Positions 1 to 64,000 of a DNA stretch of 64,000 nt are shown piece by piece (the stretch's first letter is position 1; each line of letters starts with the position of its first letter). The DNA is from Siphonobacter aquaeclarae (GTDB lineage: Bacteria > Bacteroidota > Bacteroidia > Cytophagales > Spirosomataceae): contig NZ_FNGS01000005.1 in NCBI RefSeq assembly GCF_900103285.1, forward strand, positions 430,579 to 494,578, given 5' to 3'. The translations under genes and the position numbers were made by a program. Under the pieces are notes generated by a model. That model saw only the letters and a list, made by a program, of their open reading frames with translations, was not told the origin of the DNA and searched no databases.

Positions 1-33
1 GGCCGTTTCATCATGTCCGTACCTATTCCAAGG

Positions 34-429
34 CTAGCCGGGTATTTGTTCGACAAGGATAGTTTCACCTCGCGTATCAAAATAGGTACAGGTCATAGCT
101 TCAAGGGAGACGACCCAACGTTCGATACCGGTTTCGGCGCAATGCCGGCAAAAAGTAAGGTAGTCGGTCCGGCCTTGCTGGTGGATTTTCAGGGAATGGA
201 GAAAGGCTTCCGCATCGGTTGCTTTCGCGATGACTAGCGGGGAATACTGTGATCCGGAGCTGGTTTGGAATCCGCCGGCGCCGTGGTAATCGGTGTGGCT
301 ATCAGTCACCCAGGTCTCAAAACCCGTTACGCCGAGTGCTTTGATGGCCTGAACATACGCGGGAAAGTCGGCCCCGGAACGCACGCGTGCGTGTGCCTCG
401 TCAATTTGCGGGATGGTGAACATATTCAT
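34..429 (-). CDS. DUF1398 family protein
   Basis: A 131-residue soluble protein without signal peptide or membrane segment. The pattern of an N-terminal helix (FTIPQIDEAHARVRSG), a central GVTGFETWVTDSHTDYHG stretch and a C-terminal EAMTCTYFDTRG strand matches the DUF1398 family, whose biochemical role is unknown; members are about 120-140 residues, so this one is full length. It lies 59 bases downstream of an AraC regulator on the same strand and could be co-transcribed with it. Function is not inferred beyond the family name. Confidence 0.85.
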   Translation of the reverse strand: MNMFTIPQIDEAHARVRSGADFPAYVQAIKALGVTGFETWVTDSHTDYHGAGGFQTSSGSQYSPLVIAKATDAEAFLHSLKIHQQGRTDYLTFCRHCAETGIERWVVSLEAMTCTYFDTRGETILVEQIPG

Positions 430-488
430 TCGCTGGTTACGCCTTCAAAGATCGGCGTGATCAGCCGGTGCGCATTGTAAAAAACCGT

Positions 489-1250
489 TTACCTGCGGCG
501 GAATTGATCGGGTGTTTCTCCCGCAAACCGTTTGAAATCACGGATAAAGTGAGCCTGATCAAAATAACCATGATCGAACGCCACATCACCAGGTGATTTT
601 CCGGCTGACAGATCACGGATGACCGCCTCGAAACGAACAAGAGAAGCGAGTCTTTTCGGCGACGTTCCCGCCCTCTCACGAAAACGCTTTTCAAACGGAC
701 TGGCACTGGTACCCAGCCGGCGCTGAAGCTCCTCCATCCGAATCAGACCTCCTGACTCCCGCAATAACCGAATACCGGCGGTAACGAGCCGGTCGGTTTC
801 ACGGGTATGAAGCCGGTTAAGCAAAAAAGCTTCCACCAGCTGAATACGCTTCGCATCATCGGAAGCCTCTGAAAGCCGGTCTTCCATTGCCCGTACGTCC
901 TGAGACGGGAATAACTCATCCAGCGACACGCTTTTACCAAAAAGCTCATGTGCCGGCAGTCTTGAAAAGGCAGACAGGCCTGTTTCAGTGAAGTAGATGA
1001 GAATTGTGCCGATCCCTGCCGAATTGCGGAATATCCGGACGGAGTCACAGATCCCGGTAACGCCGGCGCCAGAGAGTCCTTTCATGGAGCCATTCTCCCA
1101 AACTGACAGGCGTCCTGAATACTGAAACCCTGCAACAAGACCGGTTCCGGGCAATACGCGGTACTCGCCTTCCGAATCGTTTTCGGAAATGACGAGGTAG
1201 TTGACGTATGGGCGGAGCGGTTCTGCCGGGAGTATTCGTTCGAATCGCAT
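489..1250 (-). CDS. AraC-family transcriptional regulator
   Basis: A 253-residue cytoplasmic regulator. Residues 1-140 form the effector/dimer domain of the type found in many Bacteroidota AraC proteins (opening LRPYVNYLVISEN). The C-terminal 100 residues carry two helix-turn-helix motifs: the first around RMEELQRRLGTSASPFEKRF, the second with the family signature DVAFDHGYFDQAHFIRDF, ending in TPDQFRRR. The start matches the conserved N-terminal strand. It is divergent from the VOC gene at 1418, with a 167-base shared upstream region, and is followed by DUF1398. The natural guess is control of one or both neighbours; the ligand is unknown. Confidence 0.9.
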   Translation of the reverse strand: MRFERILPAEPLRPYVNYLVISENDSEGEYRVLPGTGLVAGFQYSGRLSVWENGSMKGLSGAGVTGICDSVRIFRNSAGIGTILIYFTETGLSAFSRLPAHELFGKSVSLDELFPSQDVRAMEDRLSEASDDAKRIQLVEAFLLNRLHTRETDRLVTAGIRLLRESGGLIRMEELQRRLGTSASPFEKRFRERAGTSPKRLASLVRFEAVIRDLSAGKSPGDVAFDHGYFDQAHFIRDFKRFAGETPDQFRRR

Positions 1251-1417
1251 AGGCGTCGGATCTTTCGGATATCAAACGTATCAATTTTCCGGAAAAGTAG
1301 GTGACGGTACGGGAGCGACTGCGTTGCATTCCACTTCTCCTGATGCAACGACGCCCGCGTATTTGATTCTCCCCGGACTTCTTCCTACCTTTTCCTCTTG
1401 TTCAACTACCTCAGGCC

Positions 1418-1774
1418 ATGCTCACCGATATCCATCCCAAGCTCCCCATGCGGGACAAAGCCGCTACAAAAGCCTACTACGTCGATCAACTCGGCTTCAG
1501 CCTCTTTGGCAGCGCCGATTATGCGGGGTACCTGATGGTCGGGCTCGACCAGATCCAGATTCACTTTTTCGAGTACGCCGACCTGGACCCGTTGGAAAAC
1601 TATGGCCAGGTATACATCCGTACCAACGCCATTGACGAGCTCTATCAGTCCTTTCTCGACCGGAATATCCCCATCCATCCCAATGCGCCGCTGGAAACCA
1701 AGCCGTGGGGTCAGCGGGAATTCTCTGTTCTCGATCCGGATAGTAATTTGTTGACGTTTGGTCAGGGGAGTTAG
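1418..1774 (+). CDS. VOC (glyoxalase/bleomycin-resistance) protein
   Basis: A 118-residue single-module vicinal-oxygen-chelate fold protein. It shows the typical ordering KLPMRDKAATKAYYVDQLGF, then QIHFFEY, and a C-terminal WGQREFSVLDPDSNLLTFGQ. The order resembles bleomycin-binding or small glyoxalase-like members, which bind or modify small molecules as dimers. Substrate cannot be read from sequence. It is divergent to the AraC gene, so it may be that regulator's target. The start gives a family-typical N terminus. Confidence 0.88.
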   Translation: MLTDIHPKLPMRDKAATKAYYVDQLGFSLFGSADYAGYLMVGLDQIQIHFFEYADLDPLENYGQVYIRTNAIDELYQSFLDRNIPIHPNAPLETKPWGQREFSVLDPDSNLLTFGQGS

Positions 1775-2242
1775 GGTTTTGAGTTTAGGGCGGTTGGTGA
1801 GAGTCCGCGATGCCCCGGAGGCAGCAGCCAGATCATCCGTGTGCCGGGCCACGATTACCAGCGGACGCGCTCCGCGAACATTTTCGCCAGTTCAAACCCG
1901 ATTCCGCTGGTTCCGTCCGTAATGAGTACATACGATTCGTTCAGTGCTATATACAAAAAGGCTTAAGCGGTAAAGTCGCTCAAACGCCGTACCAGCCAAC
2001 CGGACGGTGCCGGGATTCTCCCGGACGTAGAAAGGCTTACTCATTTCCGTTTCCCTGGCCCGTTTCGGCGAAAAAACCGGACATAAACGAATCGAAAGGG
2101 GCACCTGTCAGACAAAGTGAGGCCCGAAACAGATGGCATGGAGTTTTCCCGGAGGTGGACACCGGCCCGTTCGCGGTGTCGTCAGCAAGCGCAATGCATG
2201 CCGCGAAGGGCTGTCACTGTTTCACTGTTAATCTTTTACATC
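1775..2242. other. Intergenic region with SDR remnant
   Basis: About 470 bases between the VOC gene and the DUF892 gene. Apart from the SDR fragment on the minus strand, I see no coding frame I can support and no clear hairpin. The part nearest 2242 should hold the promoter of the DUF892 gene. Confidence 0.5.
1806..1951 (-). pseudogene. Remnant of a short-chain dehydrogenase N terminus
   Basis: Read on the minus strand, the segment encodes the SDR nucleotide-binding start (YVLITDGTSGIGFELAKMF, the TGxxxGIG fingerprint). After a one-base frame change it continues as LVIVARHTDDLAAA, the usual second strand of an SDR. No start codon precedes it in frame (a TAA lies upstream), and nothing of the catalytic YxxxK half follows; the next bases run into the VOC gene end. 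This is a decayed fragment of roughly 45 residues from a protein of about 250. Confidence 0.6.
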
Positions 2243-2788
2243 ATGCCTGCTACTGCAAATAAACCAGCCGAAAAGAAAGCGGATGTCCGTGGAAATTCGC
2301 AACTCGAAAAGTACTTCCTTGACTCGCTCAAGGATATCTATTGGGCAGAAAAGCACCTGACCAGGGCGCTTCCCAAAATGAAAAAAGCGGCCACTACTTC
2401 GGAATTGCAAACCGCTATCGGGGATCACCTGGCACAGACAGAAGAACACGTATCCCGTCTCGAACAGGTTTTTGAACTACTCGGGAAAAAGCCTCAGGCG
2501 AAGAAATGCGAAGCGATGGAGGGTCTTGTCAAAGAAGGCGAAACCGTCATCGAAGAAACAGAAGACGGCAGCATGACCCGTGACGTGGGCGTTATCATGG
2601 CCGCGCAAAAGGTCGAACATTATGAGATTGCCACCTATGGCGGGCTTGTTCAGCTCGCCAATACGATGGGGCGAAAGGAAATTGCCGGTATTCTTCAGCA
2701 GACATTGGAGGAAGAAAAACAAACCGATAAAGGCCTGACTTCCATCGCAGAAAATAACATCAATTGGGAGGCAGAAAATGAAGACTGA
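2243..2788 (+). CDS. DUF892 (YciE/YciF ferritin-like) stress protein
   Basis: A 181-residue all-helical protein. The ATG at 2243 is chosen because the family's first helix (LEKYFLDSLKDIYWAEKHL) follows a short Ala/Lys-rich leader; a longer in-frame extension upstream has no family character. Visible features are the helix pairs DHLAQTEEHVSRLEQVFELL and VIMAAQKVEHYEIATYGGL and the EEEKQTDK tail helix, with E and H residues spaced for a ferritin-like di-metal site. The family is induced by osmotic and general stress; its enzymatic role is not settled. It is a single gene closed by a strong terminator. Confidence 0.92.
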   Translation: MPATANKPAEKKADVRGNSQLEKYFLDSLKDIYWAEKHLTRALPKMKKAATTSELQTAIGDHLAQTEEHVSRLEQVFELLGKKPQAKKCEAMEGLVKEGETVIEETEDGSMTRDVGVIMAAQKVEHYEIATYGGLVQLANTMGRKEIAGILQQTLEEEKQTDKGLTSIAENNINWEAENED

Positions 2789-2800
2789 TCCGGTCCGTTT

Positions 2801-2841
2801 AAACGCAGAAAAAGCCGGAGACTCCGGCTTTTTCTGCGTTT
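2801..2841 (+). terminator. Intrinsic terminator after DUF892 gene
   Basis: Perfect 20-bp inverted repeat (2801-2820 and 2822-2841) with GCCGGAG at its core and a run of five T in the right arm, 12 bases after the DUF892 stop. As a near-perfect palindrome it can also stop transcription from the convergent membrane-protein gene that ends at 2843. Confidence 0.85.
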
Positions 2842-2842
2842 G

Positions 2843-3475
2843 CTATCCTTTTGCCGCTACCGGTGTTTTCTTCGTTTCCAGCATCCGATTGTCAATCAGT
2901 TCGATGCTCTTTACCGCGCCCATCGGAGCGATTTTGATCGTGCGCTGGCCTTTGCTGACGTAAAAACAATAGGCACTGTTGGAATCGATCAGATATACTT
3001 CCTCCGTTTCTCCTGTGCCGAATGTGACTTTGTGCCGGTATTCCATCCGGTTTTCCTCGATCCTCCTGCGGGTTTTATTTCCTCCGCCTAAACCCGTTCC
3101 AACAAAGAAACAAAGGACGCCAATACCCAGGCATATATTCAGCAAACCACGCATTTTAGCCTTCATTTCTTCATCGGTCAGTAGCGGATTTCCCTTTCCT
3201 GAAAACACCTGCCGAACCGATGGTTTCTTTGCCAGTTTTTCCAGTATCCGGAGATACACATACACAAGCAGCATCACCAGTACAAACGCTCCGAGAATAA
3301 CCGGATCTGAAAAAATATCGGCGACCGGACTCATGAAAATGTCTGAAACCGGCGAGAACTTCAGCACATCTATTCCCAGCTGGTAAAAGAAAACACCTTC
3401 TTTCAGAACGCCGAGAATGACAAGGTACAGGTATCCGATTGGCAGCCAGTCTTTTAGTTGTTCAAGCTTCTTCAT
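2843..3475 (-). CDS. Uncharacterised inner-membrane protein
   Basis: A 210-residue protein from the ATG at 3475 (MKKLEQLKDW). Three hydrophobic segments are visible: about residues 13-30 (LPIGYLYLVILGVLKEGV), 60-80 (VILGAFVLVMLLVYVYLRIL) and 118-135 (LLNICLGIGVLCFFVGTGL). A polar C-terminal domain with beta-strand character follows (VTFGTGETEEVYLIDSNSAY), ending in a short Lys-rich tail. I recognise no family. It is convergent with the DUF892 gene and shares its terminator. Confidence 0.6.
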   Translation of the reverse strand: MKKLEQLKDWLPIGYLYLVILGVLKEGVFFYQLGIDVLKFSPVSDIFMSPVADIFSDPVILGAFVLVMLLVYVYLRILEKLAKKPSVRQVFSGKGNPLLTDEEMKAKMRGLLNICLGIGVLCFFVGTGLGGGNKTRRRIEENRMEYRHKVTFGTGETEEVYLIDSNSAYCFYVSKGQRTIKIAPMGAVKSIELIDNRMLETKKTPVAAKG

Positions 3476-3745
3476 TTGTTGACGGAAGTTCCGACCGGCA
3501 TACATCCGGCAGAATACTATTGATCTCTCAAAGCAAAATGATAAGGGATGCAATTGCAAGAAAGGGAAAGACAGAATATTTCCTTTTTTGAAACATCCTA
3601 TGCCTGTTTGATCGTGTTACGTGTGACCTACTCCTGCAATTTTGGGGAAATAATCGTTTCCGGACGGCAGTTGCGCCCCCCTATGCCGCCTTGTCCGTAC
3701 GGACTCCATTCTCCGGAAGGGTCCTGGATTTTACTTGCACATCTG

Positions 3746-4483
3746 TCAGCTGCCTGCGTCCGAATCCACTTCGTCTAAGACTCTTTTGTATTTTTCGATA
3801 TACCTGCTCTTCTCTGCGCTTTTATACTGCATGATAAATCTTGGATGCTCCAGGGGTACTATCCGGCGGAAAAAACCGTGAGCGTTATTGAGCTGCTTCA
3901 GGAATCGGGCATTCTTACCGGTGCCGAGACAAAAGCAGGTATCCGTCCTGATCCCGAGATCAATCAATTGTCGCACGCTCTGTACGATAAAAGGATACAC
4001 AGCCTCCGTGAGCGCTGCACTATCGTAGTAATTGTAGTTCAGTTCTCTCCCTTCGGAATTGGTCTTCGTAATGGCCAGCGGAAACGGCGAGTTGATATAA
4101 AATCTGCTGTAAAAATCGCTTATGCCACCCAGCGCATGGATCATTTCATAGACAAAAACCGAGGAAATTTCATGCGTTTGCTTCCCCGAGTACGGAATGC
4201 CGCATTCGCTGACCAGCCGTTTTGTATCCGTAAACGGAATGCCCGTTACACCCGCCCCAAAGCGACTGGGATTGATGCCCAAAATGAGATAGCGCGGGTT
4301 CTTATCATCCAGGTACTTTTGGGCAAACATCCTGAGATTATCCATTGCCGGTGTTGACTCCGCAAACGGATTAATCACGTGGATACCGTCCGGCAAGGCT
4401 GAACCTGTGTACGCTAATTGTTCGTGAAAACGGATAACATTCTGACCAAAGCTCATGCTGGTGCGTTTCGACTGGTACATCAC
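3746..4483 (-). CDS. SMUG2-like uracil-DNA glycosylase family (DUF4918)
   Basis: A 245-residue cytoplasmic protein. The motif YLILGINPSRFGAGVTGIPF matches motif 1 of the SMUG2-like branch of uracil-DNA glycosylases, where the Asn after Gly-Ile acts on the water nucleophile. The C-terminal PLEHPRFIMQY fits the second conserved motif, which holds a His. Known members excise uracil and related damaged bases from DNA. A middle segment (FYSRFYINSPFPLAITK) is typical of this branch. It is monocistronic and followed by no obvious hairpin. Confidence 0.85.
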   Translation of the reverse strand: MMYQSKRTSMSFGQNVIRFHEQLAYTGSALPDGIHVINPFAESTPAMDNLRMFAQKYLDDKNPRYLILGINPSRFGAGVTGIPFTDTKRLVSECGIPYSGKQTHEISSVFVYEMIHALGGISDFYSRFYINSPFPLAITKTNSEGRELNYNYYDSAALTEAVYPFIVQSVRQLIDLGIRTDTCFCLGTGKNARFLKQLNNAHGFFRRIVPLEHPRFIMQYKSAEKSRYIEKYKRVLDEVDSDAGS

Positions 4484-4602
4484 AAAAGTAGCAGTTACAG
4501 GCAGCAGGCTTCAAATGCTGTGTATAGCAGGAATGAAGAACTGAATAGTTCGGTTAAAAAGAATTGCCTGTTTTTAACCGAACTCAAGAGCGCACAGATA
4601 AA

Positions 4603-4631
4603 TGCAAAAAAGCGCCTTTTTGAGGCGCTTT
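4603..4631 (-). terminator. Terminator of tRNA-Lys
   Basis: Stem aaagcgcc/ggcgcttt (4609-4616, 4624-4631) with a T-rich run in minus orientation, 16 bases past the tRNA 3' end. Nearly the same hairpin follows the second tRNA-Lys at 31.5 kb. Confidence 0.85.
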
Positions 4632-4646
4632 AGCTTTAATCATTTG

Positions 4647-4719
4647 TGATCCCGCTGGGACTCGAACCCAGGACCCATACATTAAAAGTGTATTGCTCTA
4701 CCAGCTGAGCTACAGGATC
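4647..4719 (-). tRNA. tRNA-Lys (TTT)
   Basis: A 73-nt cloverleaf on the minus strand. The acceptor stem is GATCCTG/CGGGATC with discriminator A, the D arm is GCTCAGCTGGTAGAGC, and the anticodon loop CTTTTAA gives anticodon TTT. The T arm is CTGGG TTCGAGT CCCAG. CCA is not encoded. It is a near copy of the tRNA at 31525-31597; the two differ in a compensated base pair of the acceptor stem and one T-loop base. Confidence 0.97.
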
Positions 4720-4803
4720 GTTTTACGTGAGAAGGTCGACAAAATCTGCTTTTACTTCTCTGCCTTTTTCCGTTTCGTGTCCGGCTTTTGGCGTTTCGTG
4801 GTG

Positions 4804-4834
4804 CAAATATAGGGCGTTGAAGAGGCGAACGCAA
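4804..4834 (-). promoter_or_regulatory. Promoter of tRNA-Lys
   Basis: Minus-strand reading gives TTG, 20 bases, then TATATTTG, which fits the Bacteroidota -33 TTG / -7 TAnnTTTG consensus. The same layout with the same spacer stands before the three other tRNAs in the window. Confidence 0.8.
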
Positions 4835-5180
4835 GCGGGAATTGTCCGTTCTGACGGGCTGGAGGGGATAATATGCTGAGAAACAGATTTTCATCCCCCG
4901 AAAAAAATTCAAAAAAAATTAACAATCGGGGGTTTTGTGGCTGGATCAGGCGCCTCACGGGGATGCATGCCTGTCGTTCTCATCCTTCCGCCAGACGGCA
5001 TTGCTTTCCCAAAAAAGTCGTGATTTTACCAGACGTCGCCGGGTTCCTCCAACCTGGATGTCCTATCTCTATTACTCATTCTGAGCGGATATCCCGTAAA
5101 AATCGCCCTGTTAGTCATCGAAATGAGACAATTTTTCTACAATTTCGTTACATTTTCAGCCAAATCTGCGAAAATCAATC
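4835..5180. other. Intergenic region before the YegP-like gene
   Basis: About 350 bases with no supportable coding frame. It begins with an A-rich stretch (4900-4925) and should contain the promoter of the gene at 5181. I see no hairpin or repeat of note. Confidence 0.4.
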
Positions 5181-5510
5181 ATGGGAAAATTTGTCATCTC
5201 CAAGCGAACCAACGGCGAGTTCCAGTTCAACCTCAAGGCCGACAACGGGCAGGTCATTCTCACCAGTGAAGGATACGCCGCCAAATCCGGCTGCACAAAC
5301 GGCATCGAATCCGTCCGGAAAAATGCACCGGAAGACGGTAACTATGACCGTAAAACGGCCTCCAACGGCAAAGAGTATTTCACCCTCAAAGCCGGAAACG
5401 GACAGGTGATCGGTATGAGCCAGATGTATGAAAGCGCTTCCGGCCGGGACAACGGCATCGAGTCGGTGAAGAAAAACGCGCCCGACGCATCCGTCGAAGA
5501 CGAAAGCTAG
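5181..5510 (+). CDS. YegP family protein (DUF1508, two repeats)
   Basis: A 109-residue protein made of two tandem DUF1508 units. The first is FVISKRTNGEFQFNLKADNG...GCTNGIESVRKNAP; the second is RKTASNGKEYFTLKAGNG...GRDNGIESVKKNAP. This is the exact layout of YegP-type proteins, small beta-strand swapped dimers of unknown function, often linked to stress. Complete and single-copy here, with its own terminator just downstream. Confidence 0.95.
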   Translation: MGKFVISKRTNGEFQFNLKADNGQVILTSEGYAAKSGCTNGIESVRKNAPEDGNYDRKTASNGKEYFTLKAGNGQVIGMSQMYESASGRDNGIESVKKNAPDASVEDES

Positions 5511-5537
5511 CATACCCGGCCTTCGCCTCACTACTCC

Positions 5538-5573
5538 GAAAGCCCGGTATTATCCGGGCTTTCAGCTTTTTTA
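5538..5573 (+). terminator. Terminator after YegP-like gene
   Basis: 10-bp perfect stem gaaagcccgg/ccgggctttc (5538-5547, 5554-5563), 6-base loop, then a T-rich run. Confidence 0.85.
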
Positions 5574-5668
5574 GCTAAAAACAGGAATCTCCCGTCCCAT
5601 CGCCGAAGATTCGGAAAGAAGTCTGTTGATTTCTTTACCTTACCACCGGCAACGAACAAGAAAGTGCA

Positions 5669-7363
5669 GTGAAAGACAAAAATTCCTATGATGCGATCGT
5701 CGTCGGTTCCGGTATCAGCGGCGGGTGGGCAGCGAAAGAACTGTGCGACAAGGGCCTGAAGACATTGGTTCTCGAGCGCGGACGGTCTGTTGAACACGTC
5801 AAAGACTACCCGACGACGTTCATGCATCCCTGGCAAATACCCTACCGGGGGCACATGCCGCAGGCATTTATGGATGAAAATCCGCTGATTACCAAGGCCG
5901 CCGGCTTCGGTTCGGATAATGCTCAGTTTTTCATCCAGGACAAAGATCATCCGTACATTCAGGAAAAGCCGTTCGACTGGATTCGCGGGTATCAGGTGGG
6001 CGGGAAATCCCTGACCTGGGGCCGGGCCTGCCAGCGGTGGAGTGATTTTGAGTTTTCGGCGCCCGATCGTCTGCGCTATGGGATCGACTGGCCCATCCGC
6101 TATAACGACATCGCGCCGTGGTATACGCACGTGGAGCGCTTTATCGGCGTTTGCGGAAACGCAGACGGGATTGAAGCTATGCCGGACGGCGAATTTCTAC
6201 CGCCGTTTCAGTTAAACTGCGTGGAAGAAGCGCTGCAAAAGTCCATCCGGACGCACTATCCCGACCGGCACCTGGTGCAGGCCCGCTGGGCACACCTGAC
6301 GCAGCCCAGGGAAATCCACCTGAAACAGGGCCGCGGCAAATGCCAGGCGCGTAACCTCTGCATGCGCGGTTGTCCGTTTGGCGGGTACTTCAGTTCGGTT
6401 TCCTCTACCCTGCCCTGGGCGCAGAAAACGGGTAAGCTCACCATCCGGCCGCATTCGGTGGTGCATTCCATTCTGTTTGACGAAAAAACGGGCAAAGCAT
6501 CCGGCGTACGCGTTATCGATGCAGAAACAAAAGAAGCGATGGAGTTTTCAGCCCGCGTCATTTTCCTGAATGCTTCTGCGCTGAATACCAACCTCATTCT
6601 CCTGAATTCGCGCTCGGCGCGCTTCCCGAACGGCCTGGGCAATGATTCCGGGCTGCTGGGTAAATACGTCGGTTTCCATAACTACCGCGGCAGCCTGAGC
6701 GCCGAAATGCCCGGTTTTGAAAACGGCTATTATTTCGGAAGAAATCCCACCGACGCCATCATCGCCAACTACCGCAACCTGGGTAAGCAGGATACCGATT
6801 ATGTGGGCGGCTTTACGACATTTCTTGGCGCGCACCGTCACCGGGGAAATGCCTCGGCAGATACACCCGGATTCGGAGAAAGCTTCAAGAAGAAGATGAC
6901 CGAACCCGGCCCGTGGCATATCTATATGTATATGCAGGGAGAAACGATACCGAAAGCAGAAAATCACGTAAGACTGAGTACTTCGGAGACCGACGGATTC
7001 GGCATACCCAAACTCATCGCGTCAGTCGGTTATGACGACAACGACGAAAAAATGACGGCAGATTTTCTACGGGAAAGCAAAGCCATGCTCGAAAAAGCAG
7101 GATGTATCAACATTGAAACGCACGACAATCGTCAGGCTCCCGGGCTCGATATCCACGAAATGGGCGGTGTGCGAATGGGAAAAGATCCGAAAACATCCCT
7201 TCTCAACGCGCACAACCAACTACACGCCGTGCCGAATGTTTTCGTCACCGATGGCGCGTGTATGACGAGTACCGGAAACCAGAGTCCATCGCTGCTATAC
7301 ATGGCACTGACGGCCCGGGCGGTCGACTATGCCGCAAAAGAAGTCAAAGCAAACCGGCTGTAG
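5669..7363 (+). CDS. GMC-family FAD-dependent oxidoreductase
   Basis: A 564-residue glucose-methanol-choline oxidoreductase. The GTG at 5669 is the start because the FAD-binding strand (YDAIVVGSGISGGWAAKEL, Gly13-x-Gly15-x-x-Gly18) begins seven residues in. The middle contains the cysteine motif KCQARNLCMRGCPFGGYFSS, typical of the Bacteroidota branch. The C terminus has the active-site region DIHEMGGVRMGKDPKTSLLN and the FAD-contact GNQSPSLLYMALTARA. Such enzymes oxidise sugar or polyol alcohol groups. The small gluconate-dehydrogenase subunit that often accompanies them is not adjacent. There is no signal peptide in front of the FAD domain, so location is unclear. Confidence 0.93.
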   Translation: MKDKNSYDAIVVGSGISGGWAAKELCDKGLKTLVLERGRSVEHVKDYPTTFMHPWQIPYRGHMPQAFMDENPLITKAAGFGSDNAQFFIQDKDHPYIQEKPFDWIRGYQVGGKSLTWGRACQRWSDFEFSAPDRLRYGIDWPIRYNDIAPWYTHVERFIGVCGNADGIEAMPDGEFLPPFQLNCVEEALQKSIRTHYPDRHLVQARWAHLTQPREIHLKQGRGKCQARNLCMRGCPFGGYFSSVSSTLPWAQKTGKLTIRPHSVVHSILFDEKTGKASGVRVIDAETKEAMEFSARVIFLNASALNTNLILLNSRSARFPNGLGNDSGLLGKYVGFHNYRGSLSAEMPGFENGYYFGRNPTDAIIANYRNLGKQDTDYVGGFTTFLGAHRHRGNASADTPGFGESFKKKMTEPGPWHIYMYMQGETIPKAENHVRLSTSETDGFGIPKLIASVGYDDNDEKMTADFLRESKAMLEKAGCINIETHDNRQAPGLDIHEMGGVRMGKDPKTSLLNAHNQLHAVPNVFVTDGACMTSTGNQSPSLLYMALTARAVDYAAKEVKANRL

Positions 7364-7373
7364 TAGCCAAACG

Positions 7374-7417
7374 AACGGAGTAGTATATGACGGAAGATAC
7401 TGTCATACTACTCCGTT
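7374..7417 (+). terminator. Terminator after GMC oxidoreductase
   Basis: 13-bp arms aacggagtagtat / atactactccgtt (7374-7386, 7405-7417) followed by a T/C-rich tail. Confidence 0.75.
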
Positions 7418-7536
7418 TCTTTCTTTCCCCGTTTTTTGCTCGTTTTGTCCCGATAGCGTCGCTGTTCCCACCAGAGAATGGGAACCGACAGCGTCACGAC
7501 AGACAACGTGATGATTGAAAGAACCTGAACTCCCAT
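7408..7536 (-). CDS. Possible 42-residue single-span membrane peptide
   Basis: An ATG at 7536 opens a frame of 42 codons: a hydrophobic helix (VQVLSIITLSVVTLSVPIL) followed by a basic tail (RRYRDKTSKKRGKK). This looks like a small membrane peptide. Against it, the 3' end overlaps the right arm of the GMC terminator, and no homolog comes to mind. It sits 53 bases downstream of the DUF932 gene on the same strand. Confidence 0.25.
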   Translation of the reverse strand: MGVQVLSIITLSVVTLSVPILWWEQRRYRDKTSKKRGKKETE

Positions 7537-7589
7537 CGCTTGGTTTTTGGAGATTCGGCTGAAGGATTGCCGGGTTTTCGGTTGAAGGA

Positions 7590-8567
7590 TCAGGCGTAGG
7601 TATCTGCCGCCAGTTGGTGAAAAACCCGTTCGTCCAGCCGGTACCGGTCGTTGAGCGTCAGGCTGCTGCGGGCTGAAAACAGGGCATAGTTCACGGCATT
7701 GTACAGCAGCCAGTATGATCCGGAGCTGTTCAGCATGCGCTCTTCGAGCCGCATCCGTTCCATCGCCTGTTTGGCGAGCTGAACCGGGATAGGCAGTTTT
7801 TGCAGTACTCCCTCCCTCGCTACGGGCAACGGCGTTTCCTGAAAATGGCTGTAGACCGAGGCCGTCAGCGTCGGCGGGGCCGATAAATGCTCCAGCAGCA
7901 ACGTCCGCAGGTGTTCCTGAAAGCGTTCGATGGTCAGCGCGCGGTGGTGGATTTTTCGTATTTCGGTGGAAGACCGGACGGCGGCTTTCCCGGTCGGGGC
8001 GCCTTTTGTGCCGGGTATTTTTTCTTTGCCTTTCGACCAGTCGGCCAGCCAGTTCCGATACGCGCGGGAGTCCGAAAACGAATCGGCCCATCCGAGCAGC
8101 CCGTTCTGACAAAGCGGCCGGAAGAAACTGCTGCCGGGAGCGGCCGTCGTACTCAACAGCGACGTAAGTGTCTGGCCCTGAATACTAAAAGGCGTCCTCC
8201 CGTTGTAACTATTGGTGAGAATCAGGCTCCGTTCGAGGCGCTCCTGCCCTACTGACAACGTCGCCGGAAGGACAATACTGATGCTGAACTCTCCCGTCGT
8301 CGTATACTTCGCCAGCATGCGGTATTCCGGAATCAGTTCATCGATTACCTGTCGGATCGCTTCATTCGGGATAATCGTGTATTCGGCGCTTTGAATGCCG
8401 AACAATGTTTTTCTGCCACCGGGCATCTGCCCGACAATCAGCTGTTGCCGGTCTGTAGCCATGATGTCGTAATCGGGCAGCAGTTCCGACAACCATACCG
8501 GTTCGACAGGATAACAGATGTCGTCCCAGGATTCCGTCGCCATCGGTTGCGCGCTTACGTAGGTCAT
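7590..8567 (-). CDS. DUF932-like phage/plasmid-type protein
   Basis: A 325-residue soluble protein. The order LFGIQSAEYTIIPNEAIRQV, SLILTNSYNGRTPFSIQGQ, then FRPLCQNGLL and near the end SYWLLYNAVNYALF is that of the DUF932 group. In that group a short R-x-x-C-x-N-G-L segment follows a beta-rich half, and a helical tail contains an LYNAxxxxL motif. Such genes are common on plasmids, phages and integrated elements; the molecular role is unknown. Nothing else mobile is next to it. An operator-like 7-bp inverted repeat lies just upstream of its start. Confidence 0.65.
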   Translation of the reverse strand: MTYVSAQPMATESWDDICYPVEPVWLSELLPDYDIMATDRQQLIVGQMPGGRKTLFGIQSAEYTIIPNEAIRQVIDELIPEYRMLAKYTTTGEFSISIVLPATLSVGQERLERSLILTNSYNGRTPFSIQGQTLTSLLSTTAAPGSSFFRPLCQNGLLGWADSFSDSRAYRNWLADWSKGKEKIPGTKGAPTGKAAVRSSTEIRKIHHRALTIERFQEHLRTLLLEHLSAPPTLTASVYSHFQETPLPVAREGVLQKLPIPVQLAKQAMERMRLEERMLNSSGSYWLLYNAVNYALFSARSSLTLNDRYRLDERVFHQLAADTYA

Positions 8568-8586
8568 CTTTCAGTTGCATTTTTGC

Positions 8587-8604
8587 AGTTGTAAAAATAC
8601 AACT
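8587..8604. promoter_or_regulatory. Operator-like inverted repeat before DUF932 gene
   Basis: Perfect dyad agttgta-aaaa-tacaact about 20 bases upstream of the DUF932 start, in an A/T-rich stretch. Position and symmetry suit binding of a dimeric regulator; the protein that would bind is unknown. Confidence 0.4.
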
Positions 8605-8867
8605 ATATAACTTTTCTGTTGCTGTTGATCGCTGAAAACAAGAGGAATGGCGACTAATTGCCTAAAAACCAATACAATACCTGCCCCTTAACTGCTGAAT
8701 TTCTTCCCCGAAAATGTGAAGAAATGGTATCGGCAGACGGATGCCATACCTGCCGCCGCTCATCACAAGTTGCGTTGCGCCTGTTTCTTTTGCCGTTTTT
8801 GCAGGTCAACTTTGGGCCAAACGTCTGTCGCCTTATCCCCGTTGGCGGCCGACCTGTCTCTGAACTT

Positions 8868-10211
8868 ATGCATAACAGATTCCCTCTCCTTCTGGCTTTT
8901 CTGGCTGGAATAAGCACCTGCGCTTCCGGTCAGCGTACCGTTCGTTTCAATACCGGATATGAAAACGTTTCTGTCCGTAAAGGCGAAAATATCACCGTGC
9001 CGCTATCCCTGAAGAAAGGCACGTCGTACCAACTGATGGTGGAACAACTCGGAATTGATATCCGCCTGATTCTCCGCGACGAAAAAGGTACTACCTTGCT
9101 CGAAAAAGACTCGCCCAACGGATCCAGAGGCCTTGAAACAGCGGAATACCTGCCAAAACAAAACGGTCAGTATCAACTGGTTATCGAGCGACTGGACGAA
9201 AGCGGCAACGCCCAAAGCGGGTTTGTCAACTATTACATCCGGCAGTATACACCGACGGAACTGGAGGAGCGTGAGCGGACAAAAAAGAAACTGGAGGAAG
9301 AAAACAGCAAAAACGTGCTTACGCTGGATATCGATCATTTTTGGGAAGCGTATGATCACCTCCGGTATGCCAGGTCGCGGTGGGATAGTGTCCTGACGTT
9401 TCAGCACCTGTATTTCGACCGGGCCACGAACGGTTTGCAGGATTTCATCGCTGCGCGGCAGTGGACACCTGACCAATTCGTCAGAGCCGTTGCCCGCTGG
9501 CCCAGGTATTATGCTTCAGTACGGCCCTATACCGAGGAAGCGAAGAAGTCGGCACCGCTTATCGAGGAAGTATTTCAGCAATTCAAGCAACTGTACGGGA
9601 ATTTCGAACCGTTTAAGGTATGCTTCGGCATCGGGTTCCGGAATACCGGCGGCACGGTATCCAACCGCTTTGTTCTGCTGGGAACGGAGATGGTCACCGC
9701 CGGCAAAAACGTTGATTTCTCGGAAGGAAACCCCGCCTGGAAGCCCGATCCGGCGAAAAAAGAGCCCAATATTCCGGCATCAATCAAAGGTATAGTCGCC
9801 CACGAATGCGTACACACGCAGCAGCCCGGGCAAACGGATAGCCTGGCAGTGCAGTGTCCCCAGCTGTATTCCTGCCTCCGGGAAGGCGCTGCCAATTTTG
9901 TGGCCGAGCTGATAACCGGAAAATCCGGCGCCAGCCCGTATGGTGAAGCACATGAAACGGCGCTTTGGAAAGAATTCAAAAGCACCTTATGCCGGGATAA
10001 TGCCAACCTCTGGCTCTACAACGGCGGCACGAGCAAAGACCGGCCTTCTGACCTGGGATATTACATCGGCTACAAAATCTGCCAGGCGTATTACCGCAAA
10101 GCTACCGACAAACGACTGGCCGTCAAGGAGATCATCGAACTGAAAGATCCGTTGTCCTTCCTCGTGAGAAGCGGATATGACGGACCGTCTGCTACATCAG
10201 AAAAACGTTGA
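8868..10211 (+). CDS. Exported HExxH metallopeptidase-like protein (DUF2268-like)
   Basis: A 447-residue protein. The ATG at 8868 gives a clean signal peptide (MHNRFPLLLAFLAGISTCASGQ). Residues 20-120 are a beta-rich domain resembling bacterial pre-peptidase modules, followed by a charged coiled segment (ELEERERTKKKLEEEN). The C-terminal half holds HECVH at residues 312-316, with a downstream EGAANFVAE whose Glu339 is placed as a third zinc ligand of a gluzincin. This recalls DUF2268-type predicted zinc proteases. Its last 20 bases overlap the convergent VOC gene. Confidence 0.75.
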   Translation: MHNRFPLLLAFLAGISTCASGQRTVRFNTGYENVSVRKGENITVPLSLKKGTSYQLMVEQLGIDIRLILRDEKGTTLLEKDSPNGSRGLETAEYLPKQNGQYQLVIERLDESGNAQSGFVNYYIRQYTPTELEERERTKKKLEEENSKNVLTLDIDHFWEAYDHLRYARSRWDSVLTFQHLYFDRATNGLQDFIAARQWTPDQFVRAVARWPRYYASVRPYTEEAKKSAPLIEEVFQQFKQLYGNFEPFKVCFGIGFRNTGGTVSNRFVLLGTEMVTAGKNVDFSEGNPAWKPDPAKKEPNIPASIKGIVAHECVHTQQPGQTDSLAVQCPQLYSCLREGAANFVAELITGKSGASPYGEAHETALWKEFKSTLCRDNANLWLYNGGTSKDRPSDLGYYIGYKICQAYYRKATDKRLAVKEIIELKDPLSFLVRSGYDGPSATSEKR

Positions 10212-10578
10212 ACCGGTGGCCGTCGGGATCGGCGAAGACGAATCCATAATACCCGTTTCCGAAATCTTCGGGCGGAGAGACGATCGTTCCGCCCGCTTCC
10301 TGTATTTCCTTTTCCCAGGCATCTACTTCTTCCCGGCTTTCGGCGGAAAGGGTGAAAATAATTTCGTTGCCTGTTTTCAGGTCTGCTATCGGTCCTTTCA
10401 TACCGGATTCGAGTACTTCTTTCCGGAAGAAATGAATGATGAACATATCGTCGCCAAAGAAAAAGCTGGTCAGCTGCTCTGACGCGCCGTTGTGTTTAAA
10501 CCCGAGCCGGCTATAGAATGCGGTGGTCCGGTCCAGGTCAAGGACGCTGACATTCGCCCATATTTTTCGTGTTTTCAT
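10192..10578 (-). CDS. VOC-family protein
   Basis: A 128-residue vicinal-oxygen-chelate protein from the ATG at 10578 (MKTRKIWANVSVLDLDRTTA). Strand order and the terminal FVFADPDGHRFNVFLM motif are those of small VOC proteins annotated as lactoylglutathione lyase-like. Possible metal ligands are the His in GHRFNVF and the Glu in GNEIIF. Substrate unknown. The gene end overlaps the end of the metallopeptidase-like gene tail to tail by 20 bases. Confidence 0.88.
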   Translation of the reverse strand: MKTRKIWANVSVLDLDRTTAFYSRLGFKHNGASEQLTSFFFGDDMFIIHFFRKEVLESGMKGPIADLKTGNEIIFTLSAESREEVDAWEKEIQEAGGTIVSPPEDFGNGYYGFVFADPDGHRFNVFLM

Positions 10579-10744
10579 CGGCTGAACAGGTAGAAAAGGT
10601 TGATAGAACGACACTGCCGTCTGCTATTCCCGTTTACCGGAAAACAGCGTGCCACTAACGATCTCAGGCCCTGGAAATTACGCGGGATTTACCGGGAAAT
10701 ACGCTAGTTTGGTAGCAAGTAATGTTCACTTTTCCGGAAAACCG

Positions 10745-11929
10745 ATGCGATCACTTCTCCTCCTCCTGTTCGCTGCCTTTTGCCTGTTGCTGAGCTCGGC
10801 CGGTACCGCTCAGCCCATTCGGCGGATCGACGGCTCTGCTATCGACGCCGCGACACTGGATCAACGGGTACGGGATCTGATGGAAAAAGCAAGGGTTACC
10901 GGACTCTGTCTCACTGTTTACAACAACAATCAACCCGTTTTTGCCAAAACGTATGGCTATGCCATCGCCGCTACGAAGCAACCGATGACCGCCTCGACGG
11001 CCCTCTACGCGTTGTCGCTCAGTAAGGCGGTTTTTGCTCATCTGGTGATGCAATTGGTTGACCGAAAGGTAATTGACCTCGATAAACCCCTGGTACATTA
11101 CCTGCCACGCTCCCTGATGACCTATACATTTCCGGGGAAACTATCCTCTTTTAAAGACCTCGAAGGCGACGGGCGCTACAAAAAAATCACTGCGCGCATG
11201 TGTCTCGACCATACCACGGGCTTCCCCAATTTCCGCTGGTTTGAACCGGACAGGAAACTACGCATCAAATTTGAACCCGGCAGCCGGGTAAGTTACTCAG
11301 GTGAAGGACTTTATCTATTGCAGGTAATCCTTCAGGAAATCACCGGAAGAAGCCTGGAATCCCTCGCGCGGGAATACATTTTCGAGCCCTGCGGCATGAA
11401 GGCATCCAGCTATGTGTGGCAGCCGCAGTATGAGCAGGCATATGCGGTCGGCCATGACCGCAAGAACGACAGTACCTTCTTTCCCCGCCGCACGATTGCG
11501 AACGCGGCCGGCTCGCTGACAACGACCATGGACGAATTCAACCGCTTTTATACGCTGCTGATCAATGGCAGGCGGTTGTCGAAAAAGTCCTTTCACGACA
11601 TGACGCACAGCCAGATCCGGATCCGGTCTGTCAAACAATTCGGCCCCCTTTCCTGGAAGGATTCCACCCTCAACGACAACATTCAGCTCGGATATGGCCT
11701 CGGGTACGTCGTCCTGCAATCGCCGCATGGCAGAGCCTATTTCAAGGAAGGAAACGACCAGGGCTGGGGCCACTACACGATTGCCTTCCCGGATAAAAAG
11801 ATCGCCGTCGTCATCCTCACCAATTCTGATAATGGCGAGGGAATCTTCAAAGACCTGCTCAAAGAAACGATCGGCGATGTGTATACGCCGTGGTACTGGG
11901 AAAATTACATTCCGTGGTACGAGCGGTGA
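10745..11929 (+). CDS. Serine hydrolase, beta-lactamase-related class C fold
   Basis: A 394-residue exported protein. The ATG at 10745 yields a signal peptide (MRSLLLLLFAAFCLLLSSAGTAQ); a longer in-frame start at 10649 would bury it. The class C beta-lactamase/DD-peptidase signature is present: Ser91-Leu-Ser-Lys94 (the SxxK nucleophile motif) and Tyr184-Ser-Gly. A late GNDQGWGHY stands where the third motif of penicillin-binding-like esterases lies. Family members hydrolyse esters, D-amino acid peptides or beta-lactams; nothing here singles out beta-lactamase activity. Monocistronic. Confidence 0.9.
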   Translation: MRSLLLLLFAAFCLLLSSAGTAQPIRRIDGSAIDAATLDQRVRDLMEKARVTGLCLTVYNNNQPVFAKTYGYAIAATKQPMTASTALYALSLSKAVFAHLVMQLVDRKVIDLDKPLVHYLPRSLMTYTFPGKLSSFKDLEGDGRYKKITARMCLDHTTGFPNFRWFEPDRKLRIKFEPGSRVSYSGEGLYLLQVILQEITGRSLESLAREYIFEPCGMKASSYVWQPQYEQAYAVGHDRKNDSTFFPRRTIANAAGSLTTTMDEFNRFYTLLINGRRLSKKSFHDMTHSQIRIRSVKQFGPLSWKDSTLNDNIQLGYGLGYVVLQSPHGRAYFKEGNDQGWGHYTIAFPDKKIAVVILTNSDNGEGIFKDLLKETIGDVYTPWYWENYIPWYER

Positions 11930-11963
11930 AGCCGGATGAAACCGGATTCCCGGACAGTTCCGC

Positions 11964-12395
11964 CTACTTCGGAATCAATCGGTATTCATTGAGCGAATTA
12001 CCGGTTTTGCGGCTCTCCGCGGTGCGCTCAAGATGCAGCTCCGATTCTGTCGGTTCGTCCCGGATGTCGTATTCGATGATGGAGACCGTGCCCGTAGGTT
12101 GAGGAACCAAATCACTCAAAATCAGCCGTTTATTATCTATCGACAACGTCCAGGTGCCGGTAATGGCCTTTCCGTCTATATCCGTCAGTACTGCCCGGGG
12201 CGGGTTGCTCAGGTCGAGCGAAAAACGGACATATCCGGGTTTGATATTGGCCGTTCCTCCTTCGGCATACACCAGCGTCGTACTTTCCCGTACTTCCCTG
12301 GCTTTCCAGACTTTTGCCAGCAGCCGGGCTACTGGTTCCTGTGTTTGAGGACGGCAGCTGGTCAGCAGCAACAGAAGCAGCAGTCGCTTTTTCAT
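11964..12395 (-). CDS. Small lipoprotein, last gene of the surface operon
   Basis: A 143-residue protein with a lipoprotein signal (MKKRLLLLLLLTSCRP, lipobox LTSC). The mature part is beta-rich, with a strand pattern GTWTLSIDNKRLILSD reminiscent of lipocalin-like stress or surface proteins, but similarity is too weak for a family call. Its ATG overlaps the stop of the preceding Fn3 gene by four bases, indicating translational coupling. It is the 3' gene of the seven-gene cluster. Confidence 0.75.
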   Translation of the reverse strand: MKKRLLLLLLLTSCRPQTQEPVARLLAKVWKAREVRESTTLVYAEGGTANIKPGYVRFSLDLSNPPRAVLTDIDGKAITGTWTLSIDNKRLILSDLVPQPTGTVSIIEYDIRDEPTESELHLERTAESRKTGNSLNEYRLIPK

Positions 12396-14332
12396 TTGCT
12401 TTTTGTTTTTACGGGGAGACTGAATCGTTTTTCTCCTTCCGCAGATTCGGCCACGACACGGATTTCATAGTCTGTATTCTCCTGAAGATCAGACAGTACC
12501 GCCTGGCTCTCCTGCAGCAACGGCGTAACAGGTTCAAACGCGCCGGTTCCCGAACGGACTACGACCCGGTATCCCCGGAAGCCCTCTGGCTGGGGTGCAG
12601 CCTGCCAGCGTACCTGCAGGGCCTGCCCGTCAAACTTCAGGGATACGTCGGTCGGCGGAGCCAGGTCCCGTTGCTCAGGCAGGTACTCCCGCATCACGGA
12701 AGGCACGGAGCGGTTTCCGGCGCTGTCAATGGCTACTACGCGGTAGGCCGCGCGCTGACCCGGTACCGGCTCGCTGAAGCGATGGGTACGGATGGCAGCT
12801 GCCAGGCATACGTCGTCGCGGTACACGTCGAAAGCAGCGACGTCGGTCGACGACGTCCAGGAAAATGCCAGCTTCCCGCCCTGTACTTCCGGAATACCGA
12901 GAACGGGAGGTGGCGGCGGCACGGCATCGGGCATGCTGGCAGAAAGTACGGCGGGAGCGCTTTCATTCCGCTGCTTGTCCAGCGCTGTTACCCGGTAAAA
13001 AAAACGGTTTCGATGCGTTTTCGGCAGGGTATCGAGGAAAGTCGTGGCCTTTTGCGGCAGCCGGAACAACTGGGCGTAGTTGTCCGGATCGTCTTTCAGC
13101 GCCCGGTAGACGAGGTATCCCTCGAGGTCTTTCTCTGTATTGGGTTTCCAGGAAAGGACGATTTTTCCGGTGTCGGTTCTCGCCGTCAGGCCCGCAGGCA
13201 TAGCCGGCGGCGTGAGATCGGCCAGGGTGACGGACACGGGCATGGTCGACTGCCTGTTTCCGGCTACATCTTCGGCTTCAAGGTAGTAGTAATATCCTGC
13301 GCCTTCGGTTGGCTGTCGGTCTACGTAGACCGTATCTTTTTGCGCCAGCGTGCTGATTTTCATATAGGTATCGTGGAGAGAAGCTTTGCGGTAAAGGGAA
13401 TAGCCTTTGCAATCGGCTGAGCGGGACGGTCGCCAGGAAAGACGGACGTCCCGGTTATTACGCACAGCGATGAGGTTGGCCGGCGCTGCCGGCGGCGTGA
13501 TATCCTTCAACGTCAGCGTCGCCGGCTGGCTGTAATACCCCGGGTTACCAAAGGCATCCATCGCCGCCACCCGGTAGGTATAGGTTTCACCTTCCCGTTT
13601 GAGGGTATCGGAATCGGCGTAGAAGGTATCGGGCGTTTTGCCGTTTATGAATTCGGGAACGGCGATGGCCGTTTTAGTGATTTGCCTTTCCGGTTCACTC
13701 CCCTTTTTTCGGTAGACGTGGTAGTTGATAAAGTGGCGGTTGTACGTCCATTTCATCGAAATAGTCCCGGCTGAAAGCTGCTCCAGCACCAGCGCCGCCG
13801 GCGAAGGAGGCGCTTCGAATGGTTTGACGGTAATCGGTTCCGAAAAGCCCATCGTCATTTCCTTTCCCTCCCAGATCATCGCAATTCCGTACTGATACGT
13901 TTCGCCGGGTTTGACTAGTACGTCCTTGTAGTACATGCCGGCCAGTTGCGCGAAGCGGGTGTCGGAATATGCCTGAAGAGCCACAGTTTCGGTATAAGCC
14001 CTCAGGGCTTTTTTCTCTTTCGGAACGTTCATCGCCGCTCGGCTGTACTCCAGTTCGGACCGCGAATACTTGCCGGTATACCGCTGCTCGGATACCGGAA
14101 GCGGCGGTTCTGCTTCCAACGGAACCCGGGTCAGTTTGCGAAACTGCTTTTCTCCGGGTCCCTTTCGGTATACGTGGTACCTGGACTTGAAACCGATCGT
14201 CAGCAACCATTTTACCTGAATTTCATTTTTCCCCGGTACGATGCCGGTGTACACAACCGCTCCTTTGCGCTCCTGGGCGCCAGCTCCGGAAACAGTCGCC
14301 AGAAAGACGAGAAAAAGACCTATCCTTTTCAT
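12392..14332 (-). CDS. Exported multi-domain fibronectin type III protein
   Basis: A 646-residue secreted protein with signal peptide MKRIGLFLVFLATVSGAGAQ. After an N-terminal domain of about 90 residues, which itself contains a strand HVYRKGPGEKQF, it has at least five fibronectin III modules. These are recognised by recurring NYHVYRKKG / GYSLYRKASL / GYLVYRALKD strands and TPPAAP linkers. It ends KTKSK without a T9SS sorting tail, so it may stay periplasmic or be held by partners. The start lies 16 bases after the giant gene and the end overlaps the lipoprotein gene. Likely a scaffold or adhesion part. Confidence 0.85.
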   Translation of the reverse strand: MKRIGLFLVFLATVSGAGAQERKGAVVYTGIVPGKNEIQVKWLLTIGFKSRYHVYRKGPGEKQFRKLTRVPLEAEPPLPVSEQRYTGKYSRSELEYSRAAMNVPKEKKALRAYTETVALQAYSDTRFAQLAGMYYKDVLVKPGETYQYGIAMIWEGKEMTMGFSEPITVKPFEAPPSPAALVLEQLSAGTISMKWTYNRHFINYHVYRKKGSEPERQITKTAIAVPEFINGKTPDTFYADSDTLKREGETYTYRVAAMDAFGNPGYYSQPATLTLKDITPPAAPANLIAVRNNRDVRLSWRPSRSADCKGYSLYRKASLHDTYMKISTLAQKDTVYVDRQPTEGAGYYYYLEAEDVAGNRQSTMPVSVTLADLTPPAMPAGLTARTDTGKIVLSWKPNTEKDLEGYLVYRALKDDPDNYAQLFRLPQKATTFLDTLPKTHRNRFFYRVTALDKQRNESAPAVLSASMPDAVPPPPPVLGIPEVQGGKLAFSWTSSTDVAAFDVYRDDVCLAAAIRTHRFSEPVPGQRAAYRVVAIDSAGNRSVPSVMREYLPEQRDLAPPTDVSLKFDGQALQVRWQAAPQPEGFRGYRVVVRSGTGAFEPVTPLLQESQAVLSDLQENTDYEIRVVAESAEGEKRFSLPVKTKSK

Positions 14333-14348
14333 GGTATTTTATTGATTA

Positions 14349-17300
14349 TCAGCAAAAACCAAGGCAGATTATGTTGACGATTGTTTCTCCGATGTCTTCC
14401 AGCAATTCTCCGGCCTCGTTTACCAGGCGGAGCGCTCCGTCGACAATCTTGTTCAGAATACCGTCGCAGGCTCCGGGGTCGTTCGGAGACGGGAAGCACA
14501 TGTCTTTCTGTTCCCCAAACACTTCGAAAACAGGTGCTCCGTTTTTGATGCCGATGACAAAACTGGGTCCTCCTATTCCCGGAAAACATATTTTCTGGCG
14601 CAGGGCGATGCAGAGCGGATCGAAGGCCGTCATCTGAACATAGACGCCGACATCGGCCAGGTCGCGCTGAAAAGGACTGTATCCCGCGGTCGCCGTCAGT
14701 CTCGCGCCTATCTCCGCTTTTGTCGACATGTCCTTGATATTCAGGTCAAAGTCGGCATTCGCCGTCACCGTCACCAGCAGATACGGGTTGTCTATTCCGG
14801 TCATCGACCGGCTATCGAGCGATAACAGGGTGGCTTGTGCGTGAACGCGGATGCCCGTCCCGACCGGAACAAATGCCAGCGGCCCGGTCATGGCTTCATT
14901 CGTATGAAATACCGTCGCAGAAGCGCTGATGGAAGTCATGTTTCCAAGCGGACCGGCGCCGCAAAAGAGATTTGCCTGAATGGGCTCCGAGGGCGTTCCG
15001 GCCGAACAGACGAAGTTGGCTTCTTTGTCCAGGTAGAAATAGGCTTTCCCATGACCGCACAAAACGGTCAGATTCGCTTCCTGTATGTCGACCGTACCGG
15101 ACATAGTCAAATCAAGAAAGTCGAAATTGACCCGCATGCGCCCTTTTATTCTGGCGTCTCCTCCGTCGGCCTGCGTCGACAGGATGCCAGCGTCTCCCTG
15201 AATGGTCATGGTCTCCGGCACAAAACCCTTGAAAACGGTCTCTGCAGCAACGCGCCCCTTGAGCAGGTATCCGCCTTCCATCGTCCGGATGGGCATACTG
15301 ACATACATCCCGAAGCTGACACCGTGATGGGGAATGTAATCTTCCTTTCCGATGTCGTCATACTGATCGCCGGCATGTTTCATGTGGTGGTAAAACCGCC
15401 CTTTGAATCCGTACGCCTCGACGCCGGCAAAAAGCGGAAATGTAGTCAGATCGCCTTCCGTACCCACTTCCAGAAACCAGTATTTAACCCCGTTTTTATT
15501 GCCGGCAACGACGGTGGACGTCGCCATCTGCCGGAAAGGCTCGCGTATTTCCGCATTGAGTTTAACCCGGAAGCCATTTCCGTAATCCGGATCGTCGAGG
15601 TAGGACGTAAAGGTGCCTTCGAAAGCCAGGCTGCCGATGTCTGCGCCGGCGCGGATGGTATTGGTTTCCTGCACCATCTCCGGCGCCGGAAGTGCCCGCC
15701 ACATGACATACTCGGCAGTCTCCAGTTTTTCGAAAGCCGATACGGGCTCCAGGCCCCCTCCTTTCGGGATTTTGGATTCTTTGAGGTTAGCCGGGACCGT
15801 CGGCTTGCTATTGGGCACAACGGGAGGAACGGACGGAGAAGCCTGTTTGAAAGGAGCCGTAAATTCAAAATCGTCTGCCGGTTTGGCAAAAGCGAAAGAC
15901 AACCTGCTTTCATCTCCGAGGGAAACGATCTTCTCGCCCAGCACGATCATCCCGCCTACGTCGAAATGGCAACTGTCATCCGATCCTTTTGCGGAGGAAT
16001 AAAAATCGGCCCATTTCAGGTGAAAATCCATCCCGTTGTAGGCGGCCGACAGTTGCTCGTCGCTGTAGTAGGCGGAATGAGCAGACACCAGAAGTCCTGT
16101 CCGCTGAATCCGTCCGTCTGCCGTGATCCCGACTTTCTTAACCGGAATTCCCCAGGCCAAAAGGCCCCGGTTGACCTTGTATTTGTTTCCCGCGAAAAAG
16201 CGCAACTCGCAGGTCAGCGCGTCGTCGTGTTCAAACTTCCCGGATTTCAGTTCCACCGTCAGTTGGTCGCCCTCCGGCGTATCCACCAGCGTCCGGGTTC
16301 CTTTCTGGATGCGCAGTACTTCGCCGTCGGCCAGCCCGTCGTCTGTCACAGCGATGTAGAGATCGCCGATCGCACCAATGACCGGGATGTAAAGGGCTCC
16401 CTGAATAGAGCCGCCCTTGAGCCGGCTCTGCCGGATCGTCAGGGTCGAGGAGGTTATTTTCGCCTTGAAGCCCCGGAAGGTTGTTTTGATGGCAGTCTTG
16501 TTCTTATCTCCCCGTATTGTCGCAAAGCCGTTCCCGGTATTGACCAGGCCAAAATGCGGGATCGTGATGTATTCCGATTCCTCTGCAGAGAGCTGTTTCG
16601 ATGGAGTATTCTCCTGAATTACTCCGCGCCGGATGGTTGAAGCCTTCACCACCGGTTTCATGCCACCGGATGCAGGCAGTGTTCCGCTTCCCGGCATCAG
16701 GTTTCGCGGAAGGGTTTTGGAGGACGCGGCCCGTACCAGTATAGCCGCCTCCGGCAGGGCCACGCCGGTCACCCATTCGGGATAGGTCAGGTCTTCGGCC
16801 TGCCACAAATCCGCCAGCCGGATATTGAGTTTGCTGAAGCGGAGAAAGCCGCTGGCATTGTCGGTCAGTGGTACGACGAGCGGATCATCGACCGACGCCG
16901 TAAACGCCACACCGCTCTGCTCCCGGAAAGGTATCTGCATTGCCGGGCAGCCGCTCCGTCCGCAGGGAATGGTCAGGTCGCCGGTGAGGACTACTTTCAG
17001 AACGCCTTTTGAGATGCTGAAGTACGACGTTTCCTCCAGCGTCAGCGCGAATCCCGGCAAATCCGATAGTTTTTCATAAGTCAGCCGCTTGCCGAACGCT
17101 ACTTTCAGCTCGCCGGATTCGTTGGTTTTACCCTTGCTGAGCGGCCCCCAGACAGCAGGTACTTCTACGCGGACGGACGAAAACAGGGACGTCGGCGAGG
17201 CGATTGAAAACCGCGGGTTAACTGCTCCTTTCGGTACTTTAACCTGTTCGGAGATAAGGATCGGCGAGTTCCAGCGTACGCCGCTCCGGATTTCGGCTAC

Positions 17301-18596
17301 TTCGCTCCCGCCCTTTTTGTCATACGCATTTCGCTCTGTGTTGAATTCGACGGGTACCTGGGCATCCAGGCGGACGGCGTCGCATGTCATTGCTGCGCTG
17401 CCTCCGGTATGCGGATCGGTCTTCAGTTTCGCATCTGCCTGACTATAAGCAGATGCGTCGATAGCCTCCTCCAGGTGCCCCTGAACGACTTCGAATCCGC
17501 TGAAACCCTGTGTCGCAGGGTATTGTCCTTCCGCAAAACGGGTCGGCCGGATGGTCAATCCCGAAAAACGAACACGGACAGTCATCCGAAAGGGTTCCAA
17601 TAACGTCAGCGTTCCCTCTCCTGTATATTGATCCAGGCGGGTATCCGTGAGTTTGGCTACCTGAATGGCCTTTCCGCAAAAGGTAAACAGGTCCAGCCGG
17701 GCCTCTGCCGGTGGTTTCGGAAGCTCTTTTTTCTTTTCGGCGATGACTTCCGCCCCGTAGCGGAATGAGCAGACGGGACTTTTGCCGTCGTTCAGGAAAA
17801 CAAGCTTGCCCGTTGGATCGGCGGCCCGCACCCGGTAGGCATACCGTTTGCCGGCCTGAAGCGGCGGATCACCTGGTTTGTAGAAGTATCCGGCTGTTTT
17901 GAGGTGGGTTACTTCCAGTCCGTTGTTCGGAAGGTTGACGGCGTCGATGTATACGTTCGGGTCGACGTCGAGTGGCAGTTCCACCACCCGCAGCGTGTAC
18001 TCCACCTGCGCAGAAGATACTCCCACCGGCGGCGCCCACGTAAAGACAACGGACTGCGGCGTGGTTACCGGCACCTGCCCGTCGCAAACCGGCAGTATCA
18101 GCACAGGGGGCTCGACCGAACGAACGATAAACGGCGCGCTGCATCCCTGCGGAAACTCAGCGGACAGCAGCTGACTTGTCCGGTTATCAAAGGCTTTCAG
18201 GCATAATTGATACATGCCTTCGGGCAACGGCCGGCCCTGGTAGAGCTGGTTTTTGTCCATGCCCTCGACGCTGATCTGATTCAGGTCAAAGAGTCCCTCA
18301 AGGTCAGGCTGCGACAATACCCGGCTTTCCATCGGGGCCAGGTGCAGCGGCACGACCGGCCGGTAGTTAGCCAGCGTCCGGATCGTTACCCCGTTATCGC
18401 CCGTGATACTTCCCTCCAGCCGCAGGTCTATGGCTGTGGCAGTCGTATTCCGCACCAGAATCCGCACTTTGCCGGCCTGGCTTGCATAGTCCTGCAAATA
18501 AGCAGAATATGGCGGCAGTACATTGACAGATACGGAAACCTGCTGCGCACGGGCAACCGTCGCCCCAAAAAGAAAAAAGAAGAACAGCTTTTTCAT
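14349..18596 (-). CDS. Giant exported protein (1415 residues), possible TANFOR-like N terminus
   Basis: From ATG 18596: signal peptide MKKLFFFFLFGATVARAQ, then a domain of about 300 residues (QVSVSVNVLPPYSAYLQDY; NTTATAIDLRLEGSITGDNG; LPEGMYQLCLKAFD). I believe this resembles the so-called TANFOR domain at the head of large Bacteroidota proteins; this identification is from memory and unsure. The remaining 1100 residues are strand-rich, with repeated long beta patterns (KSGKFEHDDALTCELRFFAG; GRMRVNFDFLDLTMSGTVDI), as in beta-helical or layered surface proteins. It ends NIICLGFC, with a C-terminal cysteine and no T9SS tail. Starts 4 bases after the barrel gene. Confidence 0.8.
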   Translation of the reverse strand: MKKLFFFFLFGATVARAQQVSVSVNVLPPYSAYLQDYASQAGKVRILVRNTTATAIDLRLEGSITGDNGVTIRTLANYRPVVPLHLAPMESRVLSQPDLEGLFDLNQISVEGMDKNQLYQGRPLPEGMYQLCLKAFDNRTSQLLSAEFPQGCSAPFIVRSVEPPVLILPVCDGQVPVTTPQSVVFTWAPPVGVSSAQVEYTLRVVELPLDVDPNVYIDAVNLPNNGLEVTHLKTAGYFYKPGDPPLQAGKRYAYRVRAADPTGKLVFLNDGKSPVCSFRYGAEVIAEKKKELPKPPAEARLDLFTFCGKAIQVAKLTDTRLDQYTGEGTLTLLEPFRMTVRVRFSGLTIRPTRFAEGQYPATQGFSGFEVVQGHLEEAIDASAYSQADAKLKTDPHTGGSAAMTCDAVRLDAQVPVEFNTERNAYDKKGGSEVAEIRSGVRWNSPILISEQVKVPKGAVNPRFSIASPTSLFSSVRVEVPAVWGPLSKGKTNESGELKVAFGKRLTYEKLSDLPGFALTLEETSYFSISKGVLKVVLTGDLTIPCGRSGCPAMQIPFREQSGVAFTASVDDPLVVPLTDNASGFLRFSKLNIRLADLWQAEDLTYPEWVTGVALPEAAILVRAASSKTLPRNLMPGSGTLPASGGMKPVVKASTIRRGVIQENTPSKQLSAEESEYITIPHFGLVNTGNGFATIRGDKNKTAIKTTFRGFKAKITSSTLTIRQSRLKGGSIQGALYIPVIGAIGDLYIAVTDDGLADGEVLRIQKGTRTLVDTPEGDQLTVELKSGKFEHDDALTCELRFFAGNKYKVNRGLLAWGIPVKKVGITADGRIQRTGLLVSAHSAYYSDEQLSAAYNGMDFHLKWADFYSSAKGSDDSCHFDVGGMIVLGEKIVSLGDESRLSFAFAKPADDFEFTAPFKQASPSVPPVVPNSKPTVPANLKESKIPKGGGLEPVSAFEKLETAEYVMWRALPAPEMVQETNTIRAGADIGSLAFEGTFTSYLDDPDYGNGFRVKLNAEIREPFRQMATSTVVAGNKNGVKYWFLEVGTEGDLTTFPLFAGVEAYGFKGRFYHHMKHAGDQYDDIGKEDYIPHHGVSFGMYVSMPIRTMEGGYLLKGRVAAETVFKGFVPETMTIQGDAGILSTQADGGDARIKGRMRVNFDFLDLTMSGTVDIQEANLTVLCGHGKAYFYLDKEANFVCSAGTPSEPIQANLFCGAGPLGNMTSISASATVFHTNEAMTGPLAFVPVGTGIRVHAQATLLSLDSRSMTGIDNPYLLVTVTANADFDLNIKDMSTKAEIGARLTATAGYSPFQRDLADVGVYVQMTAFDPLCIALRQKICFPGIGGPSFVIGIKNGAPVFEVFGEQKDMCFPSPNDPGACDGILNKIVDGALRLVNEAGELLEDIGETIVNIICLGFC

Positions 18597-18600
18597 GTCC

Positions 18601-20247
18601 TTAGAATTGAAGTGCATAGCCGAGAGAGGCCCGAAGCTCATCGAACGCCTGCCCGGCGATGCCCGTTTCCGTTTTGAGGTAGTTGCCCAGCAGAGTGGCC
18701 GTCTGCTTAGGTGTGACTTTGTACCCAAGCGACAGGTTCCCGGTCCGGATACTTCCCTGCCTGCCGTCCTGCTCGTTGACGAGGTAGCTCAGGTTCAGGG
18801 AGGTTGTCATTTTTTTCCGGAGAAAGGCCCTGTTTCCGCCGATAGTCGGCCCGTAAAATCGAAGTAATTGACCATCAGGAAGTTGTGTATGCGTATAGCT
18901 TACTACAGCGTTTATTCCCCACTGGCCGGGCGTTTGCGTCAGAAAATAGCCGATACTTCCGTTGGTATTGCGGTTTTCGGTAAAACGGGCGGTACGGGTA
19001 TTGAGGTCCGTCAGTTGCTGGTAGGTCCCGGAGAGCGTCAGTTGGTGGTTAACAGATTCATTTTGAATAAGATAGCGCAGGTTGGCTGACGCAGAGAGGT
19101 TGTTCTGAGCCAGTTTCAGCGTGTCGATCACCGGTCGTAACCCGGCCTGCTGGGTAATGCCGTAGTTGGCGAACTGAATGTCCGCACCGAATCGCGGCGA
19201 CGGATTCAGCGCCAGAACCAGGGAGCCGATCCGCCTGCCGGTCCGGGCGTTTTTATTGGCGGCAAGGTTATCCCGCTGAATACCATAGCTCCCGACGACG
19301 AGGATTTTACCGCCGGCGAGCGTCAACCCCGGAGAAACCGTATAGCTCTCGATATCGCTCTGAAAGTAGTAAGCGCCCATCGACTGAAAATTCGGGTCAA
19401 TACGCTTGTACTGAAGTTTCAGGCTGAAAACCCGGTCTCTGTACGCAAGTCCCGCCTGCAAGGCCTGCGTCAGCTGCGAAGACAGGCGCGGCGTGAAAAA
19501 CGGGCGGAATACCTTCAGCCAGACCGATTCTTCCAGATGTACTTCTTCCGACCGGATGTCCCGGGAATAGGCGCTCACAGCCCCGTCGAGCTCGCCGGAT
19601 AGGCGCTTTCCGATGCGGAAACGGGAGGTTAATCCAAGTATCATGTTCTCGGCCGGTTGCAGCGTCACAGTCTCCGAAGAGACGGGGTTCGCAACAGACG
19701 ACAACGCATCGCCGGCCTTCAGCATGACCAGGTCTACATAGCTGGTCGGCGAGCCATACCCTATTTTCACGCTGTAACCGGTTCGCTGGAAGGCCGGAAT
19801 GACATCCGGGTTGACCAGATCGGTCTGAATCGCCTTGTTGAACCGCCCGTAGACGGCGCCCAGCCGGAGCTTGCCCGGGTTAAGTTCCACTCCGCCACCG
19901 AGAAAGGTATGCCCGGCCAGGGTAAAGGGCGAGAAGGTCACGTTCCGGTACCCGGCGTGCAGCGTAATCCATTTATACTGAGGCGATACGCCAAACTGGT
20001 TGAACGGCTGGCGGAAGCTGACGCCCTGATTGCCGACCGTCAGGGCAAACGGCAGGGATACGCCGCCGGGAAGGGACAAGGTTACCTGGCCGTTGATCCC
20101 GAACGGAGTCGTATTGTTGCGGGGTTCGATGCCGTGCGCCTGGTAGAGTCCGCCGTAGAGTTGCAGGCCGCCCGACAGGCGCACGGATTTCTGCGCCCAG
20201 GCCGGCGCGACAAGTCCCGTCAGTAGCAAAAACAGGTATCGTTTCAT
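18601..20247 (-). CDS. Outer-membrane beta-barrel protein
   Basis: A 548-residue protein with signal peptide MKRYLFLLLTGLVAPAWAQ. The mature part is a series of amphipathic strands separated by short turns (YKWITLHAGYRNVTFSPFTL, KLRLGAVYGRFNK, LQYKRIDPNF). It ends on an aromatic residue (LRASLGYALQF), the BAM recognition pattern. About 20 or more strands could be drawn. I recognise no named family; it is longer than PorP/SprF anchors. Its ATG overlaps the stop of the T9SS Fn3 gene and the giant gene follows 4 bases later, so the barrel may anchor or export these partners. Confidence 0.8.
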   Translation of the reverse strand: MKRYLFLLLTGLVAPAWAQKSVRLSGGLQLYGGLYQAHGIEPRNNTTPFGINGQVTLSLPGGVSLPFALTVGNQGVSFRQPFNQFGVSPQYKWITLHAGYRNVTFSPFTLAGHTFLGGGVELNPGKLRLGAVYGRFNKAIQTDLVNPDVIPAFQRTGYSVKIGYGSPTSYVDLVMLKAGDALSSVANPVSSETVTLQPAENMILGLTSRFRIGKRLSGELDGAVSAYSRDIRSEEVHLEESVWLKVFRPFFTPRLSSQLTQALQAGLAYRDRVFSLKLQYKRIDPNFQSMGAYYFQSDIESYTVSPGLTLAGGKILVVGSYGIQRDNLAANKNARTGRRIGSLVLALNPSPRFGADIQFANYGITQQAGLRPVIDTLKLAQNNLSASANLRYLIQNESVNHQLTLSGTYQQLTDLNTRTARFTENRNTNGSIGYFLTQTPGQWGINAVVSYTHTQLPDGQLLRFYGPTIGGNRAFLRKKMTTSLNLSYLVNEQDGRQGSIRTGNLSLGYKVTPKQTATLLGNYLKTETGIAGQAFDELRASLGYALQF

Positions 20248-22550
20248 GGCTGTTTCAGCATGCGTTTCAGCGTAATACCCTGGTAATTCTGCATTTCGAG
20301 GACGTAGCTGCCTGGTTTCCAGGTATTGGTCGGCAGGTTGAAGGCCGTTCCCCGCCGGAGTGAAACCCGGTCATACCGGTACTGAATCCGTCCGGAAGCA
20401 TCATACACACGGAGATCCACCTCCACAGAAGATTCTTCCGAACGAATCTGCACCAGATCAACGAACGGGTTAGGATATACGCGAATTTCGGTTGGTATAG
20501 GCGGACGGACGGATATGATCGTTTCGGGCGTCTTTGCCGACGCAACATTTGAGTAGCCCGAATAGCCATCAGCATTGAACGCCCGCACACGGAAATAATA
20601 CGTTGTCTGTCCGACAAGTCCCAATACCGTGACTTTCAGGTTTTTCGTTTCGGAGATTTTGGTGAACGGGCCTCCGGCAGCCGTACTTTGTTCGATTTCA
20701 AAACCCGTCTCATTGGTAGAGTTTCGCTGCCAGCCGAGGTCGATCTGATCGGAATTCATGGCGGCGGCGCTAAGCGAGGACGGCGCTGCCGGCGGGTTTT
20801 TCGGAGGCGGTGAAGTCGTCGCACCCGCCACATTCGAATACCCCGATGCCCCCGCCTGGTTCACTGCCCGCACCCGGTAGTAGTATTTGGTGGATGCCGG
20901 AAGGCCGGTATTCGAAAACGTATTTGACTGACTATCTGCGATTTTCGAGAAGGAAATACCGTCTGTCGATCGCTCCGCTTCGAAACCCGTTTCGTTGTTC
21001 GAATTATCTGTCCAGCTGAGGTCAATCCGGGAAGAAGAGGCCGCGGTGGCTGACAAACCGGAAGGCGCGGCGGGTACCTGAACCGGAGGCGCTGACGTCG
21101 TCGCATTCGCTACGTTGGTATATCCGGATGCCCCCGCCTGGTTCACTGCCCTGACACGATAGTAGTATTTTGTCGACGCGGAAAGGCCCATGTTCGAAAA
21201 CGTATTCGGTTGATTATCTGCGATTTTTGAGAAAGATACGCCGTCCGCAGACCGTTCGATCTCAAACCCGGTTTCGTTGTTTGAATTATCCGTCCAACTG
21301 AGGTCAATCCGGGAAGAAGATACCGCGGTGGCTGACAAACCGGAAGGCGCGGCGGGTACCTGAAGCGGAGGCGCCGATGTCGTCGCATTCGCTACGTTGG
21401 TATACCCGGACGGTCCGACATTGCTGACTGCCCGCACCCGGTAGTAGTATTTAGTGGAGGCAGCAAGGCCGGTATTGGAGAATGTATTTGCGGTGATGGT
21501 CGCAATTCCTGCAAAAGAAACGCCGTCGGTTGAGCGTTCTACTTCGAATCCGAGCTCATTTGCCGAATTGTCTGTCCAGCTCAGGTTGATTTGGGAGGAA
21601 GATACGGCAGTGGCTGCCAGATTCGTCGGAGCTGCGGGCGGTTGGGGCAGCGCCAGCGTCGTGGCATCCGCCACGTTGGTGGAAGCGCGTGAAATCTGGG
21701 TGCTCCTTCTGGCCCAAACCCGGTAATAGACCCGCGTACCGGCAGAAAGCCCGGTGTGGGAATAGGCAGTGGTGTTCGGTGGCACAGTGCCCAGGTCGGT
21801 AAAGGTATTTCCGTCCGCAGAGCGCTGGATCAGAAAATCCGTTTCGTTGCTCGAGTTGTCTACCCACTTCAGGTTAATCTGACCGGAAGAAACGGCTGTA
21901 GCGGTCAGGTCTGTCGGGGATCCGGGTACTGCGGCCAGGGTCGTCGCACAGAGCACATTCGACACATCTCCCGGATAGGGTTCGAAATACACCCGATAGC
22001 AATACTCCGTGTAGTCGAGCGGCACCGCCTGGTCTTCGTAGCTTTTGAGATTGGAGTCGTATTTGTAAATCGTTTCCCAGGCGCCATTTTGCCCCTGCCG
22101 CCGCTGGATAATCACGTTTCCGGCGTCTTTTCCTCCTTCTACCTGAAAAGTGATCCCAATCCATCCGGTGCCTTTGGCGTCGATCGACTTCATCACCGGA
22201 ATCAGGGGAAGCACGCCGTCGGCGACGGACGAGTATGCGGAAAACGTCGAGGCCGTCCGGCGGGCCCGTACCCGGTAGTTGACCTGCGTTTGCTGCGTCA
22301 GGTTGTTGTCGGTGTAGGTGACGGTATTCGCTGCCACCTCGCCGATCTTTGTAAACTGGAGGTTGGTAAAGCCGAAAGCACGCTCAATTTCGAATGCCTC
22401 TTCGTTGGAGCTGTTATCTTTCCAGGTCAGGACGACCTGCCGGCTTCCGTTTACTTTCACCGCCAGGTTACCGGGCGCAGGAATCAGCACCTGCGCGGAG
22501 GCCATAGTGATCCACCCTATGCCCGCCAGAAGGGATAGCAGAAATTTCAT
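20244..22550 (-). CDS. T9SS-exported fibronectin III repeat protein
   Basis: A 768-residue cell-surface protein: signal peptide MKFLLSLLAGIGWITMASAQ, about seven fibronectin III modules, then a type A T9SS sorting domain (EIRVYPNPFVDLVQIRS ... GSYVLEMQNYQGITLKRMLK). The middle modules (PAAPSGLSATAVSSSRIDLSW; TKYYYRVRAVNQAGASGY) are almost identical at DNA level with a period of 282 bases, which points to recent tandem duplication. Cleavage of the tail by the T9SS sortase would fix the protein to the surface. It starts 26 bases after the response regulator gene and overlaps the barrel gene by 4 bases. Confidence 0.93.
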   Translation of the reverse strand: MKFLLSLLAGIGWITMASAQVLIPAPGNLAVKVNGSRQVVLTWKDNSSNEEAFEIERAFGFTNLQFTKIGEVAANTVTYTDNNLTQQTQVNYRVRARRTASTFSAYSSVADGVLPLIPVMKSIDAKGTGWIGITFQVEGGKDAGNVIIQRRQGQNGAWETIYKYDSNLKSYEDQAVPLDYTEYCYRVYFEPYPGDVSNVLCATTLAAVPGSPTDLTATAVSSGQINLKWVDNSSNETDFLIQRSADGNTFTDLGTVPPNTTAYSHTGLSAGTRVYYRVWARRSTQISRASTNVADATTLALPQPPAAPTNLAATAVSSSQINLSWTDNSANELGFEVERSTDGVSFAGIATITANTFSNTGLAASTKYYYRVRAVSNVGPSGYTNVANATTSAPPLQVPAAPSGLSATAVSSSRIDLSWTDNSNNETGFEIERSADGVSFSKIADNQPNTFSNMGLSASTKYYYRVRAVNQAGASGYTNVANATTSAPPVQVPAAPSGLSATAASSSRIDLSWTDNSNNETGFEAERSTDGISFSKIADSQSNTFSNTGLPASTKYYYRVRAVNQAGASGYSNVAGATTSPPPKNPPAAPSSLSAAAMNSDQIDLGWQRNSTNETGFEIEQSTAAGGPFTKISETKNLKVTVLGLVGQTTYYFRVRAFNADGYSGYSNVASAKTPETIISVRPPIPTEIRVYPNPFVDLVQIRSEESSVEVDLRVYDASGRIQYRYDRVSLRRGTAFNLPTNTWKPGSYVLEMQNYQGITLKRMLKQP
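20807..21660 (-). repeat. Tandem 282-bp Fn3 modules
   Basis: Three successive modules share the landmark tagtagtattt at 20878, 21160 and 21442, exactly 282 bases (94 codons) apart. The first two also share cccgcctggttcactgccc at 20851 and 21133. Identity between neighbouring units is high at DNA level, so unequal crossing-over could change the copy number. Confidence 0.85.
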
Positions 22551-22576
22551 AACAAGTAGTTGAAGGTTGAGCGGTA

Positions 22577-23206
22577 TCAGACCAGCCCGTTGCGCAGGGC
22601 TTTGGTAATGGCCTCCCCTTTCGAGTTGACGTGCAGTTTCTGGTAAATGTGCAGAATATGCGTATGGACCGTTCCCAGGCTGATGTCGAGGTTGGCAGCG
22701 ATGAGTTTGTAGCTATCGCCTGCTACCAGCCGGGCCAGTACTTCCTGTTCCTTTTCCGTCAGCAGGTACGGATTCTGCCTGGGCTTTGCCTGCTGGAAAG
22801 AGGCCATGACCTTCAGCGCGACTGAAGGCGTCATCGCTGCGCCGCCGGCATGGACCTCCCGGATGGCTTCGACGATTTTCTCGCCGGGTGTTTTTTTGAG
22901 GATGTACCCAACCGCGCCGGCAGCGATGGCGTCGAATATCTTGTCGGTATCTTCGTACGACGTCAGCATCAGAATCCGCACGTCCGGACAGGCTTCGCGG
23001 ATCTTCCGGACCGCTTCGATTCCGGATACGCCAGGCATCTGAATATCCATCAGCACCACATCCGGTGAGTCTGACAATACACGCTCCACAGCCTGCCGGG
23101 CGTCCGGATACGTTCCTGTTACAGACATATCGCCATGCGCGGCCAGCAGCCAGGTAAGCGTTCCCCGGAACGAGTCGTTGTCTTCGAAAATAGCAGTCCG
23201 TATCAT
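22577..23206 (-). CDS. NarL/LuxR-type response regulator
   Basis: A 209-residue two-component regulator from the ATG at 23206 (MIRTAIFEDNDSF). The receiver domain has the acidic pair near residues 8-9, phospho-acceptor Asp54 in VVLMDIQMPG and the Lys in GYILKKT. The C-terminal 65 residues are a LuxR-type helix-turn-helix (LTEKEQEVLARLVAGDSYKL...SLGTVHTHILHIYQKL). It sits between the sensor kinase gene and the surface-protein genes on the same strand and is their obvious candidate regulator. A dyad-containing 19-mer lies 48 bases upstream of its start. Confidence 0.95.
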   Translation of the reverse strand: MIRTAIFEDNDSFRGTLTWLLAAHGDMSVTGTYPDARQAVERVLSDSPDVVLMDIQMPGVSGIEAVRKIREACPDVRILMLTSYEDTDKIFDAIAAGAVGYILKKTPGEKIVEAIREVHAGGAAMTPSVALKVMASFQQAKPRQNPYLLTEKEQEVLARLVAGDSYKLIAANLDISLGTVHTHILHIYQKLHVNSKGEAITKALRNGLV

Positions 23207-23253
23207 ACGCCTGAGGATTTGATACAAAAGTAGCCGGTCCGCCTGTACGGGGC

Positions 23254-23272
23254 TATCATAGAAGTATATGAG
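23254..23272. promoter_or_regulatory. 19-bp inverted repeat copy 1 (putative operator)
   Basis: tatcatagaagtatatgag abuts the kinase stop codon, upstream of the response regulator gene. An exact reverse-complement copy lies at 25380-25398, upstream of the kinase. Each copy contains the internal dyad tcata-N6-tatga, a layout that suits a dimeric LuxR-type regulator. Confidence 0.5.
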
Positions 23273-25171
23273 TCAGACCGTCAGGGTAATCCGGGTACCG
23301 TTTGCGGAATCTATGTCCAGGTTTCCGCCGATTTCCGTGGCCCTGGTGCGCATGTTGCGGAGGCCGTTCCGGGACGTTACCTGCGCTGAATCAAAGCCTT
23401 TACCGTTGTCGGCAATCATCACCGTCAGTCTTTTTTCCCGCAGAAACTGCACCGATACTTCCGTCGCGCCGGAGTACTTGGCGGCGTTGTTCAGGGCTTC
23501 CTTGACAATGAGGTAGACACTGCGCCGGACTTCCATGCCGAGACCGGCGCCGTCCAGATCCGGCGCGGCGTCGATCGTCAGGCGGATGGACCGGGCGTCC
23601 ATGAGCGGACGGGCGTATTCGCGCAGGCGGGCAACCACCCGCGCGAGGGAGTCGTTGCCCGGGTTGACGGTCCAGACGATGTCATCCATCGATTCGAGAA
23701 TCTGCCGGGCATCGGTTTCGATCTTCCGGATCATCGGCGCGGCCATTTCCGTTTTCTTCTCCCGGATCTGCTGCTCCATGAGCGAGCTGAGGAGGGAAAT
23801 ACTGGAAAGCGTTCCGCCGATTTCGTCGTGCAGGTCAGCAGCTATTTTGTTACGCATGCGTTCGCTTTCTTCCAGGCGACGGACTTTCTGCCGGTTCAGC
23901 ATCCATCCTGCGCCGAGACCGCCGGCCAGCAGCAGCAGCAGCCCGCCGCCCAGATAGCCCTGCTTGACGAGGCGCTGCTGGTCGGCTTCTTCCTTTTTCA
24001 ATTTGTTGTCCTGCTGAAGAAGGCGGATCTGCTGTTCTTTTTTCTCCGTTTCATAGCGGGTAGTGAGTTCCTGAAGTTTCACTTCCCGTTCGATGTTCAG
24101 CAGTGAGTCCTTCATTTCCACCCATCTGCTCTGGTGAACAAAGGCCTCTCGGAACCGGCCCATTTCCGAATATAGCTGCGCATAGCCTTGATGAGTAATC
24201 TGAATGTCCTCGGCTTCTTTGAGCCTGACAGACAGCTTCATCTTACGGTCCAGCACATCCTCGGCCTTTCGATAAAGTTTGAGGTCCTGATACGCATTGA
24301 CCAGATTGGTCAGCGTTGTGTTCAGGGCTTCCTGGCTTCCCAACTCGAGGCAGGTTTTTTCAGACAACAGAAAAGCATCCAATGCCTCCCGGTACTTCCC
24401 CATTTTTTCGTACATCCGGCCGATACTGACGAGGCAGTCATTCTCCAGCAGTGGATAGTTGGCTTTTCGCGCGGCTTTCAGGGCAGCCTGGTAGTGGTTG
24501 AGCGCTTCTGGCAGCAGTCCCATATCGTCGTACACATTGCCCATTCCGTTTTCAGTGATGGCTATCTGGGACGGATCTCCGTCTTTGCGGTTATAAGACA
24601 AGCTCTTTTCGTAATATCCCAGCGCTTTCCTGTACTGGCCGGTCGTTTTGAGATAATACCCCACTACGTTGTAAGGCTCTCCGGATAGTTTCGGGAGTTT
24701 GTATTTCTCAAAAACGGCAATCGACTGAAGCGCATACTGCATAGACTTCTCCGACTCCCCGAGGTCTTTGTACATGATGCTGATATTGTTGAGCGTTACC
24801 TGCAATCGCTGCTTCGGCAGGTTGTATTGCAGGCAGATACGGCGGCTTTCCTCGAAAAAATTCAGCGCTTTGCGGTGTTCGTCCTTGTGATACGCCACAG
24901 CTCCCCGCAGGTTAACACTCAAAAATTTTCCCAGCGGGTAATTCAACCGGTTGGCCAGAAGCCCCAGTTGCACGGCAATCGAATCCCCTTGCCGGGTATT
25001 CTCCTCCTGCTCCAGCAACATCCAGACGTAATTCACCATCCCCTGCACGTACAGGGTGTCTCTGGGATGTGTACGGAGGAAGGCTTCGAGGGAATCCCGG
25101 CTGGCGGGAACCTGAGCGCCGAGATCAAGCGTCCGGACAATCATGAAACTCAGCAGTAAAAAACGTTTCAT
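23273..25171 (-). CDS. TPR-containing sensor histidine kinase (HisKA_3)
   Basis: A 632-residue sensor: an N-terminal signal-like hydrophobic stretch (MKRFLLLSFMIVRTLDLGAQ), about 330 residues of tetratricopeptide repeats in the periplasm (for example YRKALGYYEKSLSYNRKDGD, ALNHYQAALKAARKANYPLL) and a coiled coil. One membrane span follows (YLGGGLLLLLAGGLGAGWML), then a HisKA_3 dimerisation helix with phospho-acceptor His in AADLHDEIGGTLSS, then the ATPase with DNGKGFD. This class pairs with NarL-type regulators, and one follows directly. It is the first gene of the cluster; the TPR part probably senses a protein or peptide in the periplasm. Confidence 0.93.
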   Translation of the reverse strand: MKRFLLLSFMIVRTLDLGAQVPASRDSLEAFLRTHPRDTLYVQGMVNYVWMLLEQEENTRQGDSIAVQLGLLANRLNYPLGKFLSVNLRGAVAYHKDEHRKALNFFEESRRICLQYNLPKQRLQVTLNNISIMYKDLGESEKSMQYALQSIAVFEKYKLPKLSGEPYNVVGYYLKTTGQYRKALGYYEKSLSYNRKDGDPSQIAITENGMGNVYDDMGLLPEALNHYQAALKAARKANYPLLENDCLVSIGRMYEKMGKYREALDAFLLSEKTCLELGSQEALNTTLTNLVNAYQDLKLYRKAEDVLDRKMKLSVRLKEAEDIQITHQGYAQLYSEMGRFREAFVHQSRWVEMKDSLLNIEREVKLQELTTRYETEKKEQQIRLLQQDNKLKKEEADQQRLVKQGYLGGGLLLLLAGGLGAGWMLNRQKVRRLEESERMRNKIAADLHDEIGGTLSSISLLSSLMEQQIREKKTEMAAPMIRKIETDARQILESMDDIVWTVNPGNDSLARVVARLREYARPLMDARSIRLTIDAAPDLDGAGLGMEVRRSVYLIVKEALNNAAKYSGATEVSVQFLREKRLTVMIADNGKGFDSAQVTSRNGLRNMRTRATEIGGNLDIDSANGTRITLTV

Positions 25172-25550
25172 ATCTCAGGTTAAAGGAGTAGCGTGATACG
25201 CCGGTCAAGATAAGCAGGATCATTCAAAAACGCTTATCCGTTAGCACTTCCTGCTTTGTTCCGAATACCCTGCCCAATCAACCGGCGTGCCCGGCTCCGG
25301 ACGACGCCTTATTTCACGGAAAGGAAACCGAAATACCGGCGATACCGGCTGACAAGTAATCGTCCGAAACGGCCGTTGGCTCATATACTTCTATGATACC
25401 CCCATGCCGGTTCAACGGCTAGGTTTGCATCCAATCCCCGGCGGTTGGCAGAGGCCTTCATTTCCTGATCTGTCTGCTTCCTATATCCGGCTTCAACCTT
25501 CCTTTTTTTCACGCAGGGCACAGGAAACGCCCAGCAAAATCATCACCCAA
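25172..25550. other. Divergent intergenic region between kinase and lipoprotein genes
   Basis: About 380 bases holding the second copy of the 19-bp repeat (25380-25398) and presumably the promoters of the kinase operon and the lipoprotein gene at 25551. No coding frame here is convincing. Confidence 0.5.
25380..25398. promoter_or_regulatory. 19-bp inverted repeat copy 2 (putative operator)
   Basis: ctcatatacttctatgata, the exact reverse complement of the copy at 23254-23272. It lies 209 bases upstream of the kinase start and 153 bases upstream of the divergent lipoprotein gene, and could act on either. Confidence 0.5.
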
Positions 25551-26075
25551 ATGACTTCTACTATTCTGACAAACAGCCTGTTATCTCTCCGCCGTTTCGT
25601 TTCACCCTTCAAACCTGCGCTTGTATGCAGGCCGGCTTCTGCGTTGCTTCTGCTGCTTGCGCTATCATCTTCCTGCGCCAAAAAAGACGACGACGGATCG
25701 GGAGGTACCGGGCCGGAAAAAACGGGAACATTCAAAATTGACGGCGTGAGTTACAAGGGTAAAACAAGTATCGTAACGATCGGCGGCATCTATTCCGTAT
25801 CCTGCCAGCAGGACGAACCGTACAAGCTCCTCCAGGTGCACTTCGGCAGCAAGGAAGAAGCCGAAAGGGGCGGCACATTCAACGTACGGGATTTCGGATT
25901 AAGCAGCATCAAAGACGAAGTCGAAGTCGGCGTAGACGGACTTACATTCGATCCGGACGGGACCTATTCCGTAGCCGTAAAGAACAAAAAAATAACGATG
26001 ACCAATGTGAAGCTGATTCAAACCGGACAAGGCGGAAAGAAGCCGGTGATTAATGAGGCGACGATTGAGTTTTAG
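25551..26075 (+). CDS. Hypothetical lipoprotein
   Basis: A 174-residue protein from the ATG at 25551. The N terminus is a long signal with the lipobox in LLLALSSSCAKK, followed by an Asp/Gly-rich linker and a compact beta domain (TGTFKIDGVSYKGKTSIVTI ... YSVAVKNKKITMTNVKLI). It resembles small Bacteroidota lipoproteins of the DUF6252 type, but I would not assign it. It is divergent from the kinase operon, shares the 19-mer region and ends in its own terminator. Confidence 0.7.
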   Translation: MTSTILTNSLLSLRRFVSPFKPALVCRPASALLLLLALSSSCAKKDDDGSGGTGPEKTGTFKIDGVSYKGKTSIVTIGGIYSVSCQQDEPYKLLQVHFGSKEEAERGGTFNVRDFGLSSIKDEVEVGVDGLTFDPDGTYSVAVKNKKITMTNVKLIQTGQGGKKPVINEATIEF

Positions 26076-26086
26076 GATAGCCAATG

Positions 26087-26117
26087 AATAAAGCCGGGCT
26101 GTTGGTCCGGCTTTATT
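26087..26117 (+). terminator. Terminator after the 25.5-kb lipoprotein gene
   Basis: 11-bp perfect stem aataaagccgg/ccggctttatt with a 9-base loop; T-rich right arm. Confidence 0.75.
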
Positions 26118-26153
26118 CGTGATGTGTCATTTCATGAACCGGTATCGGCTGTT

Positions 26154-26561
26154 TTATTCTCCTGAGGCTAACCAGGCCGCGCATTTTATCAGGAATTCGC
26201 CAAGGTAAACACGCCGGTGCGAAAGCGCGAGCGTCAGCGCATGGGTAATCTCCTCCGTCGGCGCGTTCCTGGCGAGAAAACCGCTGTCGCCCAACCTGAT
26301 AAACGGCAGCGCATATACGTTTTCGTCGAGCCGTGTAAAAACCAGTACCGGTATACGGGGCTGCAACGCCCTGAATATGTGGATGATCCCGATAGGATCA
26401 CATCCGGCTACAGCGATATCCAGGAGTATCAGGTCAAAATGCTGCGCCTGAAGGGCATTGGTTGCCTCCTCCAGTGAGAAGACCGCAACGCACTCCGTCC
26501 CGGCAAAAGACGCGCCAGCAACTGCCGCAGGGCAGCTTCCATAATCGGATAGTCGCTTCAT
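26154..26561 (-). pseudogene. Degenerate response-regulator receiver domain
   Basis: From the first usable ATG (26561) the frame gives a receiver core: HFDLILLDIAVAGCDPIG with the phospho-acceptor Asp, IPVLVFTRLDE and LGDSGFLARNAP. The N-terminal part is in the wrong frame. Another minus frame over the same bases reads SDYPIMEAALRQLLARL, the normal first helix of a NarL-type receiver, but is preceded by stops. After the receiver, where a LuxR helix-turn-helix would be expected, the frame ends (CAAWLASGE). So both ends look damaged, although a receiver-only protein cannot be excluded. Confidence 0.5.
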
Positions 26562-26680
26562 CAGTTTGTTCCGGCGGTATTGAAACAGACTGAAAAGCTG
26601 GCGCTGTGCGGCGAAAAAAAGGAGTAGCAAATATGCGACACTCTCGCAACCTGCTGTATTTTTTTTTGCGCGGAGACATG

Positions 26681-26797
26681 CAGACCCCGAAGGGGTCGAA
26701 CGCCGGTAACCCGGGGCATGGCCCAGGGATCCAAGGCCGGGAAAATACCCCGGGCTAAGCGCCCGGGGATATTAGCGTTTGACCCCTTCGGGGTCTG
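26681..26797. repeat. REP-like multi-hairpin element
   Basis: A 117-base imperfect palindrome. The outer 23-bp arms (26681-26703 and 26775-26797) differ at one base. Each arm contains the self-complementary gaccccgaaggggtc. An inner palindrome ccccgggctaagcgcccgggg adds a further stem. The structure resembles REP/MITE-like intergenic elements. Its right edge runs directly into the headless T9SS protein frame. Confidence 0.7.
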
Positions 26798-27379
26798 GGA
26801 AGTACTCGGCAGGCAGCCCCGTCTGTTTCGGGCACTGCCACCGGCAAAGACGTAATCCTGGCTTGGGAAACGCAATCCGAGCAGGCTAATGCCCTGTTTG
26901 ACATACAGCATTCTACAGACGCGTATACCTTCGAAACCGTTGGTACCGTAAACGGAGCAGGTACTACGCCACAAAAGCGGAGCTATCGGTTTACACACAA
27001 ACCCACAACAACCAATACGCGGCACTATTACCGGCTGAAACAGGTGGATGCCGACGGGACTTACAGTTTTAGCAGGGTGGCGGCCGTGCAGCTGGAAGGC
27101 TATGTCGGCATCCACCTGTCCCTTTCCGGACACCCGTCTAACAAGACAGAAATTGAGTTGCTGATTGAGTATGGCGATCCGTCGCTGGCTGCTGCCGCTG
27201 CAACGGTGGAACTCAGGGACCTGCAGGGCCGCTTACAGACCCGGCAACAGGTTGACCTGATTAATGGTACAAACCGAGTCCGAATCCCTGCTTCCGGTCT
27301 GTCTCCCGGCACTTACCTGATCCAGGTCCGGAATGCAAGTCTGGCGCATCCTTTATCTCTGAGGGCGGTCAAACAATAG
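26783..27379 (+). pseudogene. Headless T9SS cargo protein, C-terminal fragment
   Basis: An open frame without a start codon, bounded upstream by a TGA inside the hairpin element. It encodes SGTATGKDVILAWETQSE ... YYRLKQVDADGTYSFSR, the module that in Bacteroidota surface proteins precedes the sorting tail. Then comes a type A-like C-terminal domain (ATVELRDLQGRLQTRQ ... LSPGTYLIQVRN). About 190 residues remain of what must have been a longer exported protein. The repeat element appears to mark the deletion or insertion point. Confidence 0.75.
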
Positions 27380-27387
27380 CCGGGTTT

Positions 27388-27422
27388 CCGGACAGGCGGA
27401 ACCTGAGGTTCCGCCTGTCCGG
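27388..27422. terminator. 16-bp hairpin after the T9SS fragment
   Basis: Perfect stem ccggacaggcggaacc/ggttccgcctgtccgg with a 3-base loop, 8 bases after the stop. There is no T run, so termination efficiency is uncertain. Confidence 0.55.
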
Positions 27423-28337
27423 AGAGATTGTCGCGATGAAAGGCCTTTTTAGCAGCATTGAGGGCTGTTTACCGGACTCCTTACTGTATCGGACGCAGGG
27501 AAAATCGGTTCGTCAACGCGGAAAGCGTTTCTTTTTTCAGTACTTGAGAGTACGTCGAGCATTGAAGTCAAATGAATAAAGAAAGCTTGGATAAGGCGAT
27601 AAACAAAAAACGGCAATATGAGCTTCAAACCTATACATAACATTTTCCATATGATCGTGCAAGGCTGGAGTTTTGCATGGGGATAGTCCGTCAGGATTTG
27701 GACGATGAGCTTGCAGAAAAGATAATCGAGTTATTCACCGTATCCCGGCAAACGATCCGAAACATATGTTTTGCAGAGTTTTGAGGTATCCTTTTTTGCG
27801 CGCAACCCCCTCCTGCAATTTGAGGGGATCCTATATCTGCCGCATCGCAATGTACTTCATCACAGCATAGACCACTTCATATACGAGTCGCCGGACATCT
27901 AGCCCCGGCTAAAATGCAGAGAAAAAACTCTTCTCCCTGTGTTTTTCCCCGTTCCTTTGGACCCAGTCTATTGAATTAACAACTATAGGCCGGTCTGGAC
28001 ACCGTGAGGATTATGTAGAGCGGAAATAAAAGTCACCTGGCTCAGTGGATATCTTATTACAAGAATACTGGTAAACTATGGGATAAAATACCCTCAAAAT
28101 ATAAATAGGATATTTTGAGGAATATATCGCGGCAAAGCCGCTCTATCTTGTATCTTTTGAAGGCAGTAGGTTACATTTCGACTTCCCGATTGATATTAGG
28201 CCAGCGTCCGCCAGGATGAACATATCAACCCAATCAAAAACTATCAAGATGTACAATCTCAATCCAACCAATGATGCTGTACTTGGTTCCAATCCAACCC
28301 CATCACCCACCCGGTCGCGAGGTACCTTGCCCTTGCC
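27423..28337. other. AT-rich non-coding region
   Basis: About 900 bases without a supportable gene. A 35-codon frame at 27677-27784 contains VSRQTIRNI, which could be a scrap of a transposase or other helix-turn-helix protein, but is too short to call. Two hairpins occur at 28092-28141. The composition differs from the flanking core genes, in keeping with an accessory region. Confidence 0.5.
28092..28141. repeat. Pair of adjacent hairpins
   Basis: Perfect 11-bp stem cctcaaaatat/atattttgagg with a 7-base loop (28092-28120), followed by gcggc-aaa-gccgc (28129-28141). They could be a terminator remnant or the end of a mobile element; no partner copy is seen in the window. Confidence 0.45.
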
Positions 28338-29675
28338 GTGGGTCTCTATTTCCTCGCCGGTTGTGAGAAAATAGAAATGCAAACCGAACCAGCCGATAAG
28401 GTCCAGATGGCAAGCGGCCGGGAAGATTACCTGCCCACTACGGCGAAGGAAAAAGAACTGGTCGTTAACCTTCAAAAGACGACGGAGGTGCTCAAAAAAC
28501 TCTACATTGACACCAAGAACCTTACCGTTGTCAATGCCTCCGTTGCCACACAGGTTTATACAGACGAGTCCATCTTGCTAAAAGACCTGATCCATCCGCA
28601 GAACAGCCGGCTCAACAATAGCAAGCGGTTCAAAGAGTTGATGAGCCGCAACAACCTGGAGCTATCCTATTTTACGGATAACTTCTGGAAAGTTGCCCGT
28701 TTGATGAGTGACAGCGCTTATCTCAACTTCCTGAATTCGCTCAATGAACCTGCGGCAGTAACCTCACCAAAGCGTTCCGGACGAACGGGCAGTGAGTCGT
28801 CGCAAGTACCACAGGTTTCCATTTATTGCCCTTATTCGCAGCTGGAGGAAAAGCCGAAGAACATGGATTTCTTTTATGAAATCACCGAACAGGTTGCTTC
28901 CGTTGTAACGGCTACCGCTGATGCAGACCAGGGTACCGGCTACCGTCCGGTACGTGATGAAAACGGCAACTTTATCCGTTACGACGAAGTGTTGGTAGAT
29001 GACAACTACTGTGCCAACAACCCCACTCAAATCATTGGCGTAAATGGAATCGAACCCTATGATCTGCCTCCGTCGACCATGTCTGCCTTTGTACCAGGCA
29101 CTCCTGTAGATCTTCCCGGAATTACCCGCGAGGTAAAGCAAGTATATGTCGGTGACGTAAAATGTAAGCGGCAATTCGACAAGCTCATTAGCTTTACAGG
29201 TAATGGCGGTGGTTCGGAGATTCGTTTTACCCGGGCTGACGGTTACTTAAAAATGAATGATGGGCAGGTAACTGCCGATATGTTCCTGGTAGGCAGTCAA
29301 ACCATCAGCCGCCGCAACATACGCAATGAAAATTGGGTAGCGTACGCTGCCGAATGGGACGGCGATTGGGAAGATGCCAACAAACAAGAGAACATCGCGA
29401 TCTATGAAGAAGATAACCGGAACACTTCCGAATTTTCGGGACAGGTTTCCACAACGCTAAAGATAGATAGCCTGGGCAGTGTGCAGATCGGTCCTATTGG
29501 GTTCAAGATAAACTACAAATCCGATGACTACATTATCCTTCAAAACAATCTGAACAGGGACACTTTTTTCTCCCTGAACCGGATCGATCTGGAGGGTGAG
29601 ATGAAGGACGGATGGCCGGTACGGAGTAAAAATGGCGATGTGTCTTTTACTTTAAATGACCGAACCTTCTATTAA
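28338..29675 (+). CDS. Putative lipoprotein of unknown function, start damaged
   Basis: A frame of at least 445 residues. The first possible start is the GTG at 28338, but the bases just before it encode RYLALAVGLYFLAGCEK, clearly a lipoprotein signal with lipobox LAGC. No ATG/GTG/TTG precedes this in frame before a TGA at 28272. The real start was therefore probably lost by a frameshift, or an unusual start is used. The mature protein has charged helices at first (ELVVNLQKTTEVLKKLY) and a beta-rich second half (GSVQIGPIGFKINYKSDDYI). No family recognised. A barrel gene follows at 62 bases. Confidence 0.6.
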   Translation: MGLYFLAGCEKIEMQTEPADKVQMASGREDYLPTTAKEKELVVNLQKTTEVLKKLYIDTKNLTVVNASVATQVYTDESILLKDLIHPQNSRLNNSKRFKELMSRNNLELSYFTDNFWKVARLMSDSAYLNFLNSLNEPAAVTSPKRSGRTGSESSQVPQVSIYCPYSQLEEKPKNMDFFYEITEQVASVVTATADADQGTGYRPVRDENGNFIRYDEVLVDDNYCANNPTQIIGVNGIEPYDLPPSTMSAFVPGTPVDLPGITREVKQVYVGDVKCKRQFDKLISFTGNGGGSEIRFTRADGYLKMNDGQVTADMFLVGSQTISRRNIRNENWVAYAAEWDGDWEDANKQENIAIYEEDNRNTSEFSGQVSTTLKIDSLGSVQIGPIGFKINYKSDDYIILQNNLNRDTFFSLNRIDLEGEMKDGWPVRSKNGDVSFTLNDRTFY

Positions 29676-29687
29676 TTTTCCGGAAAT

Positions 29688-29710
29688 GGCTGAGCTGAAA
29701 ATGCTCAGCT
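29688..29710 (+). terminator. Hairpin between lipoprotein and barrel genes
   Basis: 8-bp stem ggctgagc/gctcagct with a 7-base A-rich loop, followed by a T/C-rich stretch. It may attenuate readthrough into the barrel gene. Confidence 0.45.
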
Positions 29711-29736
29711 ATTTCTTCTGTTTAACATCCGGCCCT

Positions 29737-30390
29737 ATGAAACGAATCCTGCTCCTTCTACTCGCAATTGTTCCATTTGCCTCCACCTTCTCCCAAAGCA
29801 AAGACATCTTGTCAGTTAAGGTGAACTATGGGCTCAATGGAAATTTCTTCGTAAAACAATACGATGAATTATCCGGCACACCCAACAAGACTTTCCTCTA
29901 CAAAAAAGATTTCCTGGGTACCATATCAGGAGCCGATCTTGCGGTCCGGATAGGCAAGAACAGTGAACTTGGCATTGCTTACTCCAGGAGCATAAATAAA
30001 CGGGAGCGGAGTTATAGCGGTACTATTTCAGGGGTCCAAGTAAGTGTAATTGATTTCAGCAACCGGCATATTAATAACTTCTACCAACTTTACTACCAGC
30101 GATCTTTAAAACGAGTTAACGATACCTTTAAATTTCAGTTAGGCGGCATCTATGCCCAGATGAACCAACAGGAAATCGAAATCAGCAACTACTTAAACGA
30201 GATCAGGGTCGAAGAAAGGAACTTCAAAAACAGCAATCTGGAAGAGCTCGGCCTGGCTGCAGGAGTAGAATACCAACGAAAAATCGATACGCATTTTGAT
30301 CTCGGACTGCAAGTAAAGGCCTACTATCTGATTACAGTCGAAACACTGGAAGCCATCACTCTTACGCCTACACTGACCTATCGATTCTAA
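29737..30390 (+). CDS. Small outer-membrane beta-barrel protein
   Basis: A 217-residue protein from the ATG at 29737, with signal peptide MKRILLLLLAIVPFASTFSQ. The mature part alternates as in a barrel of 8-10 strands (ADLAVRIGKNSELGIAYSRS, NFYQLYYQRSLKRVNDTFKF, HFDLGLQVKAYYLI) and ends in Phe (LTPTLTYRF). It follows the 445-residue lipoprotein gene and may be its partner. Less GC-rich than the core genes around it. Confidence 0.75.
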   Translation: MKRILLLLLAIVPFASTFSQSKDILSVKVNYGLNGNFFVKQYDELSGTPNKTFLYKKDFLGTISGADLAVRIGKNSELGIAYSRSINKRERSYSGTISGVQVSVIDFSNRHINNFYQLYYQRSLKRVNDTFKFQLGGIYAQMNQQEIEISNYLNEIRVEERNFKNSNLEELGLAAGVEYQRKIDTHFDLGLQVKAYYLITVETLEAITLTPTLTYRF

Positions 30391-30396
30391 AGAAGC

Positions 30397-30425
30397 AAGC
30401 AATCACTTTGGTTTGGGGATTGCTT
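30397..30425 (+). terminator. Weak hairpin after the barrel gene
   Basis: 8-bp stem aagcaatc/gattgctt, 13-base loop, 6 bases past the stop; no T run. Confidence 0.35.
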
Positions 30426-30537
30426 CAAAATTATCTGTCCATTCCCTGGCTTTTCTGTACCCAGCGGTAACCTTTTCTTGCCACATCGGCAACGGACCGA
30501 AAGTGTATCCGCTGCCTTTCGCATTTGCTCCATAATA
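30403..30537 (-). pseudogene. C-terminal protein scrap
   Basis: A minus frame of 45 codons bounded by stops and without a start reads KGSGYTFGPLPMWQEKV and GYRKAREWTDNFEAIPKPK. It looks like genuine protein (aromatic-rich, Lys-rich tail) but cannot be assigned. It lies in a zone of gene debris between the barrel gene and tRNA-Lys. Confidence 0.4.
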
Positions 30538-30892
30538 GTCTTACACTACCGCAAACAGGCCGCGACTTCAGAGCAACAGGGCCTTCCACCACAATGTCCG
30601 TGTGACATTGTTATGTCTTGCCGATGGTGGCAAAACACGCCATCCTCCCGGTTTTGGCTGAAACCGATCTTTTCTTTCGCTCCAATAAAGGCCGCTATTT
30701 CAGGCCCGAAATCGGGCCATTACAGGTAAGCTTTTAGTACCTGTAAACACGCTTTTCCGGATGAAAGGAAGACCTGCTTATCGATCCCTGCTGGACCTGG
30801 ATTACGAGGCTGCTGCGCCCGGCCGGAACCTGCCGGAGCCCCTCCAGGCAGGAACGATCAGGCTGCGATCAACGCATAAAAATTGCGACGCC
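30538..30892. other. Unassigned stretch in the debris zone
   Basis: About 350 bases between the two protein scraps. A plus frame around 30620-30735 (MVAKHAILPVLAETDLFF) looks protein-like but has no supporting family. Nothing here can be annotated with confidence. Confidence 0.35.
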
Positions 30893-31469
30893 TTAAAGCC
30901 GCTGGACATACCCGATTACATGGTCCCGGAACATGGGCCGGCCGAAGCCATCCAACATCTGCTGACCGAATTGATTGACCGCGAGAAAAGAGCACCAGAT
31001 TCTGCTGTCGGCGGTGACGTCCATACCGGAAATTCGGCGCCGCTATGTCCCAGGCGGCAACCGGGTTCAGAGGGGCGGCAGCATAGCCGATATTCAGCTG
31101 CGCGTTATTGAGGTAATCGACCGTAATAATCCGGCTGGTATTAGTCACGAAATAATAATTGGGATAGGGATTATCATAGAAGATACACTGGGCAATATAT
31201 GTTTCAGAAGTCTGACTGTTATACAGCACTGGCCAGGATTGCTGACCGTTGCTGCTCCCTCCGGCAAATCCCATAATTCCTTCGCCATTCCGGCAATTGT
31301 AACCCGCAACGGCTGAGCCTTGCTGGTTGGCTTCTTTTTCCACCGGGTAATTATTGAGGAATTTCCGGGCAAAATCCTCTATGCCCCATCTACGGTATTG
31401 GTCGACATGGAGCAGCTCGTGCGTCCAGTGGCAAATACTGGCATTATAGGAACCGTGAGTACCTGAAAA
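30893..31469 (-). pseudogene. Headless DUF4157-like metallopeptidase-fold fragment
   Basis: A minus frame opens right after a TGA at 31470-31472 and reads CHWTHELLHVDQYRRWGIED, an HExxH-type helix. Around it is the pattern (HExxHxxQYxxWGxxxFA, then E..A) of DUF4157-like and related inactive or active metallopeptidase folds. About 140 residues follow in frame, then the likely continuation (GMDVTADSRIWCSFLAVN ... VIGYVQRL) lies in a neighbouring frame. There is no start codon; the 5' end is cut 13 bases inside the tRNA-Lys terminator edge. Debris of an imported gene. Confidence 0.55.
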
Positions 31470-31480
31470 TCAGGCCTATA

Positions 31481-31510
31481 AAAACAAAAAGCGCCCTTTT
31501 GAGGCGCTTT
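31481..31510 (-). terminator. Terminator of second tRNA-Lys
   Basis: Stem aaagcgcc/ggcgcttt (31488-31495, 31503-31510) with a T-rich run on the minus strand; near copy of the hairpin after the first tRNA-Lys. Confidence 0.85.
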
Positions 31511-31524
31511 CCTTTAACTACTTG

Positions 31525-31597
31525 TGATTCCGCTGGGATTCGAACCCAGGACCCATACATTAAAAGTGTATTGCTCTACCAGCTGAGCTACAGAATC
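31525..31597 (-). tRNA. tRNA-Lys (TTT), second copy
   Basis: A 73-nt cloverleaf with acceptor GATTCTG/CGGAATC and anticodon loop CTTTTAA. Compared with the copy at 4647, the fourth acceptor pair is T-A instead of C-G (both strands changed) and one T-loop base differs, so both genes look functional. It forms the boundary between the decayed accessory zone and core genes. Confidence 0.97.
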
Positions 31598-31639
31598 GTT
31601 ACCTTTGCTTGACAGATTGTCTTTCTGTTTTTGCGAGTG

Positions 31640-31670
31640 CAAAAGTAGGGTTATTTAGAGCCGAAAGCAA
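31640..31670 (-). promoter_or_regulatory. Promoter of second tRNA-Lys
   Basis: Minus strand TTG, 20-base spacer, TACTTTTG. It directly abuts the GTG start of the divergent membrane-protein gene at 31671. Confidence 0.8.
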
Positions 31671-32396
31671 GTGGCAAGCCTCAAAAAAGTTACATTTTTT
31701 TTCTTTTTCCTGTCGATTTTCGTTCAATCCGCTGACGCTCAGAATGTACGTCTTGCTGAAGCCGATTCCCTTTTCCGTTCCCACAGCTTCTGGAAAGCAA
31801 CTACAGCATATGAAGATGTCCTCGCGAAGACGCCGCGTATCGCGCCGACAGTTTACCTCAAGCTGGCCTTTCTCCATGAACAACGAAAAGACTGGCTGAA
31901 GGAACAGTACTACCTGAACCTTTACTACGAACAGGTCCCGGACGAGCGCGTTCTTCAGCGCATGAACGAAATCGCCCGTACCCAAAGCTGGAAAGGCTAC
32001 GAACTGGATGATTTTAACCTGCTCGTACTACTTTTCAAGCAATATTCCGGCTACCTGATTGGCGTTTTACTGGTACTCGGTACTTATGTCTTTATCGTAT
32101 TGTTGTCGAAACTGGTGAAGAAGCAGTACATACCTTTTCGACACAAGGCTATCTTCTTTTTCTATTGGCTGGGAGTAGCGCTCCTCGTCAACCTGCCGGG
32201 TCGCTACCGGCAGGTGATCATCCGCAACCCCGATACCATCCTGCGACAGGACCCCTCCGGCGGCGCTTTGCCTACCGAAGTAGTCACCGAAGGGCATCGC
32301 CTTAAAGTACTTGGGAAATCCGATATCTGGTACCAGGTATTATGGGACAACCGGCTGGCGTATGTCAAGGCAGCCGACGTATGGGTGGTCCGGTGA
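31671..32396 (+). CDS. TPR and SH3-like membrane protein (BatE-like)
   Basis: A 241-residue protein starting at GTG 31671. Signal-like segment (VTFFFFFLSIFVQSADAQ), then TPR-like helices (ADSLFRSHSFWKATTAYEDV, KLAFLHEQRKDWLKEQYYL), two membrane spans (about residues 124-145 YLIGVLLVLGTYVFIVLLSK and 160-178 HKAIFFFYWLGVALLVNLPG) and a C-terminal SH3-like domain (LKVLGKSDIWYQVLWDNRLAYV). The layout is that of BatE from aerotolerance operons, but no BatA-D genes are near. The start codon touches the divergent tRNA promoter, so the upstream signal must overlap it. Convergent with the SDR gene, 12 bases apart. Confidence 0.75.
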   Translation: MASLKKVTFFFFFLSIFVQSADAQNVRLAEADSLFRSHSFWKATTAYEDVLAKTPRIAPTVYLKLAFLHEQRKDWLKEQYYLNLYYEQVPDERVLQRMNEIARTQSWKGYELDDFNLLVLLFKQYSGYLIGVLLVLGTYVFIVLLSKLVKKQYIPFRHKAIFFFYWLGVALLVNLPGRYRQVIIRNPDTILRQDPSGGALPTEVVTEGHRLKVLGKSDIWYQVLWDNRLAYVKAADVWVVR

Positions 32397-32408
32397 CGTC
32401 TCCTCCGC

Positions 32409-33224
32409 TCAAGACCGCTTGCGGAGCGGTGAATTGGCTTCTTTCGCCAGTTCGTTATACACCATTTTGTCCATAAACCCGGGGAACAGCTTGTTCAGGA
32501 AGACCGTCAGTTTTCCCTGTGTGGTGAGAACGAGTTCCCGCTTGCGATTCACAACGGCCTTGTAGAGATGTGTAGCAACTTCTTCCGCCGACATCATCCT
32601 GTCCTCGTCACGCATGGTTTCGCCTGTTTGCGAGCCGTCTTTACCGAGAGACGCAAACCGGATATTCGAAGCGGTGAACCCCGGGGCCGCCGTCAGCACA
32701 TGGACGCCTGAATACAGTAATTCCGTCCGTAACGCCTCCAGAAATCCATTCAGCGCGAATTTGGACGCCGAGTACCCGCACCGCACCGGAAGCCCGCGGT
32801 AACCGGCAATCGACGAAATCCCGACGATACTTCCCTTCGATTCCAGCAAATGAGGCAAGGCGGCTTTCGTCGCATAAACGGCTCCGAAAAAATTAATGTC
32901 CATGACCTGCCGGATTACTTCCGGATCGAGGTCTTCAAACATTGCCCGCATGGAGATACCGGCATTATTGATGAGTACGTCCAGCCGGCCATATTTTGCA
33001 AGCGTTCGGGAGACGACTAATTCGTTGTCTGCCTGCGCGCTAACATCAGCCGTAACAGCCAGGTAATCAATACCTTCCCGGGTTAATTCGGCACCGACTT
33101 CCGCGAGTTTGCCCGCATCACGACCCGTAATTACAATCTTACTGCCTTTTCTGCCGAACTCCAGTGCCAGAGCCCGGCCAATACCGGACGAGCCGCCGGT
33201 GATCAAAACAACTTTATCTTTCAT
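32409..33224 (-). CDS. Short-chain dehydrogenase/reductase
   Basis: A 271-residue classical SDR from the ATG at 33224 (MKDKVVLITGGSSGIGRAL). Visible are the TGxxxGIG cofactor motif, NNAGIS, the catalytic Ser region (GSIVGISSIAGYRG) and YSASKFALNGF with the YxxxK pair. An acidic residue is absent after strand two (ITGRDAGKL has Arg), favouring NADP. Substrate cannot be told. The gene is complete and separate from the SDR remnant at 1.8 kb. Confidence 0.92.
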   Translation of the reverse strand: MKDKVVLITGGSSGIGRALALEFGRKGSKIVITGRDAGKLAEVGAELTREGIDYLAVTADVSAQADNELVVSRTLAKYGRLDVLINNAGISMRAMFEDLDPEVIRQVMDINFFGAVYATKAALPHLLESKGSIVGISSIAGYRGLPVRCGYSASKFALNGFLEALRTELLYSGVHVLTAAPGFTASNIRFASLGKDGSQTGETMRDEDRMMSAEEVATHLYKAVVNRKRELVLTTQGKLTVFLNKLFPGFMDKMVYNELAKEANSPLRKRS

Positions 33225-33278
33225 GAATATGCTCTTTCGCAAAAGGCGTAAAAATGCGGCTTTTTCGCGGAAGAACAG

Positions 33279-35501
33279 CTACCTCAGTATACTCACCACG
33301 CCTTTAAATTGCTGTTTCGTATAGCGGATGACGTAGTAATACTGACCTGTCGACAGGTTCTCTCCTCCCCACCTGAACGTCCGCTTGGTATCCCTGTATA
33401 CCTGCTTGCCCCAGCGGTTGAAGATTTCGACATACTCAAATTGCTGTATGCAGTTATCCTTTGGGAGATCGTCCACGTAGAAGAAATCGTTTTTTCCGTC
33501 ATTATTTGGCGTAATGACGTTCGGAGGAAGGAAGGCATAGTCCGTTACCCGGTCCCGTATCGTCAGCTCCACCGAAACGGTATCAAAGCGGTTCGGGTTA
33601 CAAGAATTGTCTTCCGTAACAAAATCAACAGTAAAGGTTTTTTCCGGAAGCCCTTCCAGCAGATCGCATGAGGGTATCCACTCAAACGGTCCGGAAACAC
33701 GACCCGTACCTGACAAATCCGACCATTGCATCCCGGCTGAGCCCAGCGAAAACCCACGCCCGGCGCTTTTCACCGTAAGCGGATCGCTGTCCGGGTCAAC
33801 CCCGGCTACGTCAAAGCGAATCGGTTCGCCGGTGGTTCCTTCCAATACAACGGTAGCTTTATTTCCAGGCAATGTCGTGGATACGGAAGGAGGCTGACTC
33901 GGTCGACCGGTAGCCTTCAACGATACACTGACAGAATCCGTCAGATTACGGCCACATCTCAGATCAATAACATAGAAATCAACAATATAGGGTTGATCCC
34001 GCACAGCGGCGCAGGGCGGGTTCCAGGTAAAGGGAGATTGTGCCTTTCCATAGCCTTTTCCTCCCGGAAAGGTCATTCCGACGCTGGCGAGAGAAAAGCC
34101 CCGTCCCCGAGCCTCCAGCCGGATGCTGTCGGGATCGAGGTCCAGGCCGTCCACCCGGAAAGCAACCGGCGTGCCAAAGGGGACAGTTGTCTGGTTTCCG
34201 GGAAGCGTCGTCGATACCGTTGGCTTCTGATTAGGTCGCGGTTCGACTAGTACGCTGACCGTCAGCGTATCCTGTTGCGGCAGCGGACAGCTTTCGTCGC
34301 TCGCAATCACCTGAAACTGAACAGGTCGGCCGTCGGCACTCTCTGCGCATTCACCCAGGCATATCTGCGCGGAGGCAGTATCTTTGCCTGTGTTGATGAC
34401 GACCTCCGAAGGCGCCAGCGTAAACGTCAACGGATTGGGAATCAGTGCGCGAACCTTCAGCGAAAGCCGCGAGCGGGGATCTTTGTCAGTGAAATACAGG
34501 TTCAGGCAGCGCTTCTCTCCCGCTTTCATGCGGATGATTTCCCCCTGCCGGTAGTACTGCGTTTTGCCGTCTTCCCGCGCCATGACCACCGGCGGGTTTC
34601 CGGCGGGGCAATCAATAACTTTTAACTGAAAGTCACGACGGACAACACCGATCCGCTTTCCGCTGCGGAACTCCTCGATCATAACCGAAAAAACATAAAG
34701 CCCTAACTGAGACGCTGTCACGGAGAGCTTTCCCGATCGCGGGTCGATCGCCAGCGGCGGATTACCGGGAATAGCCAGTGCAGCCGAATATCCGCCACCC
34801 CAGGTAACAGCCGGATAGCTGGAACTCGGCGACGCAAGCGGCCGGGGCGTACCCGGTGTACTGAAACCGTTCAGGGGCGTCACAAGGGAGTACCGGAGGC
34901 TGTCTCCGTCCGGATCCGTCGCACTGAAATCAAAGGTAAACGGCCGGTTCAGGCAGATGTAGTCGCCTTTGACGACGGTAAACTGAGGCGATGAATTATT
35001 GAAAATCCGGTTGTTCTGAAACAACGGAGGGATTTCGAGGTAAAACACCGTTCCGGCATCCTGTGGCCGGACAATATTGCTGATTACATTGTTCCGGCAG
35101 CAGCGCTCCCAGACGATGTAATAACCCTGCGCGTCGTCAAACGCCTGGTGGCGAAAAATAACATCGGAACTGTACCGGATCAGGCGCGTACGCAGCGACG
35201 CCCCGGCGCTGGCACAGAGGGGATTTGAGTACGGAATGATCTGGTCAAAAATGCGGGGCATTTCCAGGTCCCCCATCCGGGCGTTGTCCCGCTTCCGGAA
35301 AATGGAAATGACGACCGTCGGATCGTCTGCACCGACGTTACCGTTGATGTCGTCAAAATACAGGTTCAGGGTAATGCGGTGGGTGGCTCCGTTCGTGGCA
35401 TTTTTCAGCTCCTCCATCTGAATCTCCCCTCCCACAATGTGGGTTCCGCGGGTCAGAAAGGGCAACAAACAAAGTATCGTAAACAGGTAGAGTTTTTTCA
35501 T
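33279..35501 (-). CDS. Surface protein with T9SS type B sorting domain
   Basis: A 740-residue exported protein from the ATG at 35501 (signal peptide MKKLYLFTILCLLPFLTRG). It has an N-terminal domain starting THIVGGEIQMEEL (a module common at the head of CHU-type adhesion proteins). Two or three cadherin/PKD-like units follow (VSTTLPGNKATVV, FSLASVGMTFPGG). The C-terminal type B domain (PPNVITPNNDGKNDFFYVDD ... EIFNRWGKQVYRD) is the gliding-motility-associated class (CHU_C). Substrate of T9SS, surface-exposed; probably adhesion. Divergent from rlmD. Confidence 0.92.
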   Translation of the reverse strand: MKKLYLFTILCLLPFLTRGTHIVGGEIQMEELKNATNGATHRITLNLYFDDINGNVGADDPTVVISIFRKRDNARMGDLEMPRIFDQIIPYSNPLCASAGASLRTRLIRYSSDVIFRHQAFDDAQGYYIVWERCCRNNVISNIVRPQDAGTVFYLEIPPLFQNNRIFNNSSPQFTVVKGDYICLNRPFTFDFSATDPDGDSLRYSLVTPLNGFSTPGTPRPLASPSSSYPAVTWGGGYSAALAIPGNPPLAIDPRSGKLSVTASQLGLYVFSVMIEEFRSGKRIGVVRRDFQLKVIDCPAGNPPVVMAREDGKTQYYRQGEIIRMKAGEKRCLNLYFTDKDPRSRLSLKVRALIPNPLTFTLAPSEVVINTGKDTASAQICLGECAESADGRPVQFQVIASDESCPLPQQDTLTVSVLVEPRPNQKPTVSTTLPGNQTTVPFGTPVAFRVDGLDLDPDSIRLEARGRGFSLASVGMTFPGGKGYGKAQSPFTWNPPCAAVRDQPYIVDFYVIDLRCGRNLTDSVSVSLKATGRPSQPPSVSTTLPGNKATVVLEGTTGEPIRFDVAGVDPDSDPLTVKSAGRGFSLGSAGMQWSDLSGTGRVSGPFEWIPSCDLLEGLPEKTFTVDFVTEDNSCNPNRFDTVSVELTIRDRVTDYAFLPPNVITPNNDGKNDFFYVDDLPKDNCIQQFEYVEIFNRWGKQVYRDTKRTFRWGGENLSTGQYYYVIRYTKQQFKGVVSILR

Positions 35502-35605
35502 AAGCAGGGCCGGACCTGCCGGCAAATCCATTCTCAAGTTCCAGTTTCCCGGGGAAAACATCAAGGCACTCCGGCCGAAATAGTCGGGAGCGCCCGGAAA
35601 TTGTC

Positions 35606-35613
35606 TAATTTTG
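35606..35613 (+). promoter_or_regulatory. -7 element of rlmD
   Basis: TAATTTTG, an exact TAnnTTTG match, 10 bases before the ATG. The -33 TTG is not evident; the short leader would give a nearly leaderless mRNA. Confidence 0.5.
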
Positions 35614-35623
35614 CGGCCAAATC

Positions 35624-37039
35624 ATGAGAAAGAAACAACAGAAACCTCCCGTCATACTCGAAAATCTGCGGGTGGAAGATTTTGCTGCCGAAGGAAAATG
35701 CCTCGCCCGCCACGAGGGACAGGTCGTTTTTATTGAAGGCGAAGTGGCTCCCGGTGATGTAGTCGATGTTCGCATATTCAAGACCAAGTCCAATTTCAAG
35801 GAAGGAAGAGCCGTTGCGGTTCACTCGTTTTCGCCGTTGCGGCAGACGCCTGCCTGCCAGCATTTTGGCACGTGCGGCGGCTGTAAATGGCAGCACGTTC
35901 AATATGAAACCCAGCTCGATTTCAAGACCCGTCAGGTAACTGATTCGTTGGAACGGATCGGGAAAGTTTCCCACCCGGGTATACGTCCGATTATCGGTTC
36001 CTCCAGACAGTACGAATACCGGAATAAGCTGGAATTTACGTACTCGGCCAACCGCTGGTACACCGACCAGGAAATAGCTTCCGGAGATACGCTCAATCGA
36101 CGCGCAGCCGGTTTCCACGTACCAAAGCGCTTTGACCGCATCCTGGATATTCAGCACTGCCACCTGCAGCCGGAGCCGTCGAATGCTATCCGCCTCGCCG
36201 TCAAGCAGTTCGGAGAATCGCGCGGGTGGTCGTTTTACGATTTCATTCAACATGGCGGTTTCCTCCGGAACGTGGTTATCCGGACATCCTCCACCGGCCA
36301 GGTAATGGTCATTGTGCAATTCGGGGAATCGCAGCCGGAGGAGATTCAGGCGTTGATGGACTACCTGCAGGAGAATTTCCCGGCGATTACGTCCCTCCAT
36401 TACGTCGTCAATACCAAACTGAACGATACCTTTCAGGATCAGGAAATTATCCACGTTGGCGGCACACCGTTTATCGAAGAACGGATGGAAAACCTGACGT
36501 TCCGGGTAGGCCCGAAGTCGTTTTACCAGACCAACTCCGATCAGGCCTATGTTCTCTACCAACTGGCCCGGGAATATGCGCAACTGACCGGCACCGAGCT
36601 CGTATACGATCTTTACACCGGCACCGGCACAATTGCCAACTTCGTGGCCCATCAGGCCGCTAGGGTCGTCGGAATCGAATATGTCGAGGCTTCGGTAGCG
36701 GATGCGCGTGTAAACTCGGAAATCAACGGCGTTGAGAATACGTCGTTCTTTGCGGGAGACATGAAAAAGCTCCTGACGGCGTCTTTTTTTGAAATACACG
36801 GCAAGCCGGATGTCATCATTACTGACCCTCCGCGGGCGGGTATGGACCCGGATGTGGTCGAAGCTATTCTCGGCGCCGCGCCGCAGCGGATTGTTTATGT
36901 CAGCTGTAATCCGGCTACGCAGGCGCGTGATGTAGCCGCTCTGGCTGCACTTTACGACGTAAAAGCAGTGCAACCCGTCGATATGTTTCCGCATACGCAC
37001 CACGTCGAAAACGTCATGTGGCTGGAAAAGCGGGCATAA
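35624..37039 (+). CDS. rlmD: 23S rRNA (uracil-5-)-methyltransferase RlmD
   Basis: A 471-residue enzyme that methylates C5 of uridine in 23S rRNA (U1939 in E. coli numbering) with S-adenosylmethionine. An N-terminal TRAM domain (about 10-68) is followed by the 4Fe-4S cysteines Cys78, Cys84 and Cys87 (ACQHFGTCGGCKW) and a fourth in DIQHCH. The SAM motif is VYDLYTGTGTIANF and the catalytic Cys428 lies in SCNPAT. Length and order are those of the RlmD/RumA family; the paralog RlmC/TrmA assignment cannot be fully excluded from motifs alone. Start supported by a -7 element just upstream. Confidence 0.9.
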   Translation: MRKKQQKPPVILENLRVEDFAAEGKCLARHEGQVVFIEGEVAPGDVVDVRIFKTKSNFKEGRAVAVHSFSPLRQTPACQHFGTCGGCKWQHVQYETQLDFKTRQVTDSLERIGKVSHPGIRPIIGSSRQYEYRNKLEFTYSANRWYTDQEIASGDTLNRRAAGFHVPKRFDRILDIQHCHLQPEPSNAIRLAVKQFGESRGWSFYDFIQHGGFLRNVVIRTSSTGQVMVIVQFGESQPEEIQALMDYLQENFPAITSLHYVVNTKLNDTFQDQEIIHVGGTPFIEERMENLTFRVGPKSFYQTNSDQAYVLYQLAREYAQLTGTELVYDLYTGTGTIANFVAHQAARVVGIEYVEASVADARVNSEINGVENTSFFAGDMKKLLTASFFEIHGKPDVIITDPPRAGMDPDVVEAILGAAPQRIVYVSCNPATQARDVAALAALYDVKAVQPVDMFPHTHHVENVMWLEKRA

Positions 37040-37054
37040 CGATAACCAATTCGC

Positions 37055-37089
37055 AAAAAACAGGATATGTAAAAAATATCCTGTTTTTT
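37055..37089 (+). terminator. Terminator after rlmD
   Basis: 14-bp perfect stem aaaaaacaggatat/atatcctgtttttt with a 7-base A-rich loop, ending seven bases before the next ATG. Confidence 0.85.
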
Positions 37090-37095
37090 GATTAT

Positions 37096-37764
37096 ATGCG
37101 CCGCTTCTTCCATCATCTAACCCGACTCAACTATTCCACGCTCCGGTTCAACTTCCGGTATTTTCCATTCCGGCAGGCCATCCGGTTCCCCGTGCTTGTG
37201 TCCCGCCATGTCCTTTTGAAAGACCTCGGCGGACAGGTCCGCCTGGAAGGGGATCTCTTCTTTGGCAAGGTGCAAATCGGGTATGGTGACATTGGTATTT
37301 TCGACGCCCGCTATTCGAGGAGTATCTGGCAGGTAGGGGGTACCGTTGTTTTCAAAGGTGCTGCGGCGCTGGGGCATGGCACCCGGTTGTCTGTAGGACC
37401 AGACGGCGTCGTTACATTCGGAGCCAACTTCGCGATCAGCGCAGAGTCCGCAATAGTTTGCCATAAGAAAGTGACATTCGGCGACGACTGCCTTCTGTCC
37501 TGGGAAAATCTCATTCTCGATACCGATATGCACCCGATCCGCGACGCCGCTCACCGGATCATCAACGAACCTGCTGACGTGACCGTCGGCGACAAAACCT
37601 GGATCGGATGCAGGTGCACGATACTCAAAGGTTCTGTGATCCCGCCGGGCTCGGTCATTGCAGCCGGAACGATTGTTTCGCGGCCGCTCGACGGAGAGAA
37701 TGCCGTCTATGGCTCTGGTACCGCCCGAAAAATCCGGGAGGGAATTCACTGGGACCCATTCTAA
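37096..37764 (+). CDS. Hexapeptide-repeat acyltransferase (LbetaH fold)
   Basis: A 222-residue protein from the ATG at 37096, just after the rlmD terminator. Left-handed beta-helix hexad repeats start near VVFKGAAALGHGTRLSVGPD and run through FGDDCLLSWENLILDTDMHP, with the usual catalytic His in DTDMHPI and the closing turn PPGSVIAAGTIVSR. Such enzymes acetylate or acylate sugars (capsule, LPS or small sugars). The first 60 residues are basic and amphipathic. The 3' end, including the stop, forms half of a bidirectional terminator. Confidence 0.88.
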   Translation: MRRFFHHLTRLNYSTLRFNFRYFPFRQAIRFPVLVSRHVLLKDLGGQVRLEGDLFFGKVQIGYGDIGIFDARYSRSIWQVGGTVVFKGAAALGHGTRLSVGPDGVVTFGANFAISAESAIVCHKKVTFGDDCLLSWENLILDTDMHPIRDAAHRIINEPADVTVGDKTWIGCRCTILKGSVIPPGSVIAAGTIVSRPLDGENAVYGSGTARKIREGIHWDPF

Positions 37765-37812
37765 AAAGAAAGGCCTTTGGAAATCTCCAAAGGCCTTTCT
37801 TTTTAGAATGGG
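37755..37812. terminator. Bidirectional terminator spanning two gene ends
   Basis: 27-bp perfect inverted repeat (37755-37781, 37786-37812) with a 4-base loop. It contains the last codons and stops of both the acyltransferase and the convergent dnaB; both proteins end Pro-Phe. T runs lie on both sides. Confidence 0.9.
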
Positions 37813-39410
37813 ACGTCGCCCATTCCGGTAGAGAAGCTGCCAAAATCGCCCGGAGGCGCCTGGGTTTGCTGATTAACTTTGCTGCCAAAAGTCCGGGCGC
37901 CGCCCTGATTCTCGAACGACCCGATAAACTCGCCGCTGCCTTGATTGGAGAAGCGCGGTCCTTCGTTCATGGCAGAGAAATCTCCGCCGGCGAGATCGGC
38001 AAATTTGGTAAACTTATTGATGAACCGGAGCTGCACGGTTTCGGTTGAACCGGAACGGTTTTTACCGATGATAACTTCGCCGACGCCCGTCGTCGGCTGG
38101 CCGTTTTCATCCTGCGTAATGCCGTAGTACTCGGGCCGGTACAAAAACATAACCATATCCGCATCCTGCTCGATAGAGCCGGATTCCCGGAGATCGGAAA
38201 GTTGAGGCTTCTTCTCTCCACCCCGCGTTTCGACCGCGCGGCTGAGCTGTGACAGGGCAATCACCGGCACATTCAATTCTTTCGCCAGGTTCTTAAGCGC
38301 CCGCGAAATAGACGCAATTTCCTGCTCGCGGTTGCCTCCGCCTTTGCTGCTGTCTCCCTGCATCAGCTGGAGATAATCGATAACAATCAGCTGAATATCA
38401 TGCTGTTGCTTCAGACGACGGCATTTGGCCCGCAATTCCAGAATCGAAAGCGCAGGGGTATCGTCGATAAAAATCGGCGCGGACGTCAGTTTGCTGATCC
38501 GCGCGTGCAACTGAGCCCATTCATGGTTGGCCAGGCTTCCTTTCTTGATTTTCTCACTTTCGATCTCCGCTTCCGCCGAAATAAGACGGTTCACCAACTG
38601 AACCGAGGACATTTCAAGCGAGAAGATGGCAACGCCCTGATTCCAGTCTACTGCCGCATTCCGGCACGCGGAAAGGATAAAGGCCGTCTTTCCCATTGCC
38701 GGACGGGCCGCAATGATGACCAGTTCGGACTTCTGCCAGCCGCCCGTCACCCGGTCCAGCGCGGTAAAACCCGACGCTACGCCGGTCAGACCGTCCTGCA
38801 GGTGCTTCTTCGCTTCGAGTTCTTCGAGCGCCTGCTTGACGACCGCATTCATGTCCGAAAAATTCTTCCGGATATTGGATTCGGAGATCTTGAAAAGGTC
38901 CTGTTCGGCCTTGTCCAGCAGCTGGAACACGTCCGTGGTATCTTCGTAAGCCAGTTTAAGAACCTCGTTGGAAGAGGTAATCAGGTCCCGCTTGATCGAG
39001 TTTTCGGCAATCTTCCGGGCATAGGCCTCTACGTTGGCAGCTGAGCTGATCCGGCTGGTCAATTCAGCCAGGTAAGCCGCTCCGCCCGCAAATTCGAGGG
39101 TACCGTCGTTCCGGAGCCGCTGGGTTACCGTCAGCAGGTCAACCGGCTCCGAATTATTGAAGAGAGACAGGACAGACGTAAAAATCTTCTGGTGGGCCTC
39201 CCGGTAAAAGCTCTCGGGTTTCAGAATATCCACAACAGCCGTCAGCGCATCCCGCTCCAGCATCACGGCGCCGAGCACCGCCTCTTCCAGCTCAATGGCC
39301 TGGGGAGGAATCTTGCCCAGACCGGTATCAAGCCACCGATTCCCGTTCGGCACATACCCCGCCGAAGCGGCTGACTTTCTAGTAGTTGCTTGTCGTCTGT
39401 TGTCTTCCAT
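37803..39410 (-). CDS. dnaB: Replicative DNA helicase DnaB
   Basis: A 535-residue hexameric helicase from the ATG at 39410 (MEDNRRQATTRK). The N-terminal DnaB domain (PPQAIELEEAVLGAVMLERD) is followed by the RecA-like motor with Walker A ARPAMGKTAF, the Walker B/DnaB loop VIDYLQLMQGD and the arginine region SDLRESGSIEQDADMVMFLY. The Gly/Gln-rich C-terminal tail (about 50 residues) is typical for Bacteroidota. It unwinds DNA ahead of the replisome. No intein. Divergent from phoH. Confidence 0.97.
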   Translation of the reverse strand: MEDNRRQATTRKSAASAGYVPNGNRWLDTGLGKIPPQAIELEEAVLGAVMLERDALTAVVDILKPESFYREAHQKIFTSVLSLFNNSEPVDLLTVTQRLRNDGTLEFAGGAAYLAELTSRISSAANVEAYARKIAENSIKRDLITSSNEVLKLAYEDTTDVFQLLDKAEQDLFKISESNIRKNFSDMNAVVKQALEELEAKKHLQDGLTGVASGFTALDRVTGGWQKSELVIIAARPAMGKTAFILSACRNAAVDWNQGVAIFSLEMSSVQLVNRLISAEAEIESEKIKKGSLANHEWAQLHARISKLTSAPIFIDDTPALSILELRAKCRRLKQQHDIQLIVIDYLQLMQGDSSKGGGNREQEIASISRALKNLAKELNVPVIALSQLSRAVETRGGEKKPQLSDLRESGSIEQDADMVMFLYRPEYYGITQDENGQPTTGVGEVIIGKNRSGSTETVQLRFINKFTKFADLAGGDFSAMNEGPRFSNQGSGEFIGSFENQGGARTFGSKVNQQTQAPPGDFGSFSTGMGDVPF

Positions 39411-39612
39411 ATACACAATGATACGCAAAAAGAGGGGCGAATTTACTGCCTGCGGGAGCATTTTTTTGCCCTTCGGAAGAAACATTTTCACCATCGGCGC
39501 TAATGTGTTCAGCATGAGCAGATCACGAAAAAATAATCTGTTCCGGGGACTAAAAAGACAGAATAATGGTTAATTTGGTCAAAAGAAGTATCCACAAAAC
39601 CTCCTCAACAGT

Positions 39613-40581
39613 TTGATCGAAAAGACCATCACGCTGGAAGACGTCTCACTTGTTGATTTCCTGGGCGTCGAAAATACCACCATCCGGGAGCTGTCCTCGG
39701 CCTTCCCGATGAGCAAAATCATCTCGCGCGGCAACGAGATCACCATTCGCGGAACCTCTTCTGAAATCAGCCGCATCACCGACATTCTGGAGTCTCTTCG
39801 TCATCATTATCAACGTTTTGGGAAAGTAACCGCCGACAACGTACGCTCGTATCTCGGGCTGACCGTCGACGAGACGCCCACGGCGCTTCCGCCGGAAGAC
39901 GATGACGTATTTCTCTATGGAAACAAGGGTGTCGTGATCCGGATGAAGACGGCCAACCAGAAAGCCATGGTGGATGCCGTTGCCAAACACGATATCGTCT
40001 TTGCCGTCGGCCCAGCCGGTACCGGAAAGACGTATACCGCCGTTGCCATTGCTGTCAAGGCGCTTAAAAACAAAGAAGTCAAGAAAATCATCATCACCCG
40101 GCCGGCCGTGGAAGCCGGCGAAAACCTCGGTTTCCTTCCCGGAGACCTGAAGGAAAAAATCGATCCGTACCTCCGGCCGATTTACGATGCGCTGGATGAC
40201 ATGATTCCGGCTGAAAAGCTGAAACTCTACATCGAAAACCGCACCATCGAAATCGCTCCCCTCGCCTACATGCGCGGACGGACGCTCAACAATGCGTTCA
40301 TCCTGCTCGACGAAGCGCAGAACACGACGACGATGCAGTTGAAGATGTTTCTGACGCGGATGGGGCCGAATTCCAAGACGATTATCACCGGCGATAAAAC
40401 GCAGGTTGACCTGCCCACGAAAATGAAATCCGGCCTGAGCGAAGCCCTCGAAATCCTCCGCGACGTGGATGAAATCGGGTTTGTCCAGCTCGACGGTCGC
40501 GACGTCGTACGGCACAAGCTCGTGCGTCTGATTATTGAAGCCTATGAAAAGGCCGAATATGCCCATGAAATACGGAGATAA
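39613..40581 (+). CDS. PhoH-family ATPase
   Basis: A 322-residue protein with TTG start at 39613. No ATG lies in frame before the conserved N terminus (IEKTITLEDVSLVDFLGVEN) and a TAA precedes it, so TTG initiation is required. An N-terminal KH-like region is followed by the P-loop GPAGTGKTYTAVAI at about residue 133 and the Walker B FILLDEAQNTT. The family is a predicted RNA helicase/ATPase, often linked to rRNA processing through the YbeY-YbeZ pair, but YbeY is not adjacent. A terminator hairpin follows and overlaps the next gene's 5' end. Confidence 0.93.
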   Translation: MIEKTITLEDVSLVDFLGVENTTIRELSSAFPMSKIISRGNEITIRGTSSEISRITDILESLRHHYQRFGKVTADNVRSYLGLTVDETPTALPPEDDDVFLYGNKGVVIRMKTANQKAMVDAVAKHDIVFAVGPAGTGKTYTAVAIAVKALKNKEVKKIIITRPAVEAGENLGFLPGDLKEKIDPYLRPIYDALDDMIPAEKLKLYIENRTIEIAPLAYMRGRTLNNAFILLDEAQNTTTMQLKMFLTRMGPNSKTIITGDKTQVDLPTKMKSGLSEALEILRDVDEIGFVQLDGRDVVRHKLVRLIIEAYEKAEYAHEIRR

Positions 40582-40600
40582 GCGCCTCCTTAGCGCCTGC

Positions 40601-41887
40601 ATGAAGCCGCTGGTCAGCGGCTTTTTGCTTTTGAGCTCAATCGCAGTATCCGCGCAGCAACTGCGCGACTGCGCAGTTGGCGATGTTTATCGCCAGATGG
40701 TCCTGAAAAACAAGACGTTCGGAGTCGCCAGGCAGGCATTCGAAGATTCCGTACAGGCAAAAATCCGGCAGATGGATGCGCAGGGCGGACGTACGGGCAG
40801 CGGGATTCTCCGTATTCCGGTCGTCGTGCACGTCATTCACAACAACCGGGATTCACTCGTTTTCGGCGGAAAAGGCAATGCCAATATCTCCGTTGCCCAG
40901 ATTGAGTCCCAAATCCGGATTCTCAACGAAGACTACCGCAAAAAAGAAGGTACCCGGGGATACAATACCAATCCGGTAGGGGTCGACATGGAAATCGAGT
41001 TTTACCTCGCAACCCAGGATCCGAACGGAAACCCTACGTCCGGTATCCTCCGCCGGTACAATGCCAAAGCGGCATACAACATCAATTCCGACCTCGAACA
41101 GATCAGTGCGCTGAGTTACTGGCCGTCTGACCGGTACCTTAACATGTGGATCGTTCCGGAATTATCCGGTTTCCTCGGCTATGCGCAGTTTGCCGCGGCC
41201 AACTACGAAGGTCTCCAAATGTATTACGAGCAGTTTCCAAAAACGGACGGCGTCTTTCTTGGTCACGCATACGTAGGCGATACCGGTGACCTGGCCGATC
41301 AGACCTATGCTTACGGCAGAACCGCTACCCACGAAATCGGGCATTGGCTGGGTCTGATTCATACCTGGGGCGATGATTACTGCGGTACCGATTATTGCAA
41401 TGATACACCGCCGACCGAATCTGCCAACCGGACGCGGTACTGCAACGACACGTATTCGACCTGTGTCAGCGGACAGCGCACTAAAAATATGATTGAAAAC
41501 TACCTCGATTACTCGCCAGACGCCTGTATGAACATTTTTACAGCCGATCAGAAGAAGCGTGTACGGGCAGTACTCGAAGTTTCTACCCGCCGCCAGAAGC
41601 TGATTGCCGGTAGCAATACCCTGTCGGATACCGATCATCTCGTTGTGTCGGTTTATCCGAATCCTGTTAGTAGTCAGCTGATTGCGTTTGATGCCACGTT
41701 CAAGGGAATTCAAAACCTCCAGTTTTCGCTGACGAACACGGCCGGGCATGTGCTGTATTCGGACAACCGCAGCTCGCAGCCGAGCAACCGGTTTTTCCTT
41801 CCTGTAAAAGGACTTACCCAGGGCGTTTACCTGCTGCAAGTACAAACGCCGACTGAGAAAAAGGTCACCCGGGTATATATCCGGTAG
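40601..41887 (+). CDS. M43-family zinc metalloprotease with T9SS tail
   Basis: A 428-residue secreted protease. The ATG at 40601 gives signal peptide MKPLVSGFLLLSSIAVSAQ; an upstream ATG at 40565 would overlap phoH and add a poor leader. The catalytic zinc motif is His244-Glu-Ile-Gly-His248-Trp-Leu-Gly-Leu-Ile-His254, the extended HExxHxxGxxH of pappalysin/cytophagalysin enzymes. Cys pairs follow (YCGTDYCNDTPP). The C-terminal 75 residues form a type A sorting domain (VSVYPNPVSSQL ... GVYLLQVQT). Likely surface or extracellular proteolysis. Confidence 0.93.
   Translation: MKPLVSGFLLLSSIAVSAQQLRDCAVGDVYRQMVLKNKTFGVARQAFEDSVQAKIRQMDAQGGRTGSGILRIPVVVHVIHNNRDSLVFGGKGNANISVAQIESQIRILNEDYRKKEGTRGYNTNPVGVDMEIEFYLATQDPNGNPTSGILRRYNAKAAYNINSDLEQISALSYWPSDRYLNMWIVPELSGFLGYAQFAAANYEGLQMYYEQFPKTDGVFLGHAYVGDTGDLADQTYAYGRTATHEIGHWLGLIHTWGDDYCGTDYCNDTPPTESANRTRYCNDTYSTCVSGQRTKNMIENYLDYSPDACMNIFTADQKKRVRAVLEVSTRRQKLIAGSNTLSDTDHLVVSVYPNPVSSQLIAFDATFKGIQNLQFSLTNTAGHVLYSDNRSSQPSNRFFLPVKGLTQGVYLLQVQTPTEKKVTRVYIR
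40604..40627 (+). terminator. phoH terminator inside the protease signal-peptide codons
   Basis: 8-bp stem aagccgct/agcggctt with loop ggtc followed by tttgctttt. It lies 22 bases after the phoH stop, but within codons 2-9 of the protease gene. Confidence 0.65.
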
Positions 41888-41912
41888 GTTTCCTTTACTG
41901 CGTGTTTCTCCG

Positions 41913-41947
41913 ATCCCGCTTCCAAAATAAGAAGCGGGATTTTTTTG
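41913..41947 (+). terminator. Terminator after M43 protease
   Basis: 10-bp perfect stem atcccgcttc/gaagcgggat, 8-base loop, seven T after the stem. Confidence 0.9.
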
Positions 41948-42099
41948 TAAGCGGTCGAAGTCATGCTGCATTTGATCCGGATGCGGTTTCAGGGGAACAG
42001 TTTTCCGTTGAAAACGCGCTCGTCTATTCCGTATCCCTATTTTTAGTCTTTTCCGCGGCTGCCGACCGCCCGATATTCGGATCGTTTTCCAACCTGAAG

Positions 42100-44130
42100 A
42101 TGAACTGGTTATCGTTTCCATTCGTACGGTATACGTCGGCGCTGATGTCGGGCATTCTCGTCGCCCGACTGCTGCCTGCGGCATCCTTGACCCTTCTCGG
42201 CTTCTCATGGTTGCTGCTTGCCATCGGGTATATCTGCCTGCATCGGCGTAGGCCGGGCTGGCTTGGGCTGTCATTTCTCCTTGTTTCAGGATGTCTGACG
42301 GTTTTCCTGCACAATCCTGCCACGAAATCCGACTGGATCGGCCGGAAACCCGTTCGCGGTTACGTGGCCGTCGTTACCAGTGCTCCGGAAAAACGGGCCA
42401 CGGTTCACAGGACGTTTGTCCGGGTTACGCAACTGCATTTGGGTTCCTGCTGGCAATCCGGTTCGGGCGTGGTCCTCTGTTACCTGGAAGGAGGCGAAAA
42501 ACTCCGGTATGGCGACCAGTTATTGATCACCGGCACGCCTGACCTTATTCCGCCCCCGCAAAACCCCGGGGAATTTGACTACAGGGCATACCAATCCCTT
42601 TCCGGCGTTTTTCACCAGCAATACCTCCGCGAAGGCAGTTATCGGCTCGCTGGCCATTCGCCTCCTTCCCGGCTTATGGCCCGGGCGATAGAAGTCAGTC
42701 TGTTGGCCGCGGAACTACTGGACAACGCTTTCCTGTCGCGGGAAGACGCGACCGTCGCTACAGCAATGCTGATCGGCTTACGGGCAGATATTGACCCGGA
42801 GCTGCTTCAGGCTTACTCTTCGGCCGGCGCGATTCATGCGCTGTCGGTCTCAGGGATGCACGTAGGAATACTGTTTCTGGTGGTCGGACGGATACTGGGA
42901 TTTCTGAAAAACCGGGGCAACACGGGAAGATGGCTTTTTGCAGGCCTGGCGCTGGCTCTGGTCTGGGGGTATGCGCTGCTTACCGGGCTGTCGACGCCGG
43001 TTGTTCGCTCCGCCCTGATGCTCAGCCTGCTTGTTACAGCGGATACCTTCCGGCTGGATGCTAATCCGTTGAATACTCTTGCCTTTTCGGCCTTTGTGAC
43101 ATTGCTTGTCCAACCGCTGGCGTTGTTTCAAATGAGCTTTCAGCTGTCGTATCTTTCGGTAGGTGGCTTGATTGTGATATACCCGGTCCTTCGCTGGCTG
43201 TGGCGACCGGAAAATCCTTTGTTGCTTGAGGTTTGGGAAATGAGTTGTGGTGCCGTTGCTGCCCAAGCGGTGACATTCCCGCTGGCGGTGTATTATTTTC
43301 ACCAGTTTCCTACCTATTTCCTGTTAGCCAATCCCTTTGTATTGAGCCTTTCAGCAGGTGGGCTGATTTTCGGCCTGGGCTACCTCGCGTTCGCCTGGAT
43401 ACCTGTTTTGGAGGACTTCCTCAGCTATTGTCTTCAGTTGTTTTTCGGTGGATTGAACGGTCTCATCCGGCTGGCAGACCGGCTTCCGGGCGCCCGATGG
43501 ACCGGATTATCTCTCCTTCTTTCGGAGTACTTTCTCATTTCCTCGGTCATCGTCTTCCTACTGCTTCTGCTTACCCGCCGGAAACGGGCGCTGTTTTGGC
43601 CGGCGTTACTTGCAGCGGCTTTTTTCCTCTGTCAAAAATTATTCGCCTATCAGCAGCATCGTCACCAGGAAATACTGATCATTCATCACTCCCGAAAACA
43701 GGGCGTAATCAGTGTGATAAGGGGAAGAACGCAGTATCTCTGGATGCCCCGGGCCCCGGGCGCGGCGGTCTTGTCGCGATCGGTTCTCTGCCTGCAACCG
43801 GCGTGGGGTATTGTCCGCACCGATTCGGTTTCCGGCATCCGGTCGATTCCCGGCGGACAGGCAGGCGTAGTTTCCGGGCGCATCGTGGTCTGGCTATCGC
43901 ATTATACGCTTGGCCGGATTCGCTTTCCATATCCGGTAGACTACCTCGTTTTCAGCCACAATGCCCGTCGCTATCCGGACAAGGCGCTGCTCGCTTCGGT
44001 GGTGAATGTATACATCTTCGACGCCACAAATTCGCCGGCTACTGTCGAGCGATGGCGAAGGGCGCTGCTACCGCTCGGAAAACGCTGCGTTGACATCCGA
44101 CGGCAGGGAGCTTTTGTATCTGCCTGGTGA
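42100..44130 (+). CDS. comEC: ComEC/Rec2 DNA-uptake channel
   Basis: A 676-residue polytopic membrane protein from the ATG at 42100 (MNWLSFPFVRYTSALMSGIL). N-terminal spans and a DUF4131-like external domain (PGEFDYRAYQSLSGVFHQQY) precede the Competence domain, with SGMHVGILF, the segment LLTGLSTPVVRSALML and about eight further spans. The C-terminal soluble part is short and lacks the metallo-beta-lactamase HxHxDH motif, as in other Bacteroidota ComEC proteins. Role: single-strand DNA transport across the inner membrane during transformation. The 29-base spacing to elbB suggests co-transcription. Confidence 0.92.
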   Translation: MNWLSFPFVRYTSALMSGILVARLLPAASLTLLGFSWLLLAIGYICLHRRRPGWLGLSFLLVSGCLTVFLHNPATKSDWIGRKPVRGYVAVVTSAPEKRATVHRTFVRVTQLHLGSCWQSGSGVVLCYLEGGEKLRYGDQLLITGTPDLIPPPQNPGEFDYRAYQSLSGVFHQQYLREGSYRLAGHSPPSRLMARAIEVSLLAAELLDNAFLSREDATVATAMLIGLRADIDPELLQAYSSAGAIHALSVSGMHVGILFLVVGRILGFLKNRGNTGRWLFAGLALALVWGYALLTGLSTPVVRSALMLSLLVTADTFRLDANPLNTLAFSAFVTLLVQPLALFQMSFQLSYLSVGGLIVIYPVLRWLWRPENPLLLEVWEMSCGAVAAQAVTFPLAVYYFHQFPTYFLLANPFVLSLSAGGLIFGLGYLAFAWIPVLEDFLSYCLQLFFGGLNGLIRLADRLPGARWTGLSLLLSEYFLISSVIVFLLLLLTRRKRALFWPALLAAAFFLCQKLFAYQQHRHQEILIIHHSRKQGVISVIRGRTQYLWMPRAPGAAVLSRSVLCLQPAWGIVRTDSVSGIRSIPGGQAGVVSGRIVVWLSHYTLGRIRFPYPVDYLVFSHNARRYPDKALLASVVNVYIFDATNSPATVERWRRALLPLGKRCVDIRRQGAFVSAW

Positions 44131-44159
44131 TCGGCTATTTTGCGGGAAAAACCAATACT

Positions 44160-44840
44160 ATGAAGCGAATCGGAATCATCCTCCACGGGTGCGGCGTTTT
44201 TGACGGCACGGAAATCCAGGAGGCCACGATGGCCATGCTTGCCATCCGGGAAGCGGAAGCCGAATACCGGTGTTATGCGCCTGACCGGCCGCAACACCAC
44301 GTGATCAACCACGCAAACGGGCAGGAAATGCCGGAAACCCGTAATATCCTGGTAGAATCAGCCCGGATTTCGAGAGGACAAATTGAGGACATCCGTCACC
44401 TGAATCTGGATGACTTAGATGGCTTGCTGATTCCGGGAGGTTTCGGCGCAGCGAAAAACCTTTCGACCTGGGCCTTCGACGGCCCTGCCGCAACTGTATT
44501 ACCGGAGGTTCGGGAGATATTGATCGCTGCCGTTGAAAAGGGTATTCCTATTGCCGCACTCTGCGTGAGTCCGGTCGTGCTGGCCAAAGCCTTTGAAGGT
44601 ACAGACTGGCATGCGCGGCTGACGCTCGGAACGACAGCGGCCGCGTCCCCTTACGACATCGCCGGCTTTCACGCCGGTATCGGACAAGTCGGTGCGCACC
44701 CTGCTGAAGCGACGATTGAAGAGATTGTGGTCGACCAGGACCTGAAAATTGTGACCGCTCCCTGCTACATGATGGAGACGGATATACTCGGCATACGAAA
44801 TAATGCGAAGCTGGCGGTCGAGAGACTACTTGCTTTTTAA
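44160..44840 (+). CDS. elbB: ElbB-type glyoxalase (DJ-1/PfpI superfamily)
   Basis: A 226-residue cytoplasmic protein from the ATG at 44160 (MKRIGIILHGCGVFDGTEIQ). The signature stretch YAPDRPQHHVINHANGQE, the Glu-containing IPGGFGAAKNLSTWAFDG and the nucleophile elbow ALCVSPVVLAK (Cys) are those of ElbB/GatZ-like isoprenoid biosynthesis glyoxalase. The family has glyoxalase activity in vitro; its link to isoprenoids is indirect. Full length and closed by a hairpin shared with the convergent DUF3127 gene. Confidence 0.95.
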   Translation: MKRIGIILHGCGVFDGTEIQEATMAMLAIREAEAEYRCYAPDRPQHHVINHANGQEMPETRNILVESARISRGQIEDIRHLNLDDLDGLLIPGGFGAAKNLSTWAFDGPAATVLPEVREILIAAVEKGIPIAALCVSPVVLAKAFEGTDWHARLTLGTTAAASPYDIAGFHAGIGQVGAHPAEATIEEIVVDQDLKIVTAPCYMMETDILGIRNNAKLAVERLLAF

Positions 44841-44844
44841 ACGT

Positions 44845-44872
44845 GAAAGGGTGAGCAGTCGCTCACCCTTTC
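44845..44872. terminator. Bidirectional hairpin between elbB and DUF3127
   Basis: 12-bp perfect stem gaaagggtgagc/gctcaccctttc with loop agtc, fitting in the 37-base gap of two convergent genes. Confidence 0.8.
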
Positions 44873-44877
44873 TGTTA

Positions 44878-45258
44878 TCAGAACGGCAGATCGTCTGTAC
44901 CGCCGTCAGACGGCATGAGAGACGAAGGCGGAATGTCTCCGAACGGATCTCCGCCGCCGCTGTTGCCTAGAAAACCGTTTTTGTCAACCAGTTCCACTTT
45001 CCACGCGCGCGCCTCGGTGTACCAGCGTCCATTGTACTCCCGTGATTCGAGGTTAAAGGAAACCTTGATTTTATCTCCCGGTGCAAACTGCTTCAGATCT
45101 GCCAGCTTGTCACCCCAGAGCGAAAAGTTCACCTTCTTCGGATACTGGTCTTCGGTTTCGATGACGAAATCCTGTTTCGCCCAGGAGTTACCGGTCTTGC
45201 TGGTACCACCTACTTCCGGGAGGACCACGTGAAGCACGCCTTCAATTTCTAATGCCAT
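44878..45258 (-). CDS. DUF3127 protein, OB-fold-like with SSB-type tail
   Basis: A 126-residue protein typical of Bacteroidota. The N-terminal 90 residues form a five-strand OB-like domain (LEIEGVLHVVLPEVGGTSKT; KQDFVIETEDQYPKKVNFSL; KVSFNLESREYNGRWYTEAR). A flexible Gly/Pro-rich linker follows (GNSGGGDPFGDIPPSS), with the acidic end GGTDDLPF. Domain plan and tail copy those of single-stranded DNA-binding proteins (which end DDIPF-like), suggesting contact with the same replication and repair partners. That role is inference. Confidence 0.9.
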   Translation of the reverse strand: MALEIEGVLHVVLPEVGGTSKTGNSWAKQDFVIETEDQYPKKVNFSLWGDKLADLKQFAPGDKIKVSFNLESREYNGRWYTEARAWKVELVDKNGFLGNSGGGDPFGDIPPSSLMPSDGGTDDLPF

Positions 45259-45420
45259 TGGTTGATTCTGCTAATTTCTTTTTCGACTAATCGGCACTGC
45301 CGCTGGCAGCAACCGGAAACACTGCAAGTTACTGAATCGGGCGCAGTCGAGGGATTCCCCTGCCGGGCTTCTTTTCAAAAAAAGCCGCAGGTACCTCTCC
45401 TATTTATCACGTCCGGCAAG

Positions 45421-45454
45421 AAAAAAGCCCGCTCAGCTTAGACTGAACGGGCTT
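45421..45454 (-). terminator. Terminator of tRNA-Leu copy 1
   Basis: 12-bp stem aagcccgctcag/ctgaacgggctt with one mismatch, T run on the minus strand. Confidence 0.85.
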
Positions 45455-45459
45455 GACCG

Positions 45460-45543
45460 TGACGTTGGGGAGACTCGAACTCCCATGCCAGAACCGGCAC
45501 TACCCCCTCAAAGTAGCGTGTCTACCAATTTCACCACAACGCC
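45460..45543 (-). tRNA. tRNA-Leu (GAG)
   Basis: An 84-nt class II tRNA on the minus strand. Acceptor GGCGTTG/CAACGTC, anticodon stem CTACT/GGTAG with loop TTGAGGG (anticodon GAG), long variable arm around GCCGGTTCTGGC, T arm GGGAG TTCGAGT CTCCC. CCA not encoded. Confidence 0.97.
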
Positions 45544-45561
45544 GTTTTTGAGATCGTGGTG

Positions 45562-45592
45562 CAAAAGTAGGCTTTTTGAGAGGCGAAAGCAA
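45562..45592 (-). promoter_or_regulatory. Promoter of tRNA-Leu copy 1
   Basis: Minus strand TTG, 20-base spacer, TACTTTTG. Confidence 0.8.
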
Positions 45593-45796
45593 GTCTTGCC
45601 AGGGCGGCTGCTCCCCCTGCGAACACACCCTTGCTCCGGAAGTCCTGCTACTCAGGCATTCACGGCGTTAAAAAAATGTGAATTTTTTATAAAAAGTACG
45701 GTTCAGACAGCGGAGCGGGAGAAAACACGCATGTCATCGCAGCAAAACGCGGCAAGGAATCAGGTACAACAAAACCTGCTATCGAAATCCGCATAA

Positions 45797-45831
45797 GAAA
45801 AAAGCCCGCTCAGTTTACACCGAACGGGCTT
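45797..45831 (-). terminator. Terminator of tRNA-Leu copy 2
   Basis: Stem aagcccg/cgggctt (45802-45808, 45825-45831) with a T run on the minus strand; a variant of the hairpin after copy 1. Confidence 0.8.
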
Positions 45832-45836
45832 GACCG

Positions 45837-45920
45837 TGACGTTGGGGAGACTCGAACTCCCATGCCGGAACCGGCACTACCCCCTCAAAGTAGCGTGTCT
45901 ACCAATTCCACCACAACGCC
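45837..45920 (-). tRNA. tRNA-Leu (GAG), second copy
   Basis: Same structure as the copy at 45460 with two differences in 84 bases (one in the D arm, one in the variable arm, where the stem becomes fully symmetric GCCGGTTCCGGC). It has its own promoter and terminator, so the pair arose by duplication of the whole transcription unit. Confidence 0.97.
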
Positions 45921-45938
45921 GTTTTTGAGAATGTGGTG

Positions 45939-45969
45939 CAAAAGTATACTTTTTCGAAGGGGAAGGCAA
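45939..45969 (-). promoter_or_regulatory. Promoter of tRNA-Leu copy 2
   Basis: Minus strand TTG, 20-base spacer, TACTTTTG. Confidence 0.8.
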
Positions 45970-46075
45970 GTATTAGCTTGGATTTTTTAGAAGAAAAAAC
46001 TCCCGTTTCGGCTGAAGAACTGATTATCAATATACTCAAGTAAGCAAAAACGAAATGTGCATGAATTGAGCGGTG

Positions 46076-47641
46076 CTAGTTAATCTGCCATCGGACCTCG
46101 ACTGCCTTGTCTGTTATGTTTTTCAACCAGATTTTCTTGGTCGCGGTCTCGCCATAGTACGCCAGCGGCCTGGCTACAGCGGCATCAATACGCACTTCCG
46201 CGCCGAATTTAGGCCCTCCTTCCAACACAAAAGGGCGTTGCTGGTACGTCATTTGTCCAAAATTACCTACCATACTTGATACAGTAGAAAAGGTCCCGGC
46301 AAGTGGGCGATCGTAGCAAGGAACTAAATTTGTCGGCACTGCGACAGAGTCGCCGGGCGCTATTGTCACAGGCGCAGCAGAAACGTAGGACCCTTCGGTA
46401 ATCGAATGCCTCACGGCTTTGACGTTTTGCCAGGCCACATTAGAATAATTGAATCTCCGGTATGCAAAATTAAGGTGCTCTGCATTCGTCAAAAAGTGAC
46501 AGTTTTCAAAGAATATGCTATCCGATGGCATATTCTCAGTCGTATTGAGCCCCTTGTCAAAGGAACTGTTCCGTATAGTTAATCTTTTCATGTAGTTAAT
46601 AGAAAGCGATTTGCTGCCTGTTGTTCCCATAACAACTGCGTTTTCTATTCCCACATTCTGGCTAATCTTCTTCGTCGTATCGTCACCAAACACTATTCCG
46701 TAAACACCAGGCTGCTCGATAAAAATATCCGAGAGTGTAACATTTTTTACAGCATTGATTTCAATCGCATTGTTGTTGGTGAGCTTGGTCCGGACATTGC
46801 GTATCAGGCCTCTGTCACCCTCCGTGACGGTGATTCCAATAGACGCAGGATGCGTAAGATTGACAAATCTCACCCCGTCGGCGACGTAGTCCGTACACTT
46901 ATAAAAATGAATCCCAAAACCGAAACTATCTGTCATGGACACATCCTGAACTCGCACATCTGAACAATTGACAAATCCGCCAAAATAAGTATAGACCGAG
47001 TTCACCACATTCATACCGCAATTTTTTGCGTGGCAGTTTTCAACCCGTACCTTATCGATATCGTAAAAATTGATCAGTTCGCGGTAGCAATTGATAAAGT
47101 TAATTCCTCTGATTGTCACGTTTTTCCAACCGGTCAGCCAAATCGCTCCCGCCTGGGCTGCCGGGTTGTGATTATTTGCCATATTCCCATCGATTGTTCC
47201 ATTCTGAATGGTCACATTTTCATAGGCAGGAGGTGTTGATTGCCGGTTGATCACCGGCGCATTGATATTATCTTTTAACACGAGCGTTGATCCGTTCAGA
47301 TCCATATAGGTATTCGACACGGGCGCGATCTGACCGATACGATACGTTTTTCCTGCCTGGAAAAGTAACGGAATTTTTGAGGCGCCACAGGCATCAATAG
47401 CCCGCTGTATCGCCTGTGTATCATCCGTTACCCCATCTCCAACAGCTCCGAAATCCTGAACGGTACGGTAATTATCCAGCTTTTTTCCAAGGTCGAGCGG
47501 TATGCTGTAGCTGCCGCCTGACGTGTATTTCACGGTATTATCGGGCTGGACAATCGCACTGGGCGTCTGAGCGAATGCTGAAAATGGAAGCAACGCAATT
47601 CCGCAAAACCGGAGCAGGCCGGCAAAAGAAAGAGATTTCAT
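46076..47641 (-). CDS. Exported right-handed beta-helix (pectate-lyase-like) protein
   Basis: A 521-residue secreted protein with signal peptide MKSLSFAGLLRFCGIALLPFSAFAQ. The pectate-lyase-3 entry motif is clear (RTVQDFGAVGDGVTDDTQAI), followed by parallel beta-helix coils (NVTIQNGTIDGNMANNHNPA, NVTIRGINFINCYRELINFY, GLIRNVRTKLTNNNAIEINA). A C-terminal beta domain of about 100 residues caps it. Such proteins act on, or bind, polysaccharides or form tailspike-like fibres; catalytic residues cannot be assigned. It has no T9SS tail. Single gene. Confidence 0.85.
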   Translation of the reverse strand: MKSLSFAGLLRFCGIALLPFSAFAQTPSAIVQPDNTVKYTSGGSYSIPLDLGKKLDNYRTVQDFGAVGDGVTDDTQAIQRAIDACGASKIPLLFQAGKTYRIGQIAPVSNTYMDLNGSTLVLKDNINAPVINRQSTPPAYENVTIQNGTIDGNMANNHNPAAQAGAIWLTGWKNVTIRGINFINCYRELINFYDIDKVRVENCHAKNCGMNVVNSVYTYFGGFVNCSDVRVQDVSMTDSFGFGIHFYKCTDYVADGVRFVNLTHPASIGITVTEGDRGLIRNVRTKLTNNNAIEINAVKNVTLSDIFIEQPGVYGIVFGDDTTKKISQNVGIENAVVMGTTGSKSLSINYMKRLTIRNSSFDKGLNTTENMPSDSIFFENCHFLTNAEHLNFAYRRFNYSNVAWQNVKAVRHSITEGSYVSAAPVTIAPGDSVAVPTNLVPCYDRPLAGTFSTVSSMVGNFGQMTYQQRPFVLEGGPKFGAEVRIDAAVARPLAYYGETATKKIWLKNITDKAVEVRWQIN

Positions 47642-47724
47642 TTAAAAACGTTTAGGTTGTGACGCTACAATATACTTTCATTTGTCAATTTTTAGCTTAT
47701 ATACCTACTTTTCCATCCATCCAT

Positions 47725-47753
47725 AAAAAAGCACCCGAAGAATCTCCGGGTGC
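47725..47753 (-). terminator. Terminator of the surface-protein pair
   Basis: 7-bp stem gcacccg/cgggtgc with a T6 run in minus orientation, 21 bases past the stop at 47774. Confidence 0.8.
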
Positions 47754-47773
47754 CTCATTCAATAAAAAGACTA

Positions 47774-48793
47774 TTACTTCTGCAGCGAAATCCGAACCGA
47801 TTCGGAAATGTCACCGCTATTCACTCTCAAAAGGTAGAGGCCGGAACGAAGGCCGGAGGGAATCGTCAAAGGCTGCTCTGCTCCTACTGCTTCGATCGAC
47901 TCGGTACTGAGCCGGCGACCGGTTACGGGGTCCAGCCAGTCTACTTTGAGCGACCGCGGGCGGCCATCCGGCAGGAGAAGCGACAACCGCGACGTCACCG
48001 GATTGGGATATGCTACCACTTTCAGGCTGTGATTGGGCGAGTCGAAGACAACGGACTTGATCCCGTAATCTTTCACTGTTCCGTCAAAATCGACCTGCCT
48101 GAGGCGGTAATAGGTCACAGTCGGTTCAGGGCTGTCGTCTACCAGCTGGTATTTCTGACGGCTGGAGACGGTTCCCCTGCCGTCGACCGTCGCCAGACGC
48201 GTAAACCGAACCGCATCAGGAGAGCGGTCAATTTCGAATCCTTTGTTGTTCCGCTCAGAGGCAGTTTCCCACTCGATCTTCACTTTATGTCCGTCCGGAC
48301 GCACGGAGAAGCTAAGCAGCGAAACCGGCAAGGCAGAGGCCGAAGCGGCCGCCGTCACCTGCTGGAGCGTCGTCGGAGAAGCCAGCGTCTGGCTTACGAA
48401 ATTCGACGAGGCATTCGCCGGAGACGTATTCACGAAGCCGATCTGGCCTGTCGTGGAATTATACGAAAGCGTCAGCTCCGGTTCAGTATTGCCGTTCAGT
48501 TCAGAATTAGCGTAGAAAAAACCGATAACGCCGGAGTAGCTGATCGGCGCGCCGAACTGGTACACCCGCGCGACGCTGCCCTTCGGCACACCCGGTATGG
48601 CCGCGCGGCTGATGGCGATTGAGTTGTTTACGATGGTCAGATCGGCATTCGGCGTCATCACCAGACTATCTACAAAAACCGTAGTGCCGCTTTTGATGAA
48701 AAACCCTTCGCCTCCAACGACAAACTGGGCGCTGGCTGCCTGAATACCCAGCAATAGCGCACCGTTCAAAAAGAGATGTTTCTTCGTGGTCAT
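47774..48793 (-). CDS. T9SS type A surface protein
   Basis: A 339-residue exported protein; the ATG at 48793 immediately follows the upstream gene's stop, and a TTG at 48802 would only add three residues. Signal peptide MTTKKHLFLNGALLLGIQAASAQ, a strand-rich domain (FFIKSGTTVFVDSLVMTPNA), the common module VKIEWETASERNNKGFEIDR ... YYRLRQVDFDGTVKDYG and a type A sorting domain (KVVAYPNPVTSRLSLLL ... SGLYLLRVNS). Secreted by T9SS; role unknown. Second gene of a two-gene operon. Confidence 0.9.
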   Translation of the reverse strand: MTTKKHLFLNGALLLGIQAASAQFVVGGEGFFIKSGTTVFVDSLVMTPNADLTIVNNSIAISRAAIPGVPKGSVARVYQFGAPISYSGVIGFFYANSELNGNTEPELTLSYNSTTGQIGFVNTSPANASSNFVSQTLASPTTLQQVTAAASASALPVSLLSFSVRPDGHKVKIEWETASERNNKGFEIDRSPDAVRFTRLATVDGRGTVSSRQKYQLVDDSPEPTVTYYRLRQVDFDGTVKDYGIKSVVFDSPNHSLKVVAYPNPVTSRLSLLLPDGRPRSLKVDWLDPVTGRRLSTESIEAVGAEQPLTIPSGLRSGLYLLRVNSGDISESVRISLQK

Positions 48794-48794
48794 A

Positions 48795-49478
48795 TCAGTC
48801 AACTTTTTGAATCACCAACGAAGAACTGCCTGCGAGCGTCGCAACGCCCAATAATCCGTAAAACTCGACGCTAATGGTCGATCCCGCACTGAGATTCGTA
48901 ATAAAGTCGCCGATAAACTGGCTTGTACTCAACAAAGGACTGTTTACAGACTGATTCGCCTGGGTTCCGTTGATCACGACACGGCTGCTCATCAACAGAC
49001 CAATCGTCGTTGCCGCCCGGTAGGTAATCCGGTAGCGGCCGGCCGTCGCGACCGTGAAGACCGTATTAGATCCATTTACCGTAATACCTGACCCGAGGTT
49101 CTGGTCGCTGGGAAAGGGAATGGCAGTACCGCCCAGCACAACGACTATATTGGCGCCGGTAGAATTTCCGGCATATCCTGCATTGGATCCCGGCGTCGGA
49201 ACAACCGGAATATCATCGGCAGTCGCGAGTCTGACCCATTTCGTTCCTGTATAATAATAGAAACCCTTTTCTGCATCTTTCTGGTACAGCAGCAGGCTTT
49301 CTGCCGGTCCGGCGGGGAGATCTTCCGCAGACACGCGGGGAAGCAGCACGCCCTTATTCGGAGAGGCTACTTCCAATTGCGCACTGGCGTGAGGCGTAGT
49401 GGTACCGACACCCGTCTGGGCAAAGGCAGTACCTGATACGGTGGCGGCGAGAATCAGGGAACAGTAAAGACGTTTCAT
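48795..49478 (-). CDS. Exported protein with C1q/TNF-like C-terminal domain
   Basis: A 227-residue protein from the ATG at 49478 (signal peptide MKRLYCSLILAATVSGTAFAQ). The start of the mature part, TGVGTTTPHASAQLEVASPN, is the usual opening of Bacteroidota tail-fibre or collagen-like surface proteins. GFYYYTGTKWVRLA follows. The C-terminal 120 residues show a jelly-roll strand pattern (GSNTVFTVATAGRYRITYRA; SRVVINGTQANQS; STISVEFYGLLGVA), as in BclA/C1q-type trimers. It likely forms a surface trimer with, or next to, the T9SS protein encoded one base downstream. Confidence 0.75.
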   Translation of the reverse strand: MKRLYCSLILAATVSGTAFAQTGVGTTTPHASAQLEVASPNKGVLLPRVSAEDLPAGPAESLLLYQKDAEKGFYYYTGTKWVRLATADDIPVVPTPGSNAGYAGNSTGANIVVVLGGTAIPFPSDQNLGSGITVNGSNTVFTVATAGRYRITYRAATTIGLLMSSRVVINGTQANQSVNSPLLSTSQFIGDFITNLSAGSTISVEFYGLLGVATLAGSSSLVIQKVD

Positions 49479-49879
49479 AAAATGGACAGTTGTATGGAAC
49501 AATGCCGGAATACACCGGTGTGGGTTAACGGGCCTGAAAACCAGGCCCTGTTTATCGTTAAAAACTCAGAACGGCGATAATTATACGCAGTACAGGCCAC
49601 TACTCCTCCATTCGAACGAAGGAGAAAGAAACAGGTAGTCAAAACGCGACCTTGCGGGAAATGAGATAACAAAAGGCAAGACGGCGGTGTGGTAGCGGCA
49701 AAAGTATACGCCCGACGCCGGAATTCCCAAAAAAAGTAAAGTAATTATAACAATAACTATACAATTGTTTGCTCCGGCGGATTCCTGGCTTTTTTCCGGC
49801 TGCCACGAACAACCCATTCCCAATTGGACTTTTCCAATTAAGCAAGCTTTTTACCCTTTCATCTTTTTCCGTTAAAGAG

Positions 49880-49910
49880 TTTTTAATATTTATAAAAAGC
49901 CGTATCTTTG
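49880..49910 (+). promoter_or_regulatory. Promoter of candidate small RNA
   Basis: A -7 box TATCTTTG (49903-49910), exact TAnnTTTG, preceded after 20 bases by TTT in place of the -33 TTG. Same spacer as the tRNA promoters in the window. Confidence 0.6.
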
Positions 49911-49916
49911 CTTTCA

Positions 49917-49993
49917 ACATGAGAGAACAATTCTCTCACGTGGGTTGGATAAAAGACATTCCCCCGCCTCTTTGAGGTCGGGGAATTTTTTTT
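49917..49993 (+). ncRNA. Candidate small RNA of about 77 nt
   Basis: Starts about 7 bases after the -7 box. First hairpin gagagaa-caa-ttctctc (49921-49937), then a single-stranded stretch (acgtgggttggataaaagac). Last comes a terminator hairpin ttcccccgcctc/gaggtcggggaa with one mismatch (49959-49985) and eight T. An 18-codon frame (MREQFSHVGWIKDIPPPL) begins at 49919, so a nearly leaderless peptide gene is an alternative. No known RNA family is recognised. Confidence 0.55.
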
Positions 49994-50249
49994 ATGCAGA
50001 TAATTGCTTCTCTTTTCTGGTTTTCCGGCGTTTTTCAGGGCATCTGAGTAACGAAAACCGCGAAAAGGCTACATTCGCTCCGGATCACCGAAAACGGACT
50101 TTACAGATCAATTTCCGGTATACTTTGCCCTAAAGTGTCGGACCTACACGACCCCTTCTCCGGAATTACCTGTTGCTACATGATTTTTTTTCGGAATATC
50201 AAGGGATTTTTGCATACTTCCCCCACGCTTAAAATTGGACTATACCGGC

Positions 50250-51242
50250 ATGATCCTTTTTCCAACCCAGTACTCTACCCTGTCTTCTTCTGCCCTGGCC
50301 CGGTTTATCGCTGAGCAGTATGGCATGGCGCCGCTGAACTGCCGGTTGCTGCTTCGAAACGTCAGTGATACCTATGAACTGACCGACCCCGCCGGCGTCC
50401 GCTCTATTTTCAAGGTGTACCGGACCGATCACCGCTCATACGCTGAAATTGAGGAAGAGGTAACGTTGCTCGTCCGCCTCCGCGCATATGGCCTGTCGGT
50501 TTCGGCACCCCTGCCTGACCGGTCGGGCGCCTTTATTCAGGCTTTCCAGGCAGCGGAAGGCGTCCGCCACGGCGTGCTCTTTACGTATGCAGCGGGCGAA
50601 AATGTATATGATCTGAGTGATGCGCAGTTACGCGCGCTGGGTCGGGAAATGGCTGGCTTTCATGCTGTTCCGGCTCCGGAAAGCACCTGTCGGCTGGCGT
50701 ATACGGAAGAAACGACGCTCTTCGGCCCACTGGAGCGCATAAAACCCGCTTTCGAAGGGTATGAAGAAGGGTATACCTACCTTTCCGAAACCGCAGCCGC
50801 CGTCTCGGAAAGGCTACGGCGATGGAATACGGCACAGTTTTCCTTCGGGTACTGTCAGTTCGACTTTCTGCCGAAGAACTTTCACTTCGCCGGCGATACC
50901 GTTACATTTTTTGATTTTGATTTCGCGGGAAAAGGTTTTCAGGTACTGGACCTTACGACCTTCTTTGTATACTTTTTCTTCCACGAAGCACATGGTAAAA
51001 TCACTCGGGAAGAAGGCGATCGCCAGTTTACCGTGTTTCTCAATGCATACCGGGAAGTCCGGCCGCTGACCGACGAAGAAATAGCCGCGATCCCATATCT
51101 GTTTCCGATGTTCTGGCTTTTCTACCTGGGTTTTCAATACGACAACCGGGGAGATTGTACCCATAGCCTCTTCAACGCCCGTTTTCTGCGCGACCGGGTG
51201 GAGGCTGTCAAGCGGTTTCGGGCGATGTACTGGAACGAATAA
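50250..51242 (+). CDS. Phosphotransferase (APH / homoserine-kinase-II-like)
   Basis: A 330-residue kinase-fold enzyme from the ATG at 50250; a TTG five codons earlier is possible. N-lobe strand FKVYRTDHRSYAEIEEEVTL supplies the ATP-binding Lys/Glu. The catalytic loop FGYCQFDFLPKNFHF corresponds to the aminoglycoside-phosphotransferase HGDLxxxN with His-Gly replaced by Tyr-Cys, and the metal-binding DFDFAGKGFQVLDL follows. Substrate may be an amino acid, choline or sugar; resistance is not implied. Convergent with the nucleoside kinase. Confidence 0.85.
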   Translation: MILFPTQYSTLSSSALARFIAEQYGMAPLNCRLLLRNVSDTYELTDPAGVRSIFKVYRTDHRSYAEIEEEVTLLVRLRAYGLSVSAPLPDRSGAFIQAFQAAEGVRHGVLFTYAAGENVYDLSDAQLRALGREMAGFHAVPAPESTCRLAYTEETTLFGPLERIKPAFEGYEEGYTYLSETAAAVSERLRRWNTAQFSFGYCQFDFLPKNFHFAGDTVTFFDFDFAGKGFQVLDLTTFFVYFFFHEAHGKITREEGDRQFTVFLNAYREVRPLTDEEIAAIPYLFPMFWLFYLGFQYDNRGDCTHSLFNARFLRDRVEAVKRFRAMYWNE

Positions 51243-51244
51243 AG

Positions 51245-51270
51245 AAAGGAGGCTGCACAGCCTCCTTTTT
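51245..51270. terminator. Bidirectional terminator
   Basis: 10-bp stem aaaggaggct/agcctccttt with loop gcac between convergent genes; T run after the right arm. Confidence 0.85.
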
Positions 51271-51276
51271 CGTGTA

Positions 51277-51891
51277 TCAGGCACCGTAAAGCAGCGCCCG
51301 GTCTACCTCCGATACTACAAAGGTGAAATCGGCCGGCTTATTGGCGAAATCCAGGGAATTGACGTCTATGACCAGCAGGTTTCCGTCTTTATACCCCTCG
51401 ATGAACTCGGAGTAGTGATCATTGAGAGCCTGAAGATAGTCGTGGCTGATGTTTTGCTCGAAGTCCCTGCCGCGCTTTTCGATCTGTGCGGTAAGCTTGG
51501 GCAGATCGGCTTTCAGATAGATCATCAGGTCGGGCGGCTTGACAACGCTCATCATCGTCTGAAACAGGGAAAAGTAGGTATCGTAGTCTACTTTGCTCAT
51601 ATAACCCGACTGATACAGGTTCCGGGCGAAGATATACGCGTCTTCGTAAATCGTCCGGTCCTGAATAATACGACGGGTAGACTGCATAATCTGCCTGGCC
51701 TGGTCGAAACGGCTCCGGAGAAAATAAATCTGGAGGTGAAACGCCCACCGTTCCATATCTCCATAGAAATCAGCCAGATAAGGGTTATTTTCAACCGCTT
51801 CATAAAACACCTCCCACCCGAAGTGGTCGGCCAGCATCCGGGCCAGGGTTGTCTTTCCAGCACCGATATTGCCGGTCACTGCAATGTGCAT
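51277..51891 (-). CDS. Deoxynucleoside kinase
   Basis: A 204-residue dNK-family enzyme from the ATG at 51891 (MHIAVTGNIGAGKTTL). It shows P-loop residues 7-15, the substrate motif EAVENNPYLADFYGDMERWA, the Asp-Arg pair IQDRTIYEDAYIFA and the lid-like KRGRDFEQNI. Length and motif set are those of bacterial deoxyadenosine/deoxyguanosine kinases, which phosphorylate deoxynucleosides in salvage. The base specificity cannot be told. Confidence 0.93.
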   Translation of the reverse strand: MHIAVTGNIGAGKTTLARMLADHFGWEVFYEAVENNPYLADFYGDMERWAFHLQIYFLRSRFDQARQIMQSTRRIIQDRTIYEDAYIFARNLYQSGYMSKVDYDTYFSLFQTMMSVVKPPDLMIYLKADLPKLTAQIEKRGRDFEQNISHDYLQALNDHYSEFIEGYKDGNLLVIDVNSLDFANKPADFTFVVSEVDRALLYGA

Positions 51892-52016
51892 AGTACCTCG
51901 TTTTTTCGTCTGTGATCGAAGGGAATACGGGACAGATCCGCGTTTTCCGGCACCAAACCTACGGGTTCTTCCCCGGACTTCCGGCGTCCTCCCGCCCTTC
52001 TCCCTGAAAAAAGAGT

Positions 52017-52024
52017 TACCTTTG
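52017..52024 (+). promoter_or_regulatory. -7 element of trhO
   Basis: TACCTTTG, an exact TAnnTTTG match, 46 bases before the trhO ATG. No -33 TTG is evident. Confidence 0.45.
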
Positions 52025-52070
52025 CGGTCCATAAAGATCCACTTTACAGGTGGTTTCCCTTATTCATCCA

Positions 52071-53045
52071 ATGAAAGAGTACCGCATTCTGCTTTATTAC
52101 ATCTACACGCCCATTGAAGACACCGTGGCGTACCGCGATGAACATCACCGCTTTTGCATCGACAACCGCCTGATGGGGCGGGTAATTGTTTCGGCGGAAG
52201 GATTGAACGGTACAGTGTCAGGGCTGGCGGAAGATTGCGAACGTTACATGCAGTGGCTGCATGCCGACGAGCGCTTCCGCGCTATTCAGTTCAAGGTCGA
52301 GGAGCACGACGGCCATGCGTTTCACAAATTGCATGTCCGGATCAAGGAGGAAATCGTGAACTCCGACCTCCCCGTTGACCCCCGCAGGGAAACGGGTATT
52401 CACCTCGAACCGGCTGAATTCCGGTCGATGCTCCAGGATCCCGACGTGGTACTGGTCGATATGCGCTCCAATTACGAACACAACGTCGGCAAGTTCCGCG
52501 GGGCGATCACCTTCGACATGGAGAACCTGCGCGAACTGCCGCAGCACGTCGCCGAAATCGAACACCTCAAGGAATCAGGCAAGAAAATCGTCACCTATTG
52601 TACCGGAGGCATCAAGTGCGAAAAAGCATCGGCTTACCTGTTACAACAGGGTTTCAAGGATGTTTACCAGCTGCATGGCGGCATCATCCGGTACGGGCTC
52701 GAAGAAGGCGGCGAGAATTTTGACGGAGAATGCTATGTATTTGACGGCCGGGTAACGACCTCCGTCAATACGGTAAACCCGCAGGTCATTTCAACCTGCT
52801 ATGTATGTGGCACTTCCACCAGCCGGATGGTCAACTGCGCCAACCCGGAGTGCAACGAGCACGTGACGATCTGCGAGGATTGCGGGTGGAAGATGGAAGG
52901 ATGCTGCAGCGAAGAATGCCGGACCAATCCGAAAAAACGGCCGTATGACGGAACAGGGTACTACCCGAAGATTACGGCAGACTATTCGGCCGAACTGGGT
53001 TTCCGTAACGCCAAAGGCAGTTTCGGTACGCTCCGGCCGGCATAA
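52071..53045 (+). CDS. trhO: tRNA uridine(34) hydroxylase TrhO
   Basis: A 324-residue rhodanese-domain protein from the ATG at 52071 (MKEYRILLYYIYTPIED). The N-terminal acylphosphatase-like part ends in AEGLNGTVSG. The rhodanese domain carries the active-loop Cys177 in VTYCTGGIKCEKAS. A C-terminal cysteine-rich region (CYVCG ... CANPEC ... CEDCGWK ... CCSEEC) probably binds zinc, as in the long TrhO/YceA form. The enzyme makes 5-hydroxyuridine at the tRNA wobble position using molecular oxygen. Confidence 0.95.
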   Translation: MKEYRILLYYIYTPIEDTVAYRDEHHRFCIDNRLMGRVIVSAEGLNGTVSGLAEDCERYMQWLHADERFRAIQFKVEEHDGHAFHKLHVRIKEEIVNSDLPVDPRRETGIHLEPAEFRSMLQDPDVVLVDMRSNYEHNVGKFRGAITFDMENLRELPQHVAEIEHLKESGKKIVTYCTGGIKCEKASAYLLQQGFKDVYQLHGGIIRYGLEEGGENFDGECYVFDGRVTTSVNTVNPQVISTCYVCGTSTSRMVNCANPECNEHVTICEDCGWKMEGCCSEECRTNPKKRPYDGTGYYPKITADYSAELGFRNAKGSFGTLRPA

Positions 53046-53048
53046 CAA

Positions 53049-53066
53049 GGGAGGCTCAGGCCTCCC
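53049..53066. terminator. Short hairpin between trhO and GNAT genes
   Basis: 7-bp stem gggaggc/gcctccc with 4-base loop in the 24-base gap between convergent genes. Confidence 0.55.
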
Positions 53067-53069
53067 CTG

Positions 53070-53564
53070 CTACAGGACTTTGCGCAGTACGTAGTCGTTC
53101 ATCCAGTACCCGTTTCCGATGTAATTGTCTTCGTCACGCAGGAAATAAAAGCCGAGTTTTTCGTAGAAGTCACGCGCGGTGTTCTGCCGGTTGACATTCA
53201 GCTCCAGGTATTGCCCTCCGCCGGAGGCTGCCTGCCGGGTAACTTCGTCGAGCAGCTGGCGACCGTAACCCTTGCCCTGAAAGTCGGGCAGCAGGTATAT
53301 TTTGTGAAGTTTGACTACCCCGCCTTCTTTGTGTTCGAAGGCCGCGAAGCCTACCGAACGCGTGTCTTCGTTGCCGATAAGAAAGCGGGTTTTGGCCGAC
53401 ATGCCGGCTGACAGCGTCTCGGAATTATACATCCAGTCGAGCATAAAACGCGACTGCTCAGCCGACAGGATGTCGCCGTAAGTAGGAAGCCAGGCCTCCC
53501 GGGCGATGTATTGAATAGTGGGAATGTCTGTAAAATCCGCGTCCCTGATCAGCAGCGTTGGCAT
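53070..53564 (-). CDS. GNAT-family N-acetyltransferase
   Basis: A 164-residue acetyltransferase from the ATG at 53564 (MPTLLIRDADFTDIPTIQYI). The acetyl-CoA binding motif A is HKIYLLPDFQGKGYGRQLLD (the Q/RxxGxG/A loop), followed by LELNVNRQNTARDFYEKLGF, the standard motif B. The acceptor may be an amine on a small molecule or peptide; unknown. Divergent from surE. Confidence 0.9.
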   Translation of the reverse strand: MPTLLIRDADFTDIPTIQYIAREAWLPTYGDILSAEQSRFMLDWMYNSETLSAGMSAKTRFLIGNEDTRSVGFAAFEHKEGGVVKLHKIYLLPDFQGKGYGRQLLDEVTRQAASGGGQYLELNVNRQNTARDFYEKLGFYFLRDEDNYIGNGYWMNDYVLRKVL

Positions 53565-53680
53565 AACCGGATTGGTTGGTTGTGAAGACGAAACTAGAAT
53601 AAATCGGACATCCGTCCTAATTGAAAAAGTACAAAACCACCGGCAGGATCGCCCCAAAACGACCCGGCCAGCCATAAATC

Positions 53681-54454
53681 ATGTCTGTCGAAAAACCAGT
53701 AATTCTCGTCACCAATGATGACGACATTACTTCCAAGGGTATCCGCGTACTGGCTGAAGCCATGCAGGAACTCGGCGAAGTTATTGTCATTGCGCCCGAC
53801 CGCCCCCAATCGGGACAGGGACATGCCATCACCATCAATTCTCCGATCCGGATCCGCCGCTCCCGGGTCTTTGATTCTCTCGTCGCCTATGAAACCACCG
53901 GTACGCCGGCTGACTGCGTCAAGCTCGGTAAACACCTCATTCTGAAGGACCGGAAGCCGGATCTCGTCGTCAGTGGTATCAACCACGGCAGCAATTCCGC
54001 CATCAGCGTCCTGTATTCCGGTACGATGTCGGCGGCGATGGAAGCCGCTATCGAAGGTATTCCGGCCGTCGGGTTCTCATTGGCCAACTACCACCCCGAA
54101 GCCGATTTCTCGCATACGGTTGACTACCTCACACTCATCGCCCGCCAGGTACTGGAGAAGGGCCTTCCGAAGCACGTAGCGCTCAATGTGAACTTTCCGG
54201 CGCGTGTCGAAGAGCCGATTAAAGGCATCCGTCTTTGCCGCCAGGCAGACGCCCGCTACCTGGAGCATTTCCAGCAGCGGGAAGATCCCTATGGCCGCCC
54301 CTATTACTGGCTTGACGGAGAATTTGTTAACTTCGATACCGGCCACGATACGGACGAATGGGCGCTCGCCAACAATTACGTGTCCATCGTTCCCTGTAAA
54401 ACCGATTTAACTGCCTATGCGGCGCTGGAGGAACTGAAAACCTGGTCGCTCTGA
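53681..54454 (+). CDS. surE: 5'/3'-nucleotidase SurE
   Basis: A 257-residue survival protein. The N terminus ILVTNDDDITSKGI corresponds to the metal site, where the family has NDDG; here the Gly is Asp15. DRPQSGQGHAI and the Asn/Ser site VVSGINHGSNSAISVLYSGT fit the rest of the active site. It dephosphorylates nucleoside 5'- and 3'-monophosphates. Complete; the following gene is separated by about 90 bases. Confidence 0.94.
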   Translation: MSVEKPVILVTNDDDITSKGIRVLAEAMQELGEVIVIAPDRPQSGQGHAITINSPIRIRRSRVFDSLVAYETTGTPADCVKLGKHLILKDRKPDLVVSGINHGSNSAISVLYSGTMSAAMEAAIEGIPAVGFSLANYHPEADFSHTVDYLTLIARQVLEKGLPKHVALNVNFPARVEEPIKGIRLCRQADARYLEHFQQREDPYGRPYYWLDGEFVNFDTGHDTDEWALANNYVSIVPCKTDLTAYAALEELKTWSL

Positions 54455-54544
54455 CGGGCGGCACAGCGTTCGTTTTCCGGCAACGTTGGTTATTTCAGAC
54501 CTGAGTCTTTATTTTTGAATAATCTGAATCTAATCCGCTGAACT

Positions 54545-56122
54545 ATGGCAGTACTCGGAAGTCTATTGAAAAGAGGTATCGGTTTGACAGGGACTGTCAT
54601 CCGCCAACGCCGAGTAAATGGATATAAATCACAGCGTAAAGCGTTTATCAAGTTACTGAACAAGGCCCGTTATACGGCTTTCGGAGAGGCGTATCATTTC
54701 GAGGAAATCATGTCCTCGGCGCTTTTCCGTAAAGACAAGCAGTTTTACCACCTTTACCGCCAATATGTCCCCATTCATGACTACAATAAGATGTACAGCG
54801 AGTGGTGGCACCGGACCAAAGACGGGGAGAAAAATGTCACCTGGCCCGGACGTGTCAAGTTTTTTGCCCTGAGTTCGGGAACGTCGGAGGCTGCCTCCAA
54901 GTACATCCCCGTTACCAAAGACATGGTGAAAGCCATGCAGCGGACGAGTATCCGCCAGATCATCGCCCTGTCCGAGTTCAAGAATCTGTCCGATGAATTG
55001 TTCGAGAAAGGGTACCTGATGCTCGGCGGTAGTACCGACCTGAAATTCAGCGGTCGGTACTTCGAAGGCGACCTCAGCGGGATCAATGCCTCCCAGATTC
55101 CGTTCTGGTTCGAACGTTTTTACAAGCCCGGAAAGGAAATCGCCCGTATCCGCGACTGGGAACTGAAGCTCGAAGAAATCACCAAGCAGGCCAAAGACTG
55201 GGACATCGGGTATGTCGTGGGCGTGCCGGCCTGGATTCAGCTCCTCCTTGAGCGGATTATCAAGCATTACAACCTGAAGAATATTCACGAAATCTGGCCG
55301 AATCTGGAAGTATTCGGCTGGGGAGGCGTATCGTTTGAACCCTATCGCGGCGGATTCGAAAAACTACTTGGTCGCCCGATCACCTATATCGAGACCTACC
55401 TGGCTTCCGAAGGCTTCCTCGCCTACCAGGCCCGCCCGGAAGCGAAGGGTATGCAACTTGCGCTGAATCAGGGTATATTCTTTGAGTTCATTCCGTTCAA
55501 TGACGAGAATTTTAACGGAGACGGAGAAGTACGGCCGGAGGCACAGACGCTGATGATCGACGACGTCGAGGAAGGCGTTGAGTATGCCCTCCTGATTTCT
55601 ACCTGTTCCGGCACCTGGCGTTACCTCATCGGTGATACCGTTCGCTTCACGGATAAGCGCCGTGGCGAAATCACGATTACGGGTCGCACAAAACACTACC
55701 TGAGCCTCTGCGGAGAGCACCTTTCCGTTGAAAACATGAACCGGGCTATCGAACTTGCTACCGCCGAGCTCGGTATCTCGATTCCGGAATATACCGTCGC
55801 CGGAGTACCCGAAGGCGCGCTGTTTGCGCACCACTGGTACGTGGGTACGGACGACGCGGTCGATGCAGACGTACTTCGCCGCCTCATCGATGAAAAATTG
55901 AAGGAATTGAATGACGACTATGCAGTCGAGCGTCGCCACGCCCTGCGGGACGTGAAGCTGACCGTGTTACCCGTTCAGGCTTTTTATGATTGGATGGCCG
56001 CCAAAGGCAAAATGGGCGGCCAGCATAAATTCCCTCGGGTATTGCGCAAGATGATGATTCAGAACTGGCTGGATTTCCTCCATTCCGCCTCGTATGAAGT
56101 CGAAGCGGTAGCGAGCAAGTAG
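54545..56122 (+). CDS. GH3-like acyl-acid-amido synthetase
   Basis: A 525-residue protein of the GH3 (auxin-responsive promoter) superfamily, which adenylates carboxylic acids and transfers them to amino acids. Motifs: KFFALSSGTSEAASKYIPV (phosphate-binding motif 1), YIETYLASEGFLAYQ (motif 2) and LISTCSGTWRYLIGDTVRFT with the acyl-binding Asp (motif 3). It opens with the bacterial leader LLKRGIGLTGTVIRQRR. The bacterial substrate is unknown. Its last 64 bases overlap the capA-like gene in antisense. Confidence 0.9.
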   Translation: MAVLGSLLKRGIGLTGTVIRQRRVNGYKSQRKAFIKLLNKARYTAFGEAYHFEEIMSSALFRKDKQFYHLYRQYVPIHDYNKMYSEWWHRTKDGEKNVTWPGRVKFFALSSGTSEAASKYIPVTKDMVKAMQRTSIRQIIALSEFKNLSDELFEKGYLMLGGSTDLKFSGRYFEGDLSGINASQIPFWFERFYKPGKEIARIRDWELKLEEITKQAKDWDIGYVVGVPAWIQLLLERIIKHYNLKNIHEIWPNLEVFGWGGVSFEPYRGGFEKLLGRPITYIETYLASEGFLAYQARPEAKGMQLALNQGIFFEFIPFNDENFNGDGEVRPEAQTLMIDDVEEGVEYALLISTCSGTWRYLIGDTVRFTDKRRGEITITGRTKHYLSLCGEHLSVENMNRAIELATAELGISIPEYTVAGVPEGALFAHHWYVGTDDAVDADVLRRLIDEKLKELNDDYAVERRHALRDVKLTVLPVQAFYDWMAAKGKMGGQHKFPRVLRKMMIQNWLDFLHSASYEVEAVASK

Positions 56123-57498
56123 TCTTTTTGCTCCGGCAGAAAATGCCGGTCGCAGAACCAGTTCAGGTGCCGGAGCTCCTGCACACATACATCGCTTAAG
56201 AAATCTGGTTTCAGTCCGTCTTCCACAAGGCGGACTGTTTTTTTGAGGTCCAGAAAACGCATTTCTTCCCGTCCGCCGTGTGCCGGCTTGGTACCCCAGT
56301 TGTAGACGGGCAGCACGCGTACCTGTGTCAGCAGGGTCTTCGGGCGACCGTTAACCGTTCCCTTTTCGATCGTCAGCTTCAGCAACGGAACGAGTCGGTC
56401 CCACACAAAAATGTCATACGCCACAAAATCCGCCAGGGAATAGATGGCAAACCCGGTTTTATCTTCTCCCGAAATCGGGTCGCGGTAAGCCACTTTTTCC
56501 ATCGGCTGCGGATTGTGCGGGTGACTGCCGAGAATCACATCCACCCCGCATTCCGAAAAAACACGGTGGAAAGTATGAACTGTATGTGCCGACGGATAAG
56601 CCTGATACGCATTGCCGGTGTGAAAGAGGAAAACGGTAATATCCGCGCCGGCGTTCCGCGCCGCCTCTACCTGCCGCCGGATAGCCGACAGATCGGGATC
56701 TGCGCCGTTCAGGCGATCGTAGTTCACCGTCCATTCGCGACCCGGTTCAGGAACGAACTTGTTCAGATTCGACGTCCAGGACAGAAATCCGACCCGGATG
56801 CCGTTTCGCGCCACGATGACCGGCGCCTGAGACTCCTCTTGCGAACAGGCTGACCCACAATAAGTTACTCCCTTATTCCTCAAAAACTCCATCGTCCGGA
56901 AAAGGCCTTCCTCGCCCTGATCGAGGCTGTGGTTGTTGGCAGTGGAGAGTACGTCATACCCTTTAAAGCGGCCGTTTCCCGAAAAAAGGCCGAACAATTC
57001 TTCCGATCCGTTGAAATGCATGTCGTTCAGCATGATTTCCGGAACGGCGGCTGCCGGCCGGGTGAGGTCTACCGGCGTTTCGAGGTTCGCAACCACGAGA
57101 TCGGCATCGAAAAACCAGTCTCCTACTTCGTCCCACAGGTGACGGGCCGCATGGGCGTTTACGCGCTCATACGGCATGAGATCTCCTCCTGCGCTCAGCG
57201 TCAGTTGTTGTTCGGAAACGAACTCTGCCGGCGGAGTAAAGTCCAGTTCCTGCTTGCGGAAGTGCTGCTCCAGTCCGCCCTGCGCGCGCAGGGGCGGTGC
57301 GATGTAGTATTTGTAACCCAGGTAAGCCGCTCCGACATAGGGAGAGAGCCTCGGGTTTTCTTCAAAATTCTTCTTCGGCGTTTCCCAGCTTTTGCGGCGC
57401 AGCCAGCGGAGCGGCCGGTAAGCCAGCATGAGCCGACGCAGCAGCTTCTCTCCGTGGACGGTGTAGGGCATCACGGGAAACGGTCTTTCCTCTCTCAT
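56059..57498 (-). CDS. CapA family protein (poly-gamma-glutamate capsule type)
   Basis: A 479-residue protein of the PGA_cap family. An N-terminal basic part of about 100 residues (RRLMLAYRPLRWLRRKS) precedes the calcineurin-like phosphoesterase-type domain: SAGGDLMPYERVNAH, DLVVANLETPVD, VLSTANNHSLDQGEEG, GVDVILGSHPHNPQPMEKVA. The metal ligands are visible in these D, N and H motifs. It ends with a 70-residue charged tail that is encoded over the 3' end of the GH3 gene. Possible role: polymer synthesis or hydrolysis at the cell envelope. Confidence 0.88.
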   Translation of the reverse strand: MREERPFPVMPYTVHGEKLLRRLMLAYRPLRWLRRKSWETPKKNFEENPRLSPYVGAAYLGYKYYIAPPLRAQGGLEQHFRKQELDFTPPAEFVSEQQLTLSAGGDLMPYERVNAHAARHLWDEVGDWFFDADLVVANLETPVDLTRPAAAVPEIMLNDMHFNGSEELFGLFSGNGRFKGYDVLSTANNHSLDQGEEGLFRTMEFLRNKGVTYCGSACSQEESQAPVIVARNGIRVGFLSWTSNLNKFVPEPGREWTVNYDRLNGADPDLSAIRRQVEAARNAGADITVFLFHTGNAYQAYPSAHTVHTFHRVFSECGVDVILGSHPHNPQPMEKVAYRDPISGEDKTGFAIYSLADFVAYDIFVWDRLVPLLKLTIEKGTVNGRPKTLLTQVRVLPVYNWGTKPAHGGREEMRFLDLKKTVRLVEDGLKPDFLSDVCVQELRHLNWFCDRHFLPEQKDYLLATASTSYEAEWRKSSQF

Positions 57499-57507
57499 AT
57501 TGGTAAC

Positions 57508-58149
57508 TTAATGACCGGCGATCCAGATTTCGACCTGCCGGTAAAGCAAATAAATACCAGTTCCGACGAATACCATCCCGCTGATCCGGTTAATCCAGGT
57601 AATGAGGCCGTCGTTCAGAAACCGCTTGATGCGTTGCGCAAAAAAGGCAATTCCGACCTGCGTGAGGAAAATCGCCGTCAGGCAGGCGACAAAATAGACG
57701 ACGCGCTCGTTGAGTTCATACTGCAATACCCCTTTGACATAGGCCGAAACGGATACCCAGATGATAAAATTGGCCGGGTTGGTGGCATTCAGCGTAAAAC
57801 CGATACCAAAAAACTTCAGGAACTGGAAGAAACGCCGCTTGGGTTGCGAGGCAGGCTCCTGGATATGGGCTTTGCGTATGGTATTGATACCCATGGCGCC
57901 GAGAAAAATCGCGCCGCCGACACGCAGCAGGGTATCGAAATAGGGAAAATTCGGAATGAAGGAGGTGCCGGTCAGGGCAACGAAAATGAAAATTGCATCA
58001 CAGATGATAACGCCCAGGGAAATCCGAAGGCCACTGGTCCAGCCGAAATCCAGGCTGTTTCTGATTAACGCAAAGAAAACGGCCCCTAACGTGAGGCACA
58101 TGACGACACCCGAGGTAAAACCGAGCGACAAAGCTTCCCAATAATTCAT
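57508..58149 (-). CDS. LysE-type amino acid exporter
   Basis: A 213-residue inner-membrane protein from the ATG at 58149 (MNYWEALSLGFTSGVVMCLT). About six membrane spans are seen, with the conserved opening GFTSGVVMCLTLGAVFFALI and LKFFGIGFTLNATNPANFII, which holds the NPxN/A-type LysE signature. Exports amino acids or related metabolites; substrate unknown. Nine bases upstream of the CapA gene and 22 bases after the Nudix gene on the same strand, so a three-gene operon is likely. Confidence 0.85.
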   Translation of the reverse strand: MNYWEALSLGFTSGVVMCLTLGAVFFALIRNSLDFGWTSGLRISLGVIICDAIFIFVALTGTSFIPNFPYFDTLLRVGGAIFLGAMGINTIRKAHIQEPASQPKRRFFQFLKFFGIGFTLNATNPANFIIWVSVSAYVKGVLQYELNERVVYFVACLTAIFLTQVGIAFFAQRIKRFLNDGLITWINRISGMVFVGTGIYLLYRQVEIWIAGH

Positions 58150-58171
58150 GAAGTGCAAGAAAGGTTGAGGG

Positions 58172-58720
58172 TCAGAGACCCCGGAGACGGGCAACTTTCA
58201 GCAGTCCGTAGACACTGAGGGAATCGGTGATGCGGTTGTCCATCACCATATCAACGGCTTCTTTCAACGGCAACCGGCGAATCTGAAGAATCTCCGTGTC
58301 GTCGAACTCCGTTTCTTCCTGCTGAAGGTCTTCCGCGACGAAGATAAACCCTTCTTCGTCCGTAACAGAATTAGATGTATGAATCCGGCCGATGTTTTCC
58401 CACCGCCGGGCTATCAGGCCGGTTTCTTCCCGAAGCTCCCGCTGCGCCGATTCGAGAATATCGGCCTCGATCGGGCCGCCTCCCATTGGGATTTCCCAGG
58501 AGTATTCGTTCAGCGGGTACCGGTACTGACCTACCAGCCAGGTATATCCTTCGTTGTCGATCGGAATGATGCCGATCGCCTTGTTCTTGAAATGTGCGAC
58601 ACCGTAGATACCCGGTTTGCCTGTGGGTGCGATGACTTCCTCGTGACGAAGGCGGATCCAGGGATTGTCGTAGATGACCTCCGACGAAACCGTTGTCCAC
58701 GGTGATTGAATATCTTCCAT
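58172..58720 (-). CDS. Nudix hydrolase (ADP-ribose pyrophosphatase-like)
   Basis: A 182-residue Nudix protein. The Nudix box is present in order: GGGPIEADILESA followed directly by QRELREETGL, giving the Gx5Ex7REUxEExGU pattern. The upstream YRYPLNEYSWEIPMGG is typical of the ADP-ribose pyrophosphatase branch. Cleaves ADP-ribose or a nucleotide sugar to AMP and a sugar phosphate. First gene of a likely Nudix-LysE-CapA operon. Confidence 0.92.
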   Translation of the reverse strand: MEDIQSPWTTVSSEVIYDNPWIRLRHEEVIAPTGKPGIYGVAHFKNKAIGIIPIDNEGYTWLVGQYRYPLNEYSWEIPMGGGPIEADILESAQRELREETGLIARRWENIGRIHTSNSVTDEEGFIFVAEDLQQEETEFDDTEILQIRRLPLKEAVDMVMDNRITDSLSVYGLLKVARLRGL

Positions 58721-58764
58721 TCGGTAAAAATAAGAACAGACCTCGGAAAGGGCGTCTAATTCGT

Positions 58765-58772
58765 TAATTTTG
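58765..58772 (+). promoter_or_regulatory. -7 element of CDF gene
   Basis: TAATTTTG, exact TAnnTTTG match, 38 bases before the ATG at 58811. No clear -33. Confidence 0.45.
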
Positions 58773-58810
58773 CGGCAATCCTGCGCGGAAGCCGGGAATA
58801 TGTCGAAGCC

Positions 58811-59809
58811 ATGTCATCCAATCGTAAATTACAGCTCATCTGGCTTTCCTTTGGGGTCAGCGTTTTTCTGATGCTCCTGAAGTTCGCAGCCTGGTGGCTG
58901 ACAGGCTCCAGCGCCATTCTGTCGGATGCCCTGGAGTCTATTGTCAACGTGCTGGCCACCGGCTTTGCCACCTACAGCGTTTACCTTTCTGCCCAGCCGC
59001 GGGACCTCAACCACCCCTACGGCCACGGAAAAATCGAGTTTTTCTCTGCCGGCCTTGAGGGAGTACTCATCCTGCTCGCCGGGATCTTCATTATTGTTCA
59101 GGCCGTTCGCCAATGGATCTATCCCGAGCCGCTGGAAGAGCTGGGAACAGGTATGCTTTTGGTGGGGTCAACGATGGTCATCAACTACGTCGTCGGATAT
59201 TATGTACAGAAAGAGGGTGAAAAACAAGGCTCGCCGTCCTTGATTGCCGACGGCAAGCACCTGCAGCTGGACGCTTTTTCGACGCTTATTCTACTGGTAG
59301 GCGTAGGTCTTGTTCTCTTTTCCGGGTATGTCTGGCTGGACCGGCTGATTTCCATCGTCTTTGGTATTATCCTCATTCTGAATGGGTTTCGGATTGCCCG
59401 TAAATCTGCCGGCGGCCTCATGGACGAAGTGGACGATACTACCCTGCTCCGTGTCGTAGATATTCTCAAAACTCGCCAAAAGGAGTATTGGATCGATGTC
59501 CACAACCTGCGTATTCAGCAATATGGCGCCGACCTGCATGTCGACTGTCACCTTACCCTTCCTTATTACTGGGATCTGGAAAAGGTCCATTCCGTTGTAC
59601 ATGAATTTGAGGCTATACTTGAAGAAGAGTTCGCTTCAAAAGTCGAAATCTTCGTACACGTCGACCCCTGCCTGCCAGCCTGCTGCCATCACTGCCGACT
59701 GGCGGACTGCCCTGTCCGGCAGTTTCCGAGAACTACTTCCATCGACTGGACCCGTGAGAACCTGGTACTCAACCAGAAACACTTCCTTGAAACGCTCAAA
59801 AGCGAATAA
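58811..59809 (+). CDS. Cation diffusion facilitator (CDF) metal exporter
   Basis: A 332-residue membrane protein with six spans. TM2 carries the SDALESIVNVL site (Asp as metal ligand) and TM3 follows with the loop HPYGHGKIEFFSAG. TM5 has DAFSTLILLVGVGLVL and is followed by a cytoplasmic beta-alpha domain (DVHNLRIQQYGADLHVDCHL) that binds further metal. The C-terminal tail is Cys/His-rich (CLPACCHHCRLADCPVRQ), unusual for the family and suited to soft metals such as zinc, copper or cadmium. Antiport of metal against protons across the inner membrane is the expected role. Confidence 0.92.
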   Translation: MSSNRKLQLIWLSFGVSVFLMLLKFAAWWLTGSSAILSDALESIVNVLATGFATYSVYLSAQPRDLNHPYGHGKIEFFSAGLEGVLILLAGIFIIVQAVRQWIYPEPLEELGTGMLLVGSTMVINYVVGYYVQKEGEKQGSPSLIADGKHLQLDAFSTLILLVGVGLVLFSGYVWLDRLISIVFGIILILNGFRIARKSAGGLMDEVDDTTLLRVVDILKTRQKEYWIDVHNLRIQQYGADLHVDCHLTLPYYWDLEKVHSVVHEFEAILEEEFASKVEIFVHVDPCLPACCHHCRLADCPVRQFPRTTSIDWTRENLVLNQKHFLETLKSE

Positions 59810-59875
59810 TTTCCCGGAAACCCTTGCTTTGAACTAATCTTTTAGGTAAGATTGCGTATACCTCTGCAATCGCCT

Positions 59876-60328
59876 ATGGACCTGTCTATCTATCACGAAA
59901 CCAGCCTGTATTTTCTGCTGTTCCTGTTGGTCGTCGGTATTGAGACGTACCTGCTGGCGCCGCTGGATGAAGAGCCGTTCTGGCTCACACTCTTCCGGGC
60001 GTTGTTTGCCAACCTGGTGATGATTTTCTGCTACCTCGTGCTGGCGCTGATTTACCGGGGTGTGCATGGGGATTTTACGGCCAACAACAACGCGGGCGTC
60101 ATCATGCTCCTGATTACGCTGTTCCTGACCGCCATCGCCCTCAATTATTACCTCAAGCATTTTTTTTACACGAGTCTCATTCCGGACATGGAAGAGTTGC
60201 TTGTCCGGGCCCGTAAAGCCATCCTCTGGGGGACATGCGCCCTCCTGCTCTGTCTCGGAACCGTCTCGACTACGGGCCTCGTTAAAGCGGCCCGGCAGGC
60301 CGACGTACGGGCTTATAACGGATTCTGA
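59876..60328 (+). CDS. Small polytopic membrane protein of unknown function
   Basis: A 150-residue protein with about four spans: YFLLFLLVVGIETYLLAPLD, LFRALFANLVMIFCYLVLAL, AGVIMLLITLFLTAIALNYY and AILWGTCALLLCLGTVSTTG. From the ATG at 59876; earlier in-frame starts have no RBS advantage. It follows the CDF gene by 66 bases on the same strand. No family recognised. Confidence 0.7.
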   Translation: MDLSIYHETSLYFLLFLLVVGIETYLLAPLDEEPFWLTLFRALFANLVMIFCYLVLALIYRGVHGDFTANNNAGVIMLLITLFLTAIALNYYLKHFFYTSLIPDMEELLVRARKAILWGTCALLLCLGTVSTTGLVKAARQADVRAYNGF

Positions 60329-60329
60329 G

Positions 60330-60367
60330 AAACGAAAACGGAGCCTGTCACGGCTCCGTTTTCGTTT
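60330..60367. terminator. Bidirectional terminator
   Basis: 16-bp perfect stem aaacgaaaacggagcc/ggctccgttttcgttt with a 6-base loop, between convergent genes; right arm ends inside the SPFH stop region. Confidence 0.88.
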
Positions 60368-61301
60368 ACTTACCTTCCAGATCCTTCTTCTGAATCAGGG
60401 CCATCAGCTGTTTGGTAGTCGTCTGCATACCTTCATTGGACCCATCGAGGAAGATTACGTTCCCTTTTCCGTGCTCGGCGAAGTGCCGGATAGCTTCCGT
60501 CCACATCGAAAACAACACGAGCGACGGGTCCAGGTTCTTGTCTTTCAGCTCCTGTACAGCGTGGGCCATCCCTTTCGAGACCTCTTCGCGGAAGAGCGCG
60601 ATCCCCTGTCCCCGCAGCTGGGCCGCCGTTCGTTCGGCTTCCGCCGCGATTTTGATGGCGTTCCCTTCGGCTTCGGCTGCCTTTGTCTTGGTAATAAGCA
60701 GCGCCTGCCCTTCGTTTTCGGCGGCGGCTTTGAGGTTATTCGAGGCCACAACCTGCGCCATAGAGCGCATAATGGCTTCGTCAAACACGATGTCGTTCAG
60801 CTGCAGGTCAATCAGGTGATAGCCCCAGGTGACGAGCATTTCATCCAGTTCGGTCTTCACGTGCGAGATGATCTCGGTCCGAAGCGCCAGAATCTCCGCC
60901 TGCTTCTTCGTGGCGACATAACTCCGGATGGAGCCCTCGATCGTCCGGATCAGGGCCTGCATGAGGCTGCGGATGTCGACAAATTTGAATGCGACGTTCT
61001 TGATCGTCTCTTCTCCCTGATCAAGTACCGCGTACACAAGCATAGCTTTGAAGCGAACGTTGGCCTGATCGTTGGTAATAGCCTGAAAATCAAGTTCAAC
61101 AGACTGGTTTTGAATGGATATCCGCCGGTAGATGTACTCGACGAACGGGATTTTGAAGTTAAGCCCCGGGGTCATGACCCGTTGGTATTTCCCGAAGATG
61201 GTGATGACGGCGACGGTCCCCTGCTGCACAATCACGACAGACAGGTACAATACCACAACAACCAGCAGGAGAAAGATAAAGGAGCCGGAAAGGATGGGCA
61301 T
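60366..61301 (-). CDS. SPFH/Band 7 membrane-scaffold protein
   Basis: A 311-residue stomatin-like protein. One N-terminal span (FIFLLLVVVVLYLSVVIVQQ) is followed by the Band 7 domain (GTVAVITIFGKYQRVMTPGL ... RRISIQNQSVELDFQAITND) and an Ala/Glu-rich coiled coil (KTKAAEAEGNAIKIAAEAER). The tail ends LMALIQKKDLEGK. Such proteins assemble rings in the membrane and organise proteases or microdomains. No NfeD partner is next to it. Confidence 0.92.
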   Translation of the reverse strand: MPILSGSFIFLLLVVVVLYLSVVIVQQGTVAVITIFGKYQRVMTPGLNFKIPFVEYIYRRISIQNQSVELDFQAITNDQANVRFKAMLVYAVLDQGEETIKNVAFKFVDIRSLMQALIRTIEGSIRSYVATKKQAEILALRTEIISHVKTELDEMLVTWGYHLIDLQLNDIVFDEAIMRSMAQVVASNNLKAAAENEGQALLITKTKAAEAEGNAIKIAAEAERTAAQLRGQGIALFREEVSKGMAHAVQELKDKNLDPSLVLFSMWTEAIRHFAEHGKGNVIFLDGSNEGMQTTTKQLMALIQKKDLEGK

Positions 61302-61397
61302 AGCGATAGAGAGGTTTTGGTTCTGATTTCTGCAAAAGTCAGAAAAAGCCGAACAGGAACCGCTTCGCCGGCCGGATAATCTACAAACGGTCGAAAA

Positions 61398-61430
61398 CAG
61401 AAAAAGCCGGACGATTTCCGGCTTTTTCTG
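61398..61430 (-). terminator. Terminator of folE
   Basis: 14-bp perfect stem cagaaaaagccgga/tccggctttttctg, 5-base loop, 19 bases after the folE stop, T-rich on the minus strand. Confidence 0.85.
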
Positions 61431-61448
61431 GTCGATCTGATCGAATAA

Positions 61449-62141
61449 CTACAGGTTGAGGTACCCAAGGAATTCCTTTTTCCGGTCGTCTTCTGCGAAT
61501 TTTCCGCCATAAAATGAAGTGACCGTGGAAGAAGTTGGATCCTGCACCCCCCGCATCGAAACACAGAGGTGGCTGGCATCCATGACGACGGCGACATCTT
61601 CCGTTTCCAGAATTTTCTGCAGCGCCCGCGCGATCTGCATCGTCAGGCGTTCCTGCACCTGGGGCCTGCGTGAGAAGTACTGAACGATGCGGTTGAGTTT
61701 GGAAAGCCCGATCACCTTGCCGCTTGAGATATAAGCTACGTGAGCTTTTCCGATAATCGGGACAAAATGGTGTTCGCAGTTCGAATAAAACTGGATATCT
61801 TTTTCTACCAGCATTTCCTGGTAGCGGTATTTATTTTCGAAGAGGGTGGCTTTCGGAAAATTAGCCGGATTCAGACCGCTGAAAATTTCCTTCACATACA
61901 TTTTAGCCACCCGTTTCGGAGTGCCTTTGAGGCTGTCGTCGTTCAGGTCCAGCCCGAGCGTCAGCATAATTTCCCGGAAGTGCTCCTGGATTTTGGCAAT
62001 TTTCTGGTCATCGCTCAATTCGAAAGCATCCGGACGGAGCGGCGTTTCCACTGAAGTACTGACATGCTCGTTGCCGAGTTCATCGTCGAGGGGGGTATCG
62101 TCAACCAACAGGGTATTCAACGAAATTTCGTTCGGTTTCAT
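61449..62141 (-). CDS. folE: GTP cyclohydrolase I
   Basis: A 230-residue enzyme from the ATG at 62141 (MKPNEISLNTLLVDD). About 45 extra N-terminal residues precede the catalytic core. Zinc and active-site residues appear in order: Cys and two His in FYSNCEHHFVPIIGKAHVAY, and the late Cys/His in SHLCVSMRG. It converts GTP to 7,8-dihydroneopterin triphosphate, entry to tetrahydrofolate, pterin cofactors or queuosine. Its first 41 bases overlap the end of the pterin-synthase-like gene, so the two are coupled. Confidence 0.96.
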   Translation of the reverse strand: MKPNEISLNTLLVDDTPLDDELGNEHVSTSVETPLRPDAFELSDDQKIAKIQEHFREIMLTLGLDLNDDSLKGTPKRVAKMYVKEIFSGLNPANFPKATLFENKYRYQEMLVEKDIQFYSNCEHHFVPIIGKAHVAYISSGKVIGLSKLNRIVQYFSRRPQVQERLTMQIARALQKILETEDVAVVMDASHLCVSMRGVQDPTSSTVTSFYGGKFAEDDRKKEFLGYLNL

Positions 62142-62520
62142 ACAGTCGAATTTTAAGCGCAAGCCGGGGATCCAGGTATTGCCTCAGTTTTTCATAAATC
62201 ACAATGGCGATATTCTCGGCGGTTGGATTGAGGTCCCTGAATTCTTCGGTATCCAGGTTCAGGTTTCGGTGGTCAAACCGGTCCAGAATTTCCTTCCGGA
62301 TCAGATCTGAGAGGTATTTGAGGTCAATGACAAAGCCCGTCTCCGGATCCACCGGCCCGATGACTTCAGCAATGAGTTCGTAGTTGTGCCCGTGATAGTT
62401 TGCATTGCTGCACAGGCCGAACACCTCCCGGTTTTTTTCGTCCGACCAGCGCGGGTTATACAAACGATGCGCGGCGTTGAAGTGCTCCTTGCGGTACACC
62501 GCAACTCGCTTTGATTCCAT
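62101..62520 (-). CDS. 6-pyruvoyl-tetrahydropterin synthase / QueD family
   Basis: A 139-residue enzyme. Zinc ligands His18 (FNAAHRL), His43 and His45 (NYHGHNYEL), catalytic Cys37 in FGLCSNA, and the downstream Asp-His pair in RFDHRNLN. Acts on dihydroneopterin triphosphate, the product of the adjacent FolE, forming either 6-carboxytetrahydropterin (queuosine pathway) or 6-pyruvoyl-tetrahydropterin. Neighbouring queC/queE genes are not in the window, so the choice is open. Confidence 0.92.
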   Translation of the reverse strand: MESKRVAVYRKEHFNAAHRLYNPRWSDEKNREVFGLCSNANYHGHNYELIAEVIGPVDPETGFVIDLKYLSDLIRKEILDRFDHRNLNLDTEEFRDLNPTAENIAIVIYEKLRQYLDPRLALKIRLYETERNFVEYPVG

Positions 62521-63220
62521 ACTGCCTGATTTTTTGACGGAAGAATGTCTTCTTTCCGTCTCACTGATACGAAAGATCTGGGGCCGTCTGAAAGTGTGTC
62601 AGCAACACCCGTCGATCTGTGGAAAGTCCTGTTTTCGCTTCAAAGAAACGGATGTCTGCGGATAATTGTTCCGTTTTGTCGTAAAAAAACCGGCCTGTGT
62701 CAGAGAAACACGATTTTTCGAAACCAACGAAAGCACGGTCATTCGACAAATTTGATTTAATAATATTTTTTAAAAATTACAAAAAATTCAATTTCCGGGT
62801 GTACTTTTCAGATTCGTTAGCACGATCATCCGAATCAGGATTTCTCCGCACCTCGGGAGAAATAGTCATCAGGCTGAAGAGTATCGTATTAACACCGTCA
62901 ATCTCTGATAAGGGTCAGCCCGCTGATTCCCCTTTCATTCGTTACCTAAACTCTCTATGTCTATCAAACAGCGGCAGTTTTCCGCGGCTACGTCAGGCAC
63001 ACGGCAGGCCGGAAGACCCGGATCATTCCCATTCCCGGTTTTCTCCCGCGAAAACCAGCGCAGCCCCTTCGTTCCAACATTCTCTCCCGGCAGACGTTAT
63101 TGACGAAGATAGTTATTCCTGTCCTTCACGTCAGCCCAACCGGCGCCGCCTCCGAGCCGTCCGGCAGACTGCTGATTCATCCCTCTAAATGACGATCCAA
63201 ACAAACAAACCCAGTCAGAC
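62521..63220. other. Intergenic region before the MFS gene
   Basis: 700 bases without a convincing gene. AT-rich at 62755-62800, where divergent promoters probably sit. A 48-codon frame begins at 62957 (MSIKQRQFSAATSGTRQAG) but looks spurious. No clear hairpin. Confidence 0.45.
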
Positions 63221-64000
63221 ATGTCCGAAATAAACTCAACCGGAGTCGCATCCCAGGTTACGCCCAAAAGCAATACGCTGGCGATCGTGATGATTTGTAT
63301 CCTCTTTTTCGTTTTTGGTTTCGTCACCTGGGCCAACAGTACCTGGATTCAGTTTTTCAAACTGTCATTCAGCCTTTCGGATACACAGTCCTTTCTGGTT
63401 ACTTTTTCTTCTTATATCGCCTTTTTCTTTTTGGCGCTGCCGTCTTCGGTTATTCTGAAAAAACTGGGCTTCCAAAACGGCATCGTAACCGGCCTGTTCG
63501 TTCTGGCGTTCGGTTCTCTTGTTTTTATCCCCGCAGCCCGGCTTCAATCCTTCAGCCTTTTTCTGGTGGGTATCTTCATCCAGGGTTCTGCACTGGCGCT
63601 GCTTCAGACGGCGGCGAATCCTTACATGACGATCATCGGCCCTATTGAAAGCGCCGCAAAACGGATCAGCATTGCGGGTATTTGCAACAAGTTTGCCGGT
63701 ATCATCATTCCCCTTGTCATGGGAACGCTCTTCCTGGCGAACGCATCGGTTGTCGAAAAACAGATCGCTTCCGCCGCTACTGAAGCCGAAAGATTCCAGC
63801 ATGTAGGCGAGCTTCTCGGACGTGTGAATACGCCGTCGGTGGTTCTTGCCATCTTTTTTTCCATCCTGGCAGTTGTTTTCATGAAAGTCAAACTTCCGCA
63901 TGTGGAGGAAGAGAACGAAGTAGTCGATCAGGAAAAAGAAAAACAGGAAGCCAAAACCAGCCTTTTCCAGTTTCCGCATTTATTCCTCGGAGCCCTTTGC
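63221..64000 (+). CDS. Sugar MFS transporter (FHS/GluP-FucP type), cut by window end
   Basis: The first 260 codons of a membrane transporter; the frame runs off the end. The ATG at 63221 opens MSEINSTGVASQVTPKSNT. Spans begin with VMICILFFVFGFVTWANSTW (the family's first helix). The signature ALLQTAANPYMTIIGP in TM4 marks fucose/glucose-galactose-proton symporters of the FHS family. A charged loop (PHVEEENEVVDQEKEKQEAK) separates the two halves. Imports a sugar with protons. Confidence 0.9.
   Translation, partial: MSEINSTGVASQVTPKSNTLAIVMICILFFVFGFVTWANSTWIQFFKLSFSLSDTQSFLVTFSSYIAFFFLALPSSVILKKLGFQNGIVTGLFVLAFGSLVFIPAARLQSFSLFLVGIFIQGSALALLQTAANPYMTIIGPIESAAKRISIAGICNKFAGIIIPLVMGTLFLANASVVEKQIASAATEAERFQHVGELLGRVNTPSVVLAIFFSILAVVFMKVKLPHVEEENEVVDQEKEKQEAKTSLFQFPHLFLGALC

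Follow-up and report, generated by a model that had tools for sequence, protein, structure and literature searches.

Gene organization of the locus

The window analyzed here, a stretch of 64,000 nucleotides from contig NZ_FNGS01000005.1 of Siphonobacter aquaeclarae, carries at one locus seven open reading frames (ORFs), all on the minus strand, that encode in gene order a sensor histidine kinase (HK), a response regulator (RR), a first Fn3 protein, a predicted outer-membrane barrel, a giant protein, a second Fn3 protein, and a lipoprotein. The gaps within this seven-gene set are 66, 26, −4, 4, 16, and −4 nt, and both the ORF coordinates and the Pfam searches confirmed the genes, domains, and gaps listed in the preliminary description. 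The features are as follows.

23273..25171, minus strand: sensor histidine kinase (HK; TPR_12, 2.3e-25; HisKA_3, 7.3e-11; HATPase_c, 4.3e-9; Pfam)
22577..23206, minus strand: NarL/LuxR-type response regulator (RR; Response_reg, 2.6e-24; GerE, 2.4e-15; Pfam)
20244..22550, minus strand: first Fn3 repeat protein with a type A T9SS tail (six fn3 stretches and Por_Secre_tail)
18601..20247, minus strand: predicted outer-membrane barrel (modeled with 26 strand elements; by linkage, the partner of the TANFOR trunk)
19876..20034, minus strand: mature residues 54-106 of the barrel, its most conserved block (by majority-residue frequency)
14349..18596, minus strand: giant of 1415 aa, putative TANFOR class (TIGR02542, E 3.4e-11, below cut-off, and relatives)
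17745..18539, minus strand: residues 20-284 of the giant, which form its trunk with the TANFOR and Fn3-like domains (delimited by alignment A5, pLDDT, and the end of homology between sister species)
14352..17744, minus strand: body of the giant, residues 285-1415, a long beta-rich stretch (exchangeable module)
12392..14332, minus strand: second Fn3 protein (fn3 match; exchanged together with the body)
11964..12395, minus strand: small lipoprotein (lipobox LTSC by eye; optional in relatives)

The length of the giant is counted from an ATG codon; the mechanically called ORF begins earlier, at a TTG. Signal peptides, the lipobox, and the transmembrane stretch of the HK were judged by eye, without a tool, and the HK appears to combine TPR repeats, presumed to be periplasmic, with one membrane span followed by the HisKA_3 and HATPase_c domains. 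A single T9SS tail had been claimed for the five exported proteins, and this was borne out: the Por_Secre_tail of the first Fn3 protein scored 30.8 bits against a cut-off of 23, and the Pfam and NCBIfam scan recognized no such tail in the giant, the barrel, the second Fn3 protein, or the lipoprotein, the last of which had no Pfam match at E ≤ 0.1.

The seven genes had also been taken for one surface-assembly operon. A compact operon of exported proteins around a barrel is supported, but a fixed seven-gene unit is not: the seven-gene order was seen in 0 of 40 family loci, because relatives have the T9SS-tail Fn3 gene at the opposite operon end, after the second Fn3 gene, and only 19 of the 40 have HK and RR genes on the strand of the barrel and upstream of it (counted from locus labels). 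What relatives keep is the order barrel, giant, second Fn3 protein, and these three genes are the core of the locus; for them, the check on gene-order conservation proposed in the preliminary description gave a positive answer.

Linkage of the barrel to the TANFOR trunk

The linkage between barrel and trunk is near-obligate. In the window, the barrel gene and the gene carrying the TANFOR trunk are adjacent, 4 nt apart. When loci were selected by the barrel alone, using the barrel alignment as the query of the scan, the next gene after the barrel carried a TANFOR trunk in 73 of 80 loci and a trunk gene was missing in 6; when they were selected by the giant, 38 of 40 had the barrel immediately preceding the trunk gene. 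Among 197 other genomes of the phylum, both trunk and barrel were present in 42, the trunk only in 1, where a weaker barrel lies nearby (L166), and the barrel only in 3, a co-occurrence with a Fisher p, uncorrected for kinship, of 4e-38 across genomes that are related rather than independent. Copy numbers of trunk and barrel were equal in 38 of 43 genomes, including 12 of the 16 with multiple copies.

Not every trunk match has a barrel beside it: 23 of 68 had none within 2.5 kb on the same strand and 12 of 68 none within 10 kb, in a set in which coverage by 26 of the 68 matches is confined to the profile's second half, the half with the Fn3-like part. Within Spirosomataceae, the correlation of barrel distances with those of the RR (r = 0.91, 91 pairs) was no weaker than that with those of the trunk (r = 0.78, 351 pairs), and congruent trees alone therefore do not single out the trunk. 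Trunk and barrel are fused in one ORF in three genomes, the cases coming from three family groups (L152, L153, and L154); such natural fusions lend indirect support to a physical complex.

The giant protein

Residues 19-158 of the giant match positions 3-144 of the 145 positions of TIGR02542 (TANFOR) with a score of 43.2 bits, below the curated cut-off of 67, and of four other giants compared with this model three likewise match below the cut-off and the fourth has no match. Judged by its sequence, the giant is probably a divergent member of the TANFOR class, Bacteroidota proteins published as polymorphic toxins. The trunk, its constant module of ~265 N-terminal residues, was modeled with pLDDT > 85 in most blocks. 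A 1200-residue model of the giant gave nine Foldseek matches at E ≤ 0.001, mostly Fn3-bearing receptors, plus LptDE and SlpA; the receptor matches presumably arise through the trunk, and we claim no fold of the body from them. The giant alone, used as a query against named genomes, gave no match, and a sequence search of solved structures with the giant and the barrel returned no useful match.

Over its last 420 residues, the window giant had no Pfam match, and with no toxin domain found a toxin reading of this protein is unsupported. A toxin-like C-terminal domain exceeded the cut-off in 3 of 59 scanned relatives (WHH, RES, and a VgrG3-like C-terminal domain). The C terminus of the window giant aligns with those of a Larkinella and two Spirosoma relatives across the whole body; its last ~200 residues are not shared by the two Flavobacterium relatives that have this body type.

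Joint exchange of the body and the second Fn3 protein

In 60 of 60 loci, the giant had the same body type as the locus whose Fn3 partner was nearest, compared with 38 of 60 for the locus with the nearest barrel, and in a comparison of distances 0 of 5000 label shuffles reached the association of body and Fn3 partner. The exchange can be traced in a pair of Runella species whose barrels are 97%, trunks 98%, and RRs 92% identical, while their bodies have no similarity and their second Fn3 partners are 26% identical. DNA homology between the two species breaks off no more than 2 nt from the trunk end and begins again at the T9SS-tail gene; the giant body and the second Fn3 protein were therefore exchanged together. 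In a fourth pair examined (L090/L078), homology stops within the barrel gene instead of at the trunk end. The exchanged unit comprises a body of > 1100 residues and an exported Fn3 protein of ~650 aa, which had no match to an immunity family in Pfam or NCBIfam, though it follows the body type.

The outer-membrane barrel

The AlphaFold2 model of the barrel has 26 strand elements (pLDDT 84.8, pTM 0.72), which predicts a large barrel, and its Foldseek neighbors among solved folds are large sheath or translocation barrels. The Mtr complex chain B, which we take to be MtrB, matched with E 4.3e-10 and TM 0.55, the best match superposing poorly (rmsd 12 Å), and the PapC/FimD ushers matched with E 1.8e-7 and TM 0.37. 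In Pfam, the window barrel had no match to any family at E ≤ 0.1, and four further barrels had no family match, including to the chaperone-usher or MtrB/PioB families; in NCBIfam, 29 of 29 members of barrel alignment A1 had no match at E ≤ 0.001. With about 530 residues, it is longer than the four PorP-type ORFs of this genome (296-373). An assignment to PorP/SprF (PF11751) was ruled out by the lack of a Pfam hit and by an hhalign probability of 6.8 over 27 signal-peptide columns, the opposing profile consisting of only four family members, all from this genome. Residues 54-106 of the barrel show a mean majority-residue frequency of 0.80, compared with 0.45-0.64 in the other nine blocks, and may constitute a docking site.

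Regulator pair, T9SS-tail protein, and lipoprotein

In the eight closer loci where RR and barrel adjoin, they are spaced by 175-275 nt, and a separate transcript for the regulator pair is therefore probable in these loci. The earlier suggestion that the state of a surface structure is monitored in the periplasm is conjectural, since this genome is rich in LuxR-type regulators (44 GerE matches at E ≤ 0.001). Neither a close equivalent of the window HK (E ≤ 1e-60) nor the giant (E ≤ 0.001) was found in five congeners; sensor and giant may therefore come and go together, and this shared absence counts in favor of periplasmic monitoring.

In relatives, Por_Secre_tail passed in 2 of 3 first Fn3 proteins (the third reached 20.6 bits) and in 0 of 3 second Fn3 proteins. 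The lipoprotein was labeled in 7 of 40 family loci, with 38-58% identity. It occurs with body types 0, 1, and 3, and its interpretation as an immunity protein is therefore unsupported. No cognate immunity gene was found downstream of the giant, where the next genes encode the exported Fn3 protein and the lipoprotein.

Discussion

We consider it fairly probable that the locus encodes a modular surface system of the TANFOR class, in which the barrel would be a dedicated dock or conduit for the trunk, and the body and its Fn3 partner would be swappable. The constant module would consist of the barrel of about 26 strands and the trunk of ~265 residues. If the trunk binds the barrel, as we infer, the barrel would be its dedicated outer-membrane dock, and possibly also a conduit, keeping the long beta-rich body of the giant outside, where it may function in adhesion or cell contact. 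The variable module would consist of the body and the second Fn3 protein, which may recognize or cap the body, the two being swapped as a pair among related species at a junction that coincides with the trunk end. The T9SS-exported Fn3 protein, the lipoprotein, and the TPR sensor kinase with its NarL-type regulator would be accessory parts, the last two probably tuning expression to an envelope signal.

How the giant would leave the cell is where the readings diverge. According to the accessible part of PMC7073777, the authors of the class left the exit of TANFOR proteins open and offered the T9SS as a hypothesis. In that vein, the T9SS translocon may be the exit of the giant, which the barrel would only capture on the outside, anchoring or shuttling it at the surface in the manner of SprF-SprB and PorP-PG1035; this is a serious contender that we rate slightly below even. 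It fits a T9SS-tail protein encoded in the operon, the cognate barrel-cargo gene pairs known for the T9SS from the available portions of PMC12618676 and PMC9143113, and the presence of SprA in 43 of 43 trunk genomes compared with 110 of the 154 other genomes of the sample, although this association is confounded, because 19 of the 20 SprA-free genomes listed (there are 24 further ones) are from one family. The giant itself has no T9SS tail, however, and the barrel resembles the four PorP/SprF proteins of this genome only in the signal peptide. It is rather doubtful that the barrel itself is the export and display channel for TANFOR proteins, with the trunk as plug and address tag and the giant independent of the T9SS translocon; no less doubtful is the wider form of this idea, an unnamed two-partner route of Bacteroidota that would carry toxins in some lineages and, in others including this one, cassette-exchangeable surface giants with matched Fn3 partners.

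We regard it as improbable that the giant works as a polymorphic toxin whose C-terminal toxin domain went unrecognized, with its immunity protein encoded among the downstream genes. Its TANFOR-like N terminus, the toxin-like domains in a few relatives, and the divergence of its tip from the two Flavobacterium proteins would agree with this, but the missing Pfam match and the alignable C terminus argue against it, as do the occurrence of the lipoprotein with different body types and the nature of the swap, which involves a whole body with a large exported Fn3 protein rather than a short C-terminal toxin paired with a small immunity protein of the cytosol. We give just as little credence to a periplasmic arrangement in which the giant and the Fn3 proteins would stay inside and serve the barrel as a channel, for example in uptake. 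The giant and the second Fn3 protein do lack a T9SS tail, and an OmpA-family protein in one related cluster (L165) is a possible link to the cell wall; yet a body replaced in its entirety between sister species that keep barrel, trunk, and regulator fits surface diversification better, and one product of the operon carries a tail for surface export.

The FimS sensor carries TPR, and the window HK scores 60.6 bits against the FimS equivalog NF053520 (cut-off 600). As the excerpted PMC11053733 describes it, FimS-FimR of Porphyromonas gingivalis is likewise a pair of sensor kinase and regulator, and the surface structure under its control is fimbriae. The exact gene set had been put forward as matching no known system, but by sequence the giant probably belongs to a described class: the TANFOR polymorphic toxins (Jana, Salomon, Bosis 2020, PMC7073777) share with it a putative N-terminal TANFOR region, the large exported protein, and nearby Fn3 and T9SS-tail genes, domains in which TANFOR neighborhoods are enriched according to the accessible text. 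The window giant differs in its score below the curated cut-off and in that the search for a toxin domain in it was negative. The words "barrel" and "porin" have 0 occurrences in the text of PMC7073777, whose accessible part does not mention exchange of body and Fn3 partner, and literature searches for TANFOR, with many subscription papers outside their coverage, yielded no description of a TANFOR barrel. T9SS type B cargo and PorP/SprF also pair a surface protein with a barrel encoded beside it as anchor or shuttle (PMC12618676 and PMC9143113, in part); here, the recognition module would be N-terminal instead of a C-terminal CTD, and the barrel is unrelated by profile. Mtr chain B, PapC, and FimD are alike in being wide predicted outer-membrane barrels, but they have about 10-12% identity to ours, superpose with high rmsd, and share no Pfam family with it.

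Its linkage to the trunk across nearly all of the sampled phylum makes the barrel a concrete candidate for a TANFOR dock or channel, and the sharp junction of the body/Fn3 exchange marks off an address module of the giant from its payload module. A constant trunk with its barrel and a swapped remainder with its matching partner suggest how the TANFOR class may reach or hold the cell surface.

Gene content of the operon

Seven minus-strand open reading frames (ORFs) encode, in this order, a sensor histidine kinase (HK), a NarL-type response regulator (RR), a first Fn3 protein, a barrel, a giant of 1,415 amino acids (aa), a second Fn3 protein, and a lipoprotein. The spacings given in the preliminary description (66, 26, −4, 4, 16, and −4 nt) were reproduced, and the observation as a whole was confirmed. 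The operon and its neighbors are as follows:

8658-10211, plus strand: predicted Zn-dependent protease (DUF2268), convergent downstream neighbor
10649-11929, plus strand: beta-lactamase-family serine hydrolase, convergent downstream neighbor
11964-25171, minus strand: the seven-gene operon
26154-26630, minus strand: 158-aa ORF with a receiver domain (4e-9), upstream of the operon

No output domain was found in the 158-aa ORF, and the best match of the serine hydrolase in five congeners was distant (26% identity). Searches against Pfam and NCBIfam assigned TPR, HisKA_3, and HATPase_c to the HK, Response_reg and GerE to the RR, a C-terminal type A T9SS tail to the first Fn3 protein, and fn3 without a T9SS tail to the second, while the barrel and the lipoprotein matched no family in either database. 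The single informative match of the giant was the TANFOR domain (TIGR02542, residues 19 to 158; E value of 3.4e-11), at 43.2 bits and therefore below the curated 67. Giant and barrel are each single copy in the genome.

Linkage of the barrel to the trunk of the giant

The giant was searched against 200 genomes of the family, taken as Spirosomataceae. Matches were obtained in 66 of the 200, the window's own genome being counted in the table, and typically covered residues 1 to 285 only, at 25 to 65% identity; the matching open frames were as long as 2,818 aa. The matching genomes include Spirosoma, Larkinella, Runella, Dyadobacter, Fibrella, Fibrisoma, and others; the five congeners gave no giant match. 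We refer to residues 20 to 284 (TANFOR plus an Fn3-like domain) as the trunk and to the remainder as the body.

Forty loci of 20 kb were then picked from these matches for strength and spread, not randomly. In 38 of them (all but L062 and L067), the barrel gene immediately precedes the TANFOR gene. With genes labeled by their best BLAST hit to the window's genes, 19 of the 40 loci had HK and RR upstream of the barrel and on its strand, and 20 had a first Fn3 gene, which there follows the second one; the broken locus L070 carries one first-Fn3 fragment upstream as well. Among three relatives' first Fn3 proteins tested for the T9SS tail, two exceeded the cutoff and the third scored 20.6 versus 23. 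The RR-barrel gap was 175 to 275 nt in eight closer loci in which the two genes adjoin and 70 to 1,403 nt in seven more distant ones.

A selection by barrel alone was made by scanning named genomes with an alignment of 29 barrels and keeping the best 80 of 374 relatives, some from the same organisms as the 40 giant-selected loci. In 73 of these best 80 loci, the next same-strand gene was a trunk gene, as recognized by its own profile. At one locus (L135), a trunk was found but the ORF caller returned no barrel ORF. Six of the best 80 (L103, L104, L106, L110, L111, and L112) had no trunk, and the barrel may have a second use there; L106, L110, L111, and L112 lie near a gene labeled RR. In two Emticicia loci (L100:5603-6454 and L101 from 11595), TANFOR genes of trunk length (283 and 281 aa) directly follow the barrel, as if the trunk could work as a separate protein. 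A 960-aa TANFOR protein with C-terminal RCC1 repeats (L155:5388-8267) is encoded upstream rather than downstream of the barrel, and L156 to L158 have the same order.

Across the phylum, 198 genomes including the window's were searched with the trunk profile (31 rows) and the barrel alignment (E ≤ 2e-11). With the window's genome left out (n = 197), the trunk was present in 43, the barrel in 45, and both in 42 (Fisher P of 4e-38, kinship ignored). In the one trunk-only genome, G238, a weaker barrel match lies near the trunk gene (L166), and the matches in the barrel-only genomes G215, G229, and G246 are partial. Trunk and barrel had equal copy numbers in 38 of the 43 trunk genomes, among them 12 of the 16 multicopy ones. 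A barrel lay within 2.5 kb on the same strand for 45 of 68 trunk matches (upstream in 40 of the 45) and within 10 kb for 56 of 68, where 26 of the 68 are limited to the second half of the profile, Fn3-like part included. The trunk genomes are spread over 29 genera, and in four genera (g45, g69, g80, and g95) some members have both trunk and barrel and others have neither.

Trunk and barrel are also fused in one ORF at L152:3010-5721 (903 aa), L153:4623-7310 (895 aa), and L154:12636-15479 (947 aa), from family groups f15, f31, and f33. The L154 fusion is followed by two separate TANFOR giants (1,719 and 1,571 aa), and at L165:3606-16816 three TANFOR proteins, a predicted M43 peptidase, and an OmpA-family protein surround one barrel, so that a single dock may serve several cargoes.

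Exchange of the body together with the second Fn3 gene

The loci contain 117 TANFOR proteins, 99 of them distinct, whose post-trunk parts range from 1 to 2,469 residues. This part reaches 60 residues in 95 proteins, and these fall into four main body types (43, 23, 11, and 7 members), one type of 3, and eight singletons; the window's type (7 members) recurs in Larkinella rosea, Spirosoma panaciterrae, S. profusum, Runella defluvii, and two Flavobacterium species. A second Fn3 gene is present in 60 of 66 named loci of the four main types, the other six lacking it or ending before it. Ten of 15 loci of type 1 (types being numbered from 0) have an extra gene (195 to 379 aa) ahead of the Fn3 gene, versus 1 of 45 of other types.

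Nearest relatives were compared in 60 loci with all parts, chosen by script (presumably 59 of these named loci plus the window's). When the relative was picked by Fn3 protein, the body type agreed in 60 of 60 loci; when it was picked by barrel, in 38 of 60. Over 1,770 pairs, distances correlated at r = 0.95 (Spearman 0.70) for barrel-trunk and 0.48 (0.21) for barrel-Fn3. Within 27 Spirosomataceae loci, the correlations were 0.78 for barrel-trunk, 0.91 for barrel-RR (91 pairs), 0.30 for barrel-Fn3, and 0.11 for RR-Fn3. Here, pairs of the same versus different body type were alike in barrel distance (0.302 versus 0.323) but not in Fn3 distance (0.518 versus 0.816), the latter difference being matched in 0 of 5,000 label shuffles, although the pairs are not independent. 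From these correlations and shuffles, barrel, trunk, and regulator share one history, and the body and its Fn3 partner a different one.

The borders of such an exchange are visible between R. defluvii (L080) and R. limosa (L079), which are 97% identical in the barrel, 98% in the trunk, and 92% in the RR, whereas their bodies are dissimilar and their Fn3 partners are 26% identical over 65% of the length. DNA homology (88%) stops within 2 nt of the profile's trunk end. It restarts no more than 3 nt from where the T9SS-tail Fn3 gene begins, there at 94.7%; all DNA between differs. L076/L074 and L093/L087 likewise lose homology no more than 5 nt from the trunk end, while in a fourth pair, L090/L078, it is already lost inside the barrel gene. 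Since the trunk end was set where giant homology ends in the 200-genome family search, this agreement marks a recurring point rather than an independent domain border.

Predicted structures and a working model

The mature barrel, modeled from an 80-row alignment, gave 26 strand elements, one just four residues long (mean pLDDT, 84.8; pTM, 0.72). The closest PDB folds were those of Mtr complex chain B (6r2q_B; E value of 4.3e-10, TM 0.55, rmsd 12 Å), of SlpA-type barrels, and of the usher proteins PapC and FimD. The best-conserved block spans mature residues 54 to 106. For barrels of 24 to 26 strands we calculated a C-alpha radius of about 22 to 26 Å, which in principle would leave room for an Ig-type domain. 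The giant was modeled over residues 20 to 1219 from 70 rows, with at most 7 rows at sampled positions beyond the trunk (mean pLDDT, 74.9; pTM, 0.47). The trunk was confident, model residues 265 to 281, 607 to 646, and 895 to 958 were weak, and long runs of antiparallel strands were seen; we claim no fold for the body.

The linkage, the fusions, and the exchange were established by computation; binding, location, route, function, and regulation are inferred. In the model proposed here, the barrel would dock the trunk in the outer membrane, the body and its Fn3 partner would be displayed outside, the T9SS-tail Fn3 protein would join at the surface, and the TPR sensor would read the state of the envelope. 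Either the barrel or the T9SS may export the giant. SprA occurs in 43 of 43 trunk genomes versus 110 of 154 others, but 19 of the 20 listed SprA-free genomes are from one family. In the literature searched, SprB-SprF and PG1035-PorP are the closest working analogies for the barrel-giant pairing, and no description was found of the barrel partner or of the body-plus-Fn3 exchange.

Relation to TANFOR toxins

The preliminary description had taken the operon for a surface structure monitored from the periplasm and knew no described system with this exact set; this reading was partly right, but the core proved to be smaller than had been assumed and much more widespread, and it lies in a published class. 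The main text of PMC7073777 places 339 TANFOR proteins among the polymorphic toxins of Bacteroidetes, reports SprB, Fn3, PKD, and T9SS-tail domains as enriched near TANFOR genes, presents T9SS export as its authors' hypothesis, and does not use the words "barrel" and "porin."

We scanned 59 giant C termini of 420 aa each, out of the 99 distinct proteins. Toxin-like domains exceeded the cutoff in three: WHH in L063, RES in L068, and a VgrG3-like C-terminal domain in L067. None was found in the C-terminal 420 aa of the window's giant. The barrels of these three loci are among the most divergent (25 to 28% identity), that of L067 being a fragment that does not adjoin the trunk gene. The barrel-trunk pair thus goes with toxin-bearing as well as apparently toxin-free giants.
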